Assembly (NCBI GenBank): GCA_015654675.1
Contig: JAATGM010000023.1
Coordinates: forward strand, 1 to 64,000
Reading direction: 5' to 3'
Origin: Planctomycetota bacterium
GTDB lineage: Bacteria; Planctomycetota; Phycisphaerae; UBA1845; UTPLA1
DNA length: 64,000 nucleotides
This document shows, one piece after another, positions 1 to 64,000 of the stretch. Numbering within the stretch: the stretch's first letter is position 1; the number at the start of each line of letters is the position of its first letter. The position numbers were made by a program, and so were the translations under genes. The notes beneath the pieces were generated by a model. The model did no database searches and was not told where the DNA came from. It saw only the letters and a program-made list of their open reading frames with translations.

Positions 1-47
1 ACATCGGGCCCCCGCACGGGTTAGGCCGTATCCGCCATACGGAGTTG

Positions 48-1550
48 ATGATTATAAGTTTAAAGGTTTTGGGCACCGCGGCTGCGATCGCGCTGGAGCT
101 GCCCCTGGTCATGCCGAGCCATAGCTTCGCCCAAGGCTCCATTGGTGGTGGAGGCGGCGGTGGAGGTGGTGGCGGCGGTGGGGGTGGCGGCGGTGGTGGT
201 GGCGGTGGTGGTGGCCGCGGCGGTGGTGGCGGCGGATCCGGGGGCGGAGGCGGCGGAGGAGGTGGCAACGGAAATGACAATGGATTGGGCGGTAATGAAA
301 CTCAATTGCGGCGAGAGCGCATTGATGAGCTGAAGCAGCTCATCCAGGACACGATCGACCCGGAGAGCTGGCGCGATGCCGGCGGAAACATCGGGTCCAT
401 CGCGAGTCTCGAAAGCCAGATCGTCGTGACGCAGACGGTTAATGCCCACAAACAGATTCAGGATCTGCTCCGTGAACTTCGACGCGAGCGCTCGATCCAG
501 ATCGCGATAGAGGCACGGTTTGTCACCATCACGCGGAACTTCCTTGAGCAGATCGGCGTCGATCTCGACGTCATCCTTAATTCGGGAAATGCGGGTTTCG
601 ATCAGGCATCGAACGGTAACGGCGTATTGCGCGATCCGGTCACAGGATCGGTTTTGCTGATTCCGCGGCAGTTCAGCCGGTTGGGCTTTACGCCGGGCGC
701 GCCGGCGGGCGTCGGCGTTCCGCTGGTCACGGGTTTCCTGGATCAGCCGTATCGTCAGCCCGGACTGGTGCCCGCGACGGGCAACATTTCGCCGCACTCG
801 GGGCGAATGTCGCCGATTCCGATCATCAACAACACGGTCGATCTGTCGGCTCCGGCGGGTACGCCGATCTCAGGCAGCCTGGGCGGCGCGGCGACGAATC
901 CGGCGTTTACACTGTTCGGAAGCTTCCTCGACAACATTCAGGTCGACTTCCTGCTGCGTGCCAGCCAGCTCGACAATCGTTCGAGCGACCTGGATGCGCC
1001 GCGCGTTGTGATCTCGAACGGCCAGCGGGCCAACTTCGAATCGTTCTTGATCCAGCAATTCGTTTCCGGCGCGCAGCCGGTCATCGGCGACAACGTCGGT
1101 TTGTTTGCTCCGACCGTGTCGAACGCTCCGACGGGCCGCAGTCTTGACGTTCAGGGGTTTGTCTCGGCTGACCGGCGATATGTGTCGTTGAATCTTCGGT
1201 TGATCCAGGTCGTTTCGAACATCCGCGAGACGTTTACGTTTCAGGGCCCGGGCCTCCTGAACGGCGGCGGCGCCCTTCAGCTTATCGATTCGCGGCCGAA
1301 CATTGTTCAGACGACGGTGACGGTTCCGGATGGTGGAACGTTGCTGATCGGCGGACTGAAGCTCGCAGCGGAGCGCGAGCGGGACGCCGGTGTGCCGGTA
1401 TTGTCGCGCGTGCCGGTATTGAAGCGGGCGTTTTCGAACACATCCACTGTGAAGGACGATCAGATTCTTCTGATTCTTGTTCGTCCCAAGATCATCATTC
1501 AGGATGAGGCCGAGCAAGAGGCGTTCCCGACTTTGTCGCAGAACGAGTAA
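48..1550 (+). CDS. Secretin-like (GspD C-terminal domain) exported protein with polyglycine stretch
   Basis: About 500 residues. The N-terminus looks like a signal peptide ending near the SHSFAQ segment. A nearly pure glycine tract with a few Arg, Ser and Asn follows (about residues 34-83). Then comes a secretin N-like segment (QTVNAHKQIQDLLRELR) and a C-terminal secretin core with the family signature VPDGGTLLIGG near residue 426 and ILVRPKII at the end. Secretins form outer-membrane gates for type II/IV pilus or secretion systems. This one is short and lacks the usual multiple N domains. The start is uncertain: TTG 45 or ATG 48 is followed by the signal peptide, but the frame stays open to the left edge, so the true start could lie outside the window. 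Family call is firm; the substrate is unknown. Confidence 0.8.
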   Translation: MIISLKVLGTAAAIALELPLVMPSHSFAQGSIGGGGGGGGGGGGGGGGGGGGGGGGRGGGGGGSGGGGGGGGGNGNDNGLGGNETQLRRERIDELKQLIQDTIDPESWRDAGGNIGSIASLESQIVVTQTVNAHKQIQDLLRELRRERSIQIAIEARFVTITRNFLEQIGVDLDVILNSGNAGFDQASNGNGVLRDPVTGSVLLIPRQFSRLGFTPGAPAGVGVPLVTGFLDQPYRQPGLVPATGNISPHSGRMSPIPIINNTVDLSAPAGTPISGSLGGAATNPAFTLFGSFLDNIQVDFLLRASQLDNRSSDLDAPRVVISNGQRANFESFLIQQFVSGAQPVIGDNVGLFAPTVSNAPTGRSLDVQGFVSADRRYVSLNLRLIQVVSNIRETFTFQGPGLLNGGGALQLIDSRPNIVQTTVTVPDGGTLLIGGLKLAAERERDAGVPVLSRVPVLKRAFSNTSTVKDDQILLILVRPKIIIQDEAEQEAFPTLSQNE

Positions 1551-1662
1551 CGGGTCGGCCGGATTCATTTCGCATCTCGACTACCTTTCGCCGGCAACGG
1601 CAGCCAGCTGCGCAGCTGGTAGAATCTGAACGCGCGCCTTAATTGACGCCGCGGGAGAGTCA

Positions 1663-3639
1663 TTGCGTTTGCCGGACGCCGGAACGAGTCTGACGAGGGC
1701 GGATCGCCGCGCGTCTCGCGCGGCTTGGGTAGTCGGGCTCGTCGCGGGGGCGTCGGTTGTCTTTCTGCTTTCGTGGTTCGAATTGGCGAGCGTGGACCTG
1801 GGGTACCACCTCGCGTACGGACGGCGGTGGCTGGAGACGCATCGGATCGTCGATTGCGATCCGTTCATCTTCGCGGCGCAGGCGGGGCGTTTTGCCAATG
1901 CAAACTGGCTGGGGCAGGTATGGATGGCCTCGGCGGACAAGCTCGGCGGCGCGACGGGATTGGTCGCGATGCGGACGCTGCTGATCGCGGCGACTTTTGG
2001 AGGAGTAGCGTGGGTTGCGGCGCGGCGCGGCGCGGGAGCTGCGGTGGGATTTGTGCTCGCGCTGGCGGGCTTCGCGGCGTACGAGCGATTTGATCTCCGA
2101 CCGGAGTTGTTCAGCTACGCGCTGCTCGTGGCCCAGTTGGGTGTTTTGGTGGCGGGGCCACGACGGATTTGGATTGCGGCCGCGGTGGCGTTTGTATTGC
2201 AGGTGCTATGGGTCAACCTGCACAGCTATTTTCTTGTCGCGCCGCTGATGACATGTGCGTGGCTCGTGGCGGAGCGGGTGCGGGGCATTTTCGAATCTGG
2301 ACGACGAGAACTGAATGGTTCGCTTTGCCGCGCCGCTGCGGTGTTGGGTGGGCAAATCATCGGTTGCTTTGTGAATCCGTGGTTTGCAGAGGGGGCCGTT
2401 TTTCCGATTCGAACGCTTTTGTTTCTCAGAGCGCAGGGCGTTTCGGCTGGGGGACCGAGCGGAGGAGCGGGCGGGCCGTGGTCCGCCATATCGGAATTCC
2501 ATTCGCCCTGGAACTACATCGGATATGCGGTGAATGGGCATACGATTGAGGCGTGGTTGGTGCTGCTGGCCGTTGCGGGGATCGGCGTGGCCGCGGGGCT
2601 GCGGCTCGGACGATGGGGCGATTCGGCGATCATCGTGCTTCTGGGTGGGATGTCATTTTCGATGCGGCGCAACATCGCGATGTTCGCCATCGGGGCGACA
2701 CCGCTCGCAATCGGCGCGATCGTGACGGCGTGCGCAGGTTTGCGCATTCGCCGAACGGCGAGCGCGATTGGATCGATCGTGCTGGTTTACGTGGCGGTTT
2801 GGCTGGGCTGGTCGATCCGATCGGGGGAGTTTTATTTTCGGGAGCTACGGGCCAATCGAAGATTTGGATTCGGCTGGAATTCGTCCGCGTTTCCGATTGA
2901 GGCGGCCACTTGGATACGCGGGCAACAATCAGTTGGGCCGAAAGTGTTCGCCGATTTCGGGAGTTCGAGCAATGTTATTCCGCTTCTGCCGGCGGGTTGG
3001 CGGGTCTATGCGGACACCAATACCTTCGCCTATCCGCCCGAGGTGCTCGCCGCCGTACAGCAGATTTCGGCGGGGGTGAGCGAGTATCGGAGCTTGTTTG
3101 ACGCCGAGGGCGTCAACGTCGTGCTTGTGAATGCGGCGTCGAGTTCGAAGGGGCTGGCTGAGCAGATGGCGGCTGATGGGGAGTGGGCGCCGGTCTGGTT
3201 TGACCGGGCGTTCATCGTCTTCGTCCGTCGGACGTCGGAGTTGGCCGAACTGGTAGAGCGGAGCGCCGTGCACCCGCAACAGTTGGATGTTGAAAGCTGG
3301 GTATCGGCGGCGAAGCGAGCGACCGGCGACGCGGGCTGGGAATTGGCGCAGAGCGCTGGTGTGCCCCTGGCGCTGGGATGGTATGAACAGGCGGCGGCAT
3401 TGTTGGAGCGGGCCACAGCGCTCGAGCCGCGCTACGGCCTGGCATGGATGAATCTTGGCACCGCGTACGGGCAACTTGCTATGACGGCCGGGCGCTGCGG
3501 CGCGCCGACTGATCGTGTGCGTGATCAGCTTCAGCGGGCCAAGGCGTGCTTCGAGCGGGCGCTACAAATCGACCCCGGCGACACGCTGGCGGGGAGGAAT
3601 CTCAAACTGGCCGAGCAGGGATTGGGGACGCTGCGGTAG
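1663..3639 (+). CDS. Polytopic membrane protein, GT-C-like, with C-terminal TPR
   Basis: 658 residues, TTG start with a GGGAGAG ribosome site just upstream. The first 420 residues contain many hydrophobic segments. The first extracytoplasmic loop carries SVDLGYHLAYGR..LE..RIVDCDPFIF, the D..(G/W)YHL..GR..L....I...DPF pattern common in predicted GT-C-type membrane glycosyltransferases. A soluble region with YADTNTFAYPPEV follows, then a TPR-like end (AAALLERATALEPRYGLAWMNLGTAYGQLA). It is followed 6 nt later by a paralogue of the same architecture. Glycosyltransferase activity is inferred from topology and loop motif only; donor and acceptor are unknown. Confidence 0.7.
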   Translation: MRLPDAGTSLTRADRRASRAAWVVGLVAGASVVFLLSWFELASVDLGYHLAYGRRWLETHRIVDCDPFIFAAQAGRFANANWLGQVWMASADKLGGATGLVAMRTLLIAATFGGVAWVAARRGAGAAVGFVLALAGFAAYERFDLRPELFSYALLVAQLGVLVAGPRRIWIAAAVAFVLQVLWVNLHSYFLVAPLMTCAWLVAERVRGIFESGRRELNGSLCRAAAVLGGQIIGCFVNPWFAEGAVFPIRTLLFLRAQGVSAGGPSGGAGGPWSAISEFHSPWNYIGYAVNGHTIEAWLVLLAVAGIGVAAGLRLGRWGDSAIIVLLGGMSFSMRRNIAMFAIGATPLAIGAIVTACAGLRIRRTASAIGSIVLVYVAVWLGWSIRSGEFYFRELRANRRFGFGWNSSAFPIEAATWIRGQQSVGPKVFADFGSSSNVIPLLPAGWRVYADTNTFAYPPEVLAAVQQISAGVSEYRSLFDAEGVNVVLVNAASSSKGLAEQMAADGEWAPVWFDRAFIVFVRRTSELAELVERSAVHPQQLDVESWVSAAKRATGDAGWELAQSAGVPLALGWYEQAAALLERATALEPRYGLAWMNLGTAYGQLAMTAGRCGAPTDRVRDQLQRAKACFERALQIDPGDTLAGRNLKLAEQGLGTLR

Positions 3640-3645
3640 GCAATC

Positions 3646-5643
3646 ATGGGGCGGGGGAGAATCGCTACAATCGGCCGCGTGATTGAGACGGCTGTTGGCG
3701 CGACGAATCGAGAGCGGGTCGCATGGCGCGTGCTGTTGGCGTGCGCGATGGTCGCGGCGGGTTTGTTTGTGGGGGCGATTTGCTGGTTCGAGCTGGCGAG
3801 CGTCGACCTGGGTTACCACCTTTGTTACGGGCGGCAGTTTCTGGAACGCGGAGTGATTGTAGTCCGCGACCCGTTCATTTACGCCGTTGCGGATCATTTC
3901 TTCGTAAATGCGAATTGGGGTTTTCAGGTTGCTATCGCGTGGCTGGATCGCGTGGGCGGTGTCGCTGCGCTGCAGAGCATGCGCATCGGCTTGGCAGGAA
4001 TCGTCTTGCTCGGCGTGATGTCCGTTGGACGCGGTGCGGGGCTGGGATGGCGCGGCATACCGGTGTTATTGGTGCTCGTGGGGCTGGGTGCGTATGAGCG
4101 ATTTGACCTTCGACCCGAGCTGGTCAGTTACGCTGCGATGGTTGTTCAACTGTGCCTGCTGGTCTGGCGGCCGAGGAAGATGTGGATCGCATGCGCCGCG
4201 GCGTTTGCTGTTCAACTCGTCTGGGTCAATTCGCATAGTTACTTCCTGACCGGACCGCTGCTCTATGTCGCGTGGCTGGCGGGAGACTGGCTAAGGTCGC
4301 TGATCTGGCGAGCCGGGGATGATGGGCGAGCGCGGCGCGTCGTGCTGGCGATGCTGGTCGCGCAGCTTGTGGCGTCGTTTTGCAATCCGTGGGGCGCGCG
4401 GGGGGCGTGGTTTCCGGTACAGACGCTGTTTTTCCTGCGGGAGCAGAAAGTATCGGAAGGGTACATGGAGGCAATGGGGGGCGGGCCGTGGGCTTCGATC
4501 GGCGAGTTTCATTCGCCGCTGACCTATGTCGGTCTGCCGACTAGCCGTCGCACGATTGACGTTTACGTTGGGTTGCTTGTTGTGGCCGCGGTTGGCGTGG
4601 CGGCGGCTCTGCGATCGCGGCGGTGGGGCGACGCGGCTGTGATGGTACTGCTTACTGCGATGTCGTTGAGCATGCGGCGGAACGTCGCGCCATTCGCGAT
4701 CGGCACACTGCCGTTGGCGCTGGCGGCGATCGGCAGCTTGTCTATTTCCTTGGGGCGATGGCGGAATTGGATTGTGGTGGGATCGCAGCTGTTGGTGATC
4801 GGAGTGGGGACGTATTGGCTGCCACAGATCTGGACGGGGCGATTTTATGCGGAGGAACTGCGGCAGCGGCGAGTTTGGGGGACGGGGCTGAATGCCGGGA
4901 CGTTTCCCATCGCTGCCTGCGACTGGATTCGGGCGCAGCCGGGAATTCGACCGCGCGTGTTTGTGGATTTTTTCACTTCGAGTAACACGCTGCCGTGGTT
5001 GCCGAAGGACTGGCAGGTGTTTGTCGATACCAACACCTTTGCGTATCCGCCTTCGGCGCTGCGGACCATACAGGACATTACGAACGTCAATCAACCGCAT
5101 GGGCCTTTCTTTGACGCCGAGGGGATCAACGTTGTCCTGCTGCATCCGACGAATCAGACACAGCGATTGATTATGAAACTGGCGGAAGACCCGGGCTGGG
5201 CATTGGTCTACGTCGATCCGTCGTTTTTGATTTTTGTCCGGCGGATTCCGGAGCATGCGGCGATCATCGCTGCGAATCATCCGACTGAGCAGAACATGGA
5301 TCTGGCGGCGTGGGTGCGGGCGGCTTCGCGGCCGCATCAGTGGGCGGGATTCGAGTTGGGGATGCTGGCGTGGGGACCATTGGCACTGGGTTGGGACGCG
5401 GCTTGCGTCGAGCTTTTGCGGCGGGCGGTGGAGTCGATGCCGTCGTCGCCGATGAACTGGATGAATCTGGGGACGTCGTATGGGCAGTTGGCGATCCGGG
5501 CCGGGGAGCAAGGGCGATTGGATGAGCAGGAGCCATTGTTGAACGAGGCACGGCGATGCTTCGAGGCGGCGCTTCGGCTGGAGCCCGACAGCCCGATTGC
5601 GAAGCGGAATCTTCAGATGGTTATGAAGGCGCTCGGGAACTAA
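3646..5643 (+). CDS. Paralogue of the upstream GT-C-like/TPR membrane protein
   Basis: 665 residues. It aligns along its whole length with the preceding gene: WFELASVDLGYHLCYGR, DPFIYA, NANW, a multi-TM core, VDTNTFAYPPS, and a terminal TPR-like part (LRRAVESMPSSPMNWMNLGTSYGQLA). The two genes are 6 nt apart and surely co-transcribed, the result of an old tandem duplication. As in the first copy, the acidic residues in the first periplasmic loop suggest a GT-C fold, and the TPR end suggests a partner-binding or assembly role. The ATG at 3646 gives about 33 residues before the first TM; later in-frame starts are possible. Confidence 0.7.
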   Translation: MGRGRIATIGRVIETAVGATNRERVAWRVLLACAMVAAGLFVGAICWFELASVDLGYHLCYGRQFLERGVIVVRDPFIYAVADHFFVNANWGFQVAIAWLDRVGGVAALQSMRIGLAGIVLLGVMSVGRGAGLGWRGIPVLLVLVGLGAYERFDLRPELVSYAAMVVQLCLLVWRPRKMWIACAAAFAVQLVWVNSHSYFLTGPLLYVAWLAGDWLRSLIWRAGDDGRARRVVLAMLVAQLVASFCNPWGARGAWFPVQTLFFLREQKVSEGYMEAMGGGPWASIGEFHSPLTYVGLPTSRRTIDVYVGLLVVAAVGVAAALRSRRWGDAAVMVLLTAMSLSMRRNVAPFAIGTLPLALAAIGSLSISLGRWRNWIVVGSQLLVIGVGTYWLPQIWTGRFYAEELRQRRVWGTGLNAGTFPIAACDWIRAQPGIRPRVFVDFFTSSNTLPWLPKDWQVFVDTNTFAYPPSALRTIQDITNVNQPHGPFFDAEGINVVLLHPTNQTQRLIMKLAEDPGWALVYVDPSFLIFVRRIPEHAAIIAANHPTEQNMDLAAWVRAASRPHQWAGFELGMLAWGPLALGWDAACVELLRRAVESMPSSPMNWMNLGTSYGQLAIRAGEQGRLDEQEPLLNEARRCFEAALRLEPDSPIAKRNLQMVMKALGN

Positions 5644-5661
5644 TCAACGGCGAGGTGAACT

Positions 5662-6387
5662 GTGCTGATCAACGCTGGATTGTGGGCGTGTGTGGCTGCG
5701 TTGGGAATGGGGCCGGCGGCGACTTCGCAGCCGGTAGGGAAGGTGGCGCGGTTTGCGGATGGCGTAACGATTGACTGGAAACAGAAACAGGTTGAGGTTG
5801 AATCGGACGTCGTGCTTGTTGAGGGGGCGCTGGAATTACTGGCTTGCAGCCGGGGGACGAAGGAGCACGAGAGCGTTCTGCGCATCCGGGCGCGGCCTTT
5901 GAATGTGTTTCAGGCGCTGGGGATGCTGGGGCTGCCGGATGGAGCGGCGCCTCGATTTGACGTTCAGGCCCAGAAGCCGGTGGCGGGGCGGGGGACGCCG
6001 GTGGATGTGCTGGTGCGGTATGAGCGCGACGGCAAGACGGTGACGGAGGACTCGCGGGAGTGGCTGCTGGACTTCGAGACCAAGAAGCCGCTGCGCGGGG
6101 CACGGTGGTATTACGTTGCGAGCGCGCCGCGCGGGGGCGAGCGGATTGGGGCGGACTTGTATGGTACGGTGGCCTGTTTGATGCCGTTCAATACGGCGAT
6201 TTTGTTGCTTGCTCCGGAGGGACGGGTTCTACCGCCAGCGGCTTCGCAGCCGGCGCCTACCAGCGGGCCGGCGGGTGACTCGGAGTATCACAACACTCCG
6301 GAAGACTGGCAGGTCGTTCCCGACGCGAAGCGCGTTCCGCCGCTCAAGACGCGCGTGACGCTGATTATTCGGCCGGTGGCGGGTTAG
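5662..6387 (+). CDS. YdjY-domain-containing exported protein
   Basis: 241 residues from GTG, with CGAGGTG upstream. A signal peptide (INAGLWACVAALGMGPAATS) is followed by a YdjY-like domain: LELLACSRGTKEHESVL near residue 55, then AQKPVAG, an RWYYVASAP segment and a GADLYGTVACLMPFNTAIL end. YdjY-domain proteins are widespread secreted planctomycete proteins of unknown function. It probably belongs to the same operon as the two GT-C-like genes (18 nt gap). Its stop codon overlaps the stop of the convergent small ORF at 6384-6569 (shared TTAG). Confidence 0.65.
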   Translation: MLINAGLWACVAALGMGPAATSQPVGKVARFADGVTIDWKQKQVEVESDVVLVEGALELLACSRGTKEHESVLRIRARPLNVFQALGMLGLPDGAAPRFDVQAQKPVAGRGTPVDVLVRYERDGKTVTEDSREWLLDFETKKPLRGARWYYVASAPRGGERIGADLYGTVACLMPFNTAILLLAPEGRVLPPAASQPAPTSGPAGDSEYHNTPEDWQVVPDAKRVPPLKTRVTLIIRPVAG

Positions 6388-6569
6388 TCGCCGCGCGAGA
6401 GTTTGAGCCACTTGGGGCGCCAGGCGTCGCGGAGGGATTCGGTGGGGCGGACGCCTTTGTTGGCGGGCCAATCGTGTCGGGCGAGTTGATCGGCGTCGGG
6501 GCGGGCGGGGCGGAGCGACGCGAGGCGCGTGGCCCAATTCCAAAACCAATTCAGGCGGGGCGATTTCAC
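6384..6569 (-). CDS. Small Trp-rich ORF, 61 residues
   Basis: Starts at a GTG directly after the TAA stop of the upstream gene (TAAGGTG), which suggests translational reinitiation. It encodes about 61 residues with six tryptophans (NWFWNW near the start, then HDW, DAW, PKW) and a basic end. Third codon positions are strongly G/C, as in real genes here, and the frame runs to a stop that overlaps the convergent gene. I do not recognise a family. It could be a separate small protein, or a C-terminal part of the upstream gene cut off by a frameshift. Confidence 0.45.
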   Translation of the reverse strand: MKSPRLNWFWNWATRLASLRPARPDADQLARHDWPANKGVRPTESLRDAWRPKWLKLSRGD

Positions 6570-6570
6570 C

Positions 6571-7158
6571 TTATGCCCCGGCGGCCCGCAATTTGGACTG
6601 TTCCGCGACCAGCGAGCCGTCCTGCGTTCCCCAGAGTTGCTGGCTGAAGCTGATTTTCTTTTCGCCGTTGTAGAAGTCGGTGATGCGGCTGGTGCCGGAC
6701 TCGACGGTGTCGCCGCCGCTGTAATCAATGGCGGAGAGCCATGCGGCCATTTCGTCGCTGTATTCGGCGGGGAAGACGATGGCGACGACGTGCGGATTGA
6801 GCGCGCCGGCGAGCTCGGCCAGTTGCACTTTGGCGCGTCCGGGGGGCGGCGATTTTTCGGCGAGTTTGCAGAGCGTGATGAAGTCGTTGCGGGCGGATTT
6901 CGCGTCGCGGCGGAAGAACAGGAAGCCGTCTTCCAGTTGGAATCGCTCGTTGGAGACGCCGGCCATCTCGATGCGGCCGTCGGGATGGACAAATCGAATC
7001 TTGAAGACCTTGAGATCGGCGGATTTGCCGGACTCAAGCAGGGCGGCCACGTCGGCGGCGGTGAGGCCGGTCGTGGTCTGGCGGCCGTCGACGACGACGT
7101 ACTGGCCGGCCAGTGGTTTCTTTGCAGCGAGCAATGTCGGATTCATGGTTGTTTCCAT
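6571..7158 (-). CDS. Hypothetical protein, 195 residues
   Basis: Begins METTMNPTLLAAKKPLAGQYVVVDGRQ; the second Met (residue 5) is an equally possible start. Soluble, mixed composition, no signal peptide or TM segment, no motif I can name. The segment VFKIRFVHPDGRIEMAGVS suggests a beta-rich domain. It lies just downstream of tyrS (6 nt after the tyrS stop, same strand) and is followed at once by the 61-residue ORF, so all three are probably one transcript. Function unknown. Confidence 0.6.
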   Translation of the reverse strand: METTMNPTLLAAKKPLAGQYVVVDGRQTTTGLTAADVAALLESGKSADLKVFKIRFVHPDGRIEMAGVSNERFQLEDGFLFFRRDAKSARNDFITLCKLAEKSPPPGRAKVQLAELAGALNPHVVAIVFPAEYSDEMAAWLSAIDYSGGDTVESGTSRITDFYNGEKKISFSQQLWGTQDGSLVAEQSKLRAAGA

Positions 7159-7164
7159 CGTCTG

Positions 7165-8370
7165 TTATTCTATCCGGACGGCCTTGCGTTTGCCGACGCG
7201 GATGAGCATTCCTTTCTTGGGGTCGATGCGAGCCTGCGGGTCGGCGATTTTCTCCTCGTTGATCGAAACGCCGCCACCTTCGATGAGACGGCGGGCCTCG
7301 CTGGTGGAGCTTGCGAGGCCGGCGGTTTTCAGGAGGGCGGCGACGGCTATTTCGCCGGGTGGAACCTGCACGGCCGGGATGTCATCGCGCAGGCCGCCAT
7401 CGCGGAAGACACGATCGAAGAGGTCGGACTCGGCCTGGGCGGTGGCGGGATCGTAGAACTGGGCGACGATGGTCCGGGCCAGGCGGGCTTTAGCTTCGCG
7501 CGGGTGGGTTTGCTTTCCATCGCAGAGTAGCGTGATGTCTTCGGCCGGCGTCTCGGTTAGAAGCGTGTAGTAGTTCGCCATGAGGGCGTCCGGGATGGAC
7601 ATCAGTTTGCCGAACATGTCTTTGGGGGCGTCGTTGACGCCGACGTAGTTGCCGTAGGACTTGCTCATCTTCTGGGTGCCGTCGAGCCCGACGAGGATGG
7701 GCATGACCATGACGATCTGGGGCGGCTGGCCGGCGGCGAGCTGGAGGTCGCGGCCGACGAGATTGTTGAAGGTCTGGTCGGTGCCGCCGAGCTCGACGTC
7801 GGAGTGGATGTTGACCGAGTCCCAACCCTGCATGAGCGGGTACATCAGCTCGTGGAGGCCGATGGGGGTTTCGTCGGCGAGGCGAGTGGCGAAGTCTTCG
7901 CGCTTGGTCATTTGCTGCAAGGTCATCTGGCCGGCGAGCTTGAGGACGTCGGCGAAGGCCATCGTTCCGAGCCATTCGGAGTTGCGGCGGACTTCGAGTT
8001 TTCCGGGGCGGGTGTCGAGGACTTTGCCGGCCTGGGTGAGGTAGGTGGCGGCGTTGATATCGACCTGTTCGGGGGTGAGGACGGGGCGGGTTTTGGAGCG
8101 GCCGGACGGGTCGCCGATGCGGGCGGTGAAGTCGCCGATGATGAGGACGGCGACGTGGCCCAAGTCCTGAAATTGCCGGAGCTTGCGGAGGACGACCGCG
8201 TGGCCGAGGTGAATATCCGGGGCGGTCGGGTCCATTCCCAGCTTGGCGCGGAGGGGTTTTTTGTTTTTCGCGGCGAATTCGAGGCGATTGGCGAGATCTT
8301 TTTCGGAGAAGACGCCTTCGCAGCCGCGAGTCAGTTCGGCGACCTGCTGATTGACGGGGATGCTGGACAC
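7165..8370 (-). CDS. tyrS: Tyrosine--tRNA ligase
   Basis: 401 residues from GTG at 8370. Class I aminoacyl-tRNA synthetase that attaches tyrosine to tRNA-Tyr in the cytoplasm. The HIGH motif appears as HLGH (residues 54-57), the class I lysine loop is KMSKS (234-238), and the tyrosine/tRNA region reads HELMYPLMQGWDSV with VELGGTDQ. An S4 RNA-binding domain closes the protein (LLKTAGLASSTSEARRLIEGG). Length fits the roughly 400-residue bacterial TyrRS type. A longer open frame reaches 8733, but the extra part is low-complexity and the family N-terminus matches the GTG start. No T-box leader is evident upstream. Confidence 0.96.
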   Translation of the reverse strand: MSSIPVNQQVAELTRGCEGVFSEKDLANRLEFAAKNKKPLRAKLGMDPTAPDIHLGHAVVLRKLRQFQDLGHVAVLIIGDFTARIGDPSGRSKTRPVLTPEQVDINAATYLTQAGKVLDTRPGKLEVRRNSEWLGTMAFADVLKLAGQMTLQQMTKREDFATRLADETPIGLHELMYPLMQGWDSVNIHSDVELGGTDQTFNNLVGRDLQLAAGQPPQIVMVMPILVGLDGTQKMSKSYGNYVGVNDAPKDMFGKLMSIPDALMANYYTLLTETPAEDITLLCDGKQTHPREAKARLARTIVAQFYDPATAQAESDLFDRVFRDGGLRDDIPAVQVPPGEIAVAALLKTAGLASSTSEARRLIEGGGVSINEEKIADPQARIDPKKGMLIRVGKRKAVRIE

Positions 8371-9280
8371 GGGGTGAGGGTAGGGGGCGGCGGGGGAGGT
8401 GGCAAGGCGGGCGACGCAGGCCGGCGTTTGGCCGCGTCGAGCGACCCGACCGCGCCGGTGAGATTTTTGAGACGCCGCAAGTTCCTGATTCTGGAGTAGA
8501 TGCGCGGGGCGGGTGGGATTGGTGGGACGATAATGGATGTCGGAAATCGGAAATGGGGAGCCCGGTGGGGGATCGAGAAGGAACGATCCTTCGTCAAAGA
8601 CGGATCTGCACCGGACGGATGAGACGAATGAGATTGGGGGCGGTCCGTTTTGTTTGGATACAATTCGGTTGATCTCCGCCATTGGGCGGTGACGATCGGG
8701 CGGTGACAAAGTGATAATTGGCGCACGGCACATCGGACTCAGTTTTCAGGGGGAATCTCCTGGGGCGGGGAGTCGGCGCGGACCCCCCGCTCGGGCCTTT
8801 GCGCAGACTGACCCCGTGATGCTCCCATAAGCCATTCGCTTTGGGAGCGAGTTCGGGTAATGTTTAGTATAATCCAATCTGGAAGTCAAGTTGAAATTAT
8901 TCCTGCGGTCTGGAGCCCCGGTGTCGGAATCGCCGGTCGCGAGTGACGCGCTTCGACGGGCTCTTCAAGTTCGGCCGGCGCTCCGGCCCTTTGTCGCTGC
9001 GGCGACGCCCAGACCTATCGCAATAGAGGAGGCCAGGACGACTCTCAATGGGCTCGGACGGGAGAAGAAGCAGGATTTGGATGAAGAATACGAGTGGAAG
9101 CAGGCGATCGGCTGACCGCGTGGTGCGAGAATGGTCGGCTGGGCAGGTTAAATGGTCGAGGATTGAAGAGAAAAGCATGTTTTTCGAAGCGACAAGTCGG
9201 ATTTACGCATCGTGGAGATAATTACTTCAAATCCGCATTCGCGGCTTCATAGACTTCCTCTGCACCACTCTGGAGAGTTT
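8371..9280. other. Intergenic region without a convincing gene
   Basis: About 900 nt between tyrS (leftward) and the next rightward gene. It holds the tyrS promoter region, a direct repeat GGGCGGTGAC at 8684-8693 and 8698-8707 (14-nt period), a hairpin with arms GCTCCCA (8821-8827) and TGGGAGC (8842-8848), and an isolated TATAAT at 8868-8873 with no good -35 at 16-18 nt. A 74-codon TTG ORF at 8891-9115 shows no family resemblance or ribosome site and is not called. Confidence 0.5.
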
Positions 9281-9598
9281 ATGAACGTGACCACACGCGT
9301 TGTGTTCGCACCGCTGGGCTGTTACGTTTGCCAACGTCTGATTATTGCACCCGCCGACGGCGTTCGCGTTCCGATCATGAGAGTGCCCGATGGTGGGAAA
9401 TCGCAATCCAAAGTGATTTTTGCCGCACTTCACGTCCGATGCGCCGCCGCGTGCGGACTGCCGTCGGAGTCGTGCACGCCGTTCGAGAATGAGATCGCGG
9501 AATTTTCCGCTCCCGTCCTCCTCATGGGCACTTCATTCGTGGCCGAAGCGGCGCGAATGGACGGTACTCCGGCTCCTCCATTTCGCGCCCCGGACTAA
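9281..9598 (+). CDS. Small Cys-containing hypothetical protein
   Basis: 105 residues. The ATG at 9281 is preceded by a TGGAGAG ribosome site, which decides the start over the longer open frame. It contains GCYVCQR (CxxC) and a second cysteine pair around HVRCAAACG, which could bind a metal, but no family is recognised. No signal peptide or TM segment. It stands alone, with about 130 nt before the DUF2294 gene. Confidence 0.45.
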   Translation: MNVTTRVVFAPLGCYVCQRLIIAPADGVRVPIMRVPDGGKSQSKVIFAALHVRCAAACGLPSESCTPFENEIAEFSAPVLLMGTSFVAEAARMDGTPAPPFRAPD

Positions 9599-9730
9599 GT
9601 TGCAATCCGCCAGCGGAGCGGTCCGAGGATTGCCGGGTGACCGGCAGGCGAAATAAGAATGGTCGCGGGGGCCGCACACGACCGAGCCCGTCGAGTTGGC
9701 TGTGTGCTCAGGTCGGTTGATTGAGAGATT

Positions 9731-10123
9731 ATGGACTTGGCCGTGAAGACGCAGGGAGAGATTGAGGCCGCCATTTGCGACGGGATCAGTCACTTCGAGC
9801 AGGAATACATGGGGCGGGGACCCAAGGATATTCACGCCTTCCTGATCAACGACCTGCTGGTGGTTCGGCTGAAGGGCGTTCTCACGGCGGCTGAGCAACA
9901 ATTGGTCAAGGTACTTCCATCCGACAAGGGGCGGGATCTGCTCAAAGAGGTTCGAAGCGAGTTGATCGAAACGGCACGACCCTTAATGGAGGCGATGGTG
10001 AGGGACGTGACCGGCGTCAGGGTGGTGAGCCTGCACCACGACATCAGCACGTTGACGGGGGAGGAACTCGTGATTTTTACACTGAGCCAGTCACCGCTAT
10101 TTCGTGATTCGAAGAGAAAGTAG
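9731..10123 (+). CDS. DUF2294 domain-containing protein
   Basis: 130 residues. The whole protein resembles the DUF2294 family: EQEYMGRGPKDIHAFLINDLLVVRLKGVLTAAE, then GRDLLKEVRSELIE, a MVRDVTGVRVVSLHHDIS segment and a VIFTLSQSP end. The biochemical role of this family is not established. Cytoplasmic, monocistronic. Two inverted repeats follow; they fit a terminator for the opposite strand better than for this gene. Confidence 0.75.
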   Translation: MDLAVKTQGEIEAAICDGISHFEQEYMGRGPKDIHAFLINDLLVVRLKGVLTAAEQQLVKVLPSDKGRDLLKEVRSELIETARPLMEAMVRDVTGVRVVSLHHDISTLTGEELVIFTLSQSPLFRDSKRK

Positions 10124-10225
10124 ATCGGTCCGAAAGCGCCGCAGCGACCGCGCACCCTGACACTGCAACTCGCAGCCGACGGATGGAAGTGCATGCGCGA
10201 TTCGCTCGGGGCTCGACGAGAAAAT

Positions 10226-10299
10226 GGGGACGGCCGTCGGTTCAGGGCGGCCGTCCCCCGGGAAAAAGCGGGCTCGGCGTTTGGGTGGGTCCGAGCCCG
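10226..10299 (-). terminator. Two hairpin terminators for the minus-strand PEP-CTERM gene
   Basis: Hairpin A pairs 10269-10277 with 10291-10299 (9 bp) and, read on the minus strand, is followed by CTTTTT. Hairpin B pairs 10226-10235 with 10249-10258 (10 bp perfect) and on the minus strand is followed by ATTTTC. Both sit 60-130 nt downstream of the minus-strand stop at 10358, in the convergent gap. Confidence 0.7.
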
Positions 10300-10357
10300 G
10301 TAGCAGCAAAGTACGCGCTGACGGATTGACACGGCAATTCCGCCAGACGGAGGGTTG

Positions 10358-11158
10358 TTAGCGGCCGCGTCTGGTCGAGCGCCTTACGAGCAACGCGATG
10401 CCAGCCAGAGCGAAAGTCACCGTTGCCGGTTCCGGAATTGCCGCGCAGTTGGTGATCATGTTGTCGTCGAGGGTCACCGCACCATTTCGGGCCAGGGCGC
10501 TGCCTTCGAGGATGCTGGCACCGGTGGTCATGGTGATGCTCGTGAGCGCGAGGATGTGGCCTTCAAAATCGGTGCCAGTTCCCAGCGTCGCCGAGCTGCC
10601 AACCTGCCAAAACACGGTGCACCCGCCAACCCCGCCACCGTTGTTGATCGTGACGACGGAGGAGTTGCTTGCGGTGATGAGCGTGCTCCCGATCTGGAAA
10701 ACAAACTCGGCATTCGGGTCGCCGAGGTTGTCCAACGTGAGCGTTCCGGTGAGAAAGGCCGACGATGAGAAGAAGTAGACGCCCGGAATGAGTGTCAGCC
10801 CGCCAAGGTCCTGACCAGTCAGGTCTGTATCAAAGGCCAGACCCGCGGCAACGTTATACGCCGTGGTCAGATCGCCTTGTGCCTGCAGGCCGGCCGCGTC
10901 GGCGGAATGCATCACGTAGGGCGGCACCATGATTCCCGGCGGCATGCCCGTGATGGCGGAGCCAGGGCTCACCCCAAGATCGCCACCGTCAATAATGGAT
11001 GGGCCGGTGTTGGTCACGGTAGTTCCAGCCAATACCGCGAAGTTTCCGGCTGTACCGAGGTTAATGGCGGCCGTCGCCGGTGGTGTGAAGGCGGCGGTGG
11101 CTGCAATCATTGTGAGCGCGCAAGTAATCATTCCGAACTGATTGAGTGACTTAATCAT
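10358..11158 (-). CDS. Ice-binding-like (DUF3494) exported protein with PEP-CTERM tail
   Basis: 266 residues from ATG 11158, chosen because GGAG precedes it at good spacing and a signal peptide follows (SLNQFGMITCALTMIAATAAF). The mature part matches the DUF3494/ice-binding beta-solenoid family: INLGTAGNFAVLAGTTVTNT, GGDLGVSPGSAITG, PGVYFFSSSAFLTGTLTLD. The C-terminus is a PEP-CTERM sorting signal: PEP (IPEPATVTF), a hydrophobic helix, then RRSTRRGR. PEP-CTERM proteins are handled by exosortase and anchored or released at the surface. Many DUF3494 proteins are adhesins or surface proteins rather than antifreeze proteins, so ice binding itself is unproven. A structured leader candidate lies upstream at 11345-11500. 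Confidence 0.85.
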   Translation of the reverse strand: MIKSLNQFGMITCALTMIAATAAFTPPATAAINLGTAGNFAVLAGTTVTNTGPSIIDGGDLGVSPGSAITGMPPGIMVPPYVMHSADAAGLQAQGDLTTAYNVAAGLAFDTDLTGQDLGGLTLIPGVYFFSSSAFLTGTLTLDNLGDPNAEFVFQIGSTLITASNSSVVTINNGGGVGGCTVFWQVGSSATLGTGTDFEGHILALTSITMTTGASILEGSALARNGAVTLDDNMITNCAAIPEPATVTFALAGIALLVRRSTRRGR

Positions 11159-11344
11159 CGTGAAATCTCCGAGGTGTGCGACCAGCGGGATCAACGATCG
11201 CGCCGGCCACAGATTTGATATTCCTTCAATCTCTTCCTTCAAGCATGCCAACGGTCCTTATCACCGCCTTGCACCACCCTTTCGAGTCCGGAACTCGACT
11301 CGTCCACGTTCCGGTAGTTCCAGTGACCGCGATAGAATTGTTGC

Positions 11345-11500
11345 AAAAAAAAACCGACGAGGCCGAATACCCTTGGGGCATTCGATCGCGTCGGCTTACT
11401 CAACAACGGGCCTTCCGGTTTCCCGGGCTGCCGTTTGTCCAGTCATCCGAAGAGTTCGATTCGTTCTTGCGGAAACTCTTCCTTCTTAGTGGAGGGATGA
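11345..11500 (-). ncRNA. Candidate structured leader or small RNA ending in an intrinsic terminator
   Basis: On the minus strand a hairpin with arms GAAGAGTT/AACTCTTC (8 bp; plus-strand 11449-11480 region) is followed by a GC-rich segment. Then comes a terminator stem pairing 11389-11394 with 11354-11359, containing an inner CGAAT/ATTCG stem and CCC/GGG, and ending in nine uridines (plus-strand A tract 11345-11353). It lies about 190 nt upstream of the PEP-CTERM gene on the same strand. An AT-rich TATTAT box near 11548 could be a -10. It does not match the riboswitch consensus motifs I checked by eye. It may be a leader/attenuator or an independent sRNA. Confidence 0.4.
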
Positions 11501-12126
11501 TACGAGTAACATTGCGCCAATACAAACAAAATTCACACAATGCATATAATAAGTAGCCCGGAGGGAGCGCGGCGCGGGTCAGTATCCGCGACTAGCGGTG
11601 AGGGATTGGCCTTGGGTTTGATAATACACATTCTCACTGGCCGCACTTCTACACAGTAGTAGGAATACCTATCGATAGCGACGGGCCGTTGATAGCGCCA
11701 GGGGTCAACTCATCCGCAGAAACCATGCGGGGATTACGCCGTCTTCGATCAAATGTGGCTCACGCTGTTCGAAATAGTCGACCGACGAAGTCGGATCGGA
11801 ACGCGCTTGCAGGGGCATTTTACCGTGGGCCAATCTGGTGGCCTTACGGAAGTCAAGATGGTGCAGCCATCTGGTACGGGCGTCTCCCAGTCAAATGAAA
11901 GCGAGTGCCACCACCAACAGTACCGGCGCGGGCACGCGTCACGCGGGAGTGCCTTGGCGAGCGCTATGTCAGAAGCGCTTGGCTGGTTGGGCGTGAAAAT
12001 GCGGACGGACGACGGATCATTCATCTCATGGCTCATTTGGTCGTGGTTCTTGGAAAGCGAGTATGCAGGCTCGCGTTCGCATCATGGCTCGGTCGATCCG
12101 CCGCGACGCGGTGCATGAGACAAGAC
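11501..12126. other. Intergenic region, nothing recognised
   Basis: About 600 nt with only short overlapping open frames on both strands. None has a good ribosome site, wobble-position bias or a family resemblance. The composition is less GC-rich around 11520-11690. No tRNA or insertion-sequence ends were seen. Confidence 0.4.
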
Positions 12127-12624
12127 CTAGTCGTCGATCTTGATCGTGGGCTTGCTTGCAACAGAGTGCAGAGGGAGGGGCGTTCTCAGCACCTTCAGAA
12201 ATACAGGCAGCAGGAGCAACGTGCCGCCCGCAAGCGAGGCCGAAATCTTAGACAGTCCGGGGGACTGCGAATAGGCAAACTGCCGGAGATCGCCATGACG
12301 CATCATCTCCGGTTCTAGCCAAGTGCGTGAGATTAGTAGCAGCAGGCCCGTTACGACGAGTGCGGAACCCCATATCGCAGCCATTTGCCAGCCGGGGGAA
12401 TTGGCTGCCCGCGTCACGCCGTCGATTGCCAGGCAAATCGTCAGACCCAGTGCGAGACTGACGAGGAAAAATGGAATGCCGAGACTCAGTACCACGTCGA
12501 AATGCTTTGTCCATGTGCAGACGGCAATGAAGCCGATTGAGGCGCCACATGTACCGATGACGCCGCCGAGATAGCCGCCGATTCGTCCCCAGTTGTTGTT
12601 CGTCTTTTCGATTGGAGTGGGCAT
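12127..12624 (-). CDS. Four-TM membrane protein of unknown function
   Basis: 165 residues with hydrophobic segments at about 14-38, 43-67, 82-100 and 130-146. The N-terminus MPTPIEKTNNNWGRIGGYL is polar, as expected for a cytoplasmic start. No family motif recognised. It is followed upstream and downstream by noncoding DNA, so it is probably monocistronic. Confidence 0.55.
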   Translation of the reverse strand: MPTPIEKTNNNWGRIGGYLGGVIGTCGASIGFIAVCTWTKHFDVVLSLGIPFFLVSLALGLTICLAIDGVTRAANSPGWQMAAIWGSALVVTGLLLLISRTWLEPEMMRHGDLRQFAYSQSPGLSKISASLAGGTLLLLPVFLKVLRTPLPLHSVASKPTIKIDD

Positions 12625-12697
12625 GGCAATGACCTCCCGTCGCCAAGTGTAATTGCATCATAGCGGGTGGCCCGGTCGGCTCCGAAGTGAGCTTCCT

Positions 12698-12820
12698 CTG
12701 CCCCTCCCGGGGCAGAATAGGGGAGACTGAATCTTGTGATGGGATGGGCTTGTTTTCACCGTTTCCACGGGTTGCGCTGCGCTCCACCCGTGGCTACAGT
12801 CCGCTGCCCCTTCGGGGCAG
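12698..12820. repeat. Cluster of short GC-rich inverted repeats
   Basis: Two near-identical hairpins with arms CTGCCCC/GGGGCAG at 12698-12715 and 12804-12820, each followed by AAT, flank a third hairpin with arms CCACGGGT/ACCCGTGG at 12765-12793. They sit between two minus-strand genes and resemble dispersed intergenic palindromes (REP-like). They may also act as terminators or mRNA 3' ends. Confidence 0.5.
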
Positions 12821-12835
12821 AATTGAGGAGGGGGC

Positions 12836-13444
12836 TTAGCGGATGTTGTCGATGAGGAGGCGGGCGGCGGGGATTAGGAGGAGCAGTAGGCAGTGCCATT
12901 CGACTGCGGCGGCAGAGAGCCAGGTTGTTCGCAGGCCGTGCTTCAGCTTTTCGGGGACGGACCAGCGGGGGAACCAGCGCGGGACCTGGAGGCAATAAGT
13001 CTTGAATTCCTGTCCGAAGCGTTCGCCGAGGCGTTCTTCCTCGAAGCCGATGGAGAGCTGGTAGACGAGCAGGCCCCATAGGACGACGACGGGGATAATC
13101 CAGGGCAGGCGGCAGAGCAGGGCAAGCGCAGCGAGCATGAGGATGTTGCCGAGGTAGACGGGATTGCGGACGTGGGCGTAGGGGCCCGTGGTGGCGACAC
13201 GTCGCTCGGCGTGCAGTCGGTAGCGGAGGTGGGTCTGGGCCCAGATGCGGACGAGCAGGCCGGCGCTGAAGAGAAGCAGGCCGACGACGGATTCGGCGAG
13301 GTCGCGTTGCGAGGTTCGCCAGGTGCAGAGGACGAGGAAGACGAGCAGGGGGACCATGAGGAGTCCGCGGATCTTGAAGACGACGGCGCGGAAAATCTCA
13401 AAGGTTGAATGTCGCGCGGTGTAGCTGGTCGGCTGGTGCGACAT
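12836..13444 (-). CDS. Isoprenylcysteine carboxyl methyltransferase (ICMT) family membrane protein
   Basis: 202 residues. Two N-terminal TM helices (GLLMVPLLVFLVLCTW; VVGLLLFSAGLLVRIWAQ) precede the family core TGPYAHVRNPVYLGNIL, a further hydrophobic pair, and FEEERLGERFGQEFKTYCLQVPRWFP. The GPY..VRNPxY and E-(K/R)-x(3-4)-FG..Y..Y pattern is the SAM-binding part shared by ICMT and the PEMT/NnrU group. In bacteria the substrate is generally unknown, so only the family is called. Confidence 0.8.
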   Translation of the reverse strand: MSHQPTSYTARHSTFEIFRAVVFKIRGLLMVPLLVFLVLCTWRTSQRDLAESVVGLLLFSAGLLVRIWAQTHLRYRLHAERRVATTGPYAHVRNPVYLGNILMLAALALLCRLPWIIPVVVLWGLLVYQLSIGFEEERLGERFGQEFKTYCLQVPRWFPRWSVPEKLKHGLRTTWLSAAAVEWHCLLLLLIPAARLLIDNIR

Positions 13445-13552
13445 GATCGAACCTCTTTTCTTTCGCAGGGGGTTTGAAGACGTGGTGGATCATAATGCGA
13501 AATCGTGCGGTCGCACAGACGTGTCTGATTTGTCATCTTGCCGTAATGCGGG

Positions 13553-13593
13553 AAAAAAAGTGGGCACGGCCGGCACACTCAACGACCGTGCCC
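13553..13593 (-). terminator. Intrinsic terminator on the minus strand upstream of the ICMT gene
   Basis: Arms GGGCACGG (13562-13569) and CCGTGCCC (13586-13593) form an 8-bp stem. Read on the minus strand it is followed by seven uridines (plus-strand A tract 13553-13559). No minus-strand gene lies directly upstream, so it may end a leader or small RNA before the ICMT gene, whose start is about 110 nt further on. Confidence 0.55.
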
Positions 13594-13907
13594 GGCCCAT
13601 ACGATCCGGATCCGTGTAATCGAGCCGGATCGGATGGACGTTGCCTCAGGCGGGCGGGAGCCCGCCTCTGGTGGGCGAAAGATGCGGACCGTCGCGGCTG
13701 CTCCGCGCTATCCGCTTTACGAATTGGAGCATAACGCGGAGTCGGGTTGGCGCACTGTCGGCGGATCGGGTGACGTGCCTCGGGGCTGTGAATCGTTTGT
13801 TTTGATTTCGTGCGGGCCAACGCCCCGATTAGCCGCGACGGATCTTCGACTTGCCGGGGGCTCTGACTGGGCGCACTCTCCACTGTCGATCTGGCGAGGG
13901 AGCCGAC

Positions 13908-14363
13908 GTGGCGACTTACATCATTGTTCGCGAGCAAGTGATTGCGCGGCCTTTGGCCGAGGTATTCGCGTTTTTCGCCGACGCGGGGAACCTGGATGCG
14001 ATTACTCCGGATTGGCTCAGCTTTTCGATTGTGACACCGCGGCCGATTGAGATGCGGGCTGGTGCGCTGGTTGAGTATCGATTGCGCTGGCATGGGCTGT
14101 CGATCCGCTGGGTGACTCGAATCGAGGAATGGACGCCGCCGGTGCGATTTGTGGATACGCAGATTCGGGGGCCTTATCGGCTGTGGCACCATACGCATGA
14201 GTTTGAGTCGGAGGGTGGCGGGACGCGGGTGCGGGACATTGTGCGGTACGAGTTGCCGTTTGGGCCGATCGGGGCTGCGATGCATTGGCTGACGGTGGGG
14301 CGGGATGTGGGGCGGATTTTCGACCATCGATACCGGCGGATAGCCGAGGAATTTGGGGGGTAA
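13908..14363 (+). CDS. SRPBCC (START-like) superfamily protein
   Basis: 151 residues from GTG 13908, preceded by GAGGGAG. The sequence follows the SRPBCC ligand-binding fold: an initial strand REQVIARPLAEVFAFFADAGNLDAITPDWL, then RLRWHGLSIRWVTRIEEW, FVDTQIRGPYRLWHHTHEFE, GGTRVRDIVRYELPFG and a final long helix FDHRYRRIAEEFG. Members bind or transform hydrophobic ligands. This subgroup is often annotated as a cell-division inhibitor or cyclase-like protein, without proof. Monocistronic. Confidence 0.8.
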   Translation: MATYIIVREQVIARPLAEVFAFFADAGNLDAITPDWLSFSIVTPRPIEMRAGALVEYRLRWHGLSIRWVTRIEEWTPPVRFVDTQIRGPYRLWHHTHEFESEGGGTRVRDIVRYELPFGPIGAAMHWLTVGRDVGRIFDHRYRRIAEEFGG

Positions 14364-14611
14364 ATCCGCGTTTTTGGGGTGATTTCTGGGGGACTGGGGT
14401 CGTCGCACAAGAAAGCCGGGGGAGGGCGGTACTCCATGTGACCGCGTTGGATGGGCAGTCCGACGGGTCGAATGGAGCAGACGTCATGAAACTCAGTTTT
14501 TCAAACAATCGGAACGCGATATTCGGACACAAGACGGCCGGAAATGGTCGAGGTTATGAGATGAATGGTGAATCGTATGCTGCAGTTGGTTCAACTGCGG
14601 AGCGATCAAAC

Positions 14612-15922
14612 ATGCACACTCGTGGGGGCCGGTGGGCTCGGGTTAGCTTTTTGATGCTTGCCGTGGCGTGTGTCGCGCGGCCGGCAAGTTCGTTTGCGGC
14701 TGCACCGTTTCCGGCGCAGCTTCCGGGGACGGCGATCAATCAGCACCTGCCTTCGGATGTTGAGCCGAGCGGGATCGTCTGGCACTCGCGGCTCAATCAG
14801 CTTTTTGTCATCAGCGATAATGGTTGGCTGCATCGGATGAACCTGGACGGCACGGGCGTGACGTCGTGGTTCCTGGGCGGCGACCTCGAGGCCGTGACGG
14901 TTGCCGATCCGGCGTCGAACTTTGTGTATATCGCGAATGAGAACGTGTATTGGATTCATGAGTTCAACTTTGTCACGGGGCAGGTGACGCGGACGTTTGA
15001 CCTCAGCCCGTGGATTACGGCGCCGCCGAACCTTGGTATCGAGGGGCTGACGTTTGTGAACAAGCCGGGTCACCCGGAAGGCGGCGTGTTCTATGTCGGC
15101 ATGCAGGGCGACTGCCGGATTCTGCAGTTCTCGCTGCCGGTGCGGACGAGTTCGACTTCGCTGACGCCGACTTATCTCTCGACGATGGCACCGGTTCCGG
15201 GGATGTCGATCATCGGCGATCTGAACTATGACCCGACGTCGGACACGGTTTATGTGCTCTACAACGGGTCGAACGTGATTCGGGCGATGCGGCCGGACGG
15301 GACGTTTATCGCGGACTGGCAGGCGCCGTTGGACCGCCAAGAAGGCATTGCGGTCAATCCTTCGAACTGCGAGATCTACATCGCGGACGATGGTGGTCCG
15401 GTGTATCGGTACTCGGGATTTTCGACGGGCGATGATGACGGGGACGGGATTTCGAATTGTGCGGATCATTGCCCGGGAACCGGAGCGGGCCAGGCCGTGA
15501 ACGCCGAGGGTTGCAGTTGCTACCAGACGGATGCGGATGGCGACGGCGTGGCGGACTGTGCGGACCTTTGCCAGGGCACGCCGGCGGGCGAGCAGGCGGA
15601 TGCGCATGGTTGCAGCTGCTCGCAGCGGGATTCGGATGGCGATGGAATTAATGACTGCCAGGATCAGATTCCGGGGCAGAACGGTTCGACTCAGCCGGAT
15701 GCGGACAAGCCGAACGGCGGCGATCACAACGACCCGACTCGTCCGAATGAGCCCAGCACGATCGGCGGCGGCGTTTCGGGCACTACGGATATGGAGCCCA
15801 ACACGAGCGAGAAGGCGCCGGTCGGGGCTTGCGGGGTCGGGGCGGCTTCGATGGCTCCGATCAGCTTGCTGGGAATGATGACGATGCGGCGGGGTGGTCG
15901 GCGTCGCCGGGCGGGCCGTTAA
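14612..15922 (+). CDS. Secreted SdiA-regulated-like/beta-propeller protein with thrombospondin type-3 repeats and a C-terminal sorting signal
   Basis: 436 residues from ATG 14612, chosen because a clean signal peptide follows (WARVSFLMLAVACVARPASS) with GGAG upstream. An ATG at 14486, also with a ribosome site, would add 42 residues. Residues 45-270 form a propeller-like domain (PSGIVWHSRLNQLFVISDNG; LEAVTVADPASNFVYIANEN) resembling SdiA-regulated or phytase-like domains. Then come Ca-binding type-3 repeats (DDDGDGISNCADHCP; DADGDGVADCADLC; DSDGDGINDCQD). The end is CGVGAASMAPISLLGMM followed by an Arg-rich stretch, a tripartite Cys-Gly/hydrophobic/Arg signal like MYXO-CTERM-type tails. Surface or extracellular. 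Confidence 0.75.
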   Translation: MHTRGGRWARVSFLMLAVACVARPASSFAAAPFPAQLPGTAINQHLPSDVEPSGIVWHSRLNQLFVISDNGWLHRMNLDGTGVTSWFLGGDLEAVTVADPASNFVYIANENVYWIHEFNFVTGQVTRTFDLSPWITAPPNLGIEGLTFVNKPGHPEGGVFYVGMQGDCRILQFSLPVRTSSTSLTPTYLSTMAPVPGMSIIGDLNYDPTSDTVYVLYNGSNVIRAMRPDGTFIADWQAPLDRQEGIAVNPSNCEIYIADDGGPVYRYSGFSTGDDDGDGISNCADHCPGTGAGQAVNAEGCSCYQTDADGDGVADCADLCQGTPAGEQADAHGCSCSQRDSDGDGINDCQDQIPGQNGSTQPDADKPNGGDHNDPTRPNEPSTIGGGVSGTTDMEPNTSEKAPVGACGVGAASMAPISLLGMMTMRRGGRRRRAGR

Positions 15923-15949
15923 CTCCGCCCCGTATTAGCGGATTTCATG

Positions 15950-15987
15950 ACGCACGCGCTCGGCGATTTACGGCCGAGCGCGTGCGT
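15950..15987 (+). terminator. Strong inverted repeat after the type-3-repeat protein
   Basis: A perfect 15-bp stem pairs 15950-15964 with 15973-15987 around an 8-nt loop, 27 nt after the stop codon. Only a weak T-rich tail follows, so it is a probable terminator or 3'-end stabiliser. Confidence 0.65.
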
Positions 15988-16018
15988 TAAGTGTTTGCGG
16001 AGCGGGAGTTTTTGACGA

Positions 16019-16046
16019 TTGACAGGTGTTACGGGGGTCGTATAAT
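16019..16046 (+). promoter_or_regulatory. Consensus sigma-70 promoter for the ABC ATPase gene
   Basis: TTGACA at 16019-16024 and TATAAT at 16041-16046 both match the housekeeping consensus exactly and are separated by 16 nt. Transcription would start near 16053, about 40 nt before the ATG at 16094. Confidence 0.75.
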
Positions 16047-16093
16047 CCTTTTTGCTGTGTCGGCAGGCCTCGCCAGCCGCGCGGTCTAACCGC

Positions 16094-17263
16094 ATGGCAC
16101 GCGTGACATTACAGAGTGTCTGCAAGGTCTATCCCGGCGACGTCATGGCCGTGGATAGGGTAAGTCTGGACATCGCCGACGAGCAGTTTGTGGTGCTGGT
16201 CGGGCCGTCGGGCTGCGGGAAGAGCACGACGTTGCGGATGGTCGCGGGCCTGGAGGAGATTTCCTCCGGGACGATCGAGATCGGCGGTCGCGTCGTGAAT
16301 GACGTGGCTCCGAAGGATCGCGACATTGCGATGGTGTTTCAGAACTACGCGCTCTACCCGCATATGAGCGTGTACAAGAACATGGCGTTCAGTCTGACGC
16401 TGCGGCGACGCGAGCTTGGACTGAGCAAGGCGGACATCGACCGCAAGGTGCGCGACGCTGCGAAGGTGCTCGGGATCGAGCAGCTTCTGGAGCGGAAGCC
16501 CAAGGCCCTGTCGGGCGGGCAGCGACAGCGCGTGGCGGTCGGTCGAGCGATCGTGCGAGACCCGAAGGCGTTTCTGTTCGACGAGCCGTTGTCGAACGTG
16601 GACGCGAAGATGCGGGTCGAGATGCGATCGGAGATCAAGAAGCTGCACCGGCGGCTGCGAACCACGACGATCTACGTCACGCATGACCAGGAAGAGGCCA
16701 TGACGCTGGGCGACGTGATCGTGGTGATGAAGGACGGCCGGGTTCAGCAGGTTGGTCCGCCGCTGGAGATATTCGAGCGTCCGGTGAATCGCTTCGTGGG
16801 CGACTTCATCGGGACGCCGCCGATGAACTTTTTGAGCGGGCGCGTGGTGGCGGACAACGGCCATCCAGCGTTCGACGAGGGAAGTTCGAAGGTGACGCTG
16901 GCAGGACGCCTGGCTGACGCGGCGAAGTCGCACAGCGGGCGCGAGATGGTGCTTGGGATTCGACCTGAGGCACTGTCGATGGAACCGGATCGGGCGGTGT
17001 CGGGCGGCGGAAGGCCGGACGCGCTGCCGCAGATGACCGTGCGTGTGACGCTGGTCGAGTTGCTTGGAAAAGAAAAGGACGTCCATATGGCCACGCCGAC
17101 GCACGATCGTCTGGTGGGGCGGATGGACTCGCATGTTCAGGTGCGCGAAGGGCAGGAATTGAAGGTGTATGTGGACCTTCGCTCGGCGCACCTGTTTGAG
17201 CCCGGAGTGATGGGAAGAAACGTGAGTCTGACAGCGAGCGGAGAGACGGCCCGTGCGAACTAA
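16094..17263 (+). CDS. ugpC: ABC transporter ATP-binding protein, MalK/UgpC/MsmK type
   Basis: 389 residues; the ATG at 16094 matches the family N-terminus. Walker [10 protein letters not shown] (37-45), Q-loop [11 protein letters not shown], signature LSGGQ (139-143), Walker B LFDEP (161-165), H-loop His197 (VTHDQEEAM), then the C-terminal TOBE/OB regulatory domain with FIGTPPMNF and LGIRPEAL. These ATPases energise carbohydrate importers (maltose, glycerol-3-phosphate, multi-sugar) at the inner membrane. No permease or binding protein lies nearby, so it may serve several distant CUT1 importers, as MsmK-type ATPases do (inference). The exact sugar cannot be read from the sequence. Confidence 0.9.
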
Positions 17264-17392
17264 GTCGACGGGTTTCGTTTCGTTCGTATTTTTTCAGACT
17301 CGCTGGTACCGGATGCGGAGCGCGCGGATGAGCTGATCACCGCACGCACCGACTTTGGATCCGGGCCAGAATTGCGCGGCCCGTGAGTTTTC

Positions 17393-17428
17393 AGGCGGGC
17401 ACCGAACGGAGAGGCCCGCCTTTTGTTT
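17393..17428 (+). terminator. Intrinsic terminator before nusA
   Basis: Arms AGGCGGG (17393-17399) and CCCGCCT (17415-17421) form a 7-bp stem followed by TTTTGTTT. It ends the ATPase transcript, or it could act as an attenuator in a nusA leader. Confidence 0.65.
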
Positions 17429-17530
17429 GGCGGAGCGGAGACAGGATCGAACGCAGTGGGTCCGGCGGCCATCGGCGCTGCTGGGCGACAAGTGAATAAC
17501 AACTGAATAAGGATTGGCAGGTAAGAACAC

Positions 17531-18919
17531 GTGAACGCAGAATTGATGAGAATTGTCGACTCGATCTCGCGCGACAAGAACATCGACAAAGAGTCGGTGC
17601 TGGTCGACCTCGAGCTGGCGATGGTTTCGGCCATTCGGAAGGCGTACGGACAGGAGCGCGACGCGCAGGTTCAGATCGATCGATTGAGCGGGATGATCAG
17701 TGCGACGGTGGACGGCCAGGCGGTTTCGATGGCGGACCTGGGCCGGATCGCGGCGCAGACGGCGAAGCAGGTCATGATCCAGAAGATCCGCGAGGCAGAG
17801 CGCGGCAGCATTCTGGAAGAATATAACGAGCGGAAGGGAACGATCATCACGGGGGCGGTGTCGCGGACGGAAGGCGGGACGCTGGTGGTGAACCTCGGGC
17901 GGACCGAGGGATTCCTGCCGCGGAGCCAACAGATTCCGGGCGAGGCGCACCAGCCGGGCGAACGAGTGCGGGCGCTGATTCTGGATGTGAAGGAAGCGCC
18001 GCACGCGGTGAAGATCATTCTGTCGCGGGCGCATCCGGATTTCATTCGACGGCTGTTTGAGCTGGAAGTGCCGGAGGTCGCGGAGCGCGTGATTGAGATT
18101 CGCGCGCTGGCGCGCGAGGCCGGATATCGCACGAAGGTCGCGGTGACGTCGATCGACACGAAGGTGGACGCGGTGGGCGCTTGCGTCGGCGTGCGCGGAA
18201 GCCGCATCAAGAACATTGTCGAAGAGCTGGGCGGCGAGAAGATCGATATCGTGCGATGGAATGAATCGTCGCAGATTTTGATCACGAACGCGTTGAAGCC
18301 GGCGGAGATTCAGGACACGTCGCTGTGCTTCGAGCTGGGCCGGGCGACGGTGGTTGTGCCGGAAGATCAGCTTTCACTGGCGATCGGCAAGCGCGGGCAG
18401 AACGTGCGGCTTGCGGCGCGGCTGACAGGCTGGGACATCGATATCCTGACGCCGAAGGAATACAACAAGGGCCTGGACCGGCTGGCGACGACGCTGCGGA
18501 CGGTGGAAGGCGTCGAAGAGATGATCGCGGAGAAGATCACGCTGCTCGGCCTCATCACGGTTATGGACGTCGAGGAAGTGGGCGCGGCTCCGCTCATGAA
18601 GGAATTGAGTCTCACGCAAGAGATGGCGGATCGCATCGTCGCTCGCTGCGCCGAAGAGGCAAAGCGGGTTCAGGGCGAGATCGAAGTCGAGAAGGTCGAG
18701 AAAGCCGCGGCGGAGACGGCCAAGGCGAAGGCAGCGGCCGAAGGTGCGACGGAGCAGGCGGCAAGTCCGGGCGGCGAAGATATTCCGGCGGACGCGGCGA
18801 GCGGATTGGGCGAAGGGATTGAAGGCGGGACCGCGACGGCGGCCGTCGAAGTGGGAGCGGACGCGCCGGCAGAAATGCCGGGCGCGGTCGATCCGGAGCG
18901 GGTGGTTGAGGCCACGTAG
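17531..18919 (+). CDS. nusA: Transcription termination/antitermination factor NusA
   Basis: 462 residues from GTG 17531. N-terminal RNAP-binding domain (MRIVDSISRDKNIDKESVLVDLE), S1 domain (about 134-200; GTIITGAVSRTEGGTLVVNLG), KH1 and KH2 (GACVGVRGSRIKNIVEELGGEKIDIV; LAIGKRGQNVRLAARLTGWDIDI), then a helical region and an Ala/Glu-rich acidic tail replacing the usual C-terminal repeats. It binds RNA polymerase and modulates pausing and termination. It opens the translation block with infB 51 nt downstream, but without rimP upstream and without the ylxR/ylxQ genes often found between nusA and infB. Confidence 0.96.
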   Translation: MNAELMRIVDSISRDKNIDKESVLVDLELAMVSAIRKAYGQERDAQVQIDRLSGMISATVDGQAVSMADLGRIAAQTAKQVMIQKIREAERGSILEEYNERKGTIITGAVSRTEGGTLVVNLGRTEGFLPRSQQIPGEAHQPGERVRALILDVKEAPHAVKIILSRAHPDFIRRLFELEVPEVAERVIEIRALAREAGYRTKVAVTSIDTKVDAVGACVGVRGSRIKNIVEELGGEKIDIVRWNESSQILITNALKPAEIQDTSLCFELGRATVVVPEDQLSLAIGKRGQNVRLAARLTGWDIDILTPKEYNKGLDRLATTLRTVEGVEEMIAEKITLLGLITVMDVEEVGAAPLMKELSLTQEMADRIVARCAEEAKRVQGEIEVEKVEKAAAETAKAKAAAEGATEQAASPGGEDIPADAASGLGEGIEGGTATAAVEVGADAPAEMPGAVDPERVVEAT

Positions 18920-18970
18920 GGATGGGACGGCGGCGATTGAACGCCGGGATGTCTAACCGAGAGGTGCGTT

Positions 18971-21781
18971 TTGACTGAGACGAAGACGCGAGTGCATACG
19001 CTGGCCAAGGAGATCGGGGTCTCCAGCAAAGCGATCATCGACAAATGCGCCGCCGAAGGCATCGCGATCAAGAACCACATGCACGTGTTGTCGGCCGGGC
19101 TTGAGGCGACGATCCGCGAATGGTTCACAACCGGGGACCACTCCACGTCGGTGGAGGAGTCGGGTCCGGTCGATATCGACAAGGCCCGCGCGACGCGCCC
19201 GTCCAAGAAGAAGAAGATCGAGTCCGGGGCAGAGGCCGGGGTCGCTGGTGAAGCGCCAGCCCAGGCCGACGAGTCGGAATTCGCGACACAGGACGAGACG
19301 CCCGAGGCGCCGCCTCCGCCGCCGGTCGTGCGGGTGGCTGAGCCGCCGTTGAGAATTGCAGAGCCACCGGCCGATGGGCCGGACATTTCTTCCGCGCCAG
19401 CTGTCGCGCCGCCGCCGGTCGCGCCGAGCGCGCCGGCCAAGAGCACGCCTTCGGTTCCCAAGGTCGCCGCATCGGCGGGTCCGGTCGCACCGGCGGCTGC
19501 TGCGCCTGCGGCGGAAAAGCCGGCTTCCCGTGGACCGCAGAACGTTCCGGCACCAGCCGTGTTGCAGGGGCCCAAGCTGATCCGCATGGATCGACCGGAA
19601 TATACGCCTGCGCCGCGGCCTTCCTATCGGCCGAGCACGGGCGGGCCGCCATCCGGTTCGCCACCACCACCCATGACACCGGGTCGTCGAGGCCGGGCGG
19701 GCGGCGTGGAGACGCCAGAAGACGAAAGCGGGCGCGGGGCGCGACGCCGGGGACCGCAGACTGGTCCGCCGGGCGCGGGCGGTCCGAACTCGCGGCACCG
19801 GGCCAATCCGCGGCGCACGACGGGCGACTCGCCGACGGTCGTGGGCGAAATGCTGCGAGAATGGCGCGATCGCGACCTGATCGAACGGCGCGAACGACTG
19901 GATCATGCGAGCGGGCGCGGCATCTCGGGCCTGCGAGCTGACGAAACGGCGACAGCGCAGCGCGGGGCGGCGCCGCGGCCAGCGCCGACGAAGCGGCAAA
20001 AAATTGAAGTGACCGCTCCGGTGATCATCAAGGAGTTTTGCTCGGCGACCGGGATTCCGTTTTCGTCGGTGTTCCGCAAGTTGCAGGAGCTGGGGATGAT
20101 CGCGGCGATGAACCAGGCGATCGACGCCGATACGGCGACACTGGTGGCCGCGGAGCAGGGGATTGAGATCGAGATCGTGCAGCCGAAGTCGGCGATCGAC
20201 CGGTTGCGGGACGAGTTCGCGAACCGGGAGCGGAAGAACCTGAAGCCGCGGTCGCCGGTGGTGACCGTGCTCGGGCACGTCGATCACGGCAAGACGAGCT
20301 TGCTGGACAAGATTCGCAATGCGAATGTTGCGGCGGGCGAGTCGGGCGGAATCACGCAGCACATCGGCGCCTATCGGGTGAAGATCAAGGACCGGTACGT
20401 CACGTTTCTGGATACGCCGGGGCACGAGGCCTTCACGGCCATGCGGGCGCGCGGCGCGCAGATGACGGACGTGGTGGTGCTGGTCGTCGCGGCGGACGAC
20501 GGTGTGATGCCGCAGACGATCGAGGCGATCAACCACGCGCGGGCGGCGAAGGTGCCGATTGTGGTGGCGCTGAACAAGATCGACCTGCCGCAGGCCGACG
20601 TGCAGAAGATTTACGGGCAGCTCTCGGAGCATCAGCTTGTGCCGGCCGAATGGGGCGGCGAGACGGACGTCATCAAGACGAGCGCGACGAAGGGCGAGGG
20701 CGTCGAGGAATTATTGACGCACCTGGCGGCGCTGACCGACCTGCTGGAGTTAAAGGCCGATCCGAAGGTGCCGGCGAGTGGCACGGTGATCGAAGGCCTT
20801 CGCGAGGACAAGCTCGGGACCGTGGCGCGCGTGCTGGTGCAGGAGGGCACGCTGGAGGCCGGTTCGATCATCGTTTGCGGAAACGCTTACGGGCGCATCC
20901 GGGCGATGAACGACGATCGCGGGCGAAAGATCAAGGAAGCGGGGCCCTCGATGCCGGTCGAGCTATTGGGAATGGACAACGTTCCCGTGGCGGGCGATCG
21001 GTTCTACGAGGTGGGTTCGCTGTCGGAGGCGAAGACGGTCGCCGAAGAAGTGGATCGCGAGCGACGCACCGCATCGCGGGTGACGACGGCCAAGCCGACG
21101 ACACTGGAGAGTCTGTTGGCGGCGGGCGGTACGGGCGACACGGCGCCGACGCTGCAATTGATCGTCAAGGCGGACGTGCAGGGGTCGGTGGACGTACTCA
21201 AGAAGACCCTGAACGACATCCCGTCGACCGAGGTAAAGCTGAACATTCTGCACGCAGCGGTCGGAAACGTGAGCGAATCGGATATCGCGCTGGCTGAAGC
21301 CAGCCAGGCGATCATCGTCGGCTTCCACGTGGCTCCGGATCCGGCGATTCAGCGGATGGCGGACGAGCGCGGAGTCGAGATTCGCATCTACAAGGTGATT
21401 TACAACCTGACCGACGAGATTCGGCAGGCGCTGGAAGGCATGCTCACGCCGACCGAGAAGATCGAGTCGCGCGGCCGGGCGGAAGTGCGACAGGTGTTCA
21501 ACATTACCAAGGTCGGAAAGGTGGCGGGATGCGCGGTACGCGAGGGCGTGATCGCGCGGAGCAACCTGGTCCGGGTGTTGCGCGACGGCGTTCCGATCAA
21601 GGAAGGGGCGTCGCTGGCATCGTTGAAGCGGGTCAAGGACGACGCGCGCGAAGTGCGATCGGGACTCGAATGCGGAATTCGAATCGAGGGATTCGACGAC
21701 GTGAAGCCGGGCGACATCATCGAGGCGTACGAGGTCGTGAAGGTGGGACGGAAGCTTGGACCGTCGCGCGGGAGCGAGTGA
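18971..21781 (+). CDS. infB: Translation initiation factor IF-2
   Basis: 936 residues from TTG 18971, with GAGAGG upstream. The N-terminal IF2_N motif ([19 protein letters not shown]) is followed by a long Pro/Ala/Arg-rich linker (about 60-340), a second IF2_N-like helical motif ([21 protein letters not shown]), then the GTPase domain: G1 GHVDHGKTS (about 435), G3 DTPGHEAF, G4 NKIDLP. Domains II-IV follow to the typical end [22 protein letters not shown]. It delivers initiator tRNA to the 30S subunit using GTP. The long linker is a lineage feature. Confidence 0.97.
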
Positions 21782-21790
21782 TCACGGTCG

Positions 21791-22072
21791 ATGGTGGTAG
21801 GTGTATTGCGTCTGGATCTGACCATCGGCGACGCCATGTCGCTGAAGGACAAGCGCCGGGTGATCAAAAGCTTGAAGGATCGGCTGGCCCATCGGCACAA
21901 CATTTCGATCGCGGAAACAGACTGGCAGGACGAGCATCGCCGGGCGGAACTGGGCCTGGCAATGGTCGCGAACGATTCGCGGTTCGTCGAGAGCTGCCTC
22001 AGCAAGATCGTCGACGAGGTTCGGGTTCACCGTGGGGTGGGCCTGATCGAGTACGACATTGAGATGGTGTAG
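21791..22072 (+). CDS. ylxP: DUF503 (YlxP-like) protein
   Basis: 93 residues, full length for the family. It begins VVGVLRLDLTIGDAMSLKDKRRVIKSLKDRLAHRHNISIAE and ends VDEVRVHRGVGLIEYDIEMV, both typical. It lies 9 nt after infB and 24 nt before rbfA, the conserved infB-ylxP-rbfA order. The role is probably in ribosome biogenesis or translation, on genomic context and family precedent rather than proof. Confidence 0.88.
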   Translation: MVVGVLRLDLTIGDAMSLKDKRRVIKSLKDRLAHRHNISIAETDWQDEHRRAELGLAMVANDSRFVESCLSKIVDEVRVHRGVGLIEYDIEMV

Positions 22073-22096
22073 GTCGCGAGAGGGCCCGAGGTCGGC

Positions 22097-22510
22097 ATGT
22101 CGCATCGTCCGGAACGAATCAGCAGCGTGATCCGCGAAGTGGTGAGCGATGCAATCGCCAACCGCCTGAGCGATCCGCGCATTTCGCGGTTTACGAGCGT
22201 GACACGGGTGACCGTGGCGCCGGACCTTGAGTACGCGGAAGTATCGGTGAGCGTGATGGGCACGGATCGCGAGGCGCGGCGGACGATGGAGGGGTTGAAC
22301 AGCGCGCGGGGCGCGGTTCAGTCGATGCTGGCGAAGCGACTGGATATCCGGCGCTGCCCGACGGTTCGGTTTGAGCTTGATGTGGGGTTGAAAAAGGGAT
22401 TCGAGATCATCCGGGAGCTTGATCGGTTGAATGCCGAGCGAGAGGCCCGGGAGGCACAGCAGCGCGGCGATCCAAGCGAATCGGGCGCGGCCACGGACTC
22501 CGAGGGATGA
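22097..22510 (+). CDS. rbfA: 30S ribosome-binding factor RbfA
   Basis: 137 residues. Hallmarks: RPERISSVIREVVSDAIANR, DPRISRFTSVTRVTVAPDLEYAEVSVSVMG, and VRFELDVGLKKGFEIIRELDRL. The KH-type fold binds helix 1 of pre-16S rRNA during small-subunit maturation. The C-terminus is acidic and variable. Its stop overlaps the start of the next gene by 4 nt (ATGA), implying translational coupling. Confidence 0.93.
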   Translation: MSHRPERISSVIREVVSDAIANRLSDPRISRFTSVTRVTVAPDLEYAEVSVSVMGTDREARRTMEGLNSARGAVQSMLAKRLDIRRCPTVRFELDVGLKKGFEIIRELDRLNAEREAREAQQRGDPSESGAATDSEG

Positions 22511-23487
22511 AACGGTCGAACGAATACGCACGCGCTATCCGGAAGTTTCACCAGACGCTGCTGCGTCGTTACGGCAAGCCGCGCATTCCGCCGGTGCGGG
22601 AGCCGATCGACGAGTTGATGTATGCGGTGTTAACGCGGTGGGCGCCCGAGGGCCGGGCGATGGCGGCGGTGGAGCGGCTGCGCAAGGCGAGCATCGACCT
22701 GAATGACCTGCGCGTTACGCCGGTGGTGGAACTGACGGCGGCGCTGGGGGACGATTTTCCGCGGGCGCGGGAGACGGCGGAGGCGCTCTACCGAGTTTTG
22801 AACGGGGTGTTCAATCGGCGTTACACGCTGGACCTTTCGTTCCTGAAGTCGATGGGGAAGCGCGACCGCGAGCGGCTGATTTCGAGCGTAAGCGGGATTG
22901 ATCCGCACGACTCGGGAATGTTTCTGTTGCGATGCTATCACGGGCGGCACGTACCAGTCTCGCCGGACGCGTACTGGGCGCTGCGGCACGAGAAGCTGGT
23001 TGATCCGGATGCGTCGACGGCTGAGATTCGGGGCCTGCTGGTGAAGGTGATTCCGGCGTCGCAGGCGGAGATGTTCGCCTGCCTGTTGAAGCGACACATC
23101 GCGACGAATCCACCGCCGGCGGAACCGCCGCCGCCGCCACCACCACCCGCGCCGGTGATCGCGCCGATCGTGCCGCCGGTCACGAAGAAGGGCGGGCAGA
23201 CCGCGGTGAGTCCGGGGAAGCCGGGCAACAATTCTCAAAAGGCACGCGCGGCCGAGGCGCGGACTTCGCCCAAAGCGCCGGCCGGCAAGTCGAACAACGC
23301 GAAACCGCACGCAATTCCCGCGGCTGCGCCGGTCAGCAAGCCAAAGGTGGTACAAGCCAAGCCGCCGAAATCGGTCGCGCCTGCCCGGCACCGGAAGTCG
23401 CAGCGGCCGGCACAGGCCACCGGCCGGAGCAAGAGCGGGGCGCGGGGCGACAAGGGCCGGCGGACGCGGTCCGGATCGCGGCGCTAG
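22507..23487 (+). CDS. HhH-GPD (endonuclease III-like) protein, apparently degenerate, with basic Pro/Ala/Lys tail
   Basis: 326 residues. Residues 1-200 follow the layout of endonuclease III: EPIDELMYAVLTRWAPE, VELTAALGDDFPRARETAEAL, an HhH-like LKSMGKRDRERLISSVSGI, and VPVSPDAYWALRHEKLV where EndoIII has its VDTHV..R..RL motif. The four-cysteine iron-sulfur loop is absent, and the HhH lysine and catalytic aspartate cannot be placed with confidence, so glycosylase activity is doubtful. Residues 200-326 are a disordered basic tail rich in Pro, Ala, Lys and Arg, suggesting RNA or DNA binding. It overlaps rbfA by 4 nt, so it belongs to the translation operon. Confidence 0.6.
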   Translation: MKRSNEYARAIRKFHQTLLRRYGKPRIPPVREPIDELMYAVLTRWAPEGRAMAAVERLRKASIDLNDLRVTPVVELTAALGDDFPRARETAEALYRVLNGVFNRRYTLDLSFLKSMGKRDRERLISSVSGIDPHDSGMFLLRCYHGRHVPVSPDAYWALRHEKLVDPDASTAEIRGLLVKVIPASQAEMFACLLKRHIATNPPPAEPPPPPPPPAPVIAPIVPPVTKKGGQTAVSPGKPGNNSQKARAAEARTSPKAPAGKSNNAKPHAIPAAAPVSKPKVVQAKPPKSVAPARHRKSQRPAQATGRSKSGARGDKGRRTRSGSRR

Positions 23488-23528
23488 GATTCCCGGATCG
23501 AGCCGATTTCCTTGTCCGGCAGGGCTGG

Positions 23529-26500
23529 GTGAGCAATATGCGAGCGATTCGAAGCATTTTCATGGGGATTAGTCGAGCATCCGTTTTTGCAGGGGCCATG
23601 CTGGTGCTTTTCACCGGGACGGCCGGGAGTCTGGCGGCACCGACGTCTCCAACGATTGATCCACAGAAGGCGCGGCTGTCGCTGAGCCAGATTGAGCCGA
23701 AGGTGGAAGCGCCGGCAAAGGCGGCGAGTGCTGCGTCGCAGCCGAACATTCCGGCGGCGGCACGAAACTACTTTCGTTCGGGTCAGGATCGATTCGAAGA
23801 GCAACTTTGGGGCGAGGCGATAAACGAGCTGGCGCGGGCGCTTCAGATTGCGCCGGAGTTCGATGAGGCGCGCATTCTGCTGGCGCGAGCGGCCATCTTG
23901 CAGGGCAATTCTGCGTTGGCGCAGACGCACCTGGAAGAGGCGGCGCGGGCCCACCCGGACCGGGTGGTAGTGCACGAGTTGCTGGGCGATATTGCGTTTC
24001 AGGCGCACGATCTTGCGGCGGCCTCGGCAGATTTTCGGCGAGCTTTGCTCTGTCGGGACGCGGAACCGAATCGGCCCGAGACCACTCTGTCGCATCTTTT
24101 CCTGGGGCTGGCGCTGCGTGAACAGGGGTATCTGTCGGCGGCGGCCGATCAACTGACGCAGTTTCTGGCGGCGGTCGAAGGCAAGGAGGCGTCGGCGATC
24201 AGTCATCCGGAACTGCGGCAGATGGCGATGCTGTATCGCGGCAAGGCGACCGTGATGGTGGGCGACATTCACGAGTCGCTCGGAAATCCGGCGGATGCGG
24301 TCGCAGCCTATCGGCGCGGCCTGGCGATGAACGCCGACGATCATGATCTCAAGATGCGGCTGGCGAAGGCGCTGGCGAAGAGCGGAAAGACGGACGAGGC
24401 GATCAAGCTGGCGCGCGAGCTCTGCCGGGCGGATGACGCTTCGCCGGCAACGATCGACGCGCTGGACGAGGTCTGCGCCGCGTCGCCGACGCTCAAGGCG
24501 GACGACGAACTGGCGGCGCTGGCGAAAGAGATCAACAGCGCGGCGATGCTGGAGCGGATCGCATCGCGGATGGTGGATCGGAACAGACCGGCGGACGCGG
24601 CGGCCGTGATGGAACGCGCGGTGGCTGCGCAGCCGGACCGGGTGGATGGTCACCTGAGCCTGGCGAGCGTGCGACTGCGCCTTGGCGAGCGGCGGGCCTT
24701 TCTGAACGAGCTGGGCGAGGCGGTGCGACGGTCGAAGGACTCGTCTGAGCGGGTCAATGGATTGATCGATCGGGCCGCGGCGGACGCCGGTGAGCGGAAA
24801 AAATTGATCGAGGTGGGGCGCGAGGCGACCGGCGGCGACGCGAAGCCGGATGGCGTGCTGCTGGTCCTGCTTGGGCGGCTGCTGTGGATCGACGGCCAGA
24901 CGGACGAGGCAGCGCTGGTGCTGGGGAAGGCATCGGACGTGTATCCGACGCTGGGAATGGCGTACACGACGCTTGCGGAACTGAAGATTTCGAAGTCGAT
25001 GTGGCAGGCGGCGCTGGATTCGTGCGACGCGGCCGAGAAGGCGGAGGTGCGCGAGGGAATCGTCTATGCGCTCAAGGGGCAGGCGCTGGAAGGACTTGAG
25101 CGGACAGCCGAGGCGAAGGCAGCATACGAGGAGGCGATCCGGCTGAGCCCGAAGGACGCGAAGTCGCTGCTGGTGCTGGCGCGGCTTCACGAACAACTGG
25201 ATGAGACGGCCGATGCGATCAAGATTCTGCGGCAGATTGTCAGCAAGGTTGATCCGAAGAATCATGAGGCGCGCGAGTCGCTGATCCGGACGCTGCTGGC
25301 GGCGGCCGGCGAAGGCAATCAGCGGGATAAGTTTCTTAAGTCGGCGCGGGAGCAGCTCTCGGCGTTGAAGCGGAACGGCGCCCCGGCGAATGTCGCCGGC
25401 CGGGCGGAGGCGTTCTACCAGCTTGCGGCGGATGGGCGGGGCGATCCGAAGGGGAGTCTGGATACATATCGCACGGCGCTGCGCAAGTTGATCGATCAGT
25501 TTCCGAAGGACGCGGACACGCCGCTGGACCTGGCGATGAGCTACGTTTCGACGCGTGATTACGCGGAAGCGATGAACGTGATCGACGCGTTGCTGGGCCA
25601 ATCACCGAAGACGATTCGAGCGCGCGAATTGAAGGCAACGCTGCTCGCGCGGCTGCTGCGGTTTGATGAAGCAATCTCCGTGCAGGAGTCGCTGCTCGCG
25701 GAGCGACCGAAGAACGCGGCATGGCTTTCGCAACTGGCCGAGCTTCTGGCAGACGAGGGGAATTATGGCCGGGCGGCTGAGTTGTACCGGACGCTTGCGA
25801 AACGGAAGGAATCCGAGGCGCGTCAGACGTTCTACAAATCGCTGATGATCGACGCGTTGCGATTGAGCGGCGATCCGGACGGGGCGGTCGCGGCGGCGAA
25901 GGAATGGGTGGATGCGAGCCCGCGCGACGACCTGCCGAAGCGACATTACATCCAGACATTGAACGAGGTCGGCAAGAAGGATGAGGCCTTGAACTATGTC
26001 CAGCACTGGCTGGAATCGCAGCCGGACAACCAGACTGCACGCCGCATTCTGGCATATCAGTTGGTTGAGTTGGACCGCCCTGATGAGGCGGAGCGCCGAG
26101 CGCTGGCGTGGATGCTGGAGCGACCGGCGGATCGCGATGTCGCCACGATGGTGATTGAGAGTCTGTTGCGGGCAAAGCATTTTGACGCAGCGGTTGAGTT
26201 GGCGCGGACCGGCGCGGACGAACCGGCGGGACCGGAAATGGCGTATTTGCTGGCGAATACGCTCGAGCGAGCGCGGCGGTATGACGAGGCAGCGTCGGTT
26301 CTGCAGGATGTGATCAAGTCCGCTCAGGCGCCGGATGGGCTTCAGTTCGAGCTTGCTCAGGTTTACATGGCGGCGCGGCGATGGAATGACGCGGAGGAAG
26401 TCATCGGGAAGCTGATGGCGCCGGAGCAGGCGCGGATGAACGCGAATGTGGCGTTCGATTTGGGGACGGTGCTGCGCGGGTATCGGCTCTTGGCCACGAT

Positions 26501-27023
26501 TTACCAGAACAGCGGGCGGCTGCCGAAGTGTCACGAGGCGCTGGAGAAGGTGTTGGAACTTACACCGGTGACTTCGGCGGAATATACCGGGGCGTGCAAC
26601 GACCTCGGGTATTTGTGGGCCGACTCGGGATTGAACGTGGACAAGGCGGAGAAGCTGGTGCGGATCGCGGTGGGTGAGGCGCCGCGTCGATCGGCTTATC
26701 TCGATAGTTTGGGGTGGGTGCTCTACAAGAAGGGTGATTTTTCGGGGGCGAGCAAGTATTTGAAGCGGGCGAATGAGCTGCTCGATACGCCGGACGCGGT
26801 GATTACGGAGCATTACGGCGATGCGCTGTATCGAGCCGGGGACAAAGCCGCGGCAGTCGAGCAATGGAAGAAGGCGCTGAAGGCGATCAGCGATGACGCC
26901 GAGCCGCTGACGCCAGAGCAGGAAGATGTCTTGCTGCGTTGTCGCGTGAAGGCGGGGGCGGCGCTGGAGGGCGGGCCGATTGACACGGCGCCGACGGCCA
27001 GCGAACAGGCAAAGAAGAACTGA
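23529..27023 (+). CDS. Very large exported TPR-repeat protein
   Basis: 1164 residues from GTG 23529 (ATG at 23538 is an alternative). A signal-like N-terminus (MGISRASVFAGAMLVLFTG) is followed by an Ala/Pro linker and then TPR-type helical repeats covering almost everything from about residue 75 to 1140, for example WGEAINELARALQIAPEFDEA, AKAAYEEAIRLSPKDAKSL and PKCHEALEKVLELTP. No catalytic domain is visible. Probably a periplasmic or outer-membrane scaffold; partners unknown. It follows the HhH-GPD gene by 41 nt and precedes the yebC homologue by 18 nt. Confidence 0.8.
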   Translation: MSNMRAIRSIFMGISRASVFAGAMLVLFTGTAGSLAAPTSPTIDPQKARLSLSQIEPKVEAPAKAASAASQPNIPAAARNYFRSGQDRFEEQLWGEAINELARALQIAPEFDEARILLARAAILQGNSALAQTHLEEAARAHPDRVVVHELLGDIAFQAHDLAAASADFRRALLCRDAEPNRPETTLSHLFLGLALREQGYLSAAADQLTQFLAAVEGKEASAISHPELRQMAMLYRGKATVMVGDIHESLGNPADAVAAYRRGLAMNADDHDLKMRLAKALAKSGKTDEAIKLARELCRADDASPATIDALDEVCAASPTLKADDELAALAKEINSAAMLERIASRMVDRNRPADAAAVMERAVAAQPDRVDGHLSLASVRLRLGERRAFLNELGEAVRRSKDSSERVNGLIDRAAADAGERKKLIEVGREATGGDAKPDGVLLVLLGRLLWIDGQTDEAALVLGKASDVYPTLGMAYTTLAELKISKSMWQAALDSCDAAEKAEVREGIVYALKGQALEGLERTAEAKAAYEEAIRLSPKDAKSLLVLARLHEQLDETADAIKILRQIVSKVDPKNHEARESLIRTLLAAAGEGNQRDKFLKSAREQLSALKRNGAPANVAGRAEAFYQLAADGRGDPKGSLDTYRTALRKLIDQFPKDADTPLDLAMSYVSTRDYAEAMNVIDALLGQSPKTIRARELKATLLARLLRFDEAISVQESLLAERPKNAAWLSQLAELLADEGNYGRAAELYRTLAKRKESEARQTFYKSLMIDALRLSGDPDGAVAAAKEWVDASPRDDLPKRHYIQTLNEVGKKDEALNYVQHWLESQPDNQTARRILAYQLVELDRPDEAERRALAWMLERPADRDVATMVIESLLRAKHFDAAVELARTGADEPAGPEMAYLLANTLERARRYDEAASVLQDVIKSAQAPDGLQFELAQVYMAARRWNDAEEVIGKLMAPEQARMNANVAFDLGTVLRGYRLLATIYQNSGRLPKCHEALEKVLELTPVTSAEYTGACNDLGYLWADSGLNVDKAEKLVRIAVGEAPRRSAYLDSLGWVLYKKGDFSGASKYLKRANELLDTPDAVITEHYGDALYRAGDKAAAVEQWKKALKAISDDAEPLTPEQEDVLLRCRVKAGAALEGGPIDTAPTASEQAKKN

Positions 27024-27041
27024 CGAGGCGGAGCGAGGCGC

Positions 27042-27788
27042 ATGGCCGGACATTCCCATTGGTCCAAGATCAAGCGACAGAAGGCAGTGACCGACAGCCG
27101 GCGCGGGCGGCTTTGGAGCAAGCTGTCGCGAAATATCATCGTGGCGGCGAAGAAGGGGGCTGACCCGAACGATAATTTGACGCTGCGGTACTCGATCGAC
27201 GCGGCCAAGGCGGAGAACATGCCGGCCGACACGATCGACCGGGCGATCAAGAAGGGCTCGGGCGAGTTGGGCGGCGCGGACTTTGTGCCGGTCGTGTATG
27301 AGGGCTATGCGCCGGGGGGCGTGGCGATTCTGGTGGAGGCGCTGACGGACAATCCGACGCGGACGGCACCGGAAATTCGCAAGGCGTTTGAGCGGCATGC
27401 GGGGAACCTTGGGGCGATGAACTGCGTGGCTTGGATGTTCAAGTCCAAGGGCGTGTTTTCGATTCTGGCGGTGGGAGTTGATGAAGAAAAGCTGATGGAG
27501 GTGGCGCTGGAAGCGGGGGCGGATGACGTCGAGAACGAGGGTGACGCGTTTGCGGTGACCTGCGACCCAGCGGTGTTCGAGGCGGTTCGGAAAGCTCTGG
27601 CGGACGCCGGATTCAAGTCCGAGTCGGCGGAGATTACTCGGCTGGCGGACGCAACTGTGACGGTGCCGGCTGAGACAGCGCAACAAATCGTCGCAATGAT
27701 TGAACTGCTTGAGGAAAATGAGGACGTTCAGAAGGTGCATGCGAATTTCGCCGTTTCGGAGGAGACGGCGGCGCAACTCGGGGGCTGA
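27042..27788 (+). CDS. yebC: YebC/PmpR family protein (DUF28)
   Basis: 248 residues, full length. The N-terminus MAGHSHWSKIKRQKAVTDS and the motifs NLTLRYSIDAAKAENMPADTIDRAIKK, YEGYAPGGVAILVEALTDN and FERHAGNLGAM are diagnostic. Members bind DNA as regulators or help ribosomes at proline stretches, depending on subfamily. Cytoplasmic. The following xer gene starts 169 nt downstream. Confidence 0.94.
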   Translation: MAGHSHWSKIKRQKAVTDSRRGRLWSKLSRNIIVAAKKGADPNDNLTLRYSIDAAKAENMPADTIDRAIKKGSGELGGADFVPVVYEGYAPGGVAILVEALTDNPTRTAPEIRKAFERHAGNLGAMNCVAWMFKSKGVFSILAVGVDEEKLMEVALEAGADDVENEGDAFAVTCDPAVFEAVRKALADAGFKSESAEITRLADATVTVPAETAQQIVAMIELLEENEDVQKVHANFAVSEETAAQLGG

Positions 27789-27957
27789 GGGGGCATGGGG
27801 ACGGTTTCGAACGGCAAGCTCTGCGCCGCGGCTTGATCGACCGCGGTGCGGTGACGATAGAGGGATAGCCCGGCGGGGACGACCGCCGGGAAAGGGTGAT
27901 TGCTTGCGTTTGCGGACTTCGCGACAAGACGGCATTTCGGGCGGAACAGGCGACTCG

Positions 27958-28860
27958 GTGGCGCTTGTCTGGAAGGAATGGCTGGCGCGGTTTCTGGGTT
28001 ATCTGGACTCGGAGTGCGGGCTTTCGCCGAACACGCTGGAGGCGTATCGACGCGACCTGCGCGAATTTGCGACGACGCTGACGCGGCGAAACGTGCTGGT
28101 GCCGGATGGCATCACGCCGACGGTGATTCAGGCGCATCTGATGGCGCTCACCGATCGGGGGCTGGCGCTGGCGTCGATTGCGCGGCATGTCGTGTCGATC
28201 AAGGTGTTCGCGCGGTTTCTGCATCTGTCGGATGCGATGAAAGAGGACGTGGCGGGATTACTGGAGACGCCGCGGAAGTGGCAGACTTTGCCGGGGACGC
28301 TGCATGCGCATCAGGTGGAGAAGCTGCTGGAGATGCCGACGGCGAGCGACCCGTTTTGTTTGCGCGACCGGGCGATCCTAGAGTTTCTGTACGCCACCGG
28401 GCTGCGGGTATCGGAGCTGGCGGGGCTGTCGTTGACGGACGTGAACCTGGACGTCGGCTATGTGCGTTGCCTCGGGAAAGGGCGGCGCGAGCGGATTGTG
28501 CCGGTCGGGCGGGAGGCGATCGCGGCGACGCGGGCTTATCTGGCCGGTTCACGGGCGGCGCTGGTGGCGCATCGCCCGGTCGAGACGGCGCTGTTTGTGA
28601 GCCGATCGGGGAAGCGGATGGACCGGACGGCGATCTGGCGGCTGGTGCTGCGGTATGCACGGCTGGCGGGGTTCCGGGGGAAGGTCAGCCCACATACGCT
28701 GCGACATTGTTTTGCGACGCACCTGCTGCAAGGCGGGGCAGACCTGCGAGTGGTGCAGGAGATGCTGGGGCATGCGGACGTCGCGACGACGCAAATCTAT
28801 ACGCATGTGGACGCGACGCGGCTGACGTCGGTGCATCGACGCTGCCATCCGCGGCAATAA
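27958..28860 (+). CDS. xerD: Tyrosine recombinase XerC/XerD
   Basis: 300 residues from GTG 27958; a TTG at 27904 would add 18 residues that family members lack. N-terminal SAM-like core-binding domain (GLSPNTLEAYRRDLREFATTL), then the catalytic domain with the R-K-H-R-H-Y set: Arg in ATGLRVSELAGL, Lys in LGKGRRER, HTLRH, LGHADV and the nucleophile in TQIYTHV. It resolves chromosome dimers at dif. XerC versus XerD cannot be settled here. The stop lies 1 nt from the stop of the convergent SDR gene. Confidence 0.9.
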   Translation: MALVWKEWLARFLGYLDSECGLSPNTLEAYRRDLREFATTLTRRNVLVPDGITPTVIQAHLMALTDRGLALASIARHVVSIKVFARFLHLSDAMKEDVAGLLETPRKWQTLPGTLHAHQVEKLLEMPTASDPFCLRDRAILEFLYATGLRVSELAGLSLTDVNLDVGYVRCLGKGRRERIVPVGREAIAATRAYLAGSRAALVAHRPVETALFVSRSGKRMDRTAIWRLVLRYARLAGFRGKVSPHTLRHCFATHLLQGGADLRVVQEMLGHADVATTQIYTHVDATRLTSVHRRCHPRQ

Positions 28861-28861
28861 G

Positions 28862-29599
28862 CTACCAGGCAACTGAGCGACCGCCGTCGACGGCGAGGAT
28901 TACGCCAGTGACGTAAACCGCTTCGAGGGCGAGAAAGCGGACGGCCGCGGCGACTTCTTCGGGAGAGCCGGCGCGCTGAGCGGGGACTCGGGCGAGCAGG
29001 GACTTCTTTTGCACATCGGTAAAGTGTTCGGGCCAGGCGGCGATGCCGGGGGCGACTCCGTTCACGCGGACGTTTGGGGCGAGCGATTTCGCGAGCGCGA
29101 GGGTAAATGAAACGAGGCCGGCCTTGGCGGCGCAGTAGGCGATGTAGTTGCTGGCGGGGCGCTCGGCGAGAATATCGCAGATATTGATGACGGCGGCTGG
29201 CGCACGCATGAGCGGGGCCGCGTGGTGGGCGATGATGGCGGGGGCGGTGAGATTGACCGCGAGGGTTCGGTTCCAGCGTTCGACGTTGAAGTTTTCGAGG
29301 GACATCTCGTCGAAGCTGGCGGCGTTGTTGACGAGGATATCGAGCTTTCCGAGCTCGGCGGCGCAGCGCTCGGGGAGCTTTGCGGCGTCAGCCGGGACCG
29401 CCAGATCGGCCTTGAGGAGGGCCGCGCGGCGACCGAGGGCGCGGATTTCGTCGGCGGTACGGCGGGCATCTTCCTCGCTGTTGTGATGGTGGATGGCGAC
29501 GTCGCAGCCGGCGCGAGCGAGTTCGAGGGCGATGGCACGACCGACCCGGCGGGCTGCGCCGGTGACCAATGCGACTGGGGTGGAATTTTGTGATTTCAT
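28862..29599 (-). CDS. SDR oxidoreductase, pteridine-reductase-like (TGxxxRxG type)
   Basis: 245 residues. The cofactor motif TGAARRVG (13-20) has the Arg that marks the pteridine reductase/FolM group and NADPH preference. NNAAS follows, then the YxxxK pair within YIAYCAAKAG, and VNGVAPGIAAWPEHF. FolM-type enzymes reduce dihydromonapterin or dihydrofolate. Other substrates are possible, so only the subfamily is proposed. It lies downstream of the DnaJ gene and a small membrane protein on the same strand (20 nt gap). Confidence 0.75.
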   Translation of the reverse strand: MKSQNSTPVALVTGAARRVGRAIALELARAGCDVAIHHHNSEEDARRTADEIRALGRRAALLKADLAVPADAAKLPERCAAELGKLDILVNNAASFDEMSLENFNVERWNRTLAVNLTAPAIIAHHAAPLMRAPAAVINICDILAERPASNYIAYCAAKAGLVSFTLALAKSLAPNVRVNGVAPGIAAWPEHFTDVQKKSLLARVPAQRAGSPEEVAAAVRFLALEAVYVTGVILAVDGGRSVAW

Positions 29600-29619
29600 G
29601 GTCGGCTCATCGTCGTGAG

Positions 29620-29883
29620 TCAGGTGGCGGCCTCGTCGTCGTCATCGGCGGGTAGGCGGTGCATTTTCCAGACATCTTCGGAGGCGGTGGGCCGGGCGGG
29701 AGAGCGGAGGAGATTGGCTTTGTAGGCGCGAGAAAAGCGACGGATGGCGAGCGATGCGAATACAAAAATGATAAGGACGACGATCGTCCAGAAGAGCATC
29801 TGCCGCAGTTGCTGTGGACCAATCGGAACGCCGGCGGGGCGGGAGGCAGCGGCCGCGAGCAGGAGTTGAGCTGCAGCGAGCAT
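29620..29883 (-). CDS. Small single-TM protein
   Basis: 87 residues. A short Ala-rich N-terminus precedes one strong TM segment (MLFWTIVVLIIFVFASLAI, about 29-47) and a basic cytoplasmic stretch RRFSRAYKANLLR, ending in an acidic tail (DDDDEAAT). It starts 1 nt after the DnaJ stop, so it is coupled to it. No family recognised; similar small planctomycete membrane proteins often have no assigned role. Confidence 0.6.
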   Translation of the reverse strand: MLAAAQLLLAAAASRPAGVPIGPQQLRQMLFWTIVVLIIFVFASLAIRRFSRAYKANLLRSPARPTASEDVWKMHRLPADDDDEAAT

Positions 29884-29884
29884 A

Positions 29885-30859
29885 CTAGAGCACCCAGAGT
29901 CCGTTGCGTGGATCGTCGGCGGCGGAGTCGGCGAATTCCTGCATTAGTTTGGCCTGCTTGTCGGTGAGTTTACGCGGGGGGACGATTTTGATGACGGCGT
30001 ACTGGTCGCCGTGCTCGTGTGTTTTCGGGTTTTCCACGCCGCGGCCGGTGAGACGGAGCTTCGTCCCGCTGGGGGTGCCGGCGGGGAGCTTGACGGTGGT
30101 CGGGCCGCTGATGGTGGGAATGTCGAGTTTGGCACCGAGGGTGGCTTCGGCGACGGTGATGGGGACTTCGAGGTAGATGTCGGCACCGACGCGGCGGTAG
30201 TAGGCGTGGGGCTGGACGCGGCAGCGGATGTAGAGGTCGCCGGGGGTTTGACCGCGGCGGCCCTGTCCGCCTTTGCCGCGAACGCGGATGCGCTGGCCGT
30301 CGTCCACTCCGGGGGGGATTTTAACGGTAACGACCTGGCCGGCGGCCGGGCCGTCGCCGATGCGGAGTTCGAGGGAGACGCCGCGAATGGCCTGCTCGAA
30401 GGTGAGGGAGACTTCCTGTTCGATGTCGAGCGAGCCGGTGGCCTCTTCTTCCTCGACGCGCTGCCCGCGACGGCCAGCGCGCTCGAAAATCTGGTCGAAG
30501 ATGGAGCCGCCGCCCCGGCCGCGACGGTGATTGCCGGCGCCTTCGAAGATGTCGCTGAGATCGGCAAAGTCGAATTCGACGCCGGGACCGGAGGAGGAAT
30601 AGCTATAGCCGCCGCCGGGCGCGGTGGTTGGCTGCGGGCCGCCGACTCGGCCGTAGGTGTCGTATTGCGACCGTTTCTCGGCGTCTGAGAGGACGTCGTA
30701 GGCCTCCTGAACTTCCTTGAATTTGGTCTCGGAGGACTTTTCGCCCTTGTTGCTGTCGGGGTGATACTTTTTCGCGAGCTTGCGGTAGGCCTTTTTGATT
30801 TCGTCGTCGGTGGCGGTGCGGGAGATGCCGAGGGTGTCGTAGTAGTTCTTGGCGGCCAT
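29885..30859 (-). CDS. DnaJ/CbpA-type co-chaperone without zinc finger
   Basis: 324 residues. J domain 1-70 with HPD at 33-35, a Gly/Ser-rich linker ([13 protein letters not shown]), a short DIFEG segment, then two beta-rich C-terminal domains ([46 protein letters not shown]). The four CxxCxGxG zinc repeats of DnaJ are absent, which places it with CbpA/type II J proteins. It stimulates DnaK ATPase and delivers clients. First gene of the three-gene minus-strand group. Confidence 0.9.
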
Positions 30860-30955
30860 TGATGGTTCGTGCTTTCGCCCTGGGTTCGTTCCAACGATAC
30901 GAGTTCGATTCTATGAGGTTGGCGCGGCGGTCGCAATTCTGGGGCGGCGAGTATC

Positions 30956-32131
30956 ATGGGGGCCATGGGCGTGAAGAAACTCAAGGTCGCGGCGGTGCAA
31001 CTCGCGGCGCAGACGATCGACGCGGCCGAGGGCGTTTGGCCGCGAATTGAGCGGTGGGTGCGCGAGGCGGCCGGCGCTGGTTGCGGACTGGTGGTGGTGC
31101 CGGAGTGTTCTTATCCGGCGTATGTGTTGGGGTCGGCGGAGCGAGCGCGGGGCGGCGACATTCTGGGCCGCACCGCAATTGTGGAGCGATTTGCGACGAT
31201 CGCGCGTGAAAATCGAATCACGCTGGTGGCCGGATTTGCGGAAGACTTTGACGGGAAGCTTTGGAACTCGGCGGGGGTTTGGGATTCGACGGGGCGGTTG
31301 CTGGGGGTGCAACGCAAGACGTTTCTGTTCGACTGCGATAACAAGTGGTTTTCGCATGGGACTTCGATTGAGCCGATTGCGACTGAACATGGGCGTATCG
31401 GAATTGTTATTTGTGCGGATGCCCGTGCGCCGGAAGTCTCCGCGACGCTTGTGAATCGCGGGGCGGAATTGATTGTCGTGCCGACGGCGTGGGTGAATAT
31501 GGCGAAGGGGGCGGGGGAGTATTGGAATGTTCAACCGGATTGTTTGATTCGGGCGCGGGCGATGGAGTTTGGGGTGGCGTATGTTTGCGCGGACAAATGC
31601 GGAGCGGAACCGCCGCTGACATACGTCGGATTCTCGCAGGTGGTCGACGCGGGCGGTGGCGTCCTTGCAAAGGCCGGACCGGTTGAGGAGGGGGCTGCCA
31701 TTGCAGACGTCGAGATTCATCGGGGGCGAACCGCGGCAGTTCCAGCGAAATCGCTTGAGGCGTTGCGCGGGGGCTACGCCAGGAACGCCGGCGCCACAGC
31801 TCGCGATGCGATCGCATATCTGACGCACGATGAAGCTCGCACCTTTCATGCGGCACGCGTTGCGGGGCTACGCGGGACGCGCGTGGTCGAGTTTCCGGAG
31901 GTTGGCGACGTCGATGCGGCGGTGTTGCGGACGCGCGCGGCCGAGAATCGAGTATTTGTTCGAGCCATTCGGGACGGCAAGCCGTGGATGACCGGTCCGG
32001 ACGGACGGGTCATCGAAGGCGGTAGCGAGCGCGCGATCGATCCGACAATGGCTGACGACAAACATGTGACGCCGCTGACGGACATATTCGAGCAGCGGCG
32101 GCCGGAGTTGTATCAGTTCGAGCTGTCCTGA
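30956..32131 (+). CDS. Carbon-nitrogen hydrolase (nitrilase superfamily amidase)
   Basis: 391 residues (ATG 30965 is an alternative start). The nitrilase triad is intact: Glu50 in VVVPECSYP, Lys121 in GVQRKTFLFD, Cys153 in IVICADARAPE. The domain ends near residue 270; a further 120 residues (CxxD-free, FPEVGDVDAAVLRTRAAENRVF) resemble a second, partial repeat of the amidase beta-alpha elements and are unusual. It hydrolyses a C-N bond of an amide, nitrile or carbamoyl compound; the substrate cannot be deduced. Possible regulator-sized products were not seen nearby. Confidence 0.8.
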   Translation: MGAMGVKKLKVAAVQLAAQTIDAAEGVWPRIERWVREAAGAGCGLVVVPECSYPAYVLGSAERARGGDILGRTAIVERFATIARENRITLVAGFAEDFDGKLWNSAGVWDSTGRLLGVQRKTFLFDCDNKWFSHGTSIEPIATEHGRIGIVICADARAPEVSATLVNRGAELIVVPTAWVNMAKGAGEYWNVQPDCLIRARAMEFGVAYVCADKCGAEPPLTYVGFSQVVDAGGGVLAKAGPVEEGAAIADVEIHRGRTAAVPAKSLEALRGGYARNAGATARDAIAYLTHDEARTFHAARVAGLRGTRVVEFPEVGDVDAAVLRTRAAENRVFVRAIRDGKPWMTGPDGRVIEGGSERAIDPTMADDKHVTPLTDIFEQRRPELYQFELS

Positions 32132-32186
32132 CGCGGGATTTCTGAGTTTGGGGTCGGGTCTGTATTCGTGGTGCGATGGCACTACA

Positions 32187-33029
32187 ATGTCTCCCCCGGT
32201 CGATGGCCGGCGGCGGCCGCGTGTTTTGGCGCGGCGCGAACAGAGGCCTTTGCAGGGTCGAATCTTGGAAGCGGAATCATTCGACAAGCGACATCATTTT
32301 CTTCTTCGGAAGCTGCACTCGTTGAGCGGGATCGTCCCGGTCGGGGCATTCCTGATTGAGCACCTGCTGACGAACTCGATGGCTTACAAGGGGCCTGAGC
32401 GGTTCAACGAGGATGTGCGGTGGATTCACCACCTGCCTTATCTGGGACTACTCGAAATCTTCGGGATCTTTCTGCCGCTGGCGTTTCATGCGCTTTACGG
32501 CATTCGGATTGCGATGACCGCGGAACCCAACATGGGGCAGTACCCCTATCTCGGGAACGTGCGCTATACGTTGCAGCGAGTGACGGGGTATATCGCGTTC
32601 CTTTTCATTATCGTGCATCTCGCCAAATTCCGTTTCGGGCATGTGATGGGGTGGGGTCCGGAGTTCATCCACGAAGGGAATAATTATTTTGAGATCACGC
32701 GGCGCGGGTTGACGGCGTGGCATCCGTTCGGACTGAATGTGCCGGCGGCGGCGACGTTGACGATGTACGTGATCGGGCTCTCGGCGGCCGTGTTTCACTT
32801 TTGCAACGGGATCTGGTCGTTTTGCATCAGCTGGGGGATCGCGGTAGGCGTGACGGCGCAGAAGCGGGTGGGTTATGCCGCGACGGGGCTGGCCGCGGTG
32901 TTGATGATCTGGGGTTGTTTGAGCTTGTATGCGTTTGCGAAGGCGCCGGCGGGGCCGCTGATGCTCTCGGGGCCAGGCGCCGTGGCCGCGCCCGCGGCCG
33001 ATCCGAAGATGGCGGCAATCGAGAAGTAA
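32187..33029 (+). CDS. sdhC: Succinate dehydrogenase/fumarate reductase cytochrome b558 subunit
   Basis: About 280 residues from ATG 32187; a TTG at 32265 (254 residues) is equally possible because the family usually starts close to the FLLRKLHSLSG motif. Features of the Bacillus-type b558 subunit: FLLRKLHSLSGIVPVGAFLIEHLLTNS, FHALYGIRI, QRVTGYIAFLFIIVHLAKFRFG and GLSAAVFHFCNGIWSF, with histidines positioned for two hemes in five TM helices. It anchors the complex and passes electrons to quinone. It lies 10 nt before sdhA. Confidence 0.88.
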   Translation: MSPPVDGRRRPRVLARREQRPLQGRILEAESFDKRHHFLLRKLHSLSGIVPVGAFLIEHLLTNSMAYKGPERFNEDVRWIHHLPYLGLLEIFGIFLPLAFHALYGIRIAMTAEPNMGQYPYLGNVRYTLQRVTGYIAFLFIIVHLAKFRFGHVMGWGPEFIHEGNNYFEITRRGLTAWHPFGLNVPAAATLTMYVIGLSAAVFHFCNGIWSFCISWGIAVGVTAQKRVGYAATGLAAVLMIWGCLSLYAFAKAPAGPLMLSGPGAVAAPAADPKMAAIEK

Positions 33030-33039
33030 CGGGATCGAC

Positions 33040-35043
33040 ATGGCGAAGAATAAAGTTGTTGTGGTCGGCGGCGGATTGGCGGGTCTGGCTTGCGCGATGA
33101 AGCTGGGCGAGTCGGGCATCGCGGTTGATCTGATCTCGATGGTGCCGGTGAAGCGATCGCACTCGGTGTGCGCGCAGGGCGGGATCAACAGCGTCAACGA
33201 CGTCACACGCGGGCAGGGCGATACGGAGCGGCTGCACTTCGACGACACGGTTTATGGCGGCGATTTTTTGCAGCACCAGCCGCCGGTGAAGGAGATGTGC
33301 GACTGGGGTCCGAAGGTGATCGACCTGTTGGACCGGCTCGGTGTGCCGTTCAACCGGACCGATGAGGGGACGATCGACCGGCGGCGGTTCGGCGGGACGC
33401 TCTACAAGCGGACGGCGTTTGCGGGGGCGACGACGGGGCAGCAGCTTCTTTATGCGCTGGACGAGCAGGTGCGGCGCTGGGAAGCGGCCGGGCTGATCAA
33501 TAAGTATGAGTATTGGGAGTATCTCGGGCCGATTCTGGACGACACGGGGGTGTGCCGAGGTTGCGTTGCGCAGGACATGTACAGTCTGGAGATCCGGGCG
33601 TTTCCGGCAGACGTCGTGGTGCTTGCGACGGGCGGATGCGGGCTGATCTTCGGCAAGTCGACGATGTCGATGGCGTGCACCGGCGCGGCGGCGGCGCGGA
33701 CTTACAAGGCGGGCGTGAAATACGCCAATGGCGAGTTCATCCAAGTGCATCCGACCGCGATCCCGGGCGCGGATAAGCTGCGGCTGATGAGCGAGTCGGC
33801 ACGCGGCGAGGGTGGCCGGGTGTGGGTGCCGAAGACGCCGGGGGATACGCGCGATCCGCGATCGATTCCCGAGGCGGAGCGTTATTACTTCCTTGAGGAG
33901 CGCTATCCGGTTTATGGCAACCTGGTGCCGCGCGACATTGCTACGCGCGAGATTTTCGCGGTTTGTCGCGAGGGGTTGTCTGTTGATCCAAATACGTATT
34001 GCGTTTATCTCGATCTGACCGAGAAGACGACGGGGATCAAGCGCGAAATCCTGCATAAGAAGCTGGGCGGGATTCTGGAGATCTACACGAAGTTCTGCGG
34101 GGTTGATCCGCTTTCGGTTCCGATGAAGATTTTCCCGGCGGTCCATTATTCGATGGGCGGGTTGTGGGTGGATTACGCGAAGGACACGCGGACGGGCGGG
34201 TTGATTCTTGGGCATCCGCGGAACCAGATGACGAATATTCCCGGGTTGTATGCTTTGGGCGAGCTGGACTACCAGTATCACGGGGCCAACCGACTCGGGG
34301 CGAATTCGCTGCTGAGCTGCATTTTTGCGGGACTGATTACTGCGCCGGGTCTCGAAGCGTATTTCAAATCGAACAAGGGCGCGGCGAGCGACAAGCCGGG
34401 CGACTTCTACGCGCGCGAGGTCCGGAAGTGGCAGGACCAGGCCGACGCGATGATGGCGCAGAGCGGGACGGAGAATCCGTACCACATTCACGCCGAGCTT
34501 GGCCAGACGATGACGCGGAACTGCACGGTTATCCGCTACAACAAGGACCTGAAGGAAACGCTCGCGAAGATTGATGAGCTGTCGGAGCGGTACAAGAAGA
34601 TCGGGTTGTCGGACACGGGAAAGTGGACGAACCAGAACTTCCTTTTCGCGCGGGCCGTGGGCGACATGCTGCTGCTGGCGAAGGTGATTGCGCTGGGGGC
34701 CTTCCAGCGCGACGAGTGCCGCGGGGCGCATGAGAAGCCGGAGTTTCAGATCGAGGGATTGAATCCGGAGAAGGGCAATTTGCGGCAGCAGGCGGTCGAG
34801 TGGTGCCAGCGATTCAAGCAGCGGAACGACAAGTGGCTGAAGACGACGATCGCGGAGTACACGCCGGACGGGCCGAAGATGTCGTACGAGGAAGTTGATA
34901 CGACGTTGATTGCGCCGCGGCCGCGGACGTATGGGCTCAAGGGTGCGGACGAGATCATGAAGGTTTGGAAAGAGCAATTCAGCGATGCGGTGGTGAAGCC
35001 GGCGGCAGCGGGAGAACGGGCGCCGGCGATGGCGGCGTCGTAG
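33040..35043 (+). CDS. sdhA: Succinate dehydrogenase/fumarate reductase flavoprotein subunit
   Basis: 667 residues. FAD-binding VVVVGGGLAGLACAMKLGESG at the N-terminus, the flavinylation region RSHSVCAQGGINSV (the His ahead of the Cys is the usual covalent FAD site), active-site segments HPTAIPGADKLRLMSESARGEGG and YSMGGLWVD, and GELDYQYHGANRLGANSLLSCIFAG. It oxidises succinate to fumarate in the TCA cycle and respiratory chain. In most genomes with this sdhC-sdhA order the iron-sulfur subunit sdhB comes next; here a VTT-domain gene follows instead. Confidence 0.95.
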   Translation: MAKNKVVVVGGGLAGLACAMKLGESGIAVDLISMVPVKRSHSVCAQGGINSVNDVTRGQGDTERLHFDDTVYGGDFLQHQPPVKEMCDWGPKVIDLLDRLGVPFNRTDEGTIDRRRFGGTLYKRTAFAGATTGQQLLYALDEQVRRWEAAGLINKYEYWEYLGPILDDTGVCRGCVAQDMYSLEIRAFPADVVVLATGGCGLIFGKSTMSMACTGAAAARTYKAGVKYANGEFIQVHPTAIPGADKLRLMSESARGEGGRVWVPKTPGDTRDPRSIPEAERYYFLEERYPVYGNLVPRDIATREIFAVCREGLSVDPNTYCVYLDLTEKTTGIKREILHKKLGGILEIYTKFCGVDPLSVPMKIFPAVHYSMGGLWVDYAKDTRTGGLILGHPRNQMTNIPGLYALGELDYQYHGANRLGANSLLSCIFAGLITAPGLEAYFKSNKGAASDKPGDFYAREVRKWQDQADAMMAQSGTENPYHIHAELGQTMTRNCTVIRYNKDLKETLAKIDELSERYKKIGLSDTGKWTNQNFLFARAVGDMLLLAKVIALGAFQRDECRGAHEKPEFQIEGLNPEKGNLRQQAVEWCQRFKQRNDKWLKTTIAEYTPDGPKMSYEEVDTTLIAPRPRTYGLKGADEIMKVWKEQFSDAVVKPAAAGERAPAMAAS

Positions 35044-35046
35044 GCG

Positions 35047-35820
35047 ATGGGCGAGCCGCCGCGCGAGCCGGAATCGGGGAAGCCAGCGGGGGCGTACTGG
35101 GACACGGTGGTCAGTTATTTTCGTCGGCTCGGGCCGGCGGGTTATCTGGCTATTATCGCGTCGAGCATGCCGGTCATCGGTGGGTTCGTACTCATTGGGT
35201 TTTCGGGGGGATATGTCGCGCCGTGGCTGCGGCAGCATGAGACCTATGGCCCCGTCATTTATGCGATCGGGTTTACTTTGCTTGCCGGGTTCGCGTTGTT
35301 GCCGACTTATGCGCAGTCGCTGCTGGGTGGATGGGCTTTCGGGCTGAAGATTGGCGTGCTCGGCGCGCTGGCCGGCTTCGCGGGGGCGGCGTGCATTGCG
35401 TATTTTGTCGCGCGGCGGGCGGCGGGCGATCGGGTGATCGCGATGATCAATGAGCATCCTCGCTCGCGAGCGGTGTATGACGCGCTGCTTGGGCGCGGGT
35501 TTTGGCGAACTCTCGGCATTGTGACGCTCATCCGAGTTCCGCCGAACTCGCCGTTTGCGCTGACGAATCTTGTGTTAGCCGCGACACGCGTGCCGTTGCC
35601 GATTTATCTGATCGGGACGGTGGTCGGTATGGCGCCGCGAACCGCGGCGGTGGTATATCTCGGGACGCAACTGAAGGATTGGAATGCCGACGGGCCTTCC
35701 AGCAAATGGGGGTTTGCGGCGAGTGTCGTATTGACGATCGTCGTGGTGGCGGTCATCGGACACATTGCGAACAAGGCGCTGGCCAGGTTTACCGGGCCGG
35801 GGAAACCGCCGATGGGTTAG
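35047..35820 (+). CDS. VTT-domain (TVP38/TMEM64, DedA-like) membrane protein
   Basis: 257 residues. Typical VTT elements: LLPTYAQSLLGGWAFGLKIGVLGALAGFAGAACIAYFVARR and FWRTLGIVTLIRVPPNSPFALTNLVLAATRVPLPIYLIGTVVGMAPRTAAVVYLG. Family members include lipid scramblases and undecaprenyl-phosphate recyclers. It starts 3 nt after sdhA and takes the place where sdhB is expected. Its stop overlaps the stop of the convergent methyltransferase gene by 4 nt. Confidence 0.82.
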   Translation: MGEPPREPESGKPAGAYWDTVVSYFRRLGPAGYLAIIASSMPVIGGFVLIGFSGGYVAPWLRQHETYGPVIYAIGFTLLAGFALLPTYAQSLLGGWAFGLKIGVLGALAGFAGAACIAYFVARRAAGDRVIAMINEHPRSRAVYDALLGRGFWRTLGIVTLIRVPPNSPFALTNLVLAATRVPLPIYLIGTVVGMAPRTAAVVYLGTQLKDWNADGPSSKWGFAASVVLTIVVVAVIGHIANKALARFTGPGKPPMG

Positions 35821-36602
35821 CTAACCGGGCGGGCGCCGAAGAGGTCGTAGGAGAGCCAGCCGCGGCGGAAGAGGATTTCGAGCAGACGCAGGAAACCGCA
35901 GCGGCCGTGGGTGCCCCATTTCTCGCGGAAACTGAATTTCTTCATCTGTTCTAGGCCGGCGTCGAGGGAGCGCGAGACGGGGAGCGAGGCGTCTTCGTGG
36001 CGGGTGAGTTTGAAGCCGGCGTCGCGGAAGGCGGCTTCGTACTGAGCGAGCGAGAAGAGGAAGATTTCGCTGCGGAGGACAGCCGAGGCGACGTTGAAGG
36101 ACTTGGCGCTGCGCGAGGTGATATCGCCGAGGCAGAGCCAGCCGTCGGGCTTGAGGACGCGGCGGCATTCGGCCAGGAAGGCCGGCTTGTTTCGGTAGTG
36201 CAGGGCGGATTCGAGATTGAGGATTACGTCAACCGAGGCGGATTGCAGGGGCAGCTTGTGGGCATCGCCCTGAATGAAGTCGGGGCTGGCCGGGCTGGAG
36301 GACCAGACCTTGTGGGCGTTGCGGATGTTGAAGTCGCAGTATTCGAGGCCAATGACGCGGCGCGGGTGATTGCGTTCGGCGATCCAGCCGGCCGGGCCGC
36401 CGATTCCGCAGCCGACGTCGAGGACGACGGAGCTTTCGGTGATGGGGGTGTCGCCGAGGAGCTGCCAGACGAGACTCTGCTGGTGGCGGTCGAAGGTGTC
36501 GGCGGCGTTGCGTTCATAGCCGCAGTTGAAGGCGCGGAAATTGTTAAGTTCGGCGAGGCCCCAGTTGGGGCGGTAGTGGGCTTCGAGAAGTTGTCGGGAC
36601 AT
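35817..36602 (-). CDS. Class I SAM-dependent methyltransferase
   Basis: 261 residues from ATG 36602. Motif I is VVLDVGCGIGGPAGW, followed by VIGLEYCDFNIRNA, FIQGDAHKLPLQSASVDVILNLESALHY and a FLAECRRVLKPDGWLCLGDI segment, the order of the UbiE/Erg6-like small-molecule methyltransferases. The N-terminal NNFRAFNCGYERNAADTFDRHQ also occurs in sterol- or tocopherol-type enzymes. The substrate is unknown. Convergent with the VTT gene (4-nt overlap of stops). Confidence 0.8.
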   Translation of the reverse strand: MSRQLLEAHYRPNWGLAELNNFRAFNCGYERNAADTFDRHQQSLVWQLLGDTPITESSVVLDVGCGIGGPAGWIAERNHPRRVIGLEYCDFNIRNAHKVWSSSPASPDFIQGDAHKLPLQSASVDVILNLESALHYRNKPAFLAECRRVLKPDGWLCLGDITSRSAKSFNVASAVLRSEIFLFSLAQYEAAFRDAGFKLTRHEDASLPVSRSLDAGLEQMKKFSFREKWGTHGRCGFLRLLEILFRRGWLSYDLFGARPVS

Positions 36603-36695
36603 TTCGATGGTTCTCAGTTCTGCGATGCGAGCCGGATAGTTTAGCCGATTTTTGGCGGCTTGACAGCCGGGCGGGCGGGTCGGAAGGTTGCTCAG

Positions 36696-37673
36696 ATGCA
36701 AGCGACGGCGGTTGATTTATCGGTGCAATTAGGACGGTTGCGGCTGGCGAATCCGGTTGTGACGGTGTCGGGGACGTGCGGATATGGGATGGAGTATGCG
36801 CCGTATTTTGACCTTGCGCGGCTGGGGGCGTTTACGACGAAGGCGGTGACGCCGGAGCCGCGGATTGGGAATGAGCCCGACCGGATTTGCGAGGTTCGGG
36901 CGGGGATGTTGAACGCGATCGGGCTGGCGAATGTCGGGCTGGAGGCTTTTGTTCGCGACAAGCTGCCGGAGCTGCCAAAGCTTGGGTGTCCGGCGCTGGT
37001 TAACGTGGCGGGGCACTCGATTGACGACTATGTGAAGGTTTGCCGGGCGCTTGATCCGCTGCCGGGGATTGCCGGATTGGAGTTGAATGTTTCGTGTCCG
37101 AATGTGGCGGATGGGTTGGTGTTTGGGACCGATCCGGGATTGCTGCGCGAGTTGGTGACGGCGGTTCGCGGGGTGGTTCGTCGGGCATTGTTGATCGTAA
37201 AGCTGTCGCCGAATGTGAGCGATGTAGCGGCGATGGCGCGGGCGGCGATTGAGGGCGGGGCTGAGGCGCTGTCGGTGATCAATACGCTGCTGGGGATGGC
37301 GATTGACATTGATGAGTGGCGGCCGATGTTGGCGAATGGGACGGGCGGTTTGTCGGGGCCGGCGATCAAGCCGATTGCGGTTCAGATGGTGAGCCGGGTT
37401 TATCGCGCGGTGGCGCGGGATGTGGGCGTGCCGATCATTGGGATGGGGGGCGTGCAGACGTGGGAAGACGCGGTCGAGTTCTTGCTGGCGGGGGCGACGG
37501 CGGTGGGCGTGGGGACGGCGCTGTTTATCGACCCGACGACGCCCGGGAAGATCTGCGACGGCCTTGCGGCTTATCTCCAGCGGCGCGGGCTGGCCAGCGT
37601 CCGCGAGCTGGTCGGGCAGTTGAAGCTGGGCGAGGGCGGAAGCTCCGCGCGGCCGGGGCCGGCGGCGGGGTAA
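36696..37673 (+). CDS. pyrD: Dihydroorotate dehydrogenase, class 1B type
   Basis: 325 residues from ATG 36696, with GGAAGG upstream. FMN enzyme of pyrimidine synthesis. Landmarks: NPVVTVSGTCGYG, FTTKAVTPEPRIGNEPDR, AGMLNAIGLANVG, the catalytic Cys of class 1 enzymes in ELNVSCPNV, GGLSGPAIKPIAVQMV, PIIGMGGVQTWEDAVEFLLAGATAVGVGTA. Class 1B enzymes work with PyrK, which is not adjacent. The last 149 nt, encoding normal family C-terminal sequence, overlap the pseudouridine synthase gene on the opposite strand. Confidence 0.92.
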   Translation: MQATAVDLSVQLGRLRLANPVVTVSGTCGYGMEYAPYFDLARLGAFTTKAVTPEPRIGNEPDRICEVRAGMLNAIGLANVGLEAFVRDKLPELPKLGCPALVNVAGHSIDDYVKVCRALDPLPGIAGLELNVSCPNVADGLVFGTDPGLLRELVTAVRGVVRRALLIVKLSPNVSDVAAMARAAIEGGAEALSVINTLLGMAIDIDEWRPMLANGTGGLSGPAIKPIAVQMVSRVYRAVARDVGVPIIGMGGVQTWEDAVEFLLAGATAVGVGTALFIDPTTPGKICDGLAAYLQRRGLASVRELVGQLKLGEGGSSARPGPAAG

Positions 37674-38394
37674 CGCCGGAGGCGATCCGCAGCAGGGCTT
37701 TCAATTCTTCGGGGCGAAGGGGGCGGAAGGCGCCGATCGGGAGCGTCTTGAGAGAGAGGTTTCCGAATTTGATACGAGTGAGCCGGTAGACCTTGTGGCC
37801 GAGCTTGGCGAGGACGCGGCGGATCTCTCGGTTGCGCGATTCGCGGATGATGATTTCGATGATGGTTGACTGGGATCGGCGATAGATGATGGTGGCTTCG
37901 GCGGGGTTGGATTTTCCTTCGGCGAGCCAGACGCCCTGTTGCATGCGTTGGAGGGCATTGTCGTCCATTCGGCCGGCGACTTCGGCGCGGTAGGTCTGGG
38001 GCACGCCAAAGCGCGGGTGCGTGAGTCGCTGCGTCAGGTCGCCGTCGTTTGTAAGGAGGAGGAGTCCGGTCGAGTCGGCGTCGAGGCGGCCGACGGGGAA
38101 GATCCGTTCGGGGACGCCGCGAAGGAAGTCGATGGCGCGTTTGCGGCCGTCTGGGTCGGCGGCTGTGCAGAACACGTCTTTGGGTTTGTGCAGGATGAAA
38201 TAGACTTTTTTCTCGGGGCGGACGGGCTTGCCGTCGACCAGGATGCGGTCGGTTGCGGGGTCGACGAGTACGGGGAGGTTGCGGGCGATTTCGCCGTTGA
38301 CCGAGACGCGGCCTTCCACGACGAGCTGCTCGCAGGCGCGGCGTGAGCCGAAACCTGCGGCAGCTAGGACTTTCTGGACGCGTTCGATTGGCAT
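37525..38394 (-). CDS. rluB: Ribosomal large-subunit pseudouridine synthase, RluB/RsuA family
   Basis: 289 residues. N-terminal S4 domain (IERVQKVLAAAGFGSRRACEQLVVEGRVSVNG), then the catalytic domain with the family signature GRLDADSTGLLLLTNDGDL containing the nucleophilic Asp, and YRAEVAGR, RESRNREIRRVLAKLGHKVYRLTRIKFG. It isomerises uridine in rRNA. The last 50 residues are an Arg/Pro/Ala/Ser-rich basic tail, beyond the family core, encoded antisense to the pyrD 3' end. The start ATG 38394 agrees with the family N-terminus. Confidence 0.92.
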   Translation of the reverse strand: MPIERVQKVLAAAGFGSRRACEQLVVEGRVSVNGEIARNLPVLVDPATDRILVDGKPVRPEKKVYFILHKPKDVFCTAADPDGRKRAIDFLRGVPERIFPVGRLDADSTGLLLLTNDGDLTQRLTHPRFGVPQTYRAEVAGRMDDNALQRMQQGVWLAEGKSNPAEATIIYRRSQSTIIEIIIRESRNREIRRVLAKLGHKVYRLTRIKFGNLSLKTLPIGAFRPLRPEELKALLRIASGVTPPPAPAARSFRPRPASTARPARGRWPARAAGDKPQGRRRSSRASSGR

Positions 38395-38445
38395 TCGTTC
38401 ATAATACGCGCCAGTCGCGTTGCGGGCGAGCGCGCGGTTGGCCGG

Positions 38446-39417
38446 CTACTTGCGGACTTGCATGACGAGGATGCCGGTTTGGCCGATATCTTCGCCCGTC
38501 GGGGCGACACCGACTGCGGTGTAATTCCCTCGGCGGACGATTGTCGTCGTGGAGAGCGAGTAGCCGGCTCTGGTTTCGGTGCGTTCGGGCTGGTCTTTGG
38601 GGGTCGTGATGCGGCGGAGTAGGTCGACGTTGGCGTTCAGGCCGATGCGGTCGGAGCCGTCGGCGGAGGAGGATTCGAGCACGCCTTCGACGCGGGCGCG
38701 ATAGTCGGAGGCAATTCCGCCTTCGATCTTGAACTTCTGGCCTTCGCTGACGGTGGTGGAGAAGCGGCCGAGGAGGCGAATGTTTCCGAATCGTTCGAGT
38801 TCCTTGGCGACGTCGGCCAGGTCGGCGGGAATCGGCGAATCCGACTTGGCCTTCTCGGCGCTGGTCAGGAAGAACGCAAAGTCGACGATGGCGATGGGAG
38901 TGGGGGTATCGAGTTTGGAGACGAGAACCTGAACCTCTTTCACGAAGCTTCCGGGGCCGCGGACGATGATCACGTTTCGGTCGCGGTCGGCCGCGAAGCG
39001 CGAGCCGCGGCGGTCGAAGACCTGTACGAGCTCGCCGATCAGTTCATTTACCCGACGATTAAGCACCGGGATCATGTAGGTTTCGGACGGATCGCCCGTG
39101 GCGTTGTCGTCGGCGATATCGAGTTGGGCGATGAGCTGTTTTGCGCGCTCGTAAGACTCGTCGGAACCCTGAAAAATGAGTCCATTTGGGCGCTCGATCG
39201 CGCGGAGGCCGACGCCCTCGAACAGTCCACTCACCGCCGCAGCTACGTATTGGCTGTCCGCGTATTTGAGCGCGATGATGCGCGGCGGGTATTGAATCCA
39301 GTTCTTTCGCGGTGCATCGACCGGATTGGACTGCGGCTTCGGGTCCGCCGCGCCGGCGGCGTGCGCGAGCATTAGCAGGTTCGTGAGGGCGACAATGAAA
39401 CAGATTCGAACTTTCAT
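38446..39417 (-). CDS. Exported protein with secretin N-type domains
   Basis: 323 residues. A signal peptide (MKVRICFIVALTNLLMLAHA) is followed by two ring-building secretin N-type domains: IIALKYADSQYVAAAVSGLFE with FQGSDESYERAKQLIAQLDI, and IPVLNRRVNELIGELVQVFD with NVIIVRGPGSFVKEVQVLVSKLD. There is no C-terminal secretin pore core; the end is GYSLSTTTIVRRGNYTAVG. It may interact with a secretin or act as a periplasmic ring protein. Third gene of the ECF sigma operon (12 nt after the anti-sigma gene). Confidence 0.7.
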   Translation of the reverse strand: MKVRICFIVALTNLLMLAHAAGAADPKPQSNPVDAPRKNWIQYPPRIIALKYADSQYVAAAVSGLFEGVGLRAIERPNGLIFQGSDESYERAKQLIAQLDIADDNATGDPSETYMIPVLNRRVNELIGELVQVFDRRGSRFAADRDRNVIIVRGPGSFVKEVQVLVSKLDTPTPIAIVDFAFFLTSAEKAKSDSPIPADLADVAKELERFGNIRLLGRFSTTVSEGQKFKIEGGIASDYRARVEGVLESSSADGSDRIGLNANVDLLRRITTPKDQPERTETRAGYSLSTTTIVRRGNYTAVGVAPTGEDIGQTGILVMQVRK

Positions 39418-39429
39418 GACGGGTCCTTT

Positions 39430-39927
39430 CTAAAGACTGGGCTTGGATTCGGCCGGCGAGGCGCTGGGCAGCCGCACGGGTTCATAAAGCATGACGATCG
39501 AGATGTGGGGATTCCGAGTGGGAAGACTGACAGCCAATGTTGGCGTTGAGGCGACGATCGTTGGAGCTGCACTGTTTTCGGCAACGACGACCGGGGGCGG
39601 AACGATTTGGGACGGCGAGTCGGGCCGATGCAGCGCGCTTCGTACCCCGAGCCCGGCGGTGGCGAGCAGCGCGATGGCGGCGGCGATTCGGAGCGGAGTT
39701 GCAAACGGGCGAATGATGCGGGGCGGTCGCGGGGCGGTAGCGATTCGGTCGGCGGCGGAGGAAAGGCCGACTAGATTGCGATTGAGCAGATCAAATGAGG
39801 TGAACACGTCGCGGCATTCCGCGCACTCTGTCAGGTGAGTGGTGACCTCGGCGCGGCTGACTGGATTCAGCTCATTGTCGAGCCACTCGTCGAGGCGCGA
39901 TTGAATTTCTTCGCAGCGGGGGTTCAT
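39430..39927 (-). CDS. Anti-sigma factor with zf-HC2 domain
   Basis: 165 residues. The ATG overlaps the sigma factor stop (ATGA), the classic sigma/anti-sigma arrangement. N-terminal zinc-binding anti-sigma domain with HLTECAECRDVF (HxxxCxxC), then a linker, one TM helix (IAAAIALLATAGLGVRSAL) and a Pro/Val-rich periplasmic tail of about 60 residues. It presumably holds the cognate ECF sigma factor at the membrane until an envelope signal arrives. Confidence 0.82.
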   Translation of the reverse strand: MNPRCEEIQSRLDEWLDNELNPVSRAEVTTHLTECAECRDVFTSFDLLNRNLVGLSSAADRIATAPRPPRIIRPFATPLRIAAAIALLATAGLGVRSALHRPDSPSQIVPPPVVVAENSAAPTIVASTPTLAVSLPTRNPHISIVMLYEPVRLPSASPAESKPSL

Positions 39928-40454
39928 TGTGATCCTCCGAGCTTGTTTGCGAGGGCGCGGCGGGCGAGGTGGACGTGGGTGCGGACGGCGGCGACTGAGA
40001 GCTGCATGACCTGGGCGATTTCGTTGTAGTCCATCTGCTGCATGTTGCGGAGGATCAGCGCGATGCGCTGTTGATCGGGGAGATTTCCGATTGCGGCACG
40101 CAGCGACTCGATTGACTCGGCACGTTCGACGGCGTCGCTGGGGGACGTGGCATCCTGCGGGTCGAGCCAGTCGGCGAGTGGTTGCGGGGGGCGGCGGCGA
40201 CGCTGGTTGAGGCAGAGGTTGGTCACGGTTCGATACAGCCACGGGGCGAGGGCCGGATCGGTTACGGCCGGGCCTTTGGTCAGCGAAAGTTGGAAGGCGT
40301 CCTGCACGATTTCCTCGGCGTCGTCGCGGTTCCAGACCAGCTTGATGGCAAATCCGAGCATGCGGCGACGGAGTTCGTCGAGCGATGTCGGGGCGGCGGT
40401 CTGGTCTGCGGCTGCATTTGCGGCCGGGGGGCCTTCGAGCATGGTCTGGTCCAC
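39924..40454 (-). CDS. ECF-type RNA polymerase sigma factor
   Basis: 176 residues. Region 2 (LGFAIKLVWNRDDAEEIVQDAFQLSL) and region 4 (LPDQQRIALILRNMQQMDYNEIAQVMQLSVAAVRTHVHLARRAL) are clear; the W-x-R-x-D-A-E-E-(I/L)-V-Q-(D/E)-x-F pattern is typical. It directs transcription of a stress or envelope regulon. Overlaps its anti-sigma gene by 4 nt. A gap of 83 nt separates it from the upstream eight-gene operon on the same strand, so read-through is possible. Confidence 0.88.
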   Translation of the reverse strand: MDQTMLEGPPAANAAADQTAAPTSLDELRRRMLGFAIKLVWNRDDAEEIVQDAFQLSLTKGPAVTDPALAPWLYRTVTNLCLNQRRRRPPQPLADWLDPQDATSPSDAVERAESIESLRAAIGNLPDQQRIALILRNMQQMDYNEIAQVMQLSVAAVRTHVHLARRALANKLGGSQ

Positions 40455-40537
40455 CGGGCCTCTCTTTCAGCCGTGAATGACATGTCGGCGGAAGGCGCGG
40501 CGTTTAATCGTACCCAGAAGAATTAATTGGGTTGCTA

Positions 40538-42304
40538 TCAGGCGATGGTTGTTGAGGTTGCGGCGAGCACGGCGGCGTCCTGCAGGGTGTGGCCGGTGAG
40601 GCGACCCACGGGGAACGAGGCGGCGGGCTCGTCGGGGGCGGCGATTGGCCAGAGGAACAGGCGGTCGCGGCGCTCGTTGGCGGCGACGATGACGTCCTCG
40701 GCGACCCAGGCCCAGCGGACGGCTTCGGGGGCGCGGAACTCTATACGGTGGGCATCGTCGATGACGACGAGATCGACCATCGGGCGGCCGTCGGCGATGA
40801 GGATGCGCGGCACACCGGAGGCGGCGAGGACGCCGAGAGAATGGACGGCGTCGCCGGTCGGCGGGCGGAGGGTGCGTGCTTCGCCGCGATCCGGGGCGAT
40901 GCGCGACCAGTGCAGGACGCGGCCGTCGTCGAGGCCGGCGACGACGAAGGATTCGGTGAGGGTGAGGCATTCAACGGTGCCGGGGAGGCGGCGGCGGATC
41001 GGCGGAGATCCGTCCGTTGGATTCCACGCGAGGACTGAATCGGCTACGGCGAACCAGAGGCGGCCATCGGGATCGGCCTGGATATCGCGAATGGTGCGGG
41101 CGTTGGCGGTTTCGCCGGGCAGGGTGAATTCGAATTTGTCATCCGCGGCGAGCGACCAAGCGATTAGGCCGACTTCCGAGTGTGTGGCGAACAGGCGATC
41201 AGCGATGATCGTCGCAGCATTCACGCCGCCGCGCACGGGGCGCGGGGGATCGAATGTAAAGGTGCTTAAGACTTCGCCGGATGGACTGACGCGATGGACA
41301 CCTCGGGCTGCGCCGACCAGGAGTGTTTTGGCGCCATTCGTGCACGCCATGCGGACGGAACGGAGCGGGCCGGCCTCGGGTGGCAGTGCGACACGGCGGA
41401 TGGGCTCGTTTGGTCGGTCGGGCGCGAACCAGAGCAGGTCCTGGCCGGCGACGGCGAGGATGGAGGCCGTGCGCGTCGCGGGTTGTGTGGCGAGCAGGCC
41501 GCGGTAGAGGTCGCCGCGCTGGTCGGCGTCGAACATTTTGACCAGATCGGGCATGGGCATGCCGGGGTTTTCGCGCGAAAGGGCGGCGAGGCGCTGCAGT
41601 AACTCTTCAACGCCGGCGATCTGCTTGCGGCGGACGGCGGTGAGGGATTCGCGAATCTGGGCATCGGTTTCGGCGTGGCGCTTGAGCTGAGTATCGCGCT
41701 GGCGATCGCGCTGGTCGGCCTGAAAAGCGGGTGAGCGGAACTCGATGCGAGCAACGCGGATGAGCGAGATGCCGATGGCGAAGAGCTCGGGCTGGAGGAC
41801 GCTGAGGACGGTTTCGGCGGCGGCGCTTCCGGCGTCGGCGCGGACGAGGTCGGCGGCGGCGGATTTTCTGGCGAAGTTGCCGACCGCGGAGAGCAGCAGT
41901 TGCCGGACGCAGGTGACGATCTGGTCGGAGGTGAGGTAGCCGGGGGCGGAGAAGGCGGCGCGGCGGAGGGCGAGCAGCTCGGGCTTCTCGGCGATGATGG
42001 CGGCTTCCAATTCGATGTCGGCCTGGCATTCCCAGCCGTCGCTCGCGGCGAGCGATTCGATGCGGGCCGTGAGTCGCATGGGGCCGGTGGCGAAGAGCAG
42101 CAGTTCGCGGACGCCCTCGCGCGGGATTTCCTCGCCGGCGCGGATGAGCCGGGCGGCGGAGTCGCCGGTGACGAGGGCGGCGCAGTGGATCGGGACGGTA
42201 ATGCGTTTGCGCGCGAAGGCCTGCTCGGCGGGGATGAGGGCGGCGACGCGGTTGGCGGTTCCGATGAGACTGGGGTCGAGCGGCGGATTGGTGGTCGGGT
42301 TCAT
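40538..42304 (-). CDS. SPFH/band-7-like protein fused to a C-terminal beta-propeller
   Basis: 588 residues. Residues about 20-235 read like an SPFH domain: a strand-rich start (ALVTGDSAARLIRAGEE), LAASDGWECQADIELEAAI, then GYLTSDQIVTCVRQLLLSAVGNFA and a GISLIRVARIEFRSPAF end leading into a charged helix (about 205-260). The SPFH call rests on pattern, not on an exact motif. Residues about 275-580 contain repeated strands of WD40 or SMP-30 type (LWFAVADSVLAWNP; CLTLTESFVVAGLDDGRVLHWS). SPFH proteins scaffold membrane microdomains. Last gene of the eight-gene operon, 9 nt after the AAA ATPase gene. Confidence 0.7.
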   Translation of the reverse strand: MNPTTNPPLDPSLIGTANRVAALIPAEQAFARKRITVPIHCAALVTGDSAARLIRAGEEIPREGVRELLLFATGPMRLTARIESLAASDGWECQADIELEAAIIAEKPELLALRRAAFSAPGYLTSDQIVTCVRQLLLSAVGNFARKSAAADLVRADAGSAAAETVLSVLQPELFAIGISLIRVARIEFRSPAFQADQRDRQRDTQLKRHAETDAQIRESLTAVRRKQIAGVEELLQRLAALSRENPGMPMPDLVKMFDADQRGDLYRGLLATQPATRTASILAVAGQDLLWFAPDRPNEPIRRVALPPEAGPLRSVRMACTNGAKTLLVGAARGVHRVSPSGEVLSTFTFDPPRPVRGGVNAATIIADRLFATHSEVGLIAWSLAADDKFEFTLPGETANARTIRDIQADPDGRLWFAVADSVLAWNPTDGSPPIRRRLPGTVECLTLTESFVVAGLDDGRVLHWSRIAPDRGEARTLRPPTGDAVHSLGVLAASGVPRILIADGRPMVDLVVIDDAHRIEFRAPEAVRWAWVAEDVIVAANERRDRLFLWPIAAPDEPAASFPVGRLTGHTLQDAAVLAATSTTIA

Positions 42305-42313
42305 CGGCTGATT

Positions 42314-43420
42314 CTAGTTCGCGGTGGCAAAGGCGTCGTACTTCGCGAGGTCGGCTTTCTGGACGCTGCGGCCGACCTGCTCGATGGCGGCGTTTACGTC
42401 GGACAGGGTAATGGCGCGTTGCTCGCCGCCGCCGACGGCGGAGAGGAATGGGATGGTGGCGGCGCGCTCGGCGACGGCCTTGATGTCGGCGCCGCTGAAG
42501 CCGTCGAGCAAGGCGACGAGGGCCGCGAGATTTACTTCGTCGGCCAGTGGGCGCTTGGCGAGGTAGATTTCGAGCAGGCGATAGCGGGCGGGCTCGTCGG
42601 GCAGGGGGACGTGAATCTTGGCGTCAAAGCGGCCGGGACGCATGACGGCGGGGTCGAGGGCCCAGGGTTCGTTGGTCGCGCCCATGAAGAGGAGCGAGCG
42701 CTGGGCTTTGCGGTCGAAGCCCTCCAGCTCCTGGAGAATCTGGGGGACGACGCGGGTCATGACGGTGCTGTGCGAGTCGCGGCGGCGGGGGACGAGGGCT
42801 TCGATTTCGTCGATGAAGATGATGGCGCGGGGCTCGGCCTTGGCGGCGTCAAATAGCTTTTTGATGTTTTGCTCGGCTTCGCCCACCCACTTGCTGAGAA
42901 TCTGCGCGGGGGAGACGACGAACATGGTGGCTTCGATTTCGCCGGCGACCGCGCGGGCGATCATGGTCTTGCCGGTGCCGGGCGGGCCGTAGAGCAGGAC
43001 GCCGCCGCCGACGTTGACGCCGTAGTGGGTGGCAAGGTCCGGGTGCGAGAAGGGGTAGATCATCTTTAGGCGGATTTCCTGCTTCACGTCGTCGAGGCCG
43101 GCGATGTCGTTGAAGGTGATTCCCGGTTTCTCGCGGATGACCCAGTCGTTGGCGTCAGACGAGCGATCGTCGTCTTCCTTGGCGCGGGCGGGGCGGGCAG
43201 CGGATTTGCGCTGATCGCACGACTTCGCCATTTCGAGCAGCTCGCGGGCGAGGGATTCGTGTTGCTTGCGGAGTTTTTCAGTCGGAGCCGATTCGGCCAA
43301 CTCGATCATGGCTTCGGCGGCCTGAGCGAGATAGCTCTTTGCGGCGGCGTAGTCGCCGGTCTTGTAGGCGGCGACGCCCTTGTCCTTGAGGCGCTCGAAT
43401 GTGGAGAAGCTGACGGGCAT
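42314..43420 (-). CDS. Vps4-like AAA ATPase with N-terminal MIT-like domain
   Basis: 368 residues. Residues 1-68 are a three-helix MIT-like domain (FERLKDKGVAAYKTGDYAAAKSYL). The AAA module has Walker A GPPGTGKT (145-152), pore loop SKWVGE (176-181; eukaryotic Vps4 has SKWMGE), Walker B IIFIDE (200-205), sensor-1 Asn250 and arginine fingers in MRPGRFD (260-266). One AAA domain only, with no protease, TM or second ATPase domain. Known Vps4 proteins pull ESCRT-III subunits out of membrane polymers. Snf7-like genes lie directly upstream (18 nt). The RPGRFD motif is more Cdc48-like than Vps4, so it could be a more general AAA unfoldase. Confidence 0.85.
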   Translation of the reverse strand: MPVSFSTFERLKDKGVAAYKTGDYAAAKSYLAQAAEAMIELAESAPTEKLRKQHESLARELLEMAKSCDQRKSAARPARAKEDDDRSSDANDWVIREKPGITFNDIAGLDDVKQEIRLKMIYPFSHPDLATHYGVNVGGGVLLYGPPGTGKTMIARAVAGEIEATMFVVSPAQILSKWVGEAEQNIKKLFDAAKAEPRAIIFIDEIEALVPRRRDSHSTVMTRVVPQILQELEGFDRKAQRSLLFMGATNEPWALDPAVMRPGRFDAKIHVPLPDEPARYRLLEIYLAKRPLADEVNLAALVALLDGFSGADIKAVAERAATIPFLSAVGGGEQRAITLSDVNAAIEQVGRSVQKADLAKYDAFATAN

Positions 43421-43438
43421 GCTGGGCTTCCGCGGTGG

Positions 43439-44047
43439 TTACTTCGACTCTTTCTGCACGGAGCCCTTGAGGGCGTCCAGTTCGGCGCGGAGGCCTTCGA
43501 GCTTTTCGACTTCGCGGGCGTGCTCGGCTTCGCCTTCGGCGTCGATCATGGCGTCGATTTCCTGGTCGCTGATGGCTTCGGGGGCGGAGGTGGCTGAGTC
43601 GCCGCTGGCCATTTGCTCGACGCTGTCGAGGAATAGCGACATGCGCTCTTCCATGGTCTGGCTCTGCAGCAGGGCGCGTTCCCAGTCAAGTTGGGTCTTG
43701 TTCAGATCGGTTTCGCCGAACATGCGACCGATTTCGGTGGCCATGGTTCCCATGGCAGTGGCGAAATCGGTAGAGGCCTCGGCCTGGCGCTTGATGATGA
43801 GGGCGTTTTTCACGGCGAGGAGCTGGCGCTCCAACATTTTCTTGATGGCGGCGGTCTTCTTGAGGGTGTTGCGTATGAAGGTGTATTGATTGTTGTCGCC
43901 GATCTGCCGGGCGCGGCGGGCGTTGCGGATGAACTCCTCGGTGAACTTGTTCTGCTCGACGATGGCCTTCTCAATTCGGCGGATGCCCTGGCGGACGCGG
44001 ATTTCGCGTTCGATGCGGCGTTCTTCGGATGACTTGAACAGCGACAT
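43439..44047 (-). CDS. ESCRT-III/Snf7-like coiled-coil protein with MIM1-like tail
   Basis: 202 residues, GGGGAG ribosome site. Basic N-terminal half: helix 1 (5-49) and helix 2 (52-89) form the long hairpin expected of ESCRT-III. Then FATAMGTMATEIGRM (95-109) and LNKTQLDWERALLQS with TMEERMSLFLDSVEQM, matching helices 3 and 4 of CHMP/Snf7 proteins. The acidic second half contains ISDQEIDAMIDAE (159-171) and ends with LRAELDALK (186-194), close to the MIT-interacting motif LxxRLxxLK. Coupled to a Vps4-like ATPase gene. Probably assembles into membrane-bound filaments. A PspA/Vipp1-type origin is the main alternative. Confidence 0.78.
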   Translation of the reverse strand: MSLFKSSEERRIEREIRVRQGIRRIEKAIVEQNKFTEEFIRNARRARQIGDNNQYTFIRNTLKKTAAIKKMLERQLLAVKNALIIKRQAEASTDFATAMGTMATEIGRMFGETDLNKTQLDWERALLQSQTMEERMSLFLDSVEQMASGDSATSAPEAISDQEIDAMIDAEGEAEHAREVEKLEGLRAELDALKGSVQKESK

Positions 44048-44062
44048 AGCGGACTCCCCGAA

Positions 44063-44671
44063 TCAGACGCCTTCGGCGGCGGCTTTGTGGTGTTCGCGGA
44101 CGCGGCGGTCGGCTTCGTCGAAGCCCTCGGTCTGGTCCTTGATCATGCCGGTGTCGATCTTGTCCCAGATGTCGAGGACGGCCTGGCCGGCGGTTGAGAC
44201 TTCGGCGGTGGCCGGCTCGCCGGCGATCTTGAGCATTTCGTCGAGGCGGGACTGATACATTTCGCCGGTGACGGCGTCGTTTTCGATGAGTTTTTCGAGA
44301 GCGATCAGATCTTTCTCGCCGACGAGGCCGAGCTTGCTTCCGGTGGCTTTCGCACGTTCGGCGCTTTCCTTAAGCATGCGGAGGCGGCTGACCGTTAGGG
44401 CTTCCTTGCTGCGGATGTTGAGCTGGCGCGAGAGCATTAGCTGCTCGGTCGTGTGAAGCTCGAACTGGCCGGCGAGGGCGCGGCGCATTTCAGGGGACTT
44501 TTCTTTCGAGCCGCGATCGAAGATGTCCTGCTTTTTCTTGGCGAGGTCGCCGACGCGGTTCATGAGGCGGTCGCGCTCCTTTTCAAGGAGCAACTCCTGA
44601 CGGCGGAGTTCGCTGCGCGTCATTTGCGAGAGCGGCTTTTCCTTGCTGGTGAGCCAGTCGAAGAGTCCCAT
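44063..44671 (-). CDS. ESCRT-III-like coiled-coil protein with amphipathic N-terminus
   Basis: 202 residues. The N-terminus MGLFDWLTSK is a likely membrane-inserting amphipathic segment, as in PspA/Vipp1 and ESCRT-III proteins. A long helical hairpin follows (about 18-105; LRRQELLLEKERDRLMNRVG...FDRG...RRALAGQFELHTTEQLML), then helices around LIALEKLIENDAVTGEM and a charged C-terminus. It resembles the C-terminal module of the upstream fusion gene (FDW start, R-x-RLx(9)-Kx3-x3-D-x-G pattern). Starts 2 nt after that gene, with the ribosome site GGAG overlapping the preceding stop codon. Confidence 0.65.
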   Translation of the reverse strand: MGLFDWLTSKEKPLSQMTRSELRRQELLLEKERDRLMNRVGDLAKKKQDIFDRGSKEKSPEMRRALAGQFELHTTEQLMLSRQLNIRSKEALTVSRLRMLKESAERAKATGSKLGLVGEKDLIALEKLIENDAVTGEMYQSRLDEMLKIAGEPATAEVSTAGQAVLDIWDKIDTGMIKDQTEGFDEADRRVREHHKAAAEGV

Positions 44672-44673
44672 GG

Positions 44674-46110
44674 TTACTCCGCCTGCGGCTTTTCTGGCTT
44701 GGCGACGCGCGGGTTGGTCAGCGGCGGCTCGGACTTGCGTGCGGCGCCGGGCGATTCGGCCGAGGAGGCCACGCGTTCATCGTCGCCCTGGAGCTCCTTC
44801 AGGATGGCGGCTTCGTCGTCGCTCATGGCCTGTTCGGCGATACCGGCTTCGAGGCCTTCGACCATGCGGGCATCGGCGCCGAGGGTTTCGAGCATTTCTT
44901 CGGCGGCGACAGCGTGTTCGGTGAGCTCCTCTGAGGTCGGGAGCTTGGCCATCTGGCCTTGCTGGAGAAGCGTGAGATTGTGGATGTCAGTGCTCAGCAC
45001 ATTGATCTGCTGATTGAGCATCGAGGCCGTGGTGTTCCAGCGGGCGATCTCCTTGCGGAGTTGAGCGACCTGTGAGGCGACACGGCGCTTGACGACGATT
45101 GACGTGCTTTGCTTGCCTTCGTCGAGCACCGACTGTTCGCGTTTTTCGAGGCGGGCGATGTCTTCGTAGAGGCGCTCGCGACGGGCGGCGAGTTTGTTGC
45201 GATTCTCGATCAGGTGATTGATCTTGCCGGCTTCGTCGCCCTTGGACGAGAAGAGCGAACGAACCCAATCGAACGCGCTCATCGACGATTCCTCCCGGCT
45301 GCTTTCACCCGGCAGCCCACGATATAAGACGACATCGCCATCGGCGTGCGAAACCTTCAATTCTTCGTCGAACTGGGACATGGATTCGAGCACGCTTTCG
45401 ACGAGGCGCGGCCGGACGTTTAGCTTTTGCGAGATCCTGCGTGCGGAGATTCCGCCCAGCAGCAAGTCGGCGCGGGCGGCATCGATCTCCTGGCGGACAC
45501 GGAGGCGCTTTTCGTTTTCGCTCTCGGGGTCGAAGGAGCGGACGAACTGGATGTCCAGCTCGCCGGCGAGCGGCATGGTTTTCCATCCGCCACCGGGCAG
45601 CGGCTCGCTGAGGATGACATTCAATCCGGGCCAGTCGCGGCCGGCGGTCCATACTTCCGGCGCGAAGCCGGTGGGGCTGCAGACGATGATCAGCTTACTG
45701 ACGCCGCGGACCTGGCCGCTGATGAGGTTGCGAATGTGGGACGAGAGCTCGGAGAGCGTGACGGGGCGCGGGTCGTTGTCGAGCAGAGGGCCGGGCGGGG
45801 CGAGGACTGTTGCGACGGTGACAGACTTCAGGCGACGGCCGAAGAGGAAGCGGCGGGCCCAACCGGTGCGGACGACGGTTGCGCCCTGGGGGAGGCCTTT
45901 GCGGCGCTCAGTGCCGAAGAGGCGTCGGTCGACCATGGCTTTGTGGACGTCTTCGGCGGAGTCGCGGCGGGCGGTTTCGAACCACTGGCCGGGGATGACT
46001 TTCACGGGCGCGGAGGACATGGCGGCCTCGGCGGCGGCGATGAAGTCCTGCTCGGCCTGTTGGGCGCGGCGGCCGGAATCGGACATGGATGCTTTAGAGT
46101 CGGTTGTCAT
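44674..46110 (-). CDS. Fusion: unknown alpha/beta region, winged-helix-like region and C-terminal ESCRT-III-like module
   Basis: 478 residues from ATG 46110, whose ATGA overlaps the stop of the zinc-ribbon gene. Residues 1-190 include an alpha/beta segment (VSKLIIVCSPTGFAPEVW; LNVILSEPLPGGG). Residues about 205-265 look like a winged helix (DLLLGGISARRISQKLNVRPRLVESVLESM). Residues 277-478 are a 202-residue helical module starting MSAFDWVRSLFSS, with a hairpin (LAARRERLYEDIARLEKREQ) and MSDDEAAILKELQ near its end, like the C-terminal acidic helix of Snf7 proteins. A strong internal ribosome site and ATG sit exactly at this module boundary, so a free 202-residue product is likely as well. Confidence 0.65.
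   Translation of the reverse strand: MTTDSKASMSDSGRRAQQAEQDFIAAAEAAMSSAPVKVIPGQWFETARRDSAEDVHKAMVDRRLFGTERRKGLPQGATVVRTGWARRFLFGRRLKSVTVATVLAPPGPLLDNDPRPVTLSELSSHIRNLISGQVRGVSKLIIVCSPTGFAPEVWTAGRDWPGLNVILSEPLPGGGWKTMPLAGELDIQFVRSFDPESENEKRLRVRQEIDAARADLLLGGISARRISQKLNVRPRLVESVLESMSQFDEELKVSHADGDVVLYRGLPGESSREESSMSAFDWVRSLFSSKGDEAGKINHLIENRNKLAARRERLYEDIARLEKREQSVLDEGKQSTSIVVKRRVASQVAQLRKEIARWNTTASMLNQQINVLSTDIHNLTLLQQGQMAKLPTSEELTEHAVAAEEMLETLGADARMVEGLEAGIAEQAMSDDEAAILKELQGDDERVASSAESPGAARKSEPPLTNPRVAKPEKPQAE
45280..45296 (-). promoter_or_regulatory. Internal Shine-Dalgarno and ATG inside the fusion gene
   Basis: Minus-strand GGGAGG (plus 45291-45296) lies 8 nt before an in-frame ATG (plus 45282-45280). 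Translation from it gives exactly 202 residues to the stop at 44674, the same length as the two neighbouring ESCRT-III-like proteins. It sits precisely at the boundary between the winged-helix-like part and the coiled-coil module. Confidence 0.6.
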
Positions 46111-46370
46111 GCGGCGAAGAGTCTCCGGCCGCAGCGCGAGCAGAAGCGGGCGTTTGGACGGTTGCGATAACCGCATTGTGGATTTGCGCAGTTTAGCTGC
46201 TGTGCGCCGGCTGCGCCGCGCAGGCGCGGGCCGAAGTCATCGGTGTCACAGCTGGTCCAGCGGCGGGATGAGCGCACGAACGCGCGGAACATCATGGCGG
46301 GGACGACGAGGAACATCGCCACGACGATGATGTCAAAGAGGACTGCGCCGCCAGAGGAGAAAATGAACAT
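46107..46370 (-). CDS. Small membrane-anchored zinc-ribbon protein
   Basis: 87 residues. One TM helix (LFDIIVVAMFLVVPAMMF, about 11-28), a basic juxtamembrane stretch, and a C-terminal zinc ribbon with cysteines 61, 66, 77 and 80 (CANPQCGYRN...FCSRCGRRLF). The ribbon is of the same type as the two at the end of the kinase encoded just upstream. Its ATG overlaps the kinase stop (TGATG) and its stop overlaps the next start (ATGA), so all three are translationally coupled. Probably an adaptor that tethers the system to the membrane. Confidence 0.75.
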   Translation of the reverse strand: MFIFSSGGAVLFDIIVVAMFLVVPAMMFRAFVRSSRRWTSCDTDDFGPRLRGAAGAQQLNCANPQCGYRNRPNARFCSRCGRRLFAA

Positions 46371-47410
46371 CAGGTAACCGCCGCCTTCGCGAGCGTTCCG
46401 CAGAAGATGCAGTATTGGTCATCGTTTTCGAGCCATGCATCGCACTGGCCGCAGCGGCGCGGCTGGGCGGCGAGCTGGCGGCCGCAGTGCATGCAGAAGT
46501 TGTCATCGTCTTCGATCGGGGCTTTGCACGCGGGGCAGGCGGCGGTGCTGGCGCGACGATTCGGCATGTGACCCGCAACCGGCGGTGTCGCGGCCTTTTC
46601 GATGGCGTCGAGCACCTCGCGCGCGGCGGTGAAACGGCGGTCGCGGCGGGCGTAAAGCCGGGTGAAGACTTCGTCGATCCAGGCGGGAAGATCGTTGCGG
46701 ATCATGCCGGGAGTTTCGGTTCCGCTGGGGCGCTCGCCGGTGGTGATCTCGAAGAGGACGACGCCGGCCGAGAAGAGGTCGGAACGCGGGTCGTCTTCGT
46801 TGCCATCGCGCTGCTCGGGCGACATGTAGGCGAGGGTGCCACTGATGCTCTTGCCGGGTTCGGCGAGAATCGAGCCGGATTGCATGATGCTGTGGGTGGT
46901 GACTTGCAGGGCGCGGCCGAGGCCGAAGTCGCTGATTTTGACATCGCGCGGCTCGATGGTGTCGACGGAGGCGTCCTGGCCGCCGGCGATGAGGATGTTT
47001 TCCGGTTTGATGTCGCGATGGATCATGCCGCAGTTGTGGGCGTGCTCCAGTCCGGTGAGGAGGCCGACCATGACGCCGCGGATGGCCGCGATCGGGAGGC
47101 CGGTGGGGTGGCGCTTGACGACTTCGCGGAGCGAGCAGCCGTCCACGTACTCCATGATGAGGTAGGGCGGATCGGCGAAGGGATCGAGGCCGAGGGCGCG
47201 GACGATGTTGGCGTGTTCGAGGCCGTGGACTGCGACGCCCTCGTGGCGGAGGTTGGCAACGTATTGGGGGTTCGTCGGAATTTTGACGGCGACGGCGCGG
47301 TCTTTCCAAATGTGATGGACGGCCTTGAAGACCTGTCCGAAGCTGCCGGCGCCGAGCGGCGCAACCAGCACGTATTCGCTGACTCGGTCGCCAATCTTTG
47401 GACCGGTCAT
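46370..47410 (-). CDS. Ser/Thr protein kinase with two C-terminal zinc ribbons
   Basis: 346 residues from ATG 47410, with a GGGAGG ribosome site. Eukaryotic-type (Hanks) kinase: Gly loop LGAGSFG (19-25), Lys43 in VAVKIP, HRDIKPEN (131-138), DFG (161-163), SGTLAYMSPEQ. All catalytic residues are present. After a linker come two zinc ribbons with C292/C295/C306/C309 and C320/C323/C334/C337. No TM segment, so it is cytoplasmic. Located second in the ESCRT-like operon; it likely phosphorylates operon partners or senses state through the ribbons (inference). Confidence 0.9.
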   Translation of the reverse strand: MTGPKIGDRVSEYVLVAPLGAGSFGQVFKAVHHIWKDRAVAVKIPTNPQYVANLRHEGVAVHGLEHANIVRALGLDPFADPPYLIMEYVDGCSLREVVKRHPTGLPIAAIRGVMVGLLTGLEHAHNCGMIHRDIKPENILIAGGQDASVDTIEPRDVKISDFGLGRALQVTTHSIMQSGSILAEPGKSISGTLAYMSPEQRDGNEDDPRSDLFSAGVVLFEITTGERPSGTETPGMIRNDLPAWIDEVFTRLYARRDRRFTAAREVLDAIEKAATPPVAGHMPNRRASTAACPACKAPIEDDDNFCMHCGRQLAAQPRRCGQCDAWLENDDQYCIFCGTLAKAAVT

Positions 47411-47432
47411 GGACAATCCTCCCGCGCGGCGT

Positions 47433-47831
47433 CTATCGGTCGACGTGTCGCGCCAGCGACTCGCAGATGACGTAATTATAAGCCCCTGCGGCAAGCCAAC
47501 CAACCAGGACGACGGTCCATGTTAGCGCACCATTGATGTGCCAGCCGGCGAGCCACATGGCCATGAGCATGTCGAGGCCGCACAGGGCGGCAATGAGGGC
47601 CAGGCCGGCGGAGTTTGATTCGAACTTGAGAATGCGCGGAATGAGCGGGTAGGTGACCCACGGCAGCGCGATGGCGAAGGCAATCCACGCGAAGGAAAGG
47701 CGGATGGTGGTCCAGAGAGAGCGGAGGTCTTCGGGGTGCCGCCAGAACCAAATTCCGGCGAGACCGGCGCCGAGGACGCACAGGATGGTGACGACCTTTC
47801 CGCCGACGTATTTTCCGATGGCGCTGATCAT
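47433..47831 (-). CDS. Small four-TM membrane protein, first gene of the ESCRT-like operon
   Basis: 132 residues with hydrophobic segments at about 12-30, 43-65, 75-95 and 100-122 (VVTILCVLGAGLAGIWFW; FAWIAFAIALPWVTYPLI; GLALIAALCGLDMLMAMWLA; ALTWTVVLVGWLAAGAY). No recognised family. It precedes the kinase gene by 22 nt on the same strand and probably opens the operon. Its role could be membrane recruitment or sensing. Confidence 0.6.
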   Translation of the reverse strand: MISAIGKYVGGKVVTILCVLGAGLAGIWFWRHPEDLRSLWTTIRLSFAWIAFAIALPWVTYPLIPRILKFESNSAGLALIAALCGLDMLMAMWLAGWHINGALTWTVVLVGWLAAGAYNYVICESLARHVDR

Positions 47832-48001
47832 TTGTTCGTGAGTCCGTTGATCGCCTTCGCTGGACGGATTCTACAATGCCCACGGTGCGCGGCGACTATA
47901 ATGGCCGTCGCGGTTTTGAAGCGACGGACTTCCGGTCTGGTATTGGGTGATTTTCGGCGGATATTGCGTCGTTATCGGGACGGCACCGGAATGCGATCGG
48001 C

Positions 48002-48030
48002 TTGACAGGGTTCGCCGGCTGCAATACCTT
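48002..48030 (+). promoter_or_regulatory. Probable promoter of tRNA-Asp
   Basis: TTGACA (48002-48007) is a perfect -35 box; after 17 nt comes TACCTT (48025-48030), a weaker -10. Initiation near 48037 would give a 50-nt 5' leader before the tRNA. Confidence 0.5.
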
Positions 48031-48088
48031 GCTGGGTTCCCGGTTGGGACGGTTCAGGGTGATTCCTGAGCCGGTCCTGAATCGAACC

Positions 48089-48162
<74 letters not shown>

Positions 48163-48228
48163 TTTTTCATGATCGCCTCGGATGCGGCCTTCGGGTCGTG
48201 TTGGGGCGATTTTCATTTTCCGGGGGCG

Positions 48229-49902
48229 CTAGAAGTTCACCCAGGCGAGGCGGATGAAGGCGTCGATGTCGGTGCCGTCGATTGAACCGTTGTCGTCGAT
48301 GTCGGCCCGCGGCGTAAATTCAGGGGGGAGCGGAGCGCCTAGTAAGGCCGCAGTGAACAGATCGATGTCGACGGCGTCGACGTCGCCGTCATTGTTGATG
48401 TCTCCGATGGGGCGGCTTGGCTCGGTGAAGAGTGCATTGGGGTCTTCGTCGGGCGGGAACAGGAATTTGTATGCGCCGGGCAGGCGGGCAGACCAGGCGG
48501 CTTCGTTGTGCTGCTGTCCAAAGCCGATGGAGTGCTTCAGATCGGCTTCGAGGACGTAGTTGAGACGGAGGATGCCGTCGCGGAGGTCGAGGCAGGGCCA
48601 GGCGTTGTCCTGCGAGGCGCCGCTGTCGCCGCTGTCCATGTAGAGCCGGATGTCGCGCTTCGGGCCGGTGCGGACACGATTGGGGAAGTTTGCGAATTGC
48701 CATGAGCCGGACATCGCGCCGATGCGGCTGAAAGTCGCGGTGTAATCCCAACCGAGATAGAGCGAGACGAGACCGCCGAGACTTGAGCCGATGGTGGAGG
48801 TGTTCTGGCGGTCGGTGAGCGTGCGGTAGTTGGCGTCGATGATGGGTTTCTGTTCGTTGATGAGGAACTGGGCGTAGAGGTTGGCTTTGCCGGGCTGGCC
48901 CTGGTAGGAGTCGTCGGGCGGGAGATAGTTGGGGATGCGGTTGGCGGTGTTGTCGACGCCGACGATGATCATTTCGCGCATCTGGCCGTTGCGGATGAGC
49001 TGGGCGGCAGTTTCGTCGGCGTTCCATGTGCCGAAGGGGCCCATGTCGAAGACGTTTTGTCCGTCGTGCATGTAGAGGACTGGGTAGCGGCGGGTTGGGT
49101 TCTGGGCGTAGCCGCGCGGGCGAAGGACGCGGTAGCCGCGCGTTTCGGCGAGGGTGGTTGAGAACATGCTGAGGTTGGTCTGCGTTGGCGCGCCGACTGT
49201 CGGCGGGGGGACGTAGTTGAAGAGCTGGCCGTCCTGGATGAAGGCGGCGTCGAGCGGGGTTAGATAGCTGCCGCTGACGGGGTCGCGGCCGGCGCCGGTT
49301 GAATCAGTGAAATAGAACTCGATGTCGCGCTGGGCCTGACCGAAAGATTTGGCGTTCCATCGCCATTCGCCATTTCCGCGGCCGGGGGCGATGCGCTTCA
49401 TCGGGGCTGAGTTGAATGAACCGCCGCCCTGACGCCAATTGAGCACGGGGTGGCCGAAGCCGGAGTGGTAGAAGATGGACTTTGTGGCCGGGGATGGCGC
49501 GGCGGGCGAGGTTGCGGCGGAGGCGGGGGATGTGAGGAAGGAGCCGTTTGACGGGTTGGATAGCTGGGAGGCGGAGTCGTTGCGCAGGACGTAGCGGTAG
49601 GAATAGGTCGTGCCGGTGGGGATGGCGATTGCGACTTTCCAGATGGGATAGGCGCCGGGTTCGAGCTTGACGGCGCGGGTCATGTCATTTGCGCCGAGTT
49701 CGGGGATGTCTCCCAGGAGGAAGACGCTGTTGCCGAGGGTGGTGGTTTGGTTGATCTGGAAAGGGACGCTCTCGCGGTCGACCGCGCGTGCAAGCGGCGG
49801 CTGCAACTGAACAAGCGTCGCGAGGATGATCAGTCGAGAAATTGACACTCGGGCGAATGGGCGTCGAACTGAATCGAATGAAAATTGGGTCGCATTTGTC
49901 AT
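48229..49902 (-). CDS. Secreted esterase with N-terminal CBM20-like domain and C-terminal EF-hand/dockerin-like tail
   Basis: 557 residues from ATG 49902. After a signal peptide comes a starch-binding-like domain (VPFQINQTTTLGNSVFLLGDIPELGAND...WKVAIAIPTGTTYSYRYVLRN). Then a putative esterase domain: RRYPVLYMHDGQNVFD, the nucleophile elbow GSSLGG near residue 371, and a HNEAAWSARLPG segment that holds the catalytic His region. The C-terminus has two Ca-binding loops, DINNDGDVDAVDID and DIDDNGSIDGTDID, like a type I dockerin. Likely an extracellular esterase acting on alpha-glucan-bound substrates. It starts 2 nt after the SGNH gene stop, so the pair is co-translated. Confidence 0.8.
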   Translation of the reverse strand: MTNATQFSFDSVRRPFARVSISRLIILATLVQLQPPLARAVDRESVPFQINQTTTLGNSVFLLGDIPELGANDMTRAVKLEPGAYPIWKVAIAIPTGTTYSYRYVLRNDSASQLSNPSNGSFLTSPASAATSPAAPSPATKSIFYHSGFGHPVLNWRQGGGSFNSAPMKRIAPGRGNGEWRWNAKSFGQAQRDIEFYFTDSTGAGRDPVSGSYLTPLDAAFIQDGQLFNYVPPPTVGAPTQTNLSMFSTTLAETRGYRVLRPRGYAQNPTRRYPVLYMHDGQNVFDMGPFGTWNADETAAQLIRNGQMREMIIVGVDNTANRIPNYLPPDDSYQGQPGKANLYAQFLINEQKPIIDANYRTLTDRQNTSTIGSSLGGLVSLYLGWDYTATFSRIGAMSGSWQFANFPNRVRTGPKRDIRLYMDSGDSGASQDNAWPCLDLRDGILRLNYVLEADLKHSIGFGQQHNEAAWSARLPGAYKFLFPPDEDPNALFTEPSRPIGDINNDGDVDAVDIDLFTAALLGAPLPPEFTPRADIDDNGSIDGTDIDAFIRLAWVNF

Positions 49903-49904
49903 TG

Positions 49905-52019
49905 TCAACTCGCTGGTTTGGATGCCGGCGCGGTCGCCATGCGCTGCAGCATCTGAGAGTATATCCCGCTGAATTCTCCGCTGTGTGCGACGCCGTCGTC
50001 GATCAGCGCTTTTGCGCCGGCGGTGTCGCCGGTCCGTGAATACGCATCGATCAGGGCCATGTCCACCGCGACGCGATCCATGCCTCTCAATTGAGTCCGG
50101 GCGTGTTTCAGACAGGGAATCGATTCGGCGAACTCGCCGCAAAGCTGATGCAGCCGGCCGACGTGGCGTTCGACCAGGGCCGACTGGCCGCGGCCGTGCG
50201 TCAACAGGAATTGTCCGCGTTGGATGGCTTCGCCGGCGAGACGTTTGTCGTCGGTCGACAATTTGCCGTGCAATTTTTCGCGACAGGCGAGCAGGAAATA
50301 GGTGTACTCAACGTTCCAATCAGAGTAGAGCGGCACGGAGCGAATGGCGGCCTCGAAGAGGGGCTCGGCCTGGGCGAACTTGCCGTCCTTCACAAGTGCG
50401 CGGGCGACCATCCCGCTGACGGGACGCTGCTGACCGCCGGGGTGGCTTTCGGGCTTTTTCCATTCTTCGAAGGCCGCGAGGGGGCCGGGATCCATCGTAT
50501 CGCGGAGCTGTTTCACGACGTCGTCAAAACGCTGCATCGCGCCTGGATTGGTCTGGGCAAAGAATGGGATCGTATAGAGCATGCGGAGAGTCTGAGCGAC
50601 GCCGCAGCGATCGTACGGGTTGTCTCCCAGTCGGCGAATGTAGGTGTCGTCGTCGGGGAGGCGCTTCAGGGCGTCGGGGTCCACGTGAAGGGGGCCGGTG
50701 AGATTGGTCATCGATTTCGCGATTGAACGAGCGACGAGGGCCTGACCCTTCAGCGATGGGTGGACGTGATCGTCCATGAGTTCCCAGCCGATGCAGCCGC
50801 CGGGGCTGGCCGCGCGAAACTCGCCGCGCAGGTCGCAGAGTGTCGCGCCCCGCTCTGTTGCGGCCTGAAGCACGGCGTCATTTACCGGGCCGGGAGCGCG
50901 CCAGGGCATCGTGTCGAAGTCGATGGCGGCCTGGAAATCGGCTGCCGCGCCTGAATTGTCGCGCTGCGCGAGGCGCGTTTTTCCGCGTAAGTAATGGGCC
51001 TGCGCGTGAGCCGGGCAAATCTTAAGGGCGGCATCGAGTGATAGCATGGCGGCCGCCGGATCGGAGTCGAGTTTGGCGACAGCTTCGCTGAGCAGTGCGT
51101 CCAAGCGTGTGCGGTCATCGTCAGGTAAATCCTTCGAGTCGGGCAGGCCGAGCGGGGCGAGATCGCGTTCATTCGAGGGAAGCGAACAGGCGATGACCGG
51201 TACTCCGCGGGCGCGGCAGCGACGAATCATTTCGGACATGTCTGCGTGGAGATTCGATGCAGCGGCTGATCGGAGCGAGTCGTTCCGCGAGATGAAGGAC
51301 TGGCCGATCATGACTTCCATGAGCGACTTTCCTTCGCGCGACTTGGGGCGGTCGAGCAGCGAGGTAATCCACTGTACGAGGCCTAGCGACCGGGCGGCGC
51401 GCTGAAATCGCATCGCGGCGGGAGAGGTTCCGGCTCGATTCAGAGACGCGACGCCGTAGGCGCCGAAGAATTCATTGTTACCGCCATAGAGGACGACGAG
51501 GTCGGGTTGGTAATTCAGGCCATCGGTCAATATTTCGAGCATGGGGAAACTGGCGATGGCGGTGATGCCGAGGTTGATGATCTCGACGTGCTTGTCCGGC
51601 CAGAGGTCCTGGAGCATCTGCTGCAGCATGACGCCGCTGGAGAAGCCGCGCGGCTGGGGGAAGCCCTTCATGGCTGATTCGCCGCTCAGGAAGATTCGAA
51701 CCGTGTCGGGCGGCTTGGGAGATATGAACGCGTTTTCGTCGATCGAGCCGGGCCGGTCGCGATTGACATAGAAGAAGGTGGCCGGGCCGGACTTGTCGGT
51801 GACGATGACCTCGCCTTTGGGGGATTCGCCAGCCCTCTTGAAGGTGGGGGCATAACCGCCGTAGCCGGCCAACCGCGCCACGCCCTCGAGGCACGTGAGG
51901 CCGAGGATCGGAAGCAGCACAGCCATCAGGGCGAAGACTATCCGCTTTCGGCGGGAGGGGCCGAGCTTTGCGGATTGGGGTGACTTTGCGGCTGGCGCTG
52001 GCATGACGACCCGAATCAT
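49905..52019 (-). CDS. SGNH/GDSL-like hydrolase with TPR-type insertion and C-terminal repeats
   Basis: 704 residues. A cytoplasmic basic start and one TM helix (RIVFALMAVLLPILGLTCL) anchor it. SGNH blocks: Ser115 in LSGESAMKG, GGNNEF (179-184), and DDHVHP with Asp417/His420, so the catalytic set is complete. The chain between blocks III and V contains a TPR-like insert (about 315-370; AMLSLDAALKICPAHAQAHYLRG). A second helical repeat region covers about 530-700. Acyl-ester hydrolysis or polysaccharide deacylation is likely; the substrate is unknown. A start at ATG 52004 is also possible. Confidence 0.75.
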   Translation of the reverse strand: MIRVVMPAPAAKSPQSAKLGPSRRKRIVFALMAVLLPILGLTCLEGVARLAGYGGYAPTFKRAGESPKGEVIVTDKSGPATFFYVNRDRPGSIDENAFISPKPPDTVRIFLSGESAMKGFPQPRGFSSGVMLQQMLQDLWPDKHVEIINLGITAIASFPMLEILTDGLNYQPDLVVLYGGNNEFFGAYGVASLNRAGTSPAAMRFQRAARSLGLVQWITSLLDRPKSREGKSLMEVMIGQSFISRNDSLRSAAASNLHADMSEMIRRCRARGVPVIACSLPSNERDLAPLGLPDSKDLPDDDRTRLDALLSEAVAKLDSDPAAAMLSLDAALKICPAHAQAHYLRGKTRLAQRDNSGAAADFQAAIDFDTMPWRAPGPVNDAVLQAATERGATLCDLRGEFRAASPGGCIGWELMDDHVHPSLKGQALVARSIAKSMTNLTGPLHVDPDALKRLPDDDTYIRRLGDNPYDRCGVAQTLRMLYTIPFFAQTNPGAMQRFDDVVKQLRDTMDPGPLAAFEEWKKPESHPGGQQRPVSGMVARALVKDGKFAQAEPLFEAAIRSVPLYSDWNVEYTYFLLACREKLHGKLSTDDKRLAGEAIQRGQFLLTHGRGQSALVERHVGRLHQLCGEFAESIPCLKHARTQLRGMDRVAVDMALIDAYSRTGDTAGAKALIDDGVAHSGEFSGIYSQMLQRMATAPASKPAS

Positions 52020-52044
52020 CCCGAATGATTCACGCGAAAGAGAA

Positions 52045-52077
52045 AGCGGCTTCCGTCATGTTATGACGGAAGCCGCT
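52045..52077 (-). terminator. Intrinsic terminator of the minus-strand PEP-CTERM gene
   Basis: A perfect 15-bp stem pairs 52045-52059 with 52063-52077 around a 3-nt loop. On the minus strand it is followed by TTTCTCTTT. It lies 42 nt downstream of the stop at 52119. Confidence 0.8.
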
Positions 52078-52118
52078 GTGGGAATACTCAATCTTTGTTG
52101 AACCTACGCAGCCGAGAC

Positions 52119-52838
52119 TTAGCGGCGGCGTCGGATCAGGGCCAGTGCACCCAAGCCGATGAGCGACAGGGTGGCCGGCTCGGGAACGACCAAGTAGGTC
52201 AGTTCGGGATGGTCTGAGCCGGGGCCGTAGGAATAGGGCACGCCCCAGTCATTGACGCTCTGGTTCGGGTTCGCGAGCGAATCGATGGCGCTATCGCCGC
52301 CGCCGCCGCCGCTCGTGAAGGCGTCGAAGAAGATGATGTTGCCCGGGACAAGACCGAGCGAAGCGAGACTGGCGACGATCGTGACCGTGTTGCCCGAGGT
52401 CGAGATGGAGACGTCCGGGCTGCTGGCCGGAGTTCCGCCGGGACCGGCAAACGGGCCGTTGGCAGCGATCATGTTCCATGAGCCGGAATAGCTGAACGAC
52501 TGGACGCCGTTGCCGGAATCGACCCAGGAGCCGAGCCAGTTGTTCATACCGGAGGGCTGGGAGATTGGCCGGGCCCAGCCGTTGCCGGTCGGGTCGCCGC
52601 TGCCGGCGGGCGTGTCGATGCCGATCAGGTACTTGCCCCAGTCGGTGGCGACGACGTCGTTGTTCAGCGTCAGCTTGAAGGTGATGTTGCTGGCGTTGTT
52701 CGTCACTTCGGCCGAGACGATATCGAGGATGCCGCCGCCGGCACCGGTGAACGTGTCACCGATCGTATCGTTGTAGACCGTCGCGTTGGCTGTCGCGGCG
52801 AGCGCGCCGACGACCAGAACTGCACAAAGCTTTCTCAT
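52119..52838 (-). CDS. PEP-CTERM exported protein
   Basis: 239 residues from ATG 52838 with GGAG upstream. Signal peptide (MRKLCAVLVVGALAATANA), a beta-rich body of about 190 residues (ATVYNDTIGDTF; SAEVTNNASNITFKLTLNND), a Gly run before SAIDSLANP, and a classic PEP-CTERM tail: VPEPATLSLIGLGALALIRRRR. The body resembles secreted carbohydrate-binding beta-sandwiches, but no named family is clear. Surface-anchored or exosortase-processed. Confidence 0.85.
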   Translation of the reverse strand: MRKLCAVLVVGALAATANATVYNDTIGDTFTGAGGGILDIVSAEVTNNASNITFKLTLNNDVVATDWGKYLIGIDTPAGSGDPTGNGWARPISQPSGMNNWLGSWVDSGNGVQSFSYSGSWNMIAANGPFAGPGGTPASSPDVSISTSGNTVTIVASLASLGLVPGNIIFFDAFTSGGGGGDSAIDSLANPNQSVNDWGVPYSYGPGSDHPELTYLVVPEPATLSLIGLGALALIRRRR

Positions 52839-53131
52839 TTTCCCTACTCCTTCGAACTTGACGCGTGTTTCAGTTTTCTCTTCCCGCCTGGTCACATCGA
52901 TCGCGTCTGGACGATGTGCGGTGATTCACAAAATCGTTGCACGGAGGATGTCGGTGCGAACTGCTGAAATGCCTCCTTCACCCTCTGATAAAACAGTTTA
53001 CCAAAGTCAATCCATGCAGGTCAAGACATTCGTGACTTTCGGGGTCTGGATTGGTTTCCCTCGTCCGCGAAAGTCATGACAGCGATCCTCCATTCGAGGC
53101 CCGACCCGCTAAATGCGGGCCGATAACACAG
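52839..53131. other. Intergenic region between two minus-strand genes
   Basis: About 290 nt holding the promoter region of the PEP-CTERM gene and the 3' end of the amylase transcript. An inverted repeat GGCCCG...CGGGCC at about 53099-53122 may terminate the amylase mRNA. No small gene or RNA is recognised. Confidence 0.4.
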
Positions 53132-55960
53132 TTACGGGCCGGTGACCAGTCGGGCGACGAATGGGGCAAAATCGTTCAGGTCGTTCAGGCCATCGGCATT
53201 GAAGTCGAGGGCCGGATTGAAACTGAGCGTCACGCCGGTCATGAGCCCGACGGCCGGCTGCACGTCGTCTCCGTCAATGGTGTAGCTGGTGTTGACGTCG
53301 CCGAGGCCGGCGCCGATGCCGGTGTTCGCGTTGATTCCGACGTATGACAGGATTGTGTAGCTGCCGATGTCGTTGAAGGCGACGACATCGATGCGGTGAT
53401 TTCCTTTGGCTGCGCCGAAAATGGTGCGGCGATATGTGAGGCCGTCGGCGGTGGCGAGGCCCTGATTTGCGTTAGCGAGGGCGACGAGATCAGTCCCGAC
53501 GCGCTGGTTGGCGAAAATGTGGACACGCGTCACTGACGGGTCGCCGGCCTGGACGATCGCGGTGTAGTTAGTGGTGGTGATGTCGTCGGTTCCAGTCTGG
53601 GCCGGGGCAGTGAGAGTGATGGGGAGCGGCGAATGATCGACATAAATGACTTTGCGGAACTCTTTGAAGATGGGCCAGCCGATAGCGCGGCGCTTGTAGG
53701 CCCAGACGTTGATGTAGTGATAGCCGGGGCTGAGCAGGGTGGCGTCGATGGTCTGGCGATAAGTTCCCGTTCCGCCACCGTAGAGTGGCGAGTTTTCGGT
53801 GAGAAAGTTTTCGGCGCCGGCTTCGAACGCGGTTGTGTCGTAGTCGATCACCGAGTTGCCGTTGTAGTCGACGAAGCCGCTATCGATCTTGAAGACGGCC
53901 TTGTTGTCGGTGTCGGGGTCGAGCGGGTCGGTTTGCGTTGTGTGCAATTGGATTTCGAACGAGTTCGAGCGGATGACGTCGACGGGGGCCATTCGGCGGC
54001 GCGCCGGCGGGACGGAGATGTCGTCAGGCGGAAGCGTTTCGGCGACGTTGGTGAGCGTCAGCGTTCCGCTGGGGGGCGTCGGGCCGTAGATCACATAGCT
54101 TCGGCCGTGGAGGACGCCGTTGATGTTTCGCGCGTTGGGGATCTTGAGGTAGAGACTGCTGGGATTATTCGCGTCCTTGAGGCGGCCGGGGCCGCCGGCG
54201 ATGGAGTCGTCTACCTGGAGCACGTCGGGGATCTGGTTGGTCGGATCGACGACGGGATCGGTCGCATTGCCAGTGAGTTCCCAGAGGCGCGTTCCATTGG
54301 GGAAAGTCGTGGCGACGTTTCGGGTTTCGAAACCGTTGGTCTGCTTGTCGTTGACGGCAATGAGAAGGTTGTCGACCGAGCTGGGTGTGCGCCGCGTGAA
54401 GACGAGTACGTCGGCGGTCGACGGATTGACGGTGTCGGTGTTGTTGATGCCGAAGTACCAGCCGCGGGCGTAGCCGTTGCGGATGAGGACGAGCTTGGAC
54501 ATGAAGTCGTCGTAGGTGCCGATAGCGTCATCGCGACCGAAGCGGCGCGGGAAGTTATTGGGCTCGACGCCGAGGTCGGCGGCGTTGTAGTAGACGACGG
54601 GGCGGCCGGGTCGCATGAGGACATAGGCCCACTCGGGGAGATCGTTGACGGGCGTGGTGCCGTTGGTGGTGGGCTGGGTTGAGGTGGGTTGGCCGGTCGG
54701 GGTCTGCCAGCCGTTATCGTGACTGGTGACATGGTGGACGCCGACACTGCCGTTCTGGAAGCCGTCGTCGCTGAGGTCGACGGAGGCATTCAATGCATCC
54801 TGCCAATTTCCGCCGCCGTTTCCAGAGGCGATGTTTCGCAGAGAACCGGCTTCGTCGAGGTCGAGGGCGTCGCGATTACCGAACTCCCATCCCTGGGCGG
54901 GATAGCCGCCCGTTCCGCCGGGTTCACCGGGCTTGCGGACATAGGCCAGTTTGAACGTGTTGTTGTCGACGACCTCGACGAATGAGTAGGGGGTAACCAT
55001 CGAGCCGTCGAAGGCCTTGCGGCGCTGGTAGATGTGCGTGTCCCAAAGATTATCCCAGAACCAATTCGGGATGTGCTTGGCGGCATCGAGCCGGAAGCCG
55101 TCGACGCCGAACTCCTCGAGCATCCAGCGAGTGGAGCGGTTCAGCAGAGCGGTGGCGTTTTCGGGAGTCGAGTCACCCTGCATTGGATCGGTGGTGTTGT
55201 ACGGAAAGATGGTCGTGTTGGTTGAACCGGGGTTACGATTTGTCCCAGGATTTGTGACGAGGGCGGGAGTCAGCGACATGTCCGGATAGAAGCGGGCGTT
55301 GGTCGCGAGCACTTTGTTATAGATCGACCCGGCCGGGATGTTGACGCCGATGGGCGGCGTGCTGGTTGTCGGGTGGCGGATGTAGCTTAGATTTTTTTCC
55401 TGCGCGATGTCGATGAGGCCGACGAGGCGGCCCTGGAAAAGGTCGTAGCAGGTGCCTTGAGATGTTGACTGCGGGCAATTGGTGCCATTGTTGTAGGTGT
55501 GGAAGTCGCCGTCGACATCGCCACCGGATTCGGTGACCAGGAAGCCTGGATAGCTGCCCTGTGCGACGAAGCCGGGGGTGCTCGCGTCTTTGGTGCCATT
55601 GTGATTCATGATGAGGTCGAGGTAGACCTCGCAGTTGGCGCGATGATAGTCCTTTACCAGGAAGCGAAAGTCATTTTCAGTTCCGTAGTGGGTCGGAGCG
55701 GCAGCGGTTCCGAGGTCAAAACGATCGAAGAGGTCGTACCCGATGCTCGATGCGCCGCTCTGGCCTTTCCAAACCGGAGGAAGCCAGGTTGCGCCGTAGC
55801 CGGACATGAAGACGTCGGGCATTCGATGGCGGATGGTGTTCCAGGTCGCGCCAAAGTACTGGACGATCGGGCGATCGGGCGCGGTGAGGGATTGGGCTGA
55901 CGCGGCGGCCGCGAGCAGTCCAACGAGGACGACGGAAATCGACTTCGGCACGAATTTCAT
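53132..55960 (-). CDS. Secreted GH13 alpha-amylase with dockerin-like C-terminus
   Basis: 942 residues. Signal peptide (MKFVPKSISVVLVGLLAAA), then a GH13 barrel with region I DLIMNHNG (115-122), region II GVDGFRLDAAKH with nucleophile Asp292, acid/base Glu329 in FVEVVDNN, and region IV VTSHDNG. Residues about 600-880 are beta domains (Ig- or Fn3-like). The end GDVNTSYTIDGDD...DFNADGLNDLNDF is a pair of EF-hand loops like type I dockerins. It hydrolyses alpha-1,4-glucans such as starch or glycogen outside the cell. Confidence 0.92.
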   Translation of the reverse strand: MKFVPKSISVVLVGLLAAAASAQSLTAPDRPIVQYFGATWNTIRHRMPDVFMSGYGATWLPPVWKGQSGASSIGYDLFDRFDLGTAAAPTHYGTENDFRFLVKDYHRANCEVYLDLIMNHNGTKDASTPGFVAQGSYPGFLVTESGGDVDGDFHTYNNGTNCPQSTSQGTCYDLFQGRLVGLIDIAQEKNLSYIRHPTTSTPPIGVNIPAGSIYNKVLATNARFYPDMSLTPALVTNPGTNRNPGSTNTTIFPYNTTDPMQGDSTPENATALLNRSTRWMLEEFGVDGFRLDAAKHIPNWFWDNLWDTHIYQRRKAFDGSMVTPYSFVEVVDNNTFKLAYVRKPGEPGGTGGYPAQGWEFGNRDALDLDEAGSLRNIASGNGGGNWQDALNASVDLSDDGFQNGSVGVHHVTSHDNGWQTPTGQPTSTQPTTNGTTPVNDLPEWAYVLMRPGRPVVYYNAADLGVEPNNFPRRFGRDDAIGTYDDFMSKLVLIRNGYARGWYFGINNTDTVNPSTADVLVFTRRTPSSVDNLLIAVNDKQTNGFETRNVATTFPNGTRLWELTGNATDPVVDPTNQIPDVLQVDDSIAGGPGRLKDANNPSSLYLKIPNARNINGVLHGRSYVIYGPTPPSGTLTLTNVAETLPPDDISVPPARRRMAPVDVIRSNSFEIQLHTTQTDPLDPDTDNKAVFKIDSGFVDYNGNSVIDYDTTAFEAGAENFLTENSPLYGGGTGTYRQTIDATLLSPGYHYINVWAYKRRAIGWPIFKEFRKVIYVDHSPLPITLTAPAQTGTDDITTTNYTAIVQAGDPSVTRVHIFANQRVGTDLVALANANQGLATADGLTYRRTIFGAAKGNHRIDVVAFNDIGSYTILSYVGINANTGIGAGLGDVNTSYTIDGDDVQPAVGLMTGVTLSFNPALDFNADGLNDLNDFAPFVARLVTGP

Positions 55961-55989
55961 TCGGGGCCCCTAGTCTGGCGTTTTGAAAG

Positions 55990-56023
55990 AGCGGCCCGAT
56001 CGGATTGCTCCGACCGGGCCGCT
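55990..56023 (-). terminator. Intrinsic terminator of the minus-strand dockerin-tailed protein gene
   Basis: A 15-bp stem pairs 55990-56004 with 56009-56023 (one mismatch) around a 4-nt loop. Read on the minus strand it is followed by CTTTC. It lies about 30 nt after the stop at 56055 and just upstream of the amylase start. Confidence 0.7.
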
Positions 56024-56054
56024 GCAAAATCATTGGAATCGCCCGGCCTTAAAG

Positions 56055-58211
56055 TCAAGGACAGGGCGATTGGCTGAACAACAGATTCACGAACGGCTGG
56101 ATGTCCTTGCCGTTTACGATTCCGTCGGCGTTCAGATCGGCGGCCTGGACGTCGCGCGGATTGGTATTCAAACCGAGCAGGACACGCACCATCTCGGGCA
56201 CGTCGGCCGAGTTGACGCAGCAATTGCCGTCGTCCTTCACGTCACCCGGACGGATCGCCGTGACGGATGCGTACTGCGCACCGACAAAGGCGGGCCGACC
56301 GTCATACGGATCGGTGTTAGGACCATCGACGTCGTTGCCGAAGTCGAACGGCTGTGTGGCCGGGCTCGGACCTCCGACGGTCTCGGCGCCGACGTTTGCG
56401 CTCATGGGCGCGTAACTCGGCAGCGACTGGTTCGAGAGGAACGAGCGACCACCGCCGTCAGTGCCGCTGAGCATCGCAGCAACGCGGATGGTGCAGGTGC
56501 TGCTGAGCGCTCCAATCTCGGAGAGTTTGATCTTGGCCTCGAGTCCGGTTGTCGCGGAGGCCGGGTTGCCGGGTGCTCCGGGGTTTCCGCCATCGACGCC
56601 GAGGGTGTTGGAGTTGTCGAAGGCGAACTCGTCGTTGTTTGTGTTGGTTCCGCCGCTCAACACGCCCGTCCCCGCGCCGATCGGGACGCTGCCGAGGAAG
56701 CGGTTGGGATCGGAGACACCATCGACGAACGGGATCGACAGGTCGTAGGCGTTAACAAAGAGCGTTCCGCTCGTGTTGTTAATCATATAGACGTAGCGCG
56801 GATTGAAGCCGGCGTCGAACTTGCGGCCCTGCCAGGTTCGCAACGAGTTGAGGCCGGCGCCCATGTTGCCGACGTTGCTCAGGACGTTGAACGAGACGGG
56901 GTTGCCGGTGTCGATGAACAGGTAGAGTTTGTTGCTGTTGCGCTCGAGGTTGCCGGAGACGCCGATGCTGAGGAAGCCGTTAGTCGCGTCGGCATCGCGC
57001 TTGACGAAGAGCTGATCCAATTCGGAGCCGGGGACGGTGTAGGTGAGCGGCGGCACAGGATTGGGCGTCGCATCGCCGAAGCAGGTGTGGAGCCGCTGGG
57101 TCGCAACGAGCGAGCCGGACGGGAAACCGGTGGTTGTGTTGGGGATGTCGGTGCCGTCCTTGCCGGTCGTGCCGGGCTGCCCGAGGTTGCTCAGCGTGAC
57201 GGTCGAGAAGAGCTTGTAAGTCGGATCCTGGGTCTTGAAGTATTCGGGGTCGAACGTTCCAGCGCCGTGGGAAACGGGCTGGGTCGTCGGGAAGCAATTG
57301 GGGAAGACCGGGGCGTTTGGCACGGTGATCGGCGGCAGCGTCTGGTTGCTGACAGTGCCATCGGGAGTCATGAGGATGACGGCCATCTTCAGCGTCTGGA
57401 ACGCGCCGATTCCGAACGCGCCGGTGAGGGCATCATTCATCGAGACGCGGAGTCGAAGACCTTTCACGGCGCTGGGGGCCAGGGCTTCCTGCGTGCCCGG
57501 GCCGGTGCCATCGGGTGTCGGCTGCGTGGTGGCGGTGACGCCGACGGCGTTGGTGGTGTTCATGAAGACGGACATGTACAGCGGCTGGCCGGCATTGGGG
57601 CCGCCGACTGCGTAGGTGTTGGCCGGATCGGCGGAAGTGATATTTGCGTCGTAGGGCATTTCAAGGTTGGTCGGGATGAACCACGCGTTGCCGTAGGTGA
57701 CGGAGTCGGGAGGGGTCGAGAGGGCGCGGTTCACGACGATGGCCCAATCGGGATAGAAGCCGGTGGAAACTCCGCCGCCGGGCAGGGTGAGTTGATCGAG
57801 GGCACGGAGGGCGTTGTAACCGCCGCCAAAGCCGGGAAGGCCGTTGGTGATCAAGATGTTGGGATCGGAGGGGATGGGGTCCGGGTCGTTGACCTGCATG
57901 AGAATGACGATGGATTGGCCGTCGGCGAGCTTGTTGGGCAGGTTGCCGGTGATGCCGATCCAGAGATTGGAGAGGTCGGACGTTACGTAGAGGCGATCGA
58001 GCTCGCTGCCGATTGTGTATTCATTCGGGCCGCTGAGCGTGCCGGTGAAGCCGTTGCCGAAGCCGGTTGCGTTGGCCTGGGTGGCCACGAGATGGCCGGC
58101 ATACTTGGTCGGGAGATCCACGCCGTCGATCGCGTGTGCGAGCGGTGCGGCGACTGTCATGGCGATGGCGATGGCCAGCGCGGGGGTCATATTTGTTCGA
58201 AACCGATTCAT
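56055..58211 (-). CDS. Large secreted protein with dockerin-like tail
   Basis: 718 residues; AGGAGG ribosome site before ATG 58211. A signal peptide (TPALAIAIAMTVAAPLAHA) is followed by two related beta-rich units of about 300 residues. Both contain the pattern GSELD(R/Q)L(Y/F)V followed by (I/S)G(I/V)(T/S)GNL (near residues 68 and 390). The C-terminus has EF-hand loops (VKDDGNCCVNSADV; DLNADGIVNGKDI), as in the neighbouring amylase and esterase. Function unknown; a structural or binding role in a cell-surface alpha-glucan assembly is plausible. Confidence 0.65.
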   Translation of the reverse strand: MNRFRTNMTPALAIAIAMTVAAPLAHAIDGVDLPTKYAGHLVATQANATGFGNGFTGTLSGPNEYTIGSELDRLYVTSDLSNLWIGITGNLPNKLADGQSIVILMQVNDPDPIPSDPNILITNGLPGFGGGYNALRALDQLTLPGGGVSTGFYPDWAIVVNRALSTPPDSVTYGNAWFIPTNLEMPYDANITSADPANTYAVGGPNAGQPLYMSVFMNTTNAVGVTATTQPTPDGTGPGTQEALAPSAVKGLRLRVSMNDALTGAFGIGAFQTLKMAVILMTPDGTVSNQTLPPITVPNAPVFPNCFPTTQPVSHGAGTFDPEYFKTQDPTYKLFSTVTLSNLGQPGTTGKDGTDIPNTTTGFPSGSLVATQRLHTCFGDATPNPVPPLTYTVPGSELDQLFVKRDADATNGFLSIGVSGNLERNSNKLYLFIDTGNPVSFNVLSNVGNMGAGLNSLRTWQGRKFDAGFNPRYVYMINNTSGTLFVNAYDLSIPFVDGVSDPNRFLGSVPIGAGTGVLSGGTNTNNDEFAFDNSNTLGVDGGNPGAPGNPASATTGLEAKIKLSEIGALSSTCTIRVAAMLSGTDGGGRSFLSNQSLPSYAPMSANVGAETVGGPSPATQPFDFGNDVDGPNTDPYDGRPAFVGAQYASVTAIRPGDVKDDGNCCVNSADVPEMVRVLLGLNTNPRDVQAADLNADGIVNGKDIQPFVNLLFSQSPCP

Positions 58212-58508
58212 TTCACGCCTCCTGAAGGTCTATCGATCCACTCTTATCAGCGGGCCGATCGGGCTCGAGCCCGGACGGCCTGCAAGACGACCGCAAACTA
58301 AGCGGTCATCGCCTTAGATTTTGTTACTGCGAGCAGAGCGACGAGAGAGTCTGACGCGGAGAACCGCGGCAGATGTCGGATGGAAGCGTCGTGAATTGAC
58401 ACTTCGAGCCGTCGAACCCCAGTTAATCGGAAGCCGCTCTACCCACTACCCTCCAAAGTGTCGGACGAACTTCGTTCCGTCGTTTGCGGAACGCGGGATC
58501 GCCCGGCG
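58212..58508. other. Intergenic region
   Basis: About 300 nt between two minus-strand genes. It contains the ribosome site and promoter zone of the 718-residue protein and short palindromes around 58251-58278 (GGGCC...GGACGGCC). No convincing small gene. Confidence 0.4.
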
Positions 58509-59564
58509 TCAGTCGATCGTCTGCAACTCGCTGCTCCGGTTCGATCCGGGCGGCGTTCCCGGCCAGCGGGCCGGTTGTGACACCATCGGGCCCCAGAGCT
58601 TTGAGGCCAATTCCTGCAGCGACTCGAAGTCTCCGCCACGCGACGGAATCCACTCTACGTGGAGATCGCAGAAGGCGGCATTGACCCCAAAGTAGCCGTG
58701 ATTGTCGTCGGGCGTCAGCCCGGTAAGCGACGCCGTGGTGTTATCCACTTTATTGCTTTCGTCGGCGAGAAAAAAGAAGTCAGGGCGATCGTCGGTGCGA
58801 AATCCCGCGACATACATGTAACTATAGTTTTTTTCGGTCGCGCCATTCTTGGCGACAATGGCACGCATGTTTCCGGCCGGCTTGACTGGAAGCGGTGCGT
58901 CGCTGGAATAGTTGTTTCCGACCTGGTCGCTGTGGCAGATGAGGATTTTGGGGTCTTTGAGATATTTTGCGTCTGGAAGGCCGGGATTGGATGAACCGTC
59001 GGGCATTCGCCGCGAGTGTGTGTGTTCCTGTTCGACGATATCGCGGAGTGTCCCAGCGAATTGAAGTCCCCACTGGCCTGTGTAGAGCGGCCCTGGATCT
59101 TCGTCGGGATTGCCAGGCGGCTGATAAACCAATTCGCCCGTCGGATTGATGCTTCCGACTTGCTGCTTCGTGGCGAGTTCGGCGACGGTTGCGCGCGGGT
59201 TTCCGAACGCGGGTTTTAGAGGAAACCAGCCGCCAAAATCTTCGGCATATTGCCAGAACGCCTGCCCGACTGAACGGAGGTTCGTGAGGCACTTTCCTCG
59301 GCGGGCGGATTCGCGGGCTCGGCTTAGGGCCGGGAGGAGGATTGAGATCAGCAGGGCTGTGATTGAGATGACGACGAGCAGTTCGATGAGTGTGAAGGCG
59401 GGTTTTGTTTTGCTTGTTCGAGTGCGGGATGGGTTTGGGATTTGACGTTGGTAACGATTTTTACACTGCTGGTCGAACTGCTGTTTTTGTGTGGAAAGGT
59501 AAAGGTTTGGATGGTTGGATCGGGCGAGGAGGCCCGGCCGCACTTCAGGGCTGTTCGGTGCCAT
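58509..59564 (-). CDS. Prepilin-type N-terminal cleavage/methylation domain protein
   Basis: About 351 residues from ATG 59564 (start uncertain; the open frame continues to 59633). The type IV prepilin/pseudopilin signature [14 protein letters not shown], a hydrophobic helix and [35 protein letters not shown] follow the planctomycete pseudopilin pattern, with the H-x-G-rich C-terminal domain ending in [11 protein letters not shown]. The leader before FTLIE is about 50 residues, much longer than normal, so an undetected non-ATG start nearer the signature is possible. Major-pilin-like or type II secretion pseudopilin. Confidence 0.85.
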
Positions 59565-59597
59565 GGGCGACGCCAAAGTGGCCGAAAGGCCATAAGG

Positions 59598-59644
59598 AAA
59601 ACGTTTTACCACGATAAGTATACCCGCGCTCATTCAATTTGCAA
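59598..59644 (-). promoter_or_regulatory. Promoter of the prepilin-type gene with a LacI-type operator
   Basis: On the minus strand TTGCAA (plus 59639-59644) and TATACT (plus 59617-59622) are separated by 16 nt. About 10 nt downstream of the -10 lies the palindrome AAAACGTTTT (plus 59598-59607), which has the central CG typical of LacI-family operators. The divergent lacI-type gene starts at 59765. The repressor would cover the transcription start. Confidence 0.5.
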
Positions 59645-59764
59645 GCATTCTTCTCAGCATTTTATCCCAAACCCAGGCAGCAATCTCGGGGAGATTCCGA
59701 AAACTCTTGCGGGTCTGGTCGGGAAATCGTAAGTTGAAGAGAGACAAGATGTAGCGGGAGCAGC

Positions 59765-60799
59765 GTGGCAAAACGACGACACATCACCATTCGAGACATC
59801 GCACGCGAGAGCGGCGCTTCGCTCACGACTGTGTCGCTTGTTTTGAATAATCGGGCCGGCCGGATCAGCGAGGCAACTCGCCGTCGGGTGCGCGAAACAG
59901 TTTCGCGACTCGGGTATCGACCGAATCGTTTGGCGCAAGGGCTGCAGTCACGCCGGGCCGGGATTCTGGCGATTCTGGTGCCCGAGCTTCAGCACGCATT
60001 CGCGGATGCGTACATCGGGGAATTGATCAGCGCGGTGCATGACTGCGCGTCGAAGCGGGGGAGCAAGATTCTGCTCGAGGTGGCGCATCCGGAGTTCATT
60101 CAGCGCGGCGAGCATCGGGAATTATTTGACCGGCGGTTTGTGGATGGCATCCTTTGCATCGGGGTGACGAACAACGACGGCTACCTTGCGGATTTTGAAG
60201 ACGGCGTTGGCCCGATGGTTGTATTGAACAACTACATCCCAGGTCTGTCGCTTAACTCGGTTCGGTGCGATTACCAACTGGCCGGACGGTTGGCGGGTGA
60301 ACACCTCATCAAACTCGGGCATCGGCGAATCGGGCTGATCCATGGAGCGCCGGAGGTGCAGACATCGGCCGATCTGCGAAAGGGGTTTGAAGCAGCCGTT
60401 TCGGCCGCCGGGCTGGATATGCCGGCATACCGCGTGGCGGATGGCAAGTTTCTCGAAGAGGGCGGTGCGGACGCGGCGTTCGCGATATTGAAGCGTGACT
60501 CGAGCGTGACGGCCTTTTTGTGCGGCAACGACAAGATGGCGATCGGCGTGATGAATGCATTGCACCATGCCGGGCGGCGCGTGCCGCAGGACTTCAGTGT
60601 GGTCGGTTGTGACGACCTGAAGCAGGCGACATTCTGCATTCCACCATTGACGACGATACGTACTCCGCTGTACGACTTGGGCACCCGGGCTTGCGAAGCG
60701 CTCCTCGAATTGGTCGAGGGGAAGGTGGACCGGGTGAACGAGATTCGGCCGGTCGAGTTGGTCGTGCGCGAGTCGACCGACAAGCCGCGCGCCGAATAG
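59765..60799 (+). CDS. LacI-family transcriptional regulator
   Basis: 344 residues from GTG 59765, GGGAG upstream. N-terminal helix-turn-helix (ITIRDIARESGASLTTVSLVLNN) and hinge helix (RPNRLAQGLQSRRAG) bind DNA. The periplasmic-binding-like effector domain follows (AILVPELQHAFADAYIGELI; FVDGILCIG; HLIKLGHRRIGLIHG; SVVGCDDLKQATFCIPPLTTIRTP). Effector is probably a sugar, given the GH13 enzyme gene 13 nt downstream. A candidate operator lies in the upstream divergent promoter region (59598-59607). CcpA-type function would need HPr-Ser, which is not inferable. Confidence 0.92.
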   Translation: MAKRRHITIRDIARESGASLTTVSLVLNNRAGRISEATRRRVRETVSRLGYRPNRLAQGLQSRRAGILAILVPELQHAFADAYIGELISAVHDCASKRGSKILLEVAHPEFIQRGEHRELFDRRFVDGILCIGVTNNDGYLADFEDGVGPMVVLNNYIPGLSLNSVRCDYQLAGRLAGEHLIKLGHRRIGLIHGAPEVQTSADLRKGFEAAVSAAGLDMPAYRVADGKFLEEGGADAAFAILKRDSSVTAFLCGNDKMAIGVMNALHHAGRRVPQDFSVVGCDDLKQATFCIPPLTTIRTPLYDLGTRACEALLELVEGKVDRVNEIRPVELVVRESTDKPRAE

Positions 60800-60812
60800 G
60801 CGTCGTCAATCC

Positions 60813-63800
60813 ATGAATCAGTTCAGGCGGTCAAAACTTCGACTTACTGTCGCGGTTCTTGTATTTGCGTCAGCGGGGCCGATCTCCGCGGCGCTTGCGG
60901 CGGAGCGCGTCAATCTGGCTGGTAACTTCAACGGCTGGAACACAGCGGACCCGGCGTTTGAGATGAAGCCGGCCGGGGAGCGGATGGAATTGTGCCGCGT
61001 GTGGGAGTGCGGCCGGTATGAGTTCAAGTTCGCGTTCAACGGAACGTGGGATCGGCATCTGGGGTCGGCGGGTGGGGACGGGCTTACGCAGCCCGGGGCG
61101 GACGTCACGCTGACGATTCCGCAGACGGGATACTACGCCATCTGGCTGGACGTCGGCGCGAAGCGCTGGGGGCTTGAGCCGCGCAAACCGGACAAGCCGA
61201 TTGCGATCATTCGCGTGATCGGGGCGGAGAGCGGTTCGGCGACGGTGGTGCTGGATGCGAGCTTGAGCGCGCATCGGCTGGGGAAGATTCTGCGGAAGTG
61301 CAGTTGGGACGTGACGTACACGGATGATCGGCCGAAGCCGGAATTGAAACCGAAGGGGGATCTACTAGAGACACTGCGGGTGTTCGCGCCCGGGCGGTAC
61401 AGGATCAAGCTGACGGTCGGCGATGGGGAGATGTCGGACAGCACGACGACGGAGCGCGACCTGGGGTTTGGGTGGCAGCTCGGAATGGAGCTGGGGGACG
61501 GGCGGGGCGAGCAGAAGCTGCAGATGCTGCCGCTTGCGGATGGATCGTTTGGGTGGGCTTTTGTCGCGACGAAGGCGTTTGGATCGACGGCGCGGGTCGC
61601 GAGTATTACCGATGATGCGTTTGCGAAGGTGATGGACCACCAGCAATTTTCGTTCGAGGCGAATCGGCCTTATCTCGTGCGGTATGGGATCGTCTCGACC
61701 GCCCTCGCGCTGCGGAGCGGCGGGTTCCACGAATTCCATTTCGTGGGGGGCGACTTCAAGGAGTCGCCAAGGTTTGTGCTGGAGCGCGTGGATATCGTCG
61801 GAGATTTCAATAACTGGACGCCCGGTCGCGAGCGGATGGTGACGACGGACGGCGGACAGACGTATCGGTTGATCGTTGAGCTGCCTGATGGCGTCTATCA
61901 CTACAAGTATCTTGTTAACGGGAGCACATTCCTGGCTGATTCGCACGGCGATGCGCGGTTCGCGGATGCGACGGGCAACAGCGGATTCCTGGTTGGCGAC
62001 GATGCCGCCGACTGCGGTGCTGCCAAAGCGGACGACGTCAACGCGCGGGGGTTGAAGCATGATCCAAACGATTTGACTTATGCGTCACGAATCGGGGCGA
62101 ACCTGCTGTCGCTGCGGATGCGGACCCTTGCGAACGACGTTCAATCAGTGACTGTGCGAGTAAACGGTGGGGGCAAGAGCGTCGAGGTCCCGATGCGGCG
62201 CGAGGCGTCGAGGTTTGGATTCGATTACTGGATTGCACAAGTACAGAGTGCGGCGCCGGGGGTTTCGTACGACTTTGTCATCAGGGACGGGAAAGCGAGC
62301 ATGGGTTATGGAGCGGGAGGCGCGTCAAGAGACATGAGCCAGAAACAACCGTTCACGGCGCGAACGAAGGGCGCGTTCGTGACGCCGGACTGGGCCAAGA
62401 CCTGCGTGTGGTACCAGATCTTTCCGGAGCGCTTTCGCAACGGAGATAAGCTTAACGACCCGGCTTCGACGGTTCCGTGGCAGCATGACTGGTTCATGCC
62501 GTACAAGGCGCCGACCAGCCAGCCGGACGGATCGGCGGCGGAGAAGTCGGGCTACGCTGAAACGGGGCGGCTATACGATTTCATCTATCGGCGGCGGTAC
62601 GGCGGGGATTTGCAGGGGATTCGCGAGAAGTTGCCGTATTTGAAAGATCTGGGAATCACGGCGATCTATCTGAATCCGATTTTTCAGGCCGAGTCGCTGC
62701 ACAAGTATGACGCGTCTGATTACCGGCATATCGACGACGCATTTTGCGTGAAGGACAGCCGGCTGAAGCTGACGGGTGAGACCGAGGACCCGAAGACGTG
62801 GCAGTGGTCGGAGTCGGACAAGAAGTTTCTGGCGTTTTTGAAGGAAGCGCATGCGCTGGGGTTCAAGGTCATTCTGGACGGCGTCTTCAATCACGTCGGG
62901 CGGGAGTTTTGGGCGTTTCAGGACGTGATGAAGAACAAAGAGAAGTCGAAGTATGTCGACTGGTTCGACATCGTGAGCTTCGAGCCGTTTCACTATAAGG
63001 CGTGGGACCGCGACGACGGCGAGTTGCCGCGATTGAAACATAATGACGCGCTGGGGCTTTCGAAGCCGGTGCGCGAGCACATCTTCGCGATCACGAAGCG
63101 CTGGATGGACCCGAACGGCGACGGCGATCCGTCGGACGGGATCGACGGGTGGCGGTTGGATGTCGCGAGCGATGTGAACGAGCACTTCTGGCGCGACTGG
63201 CGCAAGCTGGTGAAGTCGATCAATCCGGAGGCGTACATCGTCGCCGAGTTGTGGGAGGAGTCGAAGAAGTGGCTCAAGGGTGACTGCTTTGACGCCGTGA
63301 TGAATTATGAGTTTGCGAAGCGCGTCCAGCGATTCGTCATGAATCAGAAGAAGGCGACCAGGCCGTCGGAGTTCGGCAAGGAACTGGACGGAATGCTGGC
63401 GTGGTACGAGCCGCAGGTAAACTATGTCCTGCAGAATCTGTACGACAGCCACGACACCGACCGCATCGCGTCGATGTGCATGAATCCGGACCTGGAGTAC
63501 GATAAGTACAACCGCTTGCAGGACAACAATCCGAATTACAACTCGGGCAAACCGAACCAGGACTGTTACGATCGAATGAAGCTGGCGGTGACGTTTCAGA
63601 TGACTTTTCTGGGCGCGCCGATGGTGTGGTACGGCGACGAGGTGGGGATGTTCGGGGCGGATGACCCGACCTGCCGCAAGCCGATGTTGTGGGAGGACCT
63701 GCTGCCGTATCAGGACCCGGCCGAGCAGATTCATGAAGACATTCGCGACCACTATCGCCGTATGATCGCGATTCGGAACAGCCGTCCGACGTTGCAATTG

Positions 63801-64000
63801 GGATCGTTCGAAGAGCTGCAGGCGGACGATGCGACCGGAGTTTTTGCGTTTGCGCGAACGCTCGACGGCAACTCGCTCGTGGTTGTGCTGAACAATTCGG
63901 ACAAGCCGCAAATGATCGGTGTGCCGGTTTCGTGGCCGGACGAGTCGGCGGTGATTCGCCTGGATGATCCGAAGTCGGTCGAGCTGGTCGCTCCCCCGGC
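60813..64000 (+). CDS. Neopullulanase-like GH13 enzyme with N-terminal CBM48/E-set-like domains (runs off the right edge)
   Basis: At least 1062 residues; the stop lies beyond the window. A signal peptide (FRRSKLRLTVAVLVFASAG) is followed by a short E-set-like domain (VNLAGNFNGWNT), a middle beta-rich region, and a second E-set-like domain (VDIVGDFNNWTPGRERM) typical of glycogen-binding modules. The GH13 barrel has region I DGVFNHVG (about 688), nucleophile region DGWRLDVASDV (about 778), acid/base region AELWEES (about 811) and region IV SHDTDR (about 880). Likely a secreted cyclodextrinase/neopullulanase-type enzyme. Coupled to the LacI-type gene upstream (13-nt gap). Confidence 0.88.
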   Translation, partial: MNQFRRSKLRLTVAVLVFASAGPISAALAAERVNLAGNFNGWNTADPAFEMKPAGERMELCRVWECGRYEFKFAFNGTWDRHLGSAGGDGLTQPGADVTLTIPQTGYYAIWLDVGAKRWGLEPRKPDKPIAIIRVIGAESGSATVVLDASLSAHRLGKILRKCSWDVTYTDDRPKPELKPKGDLLETLRVFAPGRYRIKLTVGDGEMSDSTTTERDLGFGWQLGMELGDGRGEQKLQMLPLADGSFGWAFVATKAFGSTARVASITDDAFAKVMDHQQFSFEANRPYLVRYGIVSTALALRSGGFHEFHFVGGDFKESPRFVLERVDIVGDFNNWTPGRERMVTTDGGQTYRLIVELPDGVYHYKYLVNGSTFLADSHGDARFADATGNSGFLVGDDAADCGAAKADDVNARGLKHDPNDLTYASRIGANLLSLRMRTLANDVQSVTVRVNGGGKSVEVPMRREASRFGFDYWIAQVQSAAPGVSYDFVIRDGKASMGYGAGGASRDMSQKQPFTARTKGAFVTPDWAKTCVWYQIFPERFRNGDKLNDPASTVPWQHDWFMPYKAPTSQPDGSAAEKSGYAETGRLYDFIYRRRYGGDLQGIREKLPYLKDLGITAIYLNPIFQAESLHKYDASDYRHIDDAFCVKDSRLKLTGETEDPKTWQWSESDKKFLAFLKEAHALGFKVILDGVFNHVGREFWAFQDVMKNKEKSKYVDWFDIVSFEPFHYKAWDRDDGELPRLKHNDALGLSKPVREHIFAITKRWMDPNGDGDPSDGIDGWRLDVASDVNEHFWRDWRKLVKSINPEAYIVAELWEESKKWLKGDCFDAVMNYEFAKRVQRFVMNQKKATRPSEFGKELDGMLAWYEPQVNYVLQNLYDSHDTDRIASMCMNPDLEYDKYNRLQDNNPNYNSGKPNQDCYDRMKLAVTFQMTFLGAPMVWYGDEVGMFGADDPTCRKPMLWEDLLPYQDPAEQIHEDIRDHYRRMIAIRNSRPTLQLGSFEELQADDATGVFAFARTLDGNSLVVVLNNSDKPQMIGVPVSWPDESAVIRLDDPKSVELVAPP

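Follow-up and report, generated by a model that had tools for sequence, protein, structure and literature searches.

A conserved leader RNA of Planctomycetota, apparently undescribed, in which a putative receptor hairpin is predicted to exclude an intrinsic terminator in front of stress-type genes

Leaders in which a terminator competes with an antiterminator are a known kind of regulatory RNA. The decision can depend on a protein, as in antitermination of the BglG/LicT, HutP and ANTAR types, or on a small ligand as in the crcB and pfl RNAs, which bind fluoride and ZTP, respectively; the c-di-GMP-I riboswitch is an example of an RNA that occurs many times in one genome, in front of dissimilar genes. 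In passages of PMC2864571 the receptor hairpins of crcB and pfl are described as overlapping a transcription terminator, and binding should raise expression. Table 1 of the same paper (2010) also lists, without an Rfam number, the Rhodopirellula-1 motif, a probable cis-regulatory motif of Planctomycetes and Proteobacteria whose rating as an RNA is ambiguous. A further motif, which parts of PMC11109978 describe before yjbJ (CsbD-like), consists of two hairpins, the latter of which was likened to an intrinsic terminator.

The locus of the present study lies in a window of 64,000 nucleotides (the whole stretch of DNA that was analysed) from a planctomycete genome. A first-pass annotation, made by a model from the letters, had noted on the minus strand a hairpin, a GC-rich middle and a terminator stem with nine uridines, about 190 nt before a gene on the same strand. 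These features are present at 11482-11345, and the minus strand from 11515 to 11340 folds with -65.5 kcal/mol; 200 shuffled versions average -48.4 (z -4.2), and none of them is as stable. The distance from the U9 tract to the ATG of the gene was measured as 186 nt. That this gene (10358-11158, minus strand; ATG 11158-11156, GGAG upstream) codes for an ice-binding-like protein, as had been supposed, is borne out by a match to Ice_binding (PF11999, E 5e-56); the PEP-CTERM motif, named in the same proposal, scored just below the cut-off (20.5 versus 20.7 bits).

All features of the element are encoded on the minus strand. A -35-like hexamer TTGTAT (11520-11525; 3/6) is located 17 nt before a -10-like hexamer TATCAT (11497-11502; 5/6), both found by eye with the letters checked; the pair is weak (8 of 12), a consensus scan gave no promoter at this leader, and transcription would presumably start near 11490. 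There follows a variable upstream hairpin, P0 (11449-11482, arms 11482-11474 and 11456-11449), which is suggested by the fold and by a family-wide excess of stability and whose 3' arm shares two bases with P1a in this copy. The conserved core hairpin, a putative receptor and antiterminator, extends over 11389-11455 and was found with the core-only covariance model R2 (66.0 bits, E 3.5e-15) in addition to its covariation. In its outermost helix P1a, the 5' strand UCGG (11447-11450) pairs with CCGA (11394-11391), which also lies within the 5' arm of the terminator. P1b (11398-11443) joins ACU (11443-11441) to AGU (11400-11398) and shows two-sided changes in distant copies, P2 (11409-11432) joins GGC (11432-11430) to GCC (11411-11409), with one pair more in the consensus, and P3 (11415-11426), indicated by the fold and by covariation, is a CCGG/CCGG helix with a GAAA loop (11422-11419). 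The intrinsic terminator stem-loop (11354-11397), assigned by its fold and by terminator covariation, is directly followed by the U9 tract (11345-11353). It appears in a consensus scan, which found 3 sites in 5 kb compared to a shuffled mean of 4.2; the assignment therefore rests on the long stem and its conservation and not on the scan. Upstream of the leader and on the same strand, a 165-aa frame with membrane-like stretches and without a Pfam match was found (12127-12624), and the ~640 nt between this frame and the element are free of called genes. On the plus strand, ~1.2 kb past the leader, an MpsC gene (9731-10123; PF10057, 121.8 bits) is convergent with the ice-binding gene.

A match to known RNA families had been denied by eye, and the search with Rfam 15 (4227 families) agrees. 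At gathering scores a tRNA-Asp gene (48088-48163, plus strand) was the sole hit across the whole window; on the element region up to E 5 only mir-33 was reported (E 4.5, 13.8 bits at a cut-off of 50), outside the core and taken as a chance match, and no family matched any of 20 loci up to E 1. This sets the element apart from the c-di-GMP-I riboswitch, which it resembles by a GGGCA close to the centre of the core and by its many copies before unlike genes. It likewise separates the element from crcB and pfl, the models of which were both included in the search. With these two it shares the overlap of a (here putative) receptor hairpin with a terminator, at least as PMC2864571 describes them in part; the gene set is a different one, and a ligand is in our case only presumed. 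Two hairpins before a stress-type gene are also the arrangement of the yjbJ motif, compared here by its description in parts of PMC11109978, in the main text of which the string 'planctomyc' is absent. Rhodopirellula-1 is known in Proteobacteria according to the table of PMC2864571, whereas no proteobacterial name occurs among the 80 listed matches of our element; judged by the description in that table and not by a consensus, the two may be the same motif. A full-text literature search that included passages of PMC2864571, PMC11109978 and PMC9029176 did not find a description of the element. The window candidate is one copy of an RNA family of Planctomycetota that appears to be undescribed, with the caveat of Rhodopirellula-1.

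That the candidate belongs to a multi-copy family with a common stress-type gene set is a point that the first-pass annotation had missed. When this genome was searched at the DNA level, six further copies of a ~116-nt unit came to light, with 72-78% identity. The covariance model R1, built from these seven copies, returned 21 matches in this genome, namely the same seven in sense orientation and 14 on the opposite strand over them, the latter because the terminator is palindromic. Among 61 genomes (the own genome and 60 relatives of its family and order) R1 matched at E 0.01 in 27, of which 25 were counted as strong and as element genomes; the weak matches in G014 and G016 (21-23 bits) were left out. 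In a species collection a degenerate core pattern occurs in at least 117 stretches, compared to ~3.7 expected by chance from the base count. Of the 80 pattern stretches among the matches listed, all but one, called just 'bacterium', bear planctomycete names (Phycisphaerae, Pirellulaceae, Isosphaeraceae, Planctomycetaceae, Kuenenia and others). They include the named strain Bythopirellula polymerisocia Pla144 (locus L167) and, with the exception of locus L150, are matched by R1 at E 1e-12 (79/80). In a phylum-wide sample R2 matched in at least 7 of 294 genomes, the own genome counted, which is a lower bound since only 17 candidates were scored per genome; the spread in this sample is wide but patchy. 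A plasmid search yielded one partial match (Ketogulonicigenium, E 0.08), which we take as chance. The hits tabled from the genome scans, opposite-strand shadows left out, numbered 69 in sense orientation (68 in alignment A5); 4 of 119 R1 hits at pattern loci were dropped because they were cut off by the locus end, and the 184 tabled hits represent 167 distinct copies. Loci L087, L094, L160 and L176 are islands in which three or more leaders, with one gene each, stand within a few kb.

The core is a hairpin of ~68 nt in which the short helices P1a-P1b-P2-P3 are combined with conserved internal loops. After 8 of the 167 copies had failed the position pattern, removal of near-duplicates left 118 of 159 cores, of which one of unusual length was omitted and 117 were aligned with MAFFT. 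In this alignment 92.1% of the cells are paired and 115 two-sided cells stand against 31.7 in the shuffled control, in which the relatedness of the copies is ignored; when the partners are slid against each other, pairing drops to 31-55%. With nine distant cores added (126 cores), the variable pair of P1b occurs as U-A, G-C, A-U and C-G with 13 of 126 cells unpaired, and its 5 two-sided cells were equalled in 0 of 2000 shuffles; P2 changes in many ways. P1a is nearly invariant: one pair shows one two-sided change (to A-U in L239, at a position that the terminator of this copy does not use), few changes are found elsewhere, and the outermost pair cannot form in roughly one third of the copies. 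Its support consequently comes from complementarity and folding and not from strong covariation. Compensatory changes hence point to a conserved, possibly receptor-like structure for P1b, P2 and P3, and weakly so for P1a. The unpaired bases A12, G14, A24, A30, G56, G61, G67 and A71 are more than 90% conserved in the 117-core alignment. The 53 nt around the element start fold more stably than shuffles do (mean z -1.4; two control windows gave -0.1 and -0.3), which is consistent with a variable hairpin P0. In two genomes the leaders of KaiC-like genes (L087, 3304-3418; L085, 8705-8822, minus strand) carry UCGGUAG instead of UCGGAUG, which hints that certain leaders move together with the gene they precede. 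Across the family such co-inheritance is weak: leaders that share a target but come from different genomes have a likeness of 0.697 versus 0.685 for others, and 28 of 300 label shuffles reached as high a value.

Absence of covariation had been named in advance as a finding that would speak against the candidate; the terminator covaries as well as the core, with two-sided changes at 14 of 20 pairs in an alignment fitted to that structure. Its 5' arm includes the 3' strand of P1a. In the predicted folds of 152 copies, RNAs cut shortly after P1a contain this helix in 143 cases; the full-length RNAs never do, and 147 of them contain the terminator. When 40 nt of the leader upstream are included (151 of the 159 copies), P1a is predicted in 120 truncated and in 0 full-length RNAs, and the terminator in 146. 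For the window copy, P1a formation in the presence of the upstream leader amounts to 0.47, 0.85 and 0.81 at three lengths; since the upstream leader lowers P1a formation, P0 presumably competes in some copies, that of the window included. Nine copies were detected by the core-only model; in all of them the core is followed by a U-run hairpin that overlaps P1a (eight detected by script, L242 by eye), and the terminator sequences have diverged; for the distant copy L244 the predicted full-length fold retains the core with an incomplete terminator. By these folding models, the intrinsic terminator and the conserved hairpin would be mutually exclusive, and we consider it highly probable that the element is a terminator/antiterminator switch. 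A peptide-coded attenuator was also considered and rejected: no more than 48 of 68 copies retain the recurrent AUG of the core, the part that was scanned, as judged by its middle base.

Genes around the 167 distinct copies were called with a custom codon-usage script. Of 164 copies, 160 share their strand with the next gene downstream (binomial p 3e-42), three further copies having no called gene before the locus end; with the upstream neighbour the strand is shared in 82 of 155, i.e. at random (p 0.52). A nearly fixed downstream and a random upstream orientation identify the element as a 5' leader. Called starts follow the element end at a median of 62 nt, and 134 of 160 lie within 200 nt past the terminator or overlap it; 26 are beyond 200 nt, and the 21 that overlap the element were probably placed too far upstream. 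Promoter pairs with at least 9 of 12 matching positions precede 59 of 162 copies (mean 8.6 and maximum 19 in 20 shuffled sets). Across the family, -10-like sites are most frequent 40-59 nt ahead of the element, and its leaders are presumably transcribed. That the element is a cis leader appears to us nearly certain. The "structured leader or sRNA" of the first-pass annotation is thereby narrowed: gene orientation, covariation, promoters and the terminator-excluding stem argue for the leader, and a stand-alone sRNA is not favoured.

The first downstream gene is within 420 nt in 152 of 160 cases, of which 150 were taken; without two very long proteins and one duplicate, 147 proteins were scanned. 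They include 42 MpsC, 6 KaiC and 6 sigma-70-type proteins, 5 ice-binding proteins, 4 desaturases, 4 DUF1571, 3 DUF892, 3 CsbD, 3 transglycosylase-associated and 2 DUF1328 proteins. Hsp20, Hsp70, Usp, SufB, a carbohydrate phosphorylase and a glucose-6-phosphate dehydrogenase were found as further, singly tested targets. In the own genome the leaders precede genes for ice-binding, MpsC, DUF1571, baeRF family 12/Host_attach, DUF892 and thioesterase-like proteins and for a hybrid histidine kinase, the last ~295 nt downstream of its leader. Together these targets resemble a stress regulon, as judged largely by the roles usually ascribed to the families. At locus L075, an island with two leaders, genes for CsrA (5049-5390, minus strand) and a sigma-70-type factor (6767-7612, minus strand) are found, and a frame at 2668-2928 (minus strand) looks by eye like a second CsrA.

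We propose, as the probable mode of action, that this cis-acting 5' leader turns its gene on when a receptor hairpin blocks premature termination. RNA polymerase would start at a sigma-70-type promoter and would make the variable hairpin P0 and then the conserved ~68-nt core hairpin. By default the terminator would win and an RNA of ~145 nt would be released, which could act in trans as well. A signal that stabilises the core would block the terminator and allow the polymerase to read on; the switch would presumably be of the ON type. We assume that such a signal is a ligand of the core, and we lean towards a small molecule or an ion, i.e. a riboswitch, rather than a protein, because loop bases are conserved and because MpsC, the one candidate protein compared for co-occurrence, is absent from several genomes that have the element. 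Judging by the gene set, the input may be a general stress signal.

The same leader architecture might also operate with a core that is held by a regulatory protein, perhaps a product of the regulon itself such as MpsC or a CsrA paralogue, and autogenous circuits of such kind exist. MpsC tracks the element in the 61 genomes (21 with both, 4 with the element only, 3 with MpsC only, 33 with neither; Fisher p 1.5e-9, kinship ignored), and an MpsC type of lower score (<95 bits, our own cut) is present in 18 of 25 element genomes versus 0 of 36 others. Moreover, 46 of 155 copies have an MpsC gene as their divergent neighbour upstream, 42 of 147 have one as direct target, and CsrA genes are near in 14 loci. 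However, the element does without an MpsC match in G015, G030, G046 and G051 and, in the phylum sample, in two of seven element genomes (G093 and G280), five having both; conversely, 13 of the 18 MpsC genomes of that sample gave no element match with 17 candidates scored per genome. One of these 13, G298, has the lower-scoring MpsC type. No core match at E 0.01 was found near MpsC in the MpsC-only genomes G018, G034, G054, G197 and G335 or in G298, and a comparison of MpsC with solved structures gave a chance-level match only. MpsC was accordingly rejected as an obligatory partner, and so was a CsrA site, since the GGA in question, 93% kept at its A, lies partly in P1a and not in a loop. For a target motif of the ANTAR or BglG type, too, the 20 loci gave no Rfam match. 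Control by such a protein seems rather unlikely to us, though it is by far the most plausible of the competing explanations.

A leader that senses temperature, in which cold or heat rather than a ligand would tip the competition of core and terminator, would suit the 5 ice-binding and 4 desaturase genes among the 147 targets if cold were the signal; a pure thermosensor does not need conserved unpaired bases, the targets Hsp20 and Hsp70 do not point to cold, and we give this explanation very little weight. Slightly less still is accorded to a stand-alone sRNA family that acts in trans next to an incidental gene: a promoter signal of its own, a terminator and several copies per genome would be in line with it, but neither the orientation and distance to the downstream gene nor the recurrent target families would be expected. 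The copy number, together with a strongly palindromic part and opposite-strand scores of up to 47 bits, could finally recall a dispersed palindromic DNA repeat (REP/MITE-like) of no regulatory role; copies that have diverged and covary by base pair, on a strand that is nearly fixed relative to the next gene, make this hardly credible.

Returning to the leader with a ligand-binding core, we put forward only tentatively that it represents a new riboswitch class, so far found in Planctomycetota only, that senses general stress and switches a whole stress regulon by antitermination. To our knowledge, little is known about the control of stress genes in planctomycetes. The regulon would comprise sigma-70 factors, CsrA, KaiC, MpsC, chaperones, and ice-binding and membrane proteins, and its control would parallel, at the level of RNA, the anti-sigma or partner-switching systems known from other bacteria; since genes for sigma factors are among those preceded by the leader, a single signal sensed by RNA could be passed on to a cascade of transcription. 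Should the element prove to be a riboswitch, the ligand would probably be a stress signal of general interest. One conserved RNA before many stress-type genes would provide a handle on the regulon, would make its signal directly testable by a ligand search with the 68-nt RNA, and would link proteins of unknown role that have the leader in common (MpsC, DUF1571, DUF892 and baeRF family 12).

Follow-up and report, generated by a model that had tools for sequence, protein, structure and literature searches.

In archaea, ESCRT systems consist of Vps4 and ESCRT-III with winged-helix proteins, and they occur with Ser/Thr kinases, with SPFH proteins carrying a zinc ribbon, or with propeller proteins (Makarova et al. 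2024, mBio, PMC10936438). For bacteria, a 2023 review describes a clear Vps4 homologue as missing (PMC7615534). The main text of Ravi et al. 2024 (PMC11237479) reports TM-segment-bearing genes of the Snf7 clade in bacteria, located next to AAA+ ATPases, as well as VPS4-like transfers into bacteria in whose loci snf7 is displaced, so the idea of a bacterial ESCRT-III gene paired with an ATPase has precedent. Here we analyze an operon of a Planctomycetota bacterium that probably encodes a predicted ATP-driven membrane-remodelling machine of the ESCRT-III type.

The window, by which we mean the whole 64-kb stretch of DNA analysed, comes from a 4.9-Mb assembly that is 96% complete (G000). The operon is a minus-strand run of eight consecutive genes, 47831-40538 (Table 1), with intergenic spacings from g1 to g8 of 22, -1, -4, 2, 15, 18 and 9 nt; these spacings agree exactly with those given in the initial annotation. 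The operon is flanked upstream by a plus-strand tRNA-Asp gene (48088-48163) and downstream, after about 80 nt, by the start of a gene for an ECF sigma factor (40454). A search of the region for sigma-70-type promoters found none, which says little in a GC-rich organism. The Hanks kinase and zinc ribbons first read from the sequence are borne out by Pfam: g2 matches Pkinase (E=9e-39) and DZR (E=6e-8) and has the HRD (HRDIKPEN) and DFG motifs, and g3 matches Zn_Ribbon_1 (E=1.5e-7), with its TM segment at residues 10-28. The SPFH-propeller reading of g8 holds through relatives, with a Band_7 match over cut-off in one orthologue (L094, E=5.5e-5) and weak propeller matches in orthologues and the window g8, but the window copy itself has no Band_7 match in Pfam.

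Table 1. Genes of the operon and the basis of each description
Feature	Description	Coordinates	Strand	Basis
g1	Membrane protein, 132 aa, at least two strong hydrophobic segments	47433..47831	-	Orthologues at this position in related loci
g2	Hanks-type Ser/Thr kinase with C-terminal double zinc ribbon	46370..47410	-	Pfam Pkinase, DZR
g3	87 aa, one N-terminal TM segment and zinc ribbon	46107..46370	-	Pfam Zn_Ribbon_1
g4	478 aa, multi-domain, C-terminal helical hairpin	44674..46110	-	AF2 model and Foldseek
g4C	Hairpin half of g4	44674..45282	-	Homology to g5 and to stand-alone genes elsewhere
g5	202-aa helical protein, family of g4C	44063..44671	-	Profile comparison
g6	202-aa ESCRT-III/Snf7-superfamily protein	43439..44047	-	Orthologue Pfam matches, PDB profile search, AF2
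g7	368 aa, MIT-like domain, single AAA and Vps4_C helix	42314..43420	-	Pfam, NCBIfam, hhalign
g8	588 aa, N-terminal half SPFH-like, C-terminal half probably a beta-propeller	40538..42304	-	Orthologue Band_7

The operon genes form a conserved, co-inherited cassette. Gene order in relatives, on which the initial annotation had let its proposal depend, proved to be kept: when the eight proteins were mapped onto 40-odd loci, about 14 related loci had the full order g1-g2-g3-g4-g5-g6-g7-g8, some of them with inserted genes, although a few of the loci counted are possibly one species represented in two collections. This order is more than chance. L028/L029 have a rearranged version, and g6 and g7 are 54-78% identical across related loci. 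The g7 query matched 59 of 61 genomes at the order level and below (E<=1e-30); the best match is an orthologue of 59-75% identity in most of these genomes and only a paralogue, near E=1e-40, in a minority. Several carriers are single-contig genomes (e.g. G002, G013, G102), so the cassette is not contamination. On a wider scale, g6 occurs in 54 of 198 class genomes and, in the phylum sample, in 41 of 199, where 40 of the matches are strong; its carriers are spread over more than 20 families. Nearly all g6-bearing genomes in the phylum sample (39 of 40) encode g7 and/or a second ATPase, AAA2, compared with 1 of the 159 genomes that are without g6 (Fisher p=4e-39, kinship of the genomes uncorrected). 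Both ATPases are present in 19 of the g6-bearing genomes; AAA2 was not found in the source genome at E<=1e-70. In distant g6 loci, the alpha/beta and winged-helix half of g4 stands alone as a gene (g4N), accompanied by a g4C-like gene, by one or two genes resembling g5 and by AAA2 (about 415 aa), along with g6, g7, g8, g1 and kinase genes. Many of these loci have, between g4N and AAA2, two genes that are diverged relatives of g4C and g5 (hhalign 97% for each).

This distribution bears on a narrower version of our reading, compatible with it, in which the operon encodes a cell-division machine that replaces FtsZ in the manner of archaeal CdvB/CdvC. FtsZ was not detected in 198 of 198 class genomes or in 197 of 199 phylum genomes, and the best NCBIfam model for g7 is indeed CdvC (residues 15-364, 235.6 bits versus 223 for CDC48). 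However, the phylum sample is just as FtsZ-less, and yet about 80% of it is without g6; since most FtsZ-less members thus do without the cassette, it is not a general FtsZ replacement, and we regard a division role as unlikely.

The protein that carries the ESCRT assignment is g6, which is an ESCRT-III homologue of the Snf7/ESCRT-III superfamily. Neither the window copy nor its close relatives had a usable match in Pfam, NCBIfam or the PDB, order-level profiles included; with the window copy below the Pfam threshold, the assignment was possible only because of phylum-wide orthologues. When the Pfam Snf7 model (PF03357) was run against 64 whole genomes, its best matches fell at the g6 locus (best E=5e-7), where they span most of the model. 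Matches below E=0.01 were found in about 18 of the 64 genomes, two over the Pfam cut-off, and the lone match outside g6 is apparently on g4 (G006, E=0.0085). Conversely, Snf7 is the top Pfam family in 10 of 10 distant g6 orthologues (E 2.7e-6 to 4.6e-4). When a profile of 29 g6 orthologues was searched against all PDB sequences, the first eight matches were all to Snf7, CHMP3 or CHMP2A (E from 0.0034), and hhalign of g6 with Snf7 gave 49%, against 0.6% for the reversed-profile control. PspA_IM30 (PF04012) had no match in the source genome and is absent from the Pfam matches of the distant orthologues.

Structure prediction, suggested for this product in the initial annotation, gave the expected kind of fold. 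The AF2 model of g6 (pLDDT 73, pTM 0.52) has helices at 7-49, 52-109, 115-127, 132-148 and 161-200, that is, a long alpha1-alpha2 hairpin, alpha3, alpha4, a linker and alpha5, and a conserved alpha5-like EIDxMI motif is present. The first four Foldseek matches are CHMP2A of the CHMP2A-CHMP3 filament, which is the top match, and archaeal CdvB, with E-values above 0.05; for both g6 and g4, such matches are insufficient by themselves. In VIA-align, ESCRT-III chains scored Z 8-9, and BAR and other hairpins followed closely. Structure alone would not identify g6; sequence and structure together settle it.

The other two hairpin modules, which the initial annotation had grouped with g6 as ESCRT-III-like, share that likeness in predicted shape only. 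Moreover, one of them had been taken for a separate product and is here the C-terminal half of g4 (Table 1); its counterpart is a separate gene in distant planctomycetes (L064-L086; hhalign 97%). The AF2 model of g4 (mean pLDDT 76) comprises an alpha/beta domain (residues 1 to about 195), a winged helix (about 198-265) with winged-helix matches in Foldseek, an amphipathic helix (about 279-288) and, in the g4C part, a long helical hairpin with further helices (293-448), whose structure matches include PspA/ESCRT-III among other coiled coils. g4C is homologous to g5 (hhalign 96%, E=4e-9), and it is through this homology that the modelled hairpin shape extends to g5. Neither g4C nor g5 matched Snf7 or PspA by sequence in Pfam, PDB or hhalign profile comparisons, and g5 has no convincing Pfam or PDB relative. 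The two make up a second family, ESCRT-III/PspA-like in predicted shape. UBR-type matches of g5 (E=0.004), covering 74 residues of a giant protein, were put down to chance, as were PDB matches of the g4 profile to designed coiled coils and a transposase domain.

For the ATPase, the single AAA domain and the Vps4_C helix of g7 were confirmed, the latter in 19 of 20 g7 members (Pfam, best E=5e-7). Walker A, Walker B and arginine-finger motifs are present, and a three-helix MIT-like domain occupies residues 1 to about 75. Direct hhalign comparison of this N-terminus with MIT fails or is weak, and Pfam returns no MIT match, giving weak TPR matches instead; the MIT assignment is therefore made by transitivity through AAA2. 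The N-terminal domain of AAA2 aligns with the VPS4A MIT domain over 69 columns (hhalign 82%, E=1e-5; reversed control 0.3%), and that of g7 aligns with that of AAA2 at 92-96%. Because the relationship between AAA2 and VPS4A MIT covers the whole domain, we prefer MIT to a TPR reading of g7, although the argument is indirect. The initial annotation's Vps4-like MIT-AAA ATPase thus stands as a layout, and its SKWVGE pore loop is present, but that loop is not diagnostic of Vps4 among AAA proteins and g7 falls outside the Vps4 clade. In a limited AAA tree of human and yeast Vps4, planctomycete Cdc48 D1/D2 and FtsH-like proteins, without archaeal Vps4, AAA2 groups with yeast/human Vps4 with moderate support (88/82), and g7 branches separately, close to a further single-AAA family of planctomycetes. 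The second-region-of-homology motif of g7 is RPGRFD rather than RRFEKR, and the Vps4 beta-domain insert is absent. We suggest from its layout that g7 works in a Vps4-like way and do not assign it as Vps4; its branch position, RPGRFD motif, missing insert and indirect MIT call all count against the membrane-remodelling reading, as do the absence of an ESCRT-III sequence match for g4C and g5 and the wide range of folds that helical hairpins resemble.

A partner for the MIT-like domain may be present in the g6 tail. Of 59 tails, 21 match a relaxed MIM1 pattern, where shuffled sequences give 1.7 on average and at most 6; the strict form, [DE]xx[LIVM]xxRLxx[LIVM][KR], is matched by 3 of the 59 (L079, L083 and L085), against 0.02 in shuffles. 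The window clade has in its C-terminal g6 helix a conserved variant, LxxLRAELxxLK, which departs from canonical MIM1 and counts against our explanation.

These features also weigh against an envelope-stress response of the Psp kind, specific to this lineage, in which a PspA-like coat would act with SPFH, TM and zinc-ribbon partners and the AAA protein would be an ordinary chaperone. SPFH and TM partners do recur with PspA (PMC11188069; main text of PMC11237479), and 18 of 20 planctomycete genomes checked, including the source, have no PspA, leaving the slot free for a Psp-like system. In contrast, g6 matches Snf7 and not PspA_IM30, MIT-like domains and tails of the MIM1 kind belong to ESCRT systems, and several hairpin proteins stand side by side, all of which makes a Psp-like response improbable. 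Most improbable of all is a coiled-coil and AAA assembly unrelated to membranes, with generic hairpin similarity behind the ESCRT likeness: helical hairpins matched many unrelated folds in the g6 and g4 structure searches and g7 lies outside the Vps4 clade, yet the unanimous Snf7 ranking among g6 orthologues, the eight best PDB sequences all being ESCRT-III, the failing reversed-profile controls and the SPFH and TM genes within the operon speak against it.

If the operon does encode an ESCRT-III-type remodelling machine, g6 and the hairpin proteins g4 and g5 would polymerize as a composite on the inner face of the cytoplasmic membrane. Nucleation could fall to g4, with its winged helix, amphipathic helix and hairpin in a CHMP7-like arrangement, at a membrane site chosen by the SPFH-propeller protein g8 and the membrane proteins g1/g3. 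The MIM1-like C-terminal helix of g6 would dock in the MIT-like domain of g7, whose hexamer, together with AAA2 in other genomes, would thread and strip subunits and so drive remodelling. The zinc-ribbon kinase g2 may regulate assembly. The likely job would be membrane constriction, repair, or the formation of vesicles or invaginations in planctomycetes, which are FtsZ-less and mostly PspA-less. With these parts the operon may amount to a complete regulated system, perhaps one with a link to internal membranes.

No description of the planctomycete cassette was found in the main texts of the open-access journal papers searched. On balance, we lean towards the view that Planctomycetota possess a full, phylum-old ESCRT-III/MIT-AAA system that relies on MIT-MIM coupling and comprises three filament-type proteins together with two different MIT-AAA ATPases. 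One ATPase would belong to the Vps4 clade; the other, that of the window and the sole one in this order, would come from an AAA lineage apart from it. If such a pairing of ESCRT-III with an ATPase is indeed conserved in planctomycetes, the accepted history of ESCRT would have to change. Such a cassette would also offer a genetic handle on membrane shaping in these FtsZ-less, membrane-rich organisms, and would make composite ESCRT-III polymers with two ATPases accessible in a bacterial model.

Compared with eukaryotic ESCRT-III (CHMP2/3, Snf7) and Vps4, the operon shares the homology and topology of g6, its alpha5-like motif and MIM1-like tail, and the layout of MIT-like domain, AAA and Vps4_C in g7. 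It differs in that g7 has no beta-domain insert and groups elsewhere, and in that no ESCRT-0/I/II or ubiquitin is seen in the operon. CHMP7 is built of a winged helix followed by an ESCRT-III-like hairpin. The order is the same in g4, but g4C is unrelated to ESCRT-III by sequence and the N-terminal domain of g4 is different. PspA and Vipp1, too, are bacterial proteins of the ESCRT-III superfamily and in some cases have SPFH and TM partners; in contrast to the operon with its Snf7-matching g6, PspA is usually a single gene. In the main text of Ravi et al. 2024 (PMC11237479) planctomycetes are not mentioned, and no such eight-gene cassette is described there. Closest are the archaeal ESCRT systems (PMC10936438), whose parts list is nearly the same: MIT-AAA, ESCRT-III, winged helix, Ser/Thr kinase, zinc ribbon, SPFH and propeller. 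Unlike these, the planctomycete operon is bacterial, its g7 falls outside the Vps4 clade in a tree without archaeal Vps4, its winged helix is fused N-terminally to a hairpin protein, and it carries the additional g4C/g5 family.

The eight-gene cassette is rearranged at two related planctomycete loci (L028 and L029), where g6 and g7, encoding the ESCRT-III/Snf7-superfamily protein and the MIT-like AAA ATPase, precede g1-g2-g3-g4-g5, these seven genes sharing one strand. A PspA_IM30-family gene (L097; E=6.5e-12) occurs in another genome (G017) that also carries the cassette and belongs to the same order as the window's organism. Directly downstream of the operon in the window lie genes for a sigma factor, a zf-HC2 protein and then a Secretin_N-domain protein, and elsewhere this planctomycete window encodes dockerin-bearing proteins (see table).

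Features in the window and in related loci
Feature	Position	Strand
ECF-type sigma factor	39924-40454	-
zf-HC2 protein (anti-sigma type)	39430-40242	-
Secretin_N-domain protein	38446-39417	
Putative esterase carrying a dockerin and a starch-binding CBM_20	48229-50142	-
Second dockerin protein	56055-58211	-
Partial alpha-amylase match	53132-55960	-
PspA_IM30-family gene	G017:C13:79388-80032	
g6 orthologue, textbook C-terminal MIM1 motif	L079:7116-7727	
g6 orthologue, textbook C-terminal MIM1 motif	L083:7592-8197	
g6 orthologue, textbook C-terminal MIM1 motif	L085:5840-6445	

A further family of single-AAA ATPases (L104-L109; reading frames of about 450-500 aa) is the sister of g7 in the tree; its hosts are planctomycetes without g6 in our sample.

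Three g6 orthologues end in MIM1 motifs, for example EGRMGSRLDALR. At distant loci, including L065, L066, L073, L082, L083 and L086, g6 is immediately adjoined by a second MIT-AAA ATPase of ~415 aa, AAA2. None was found in the window's genome at E<=1e-70. Among the sampled genomes, all 31 that bear AAA2 also have g6, and in the tree, AAA2 groups with yeast and human Vps4.
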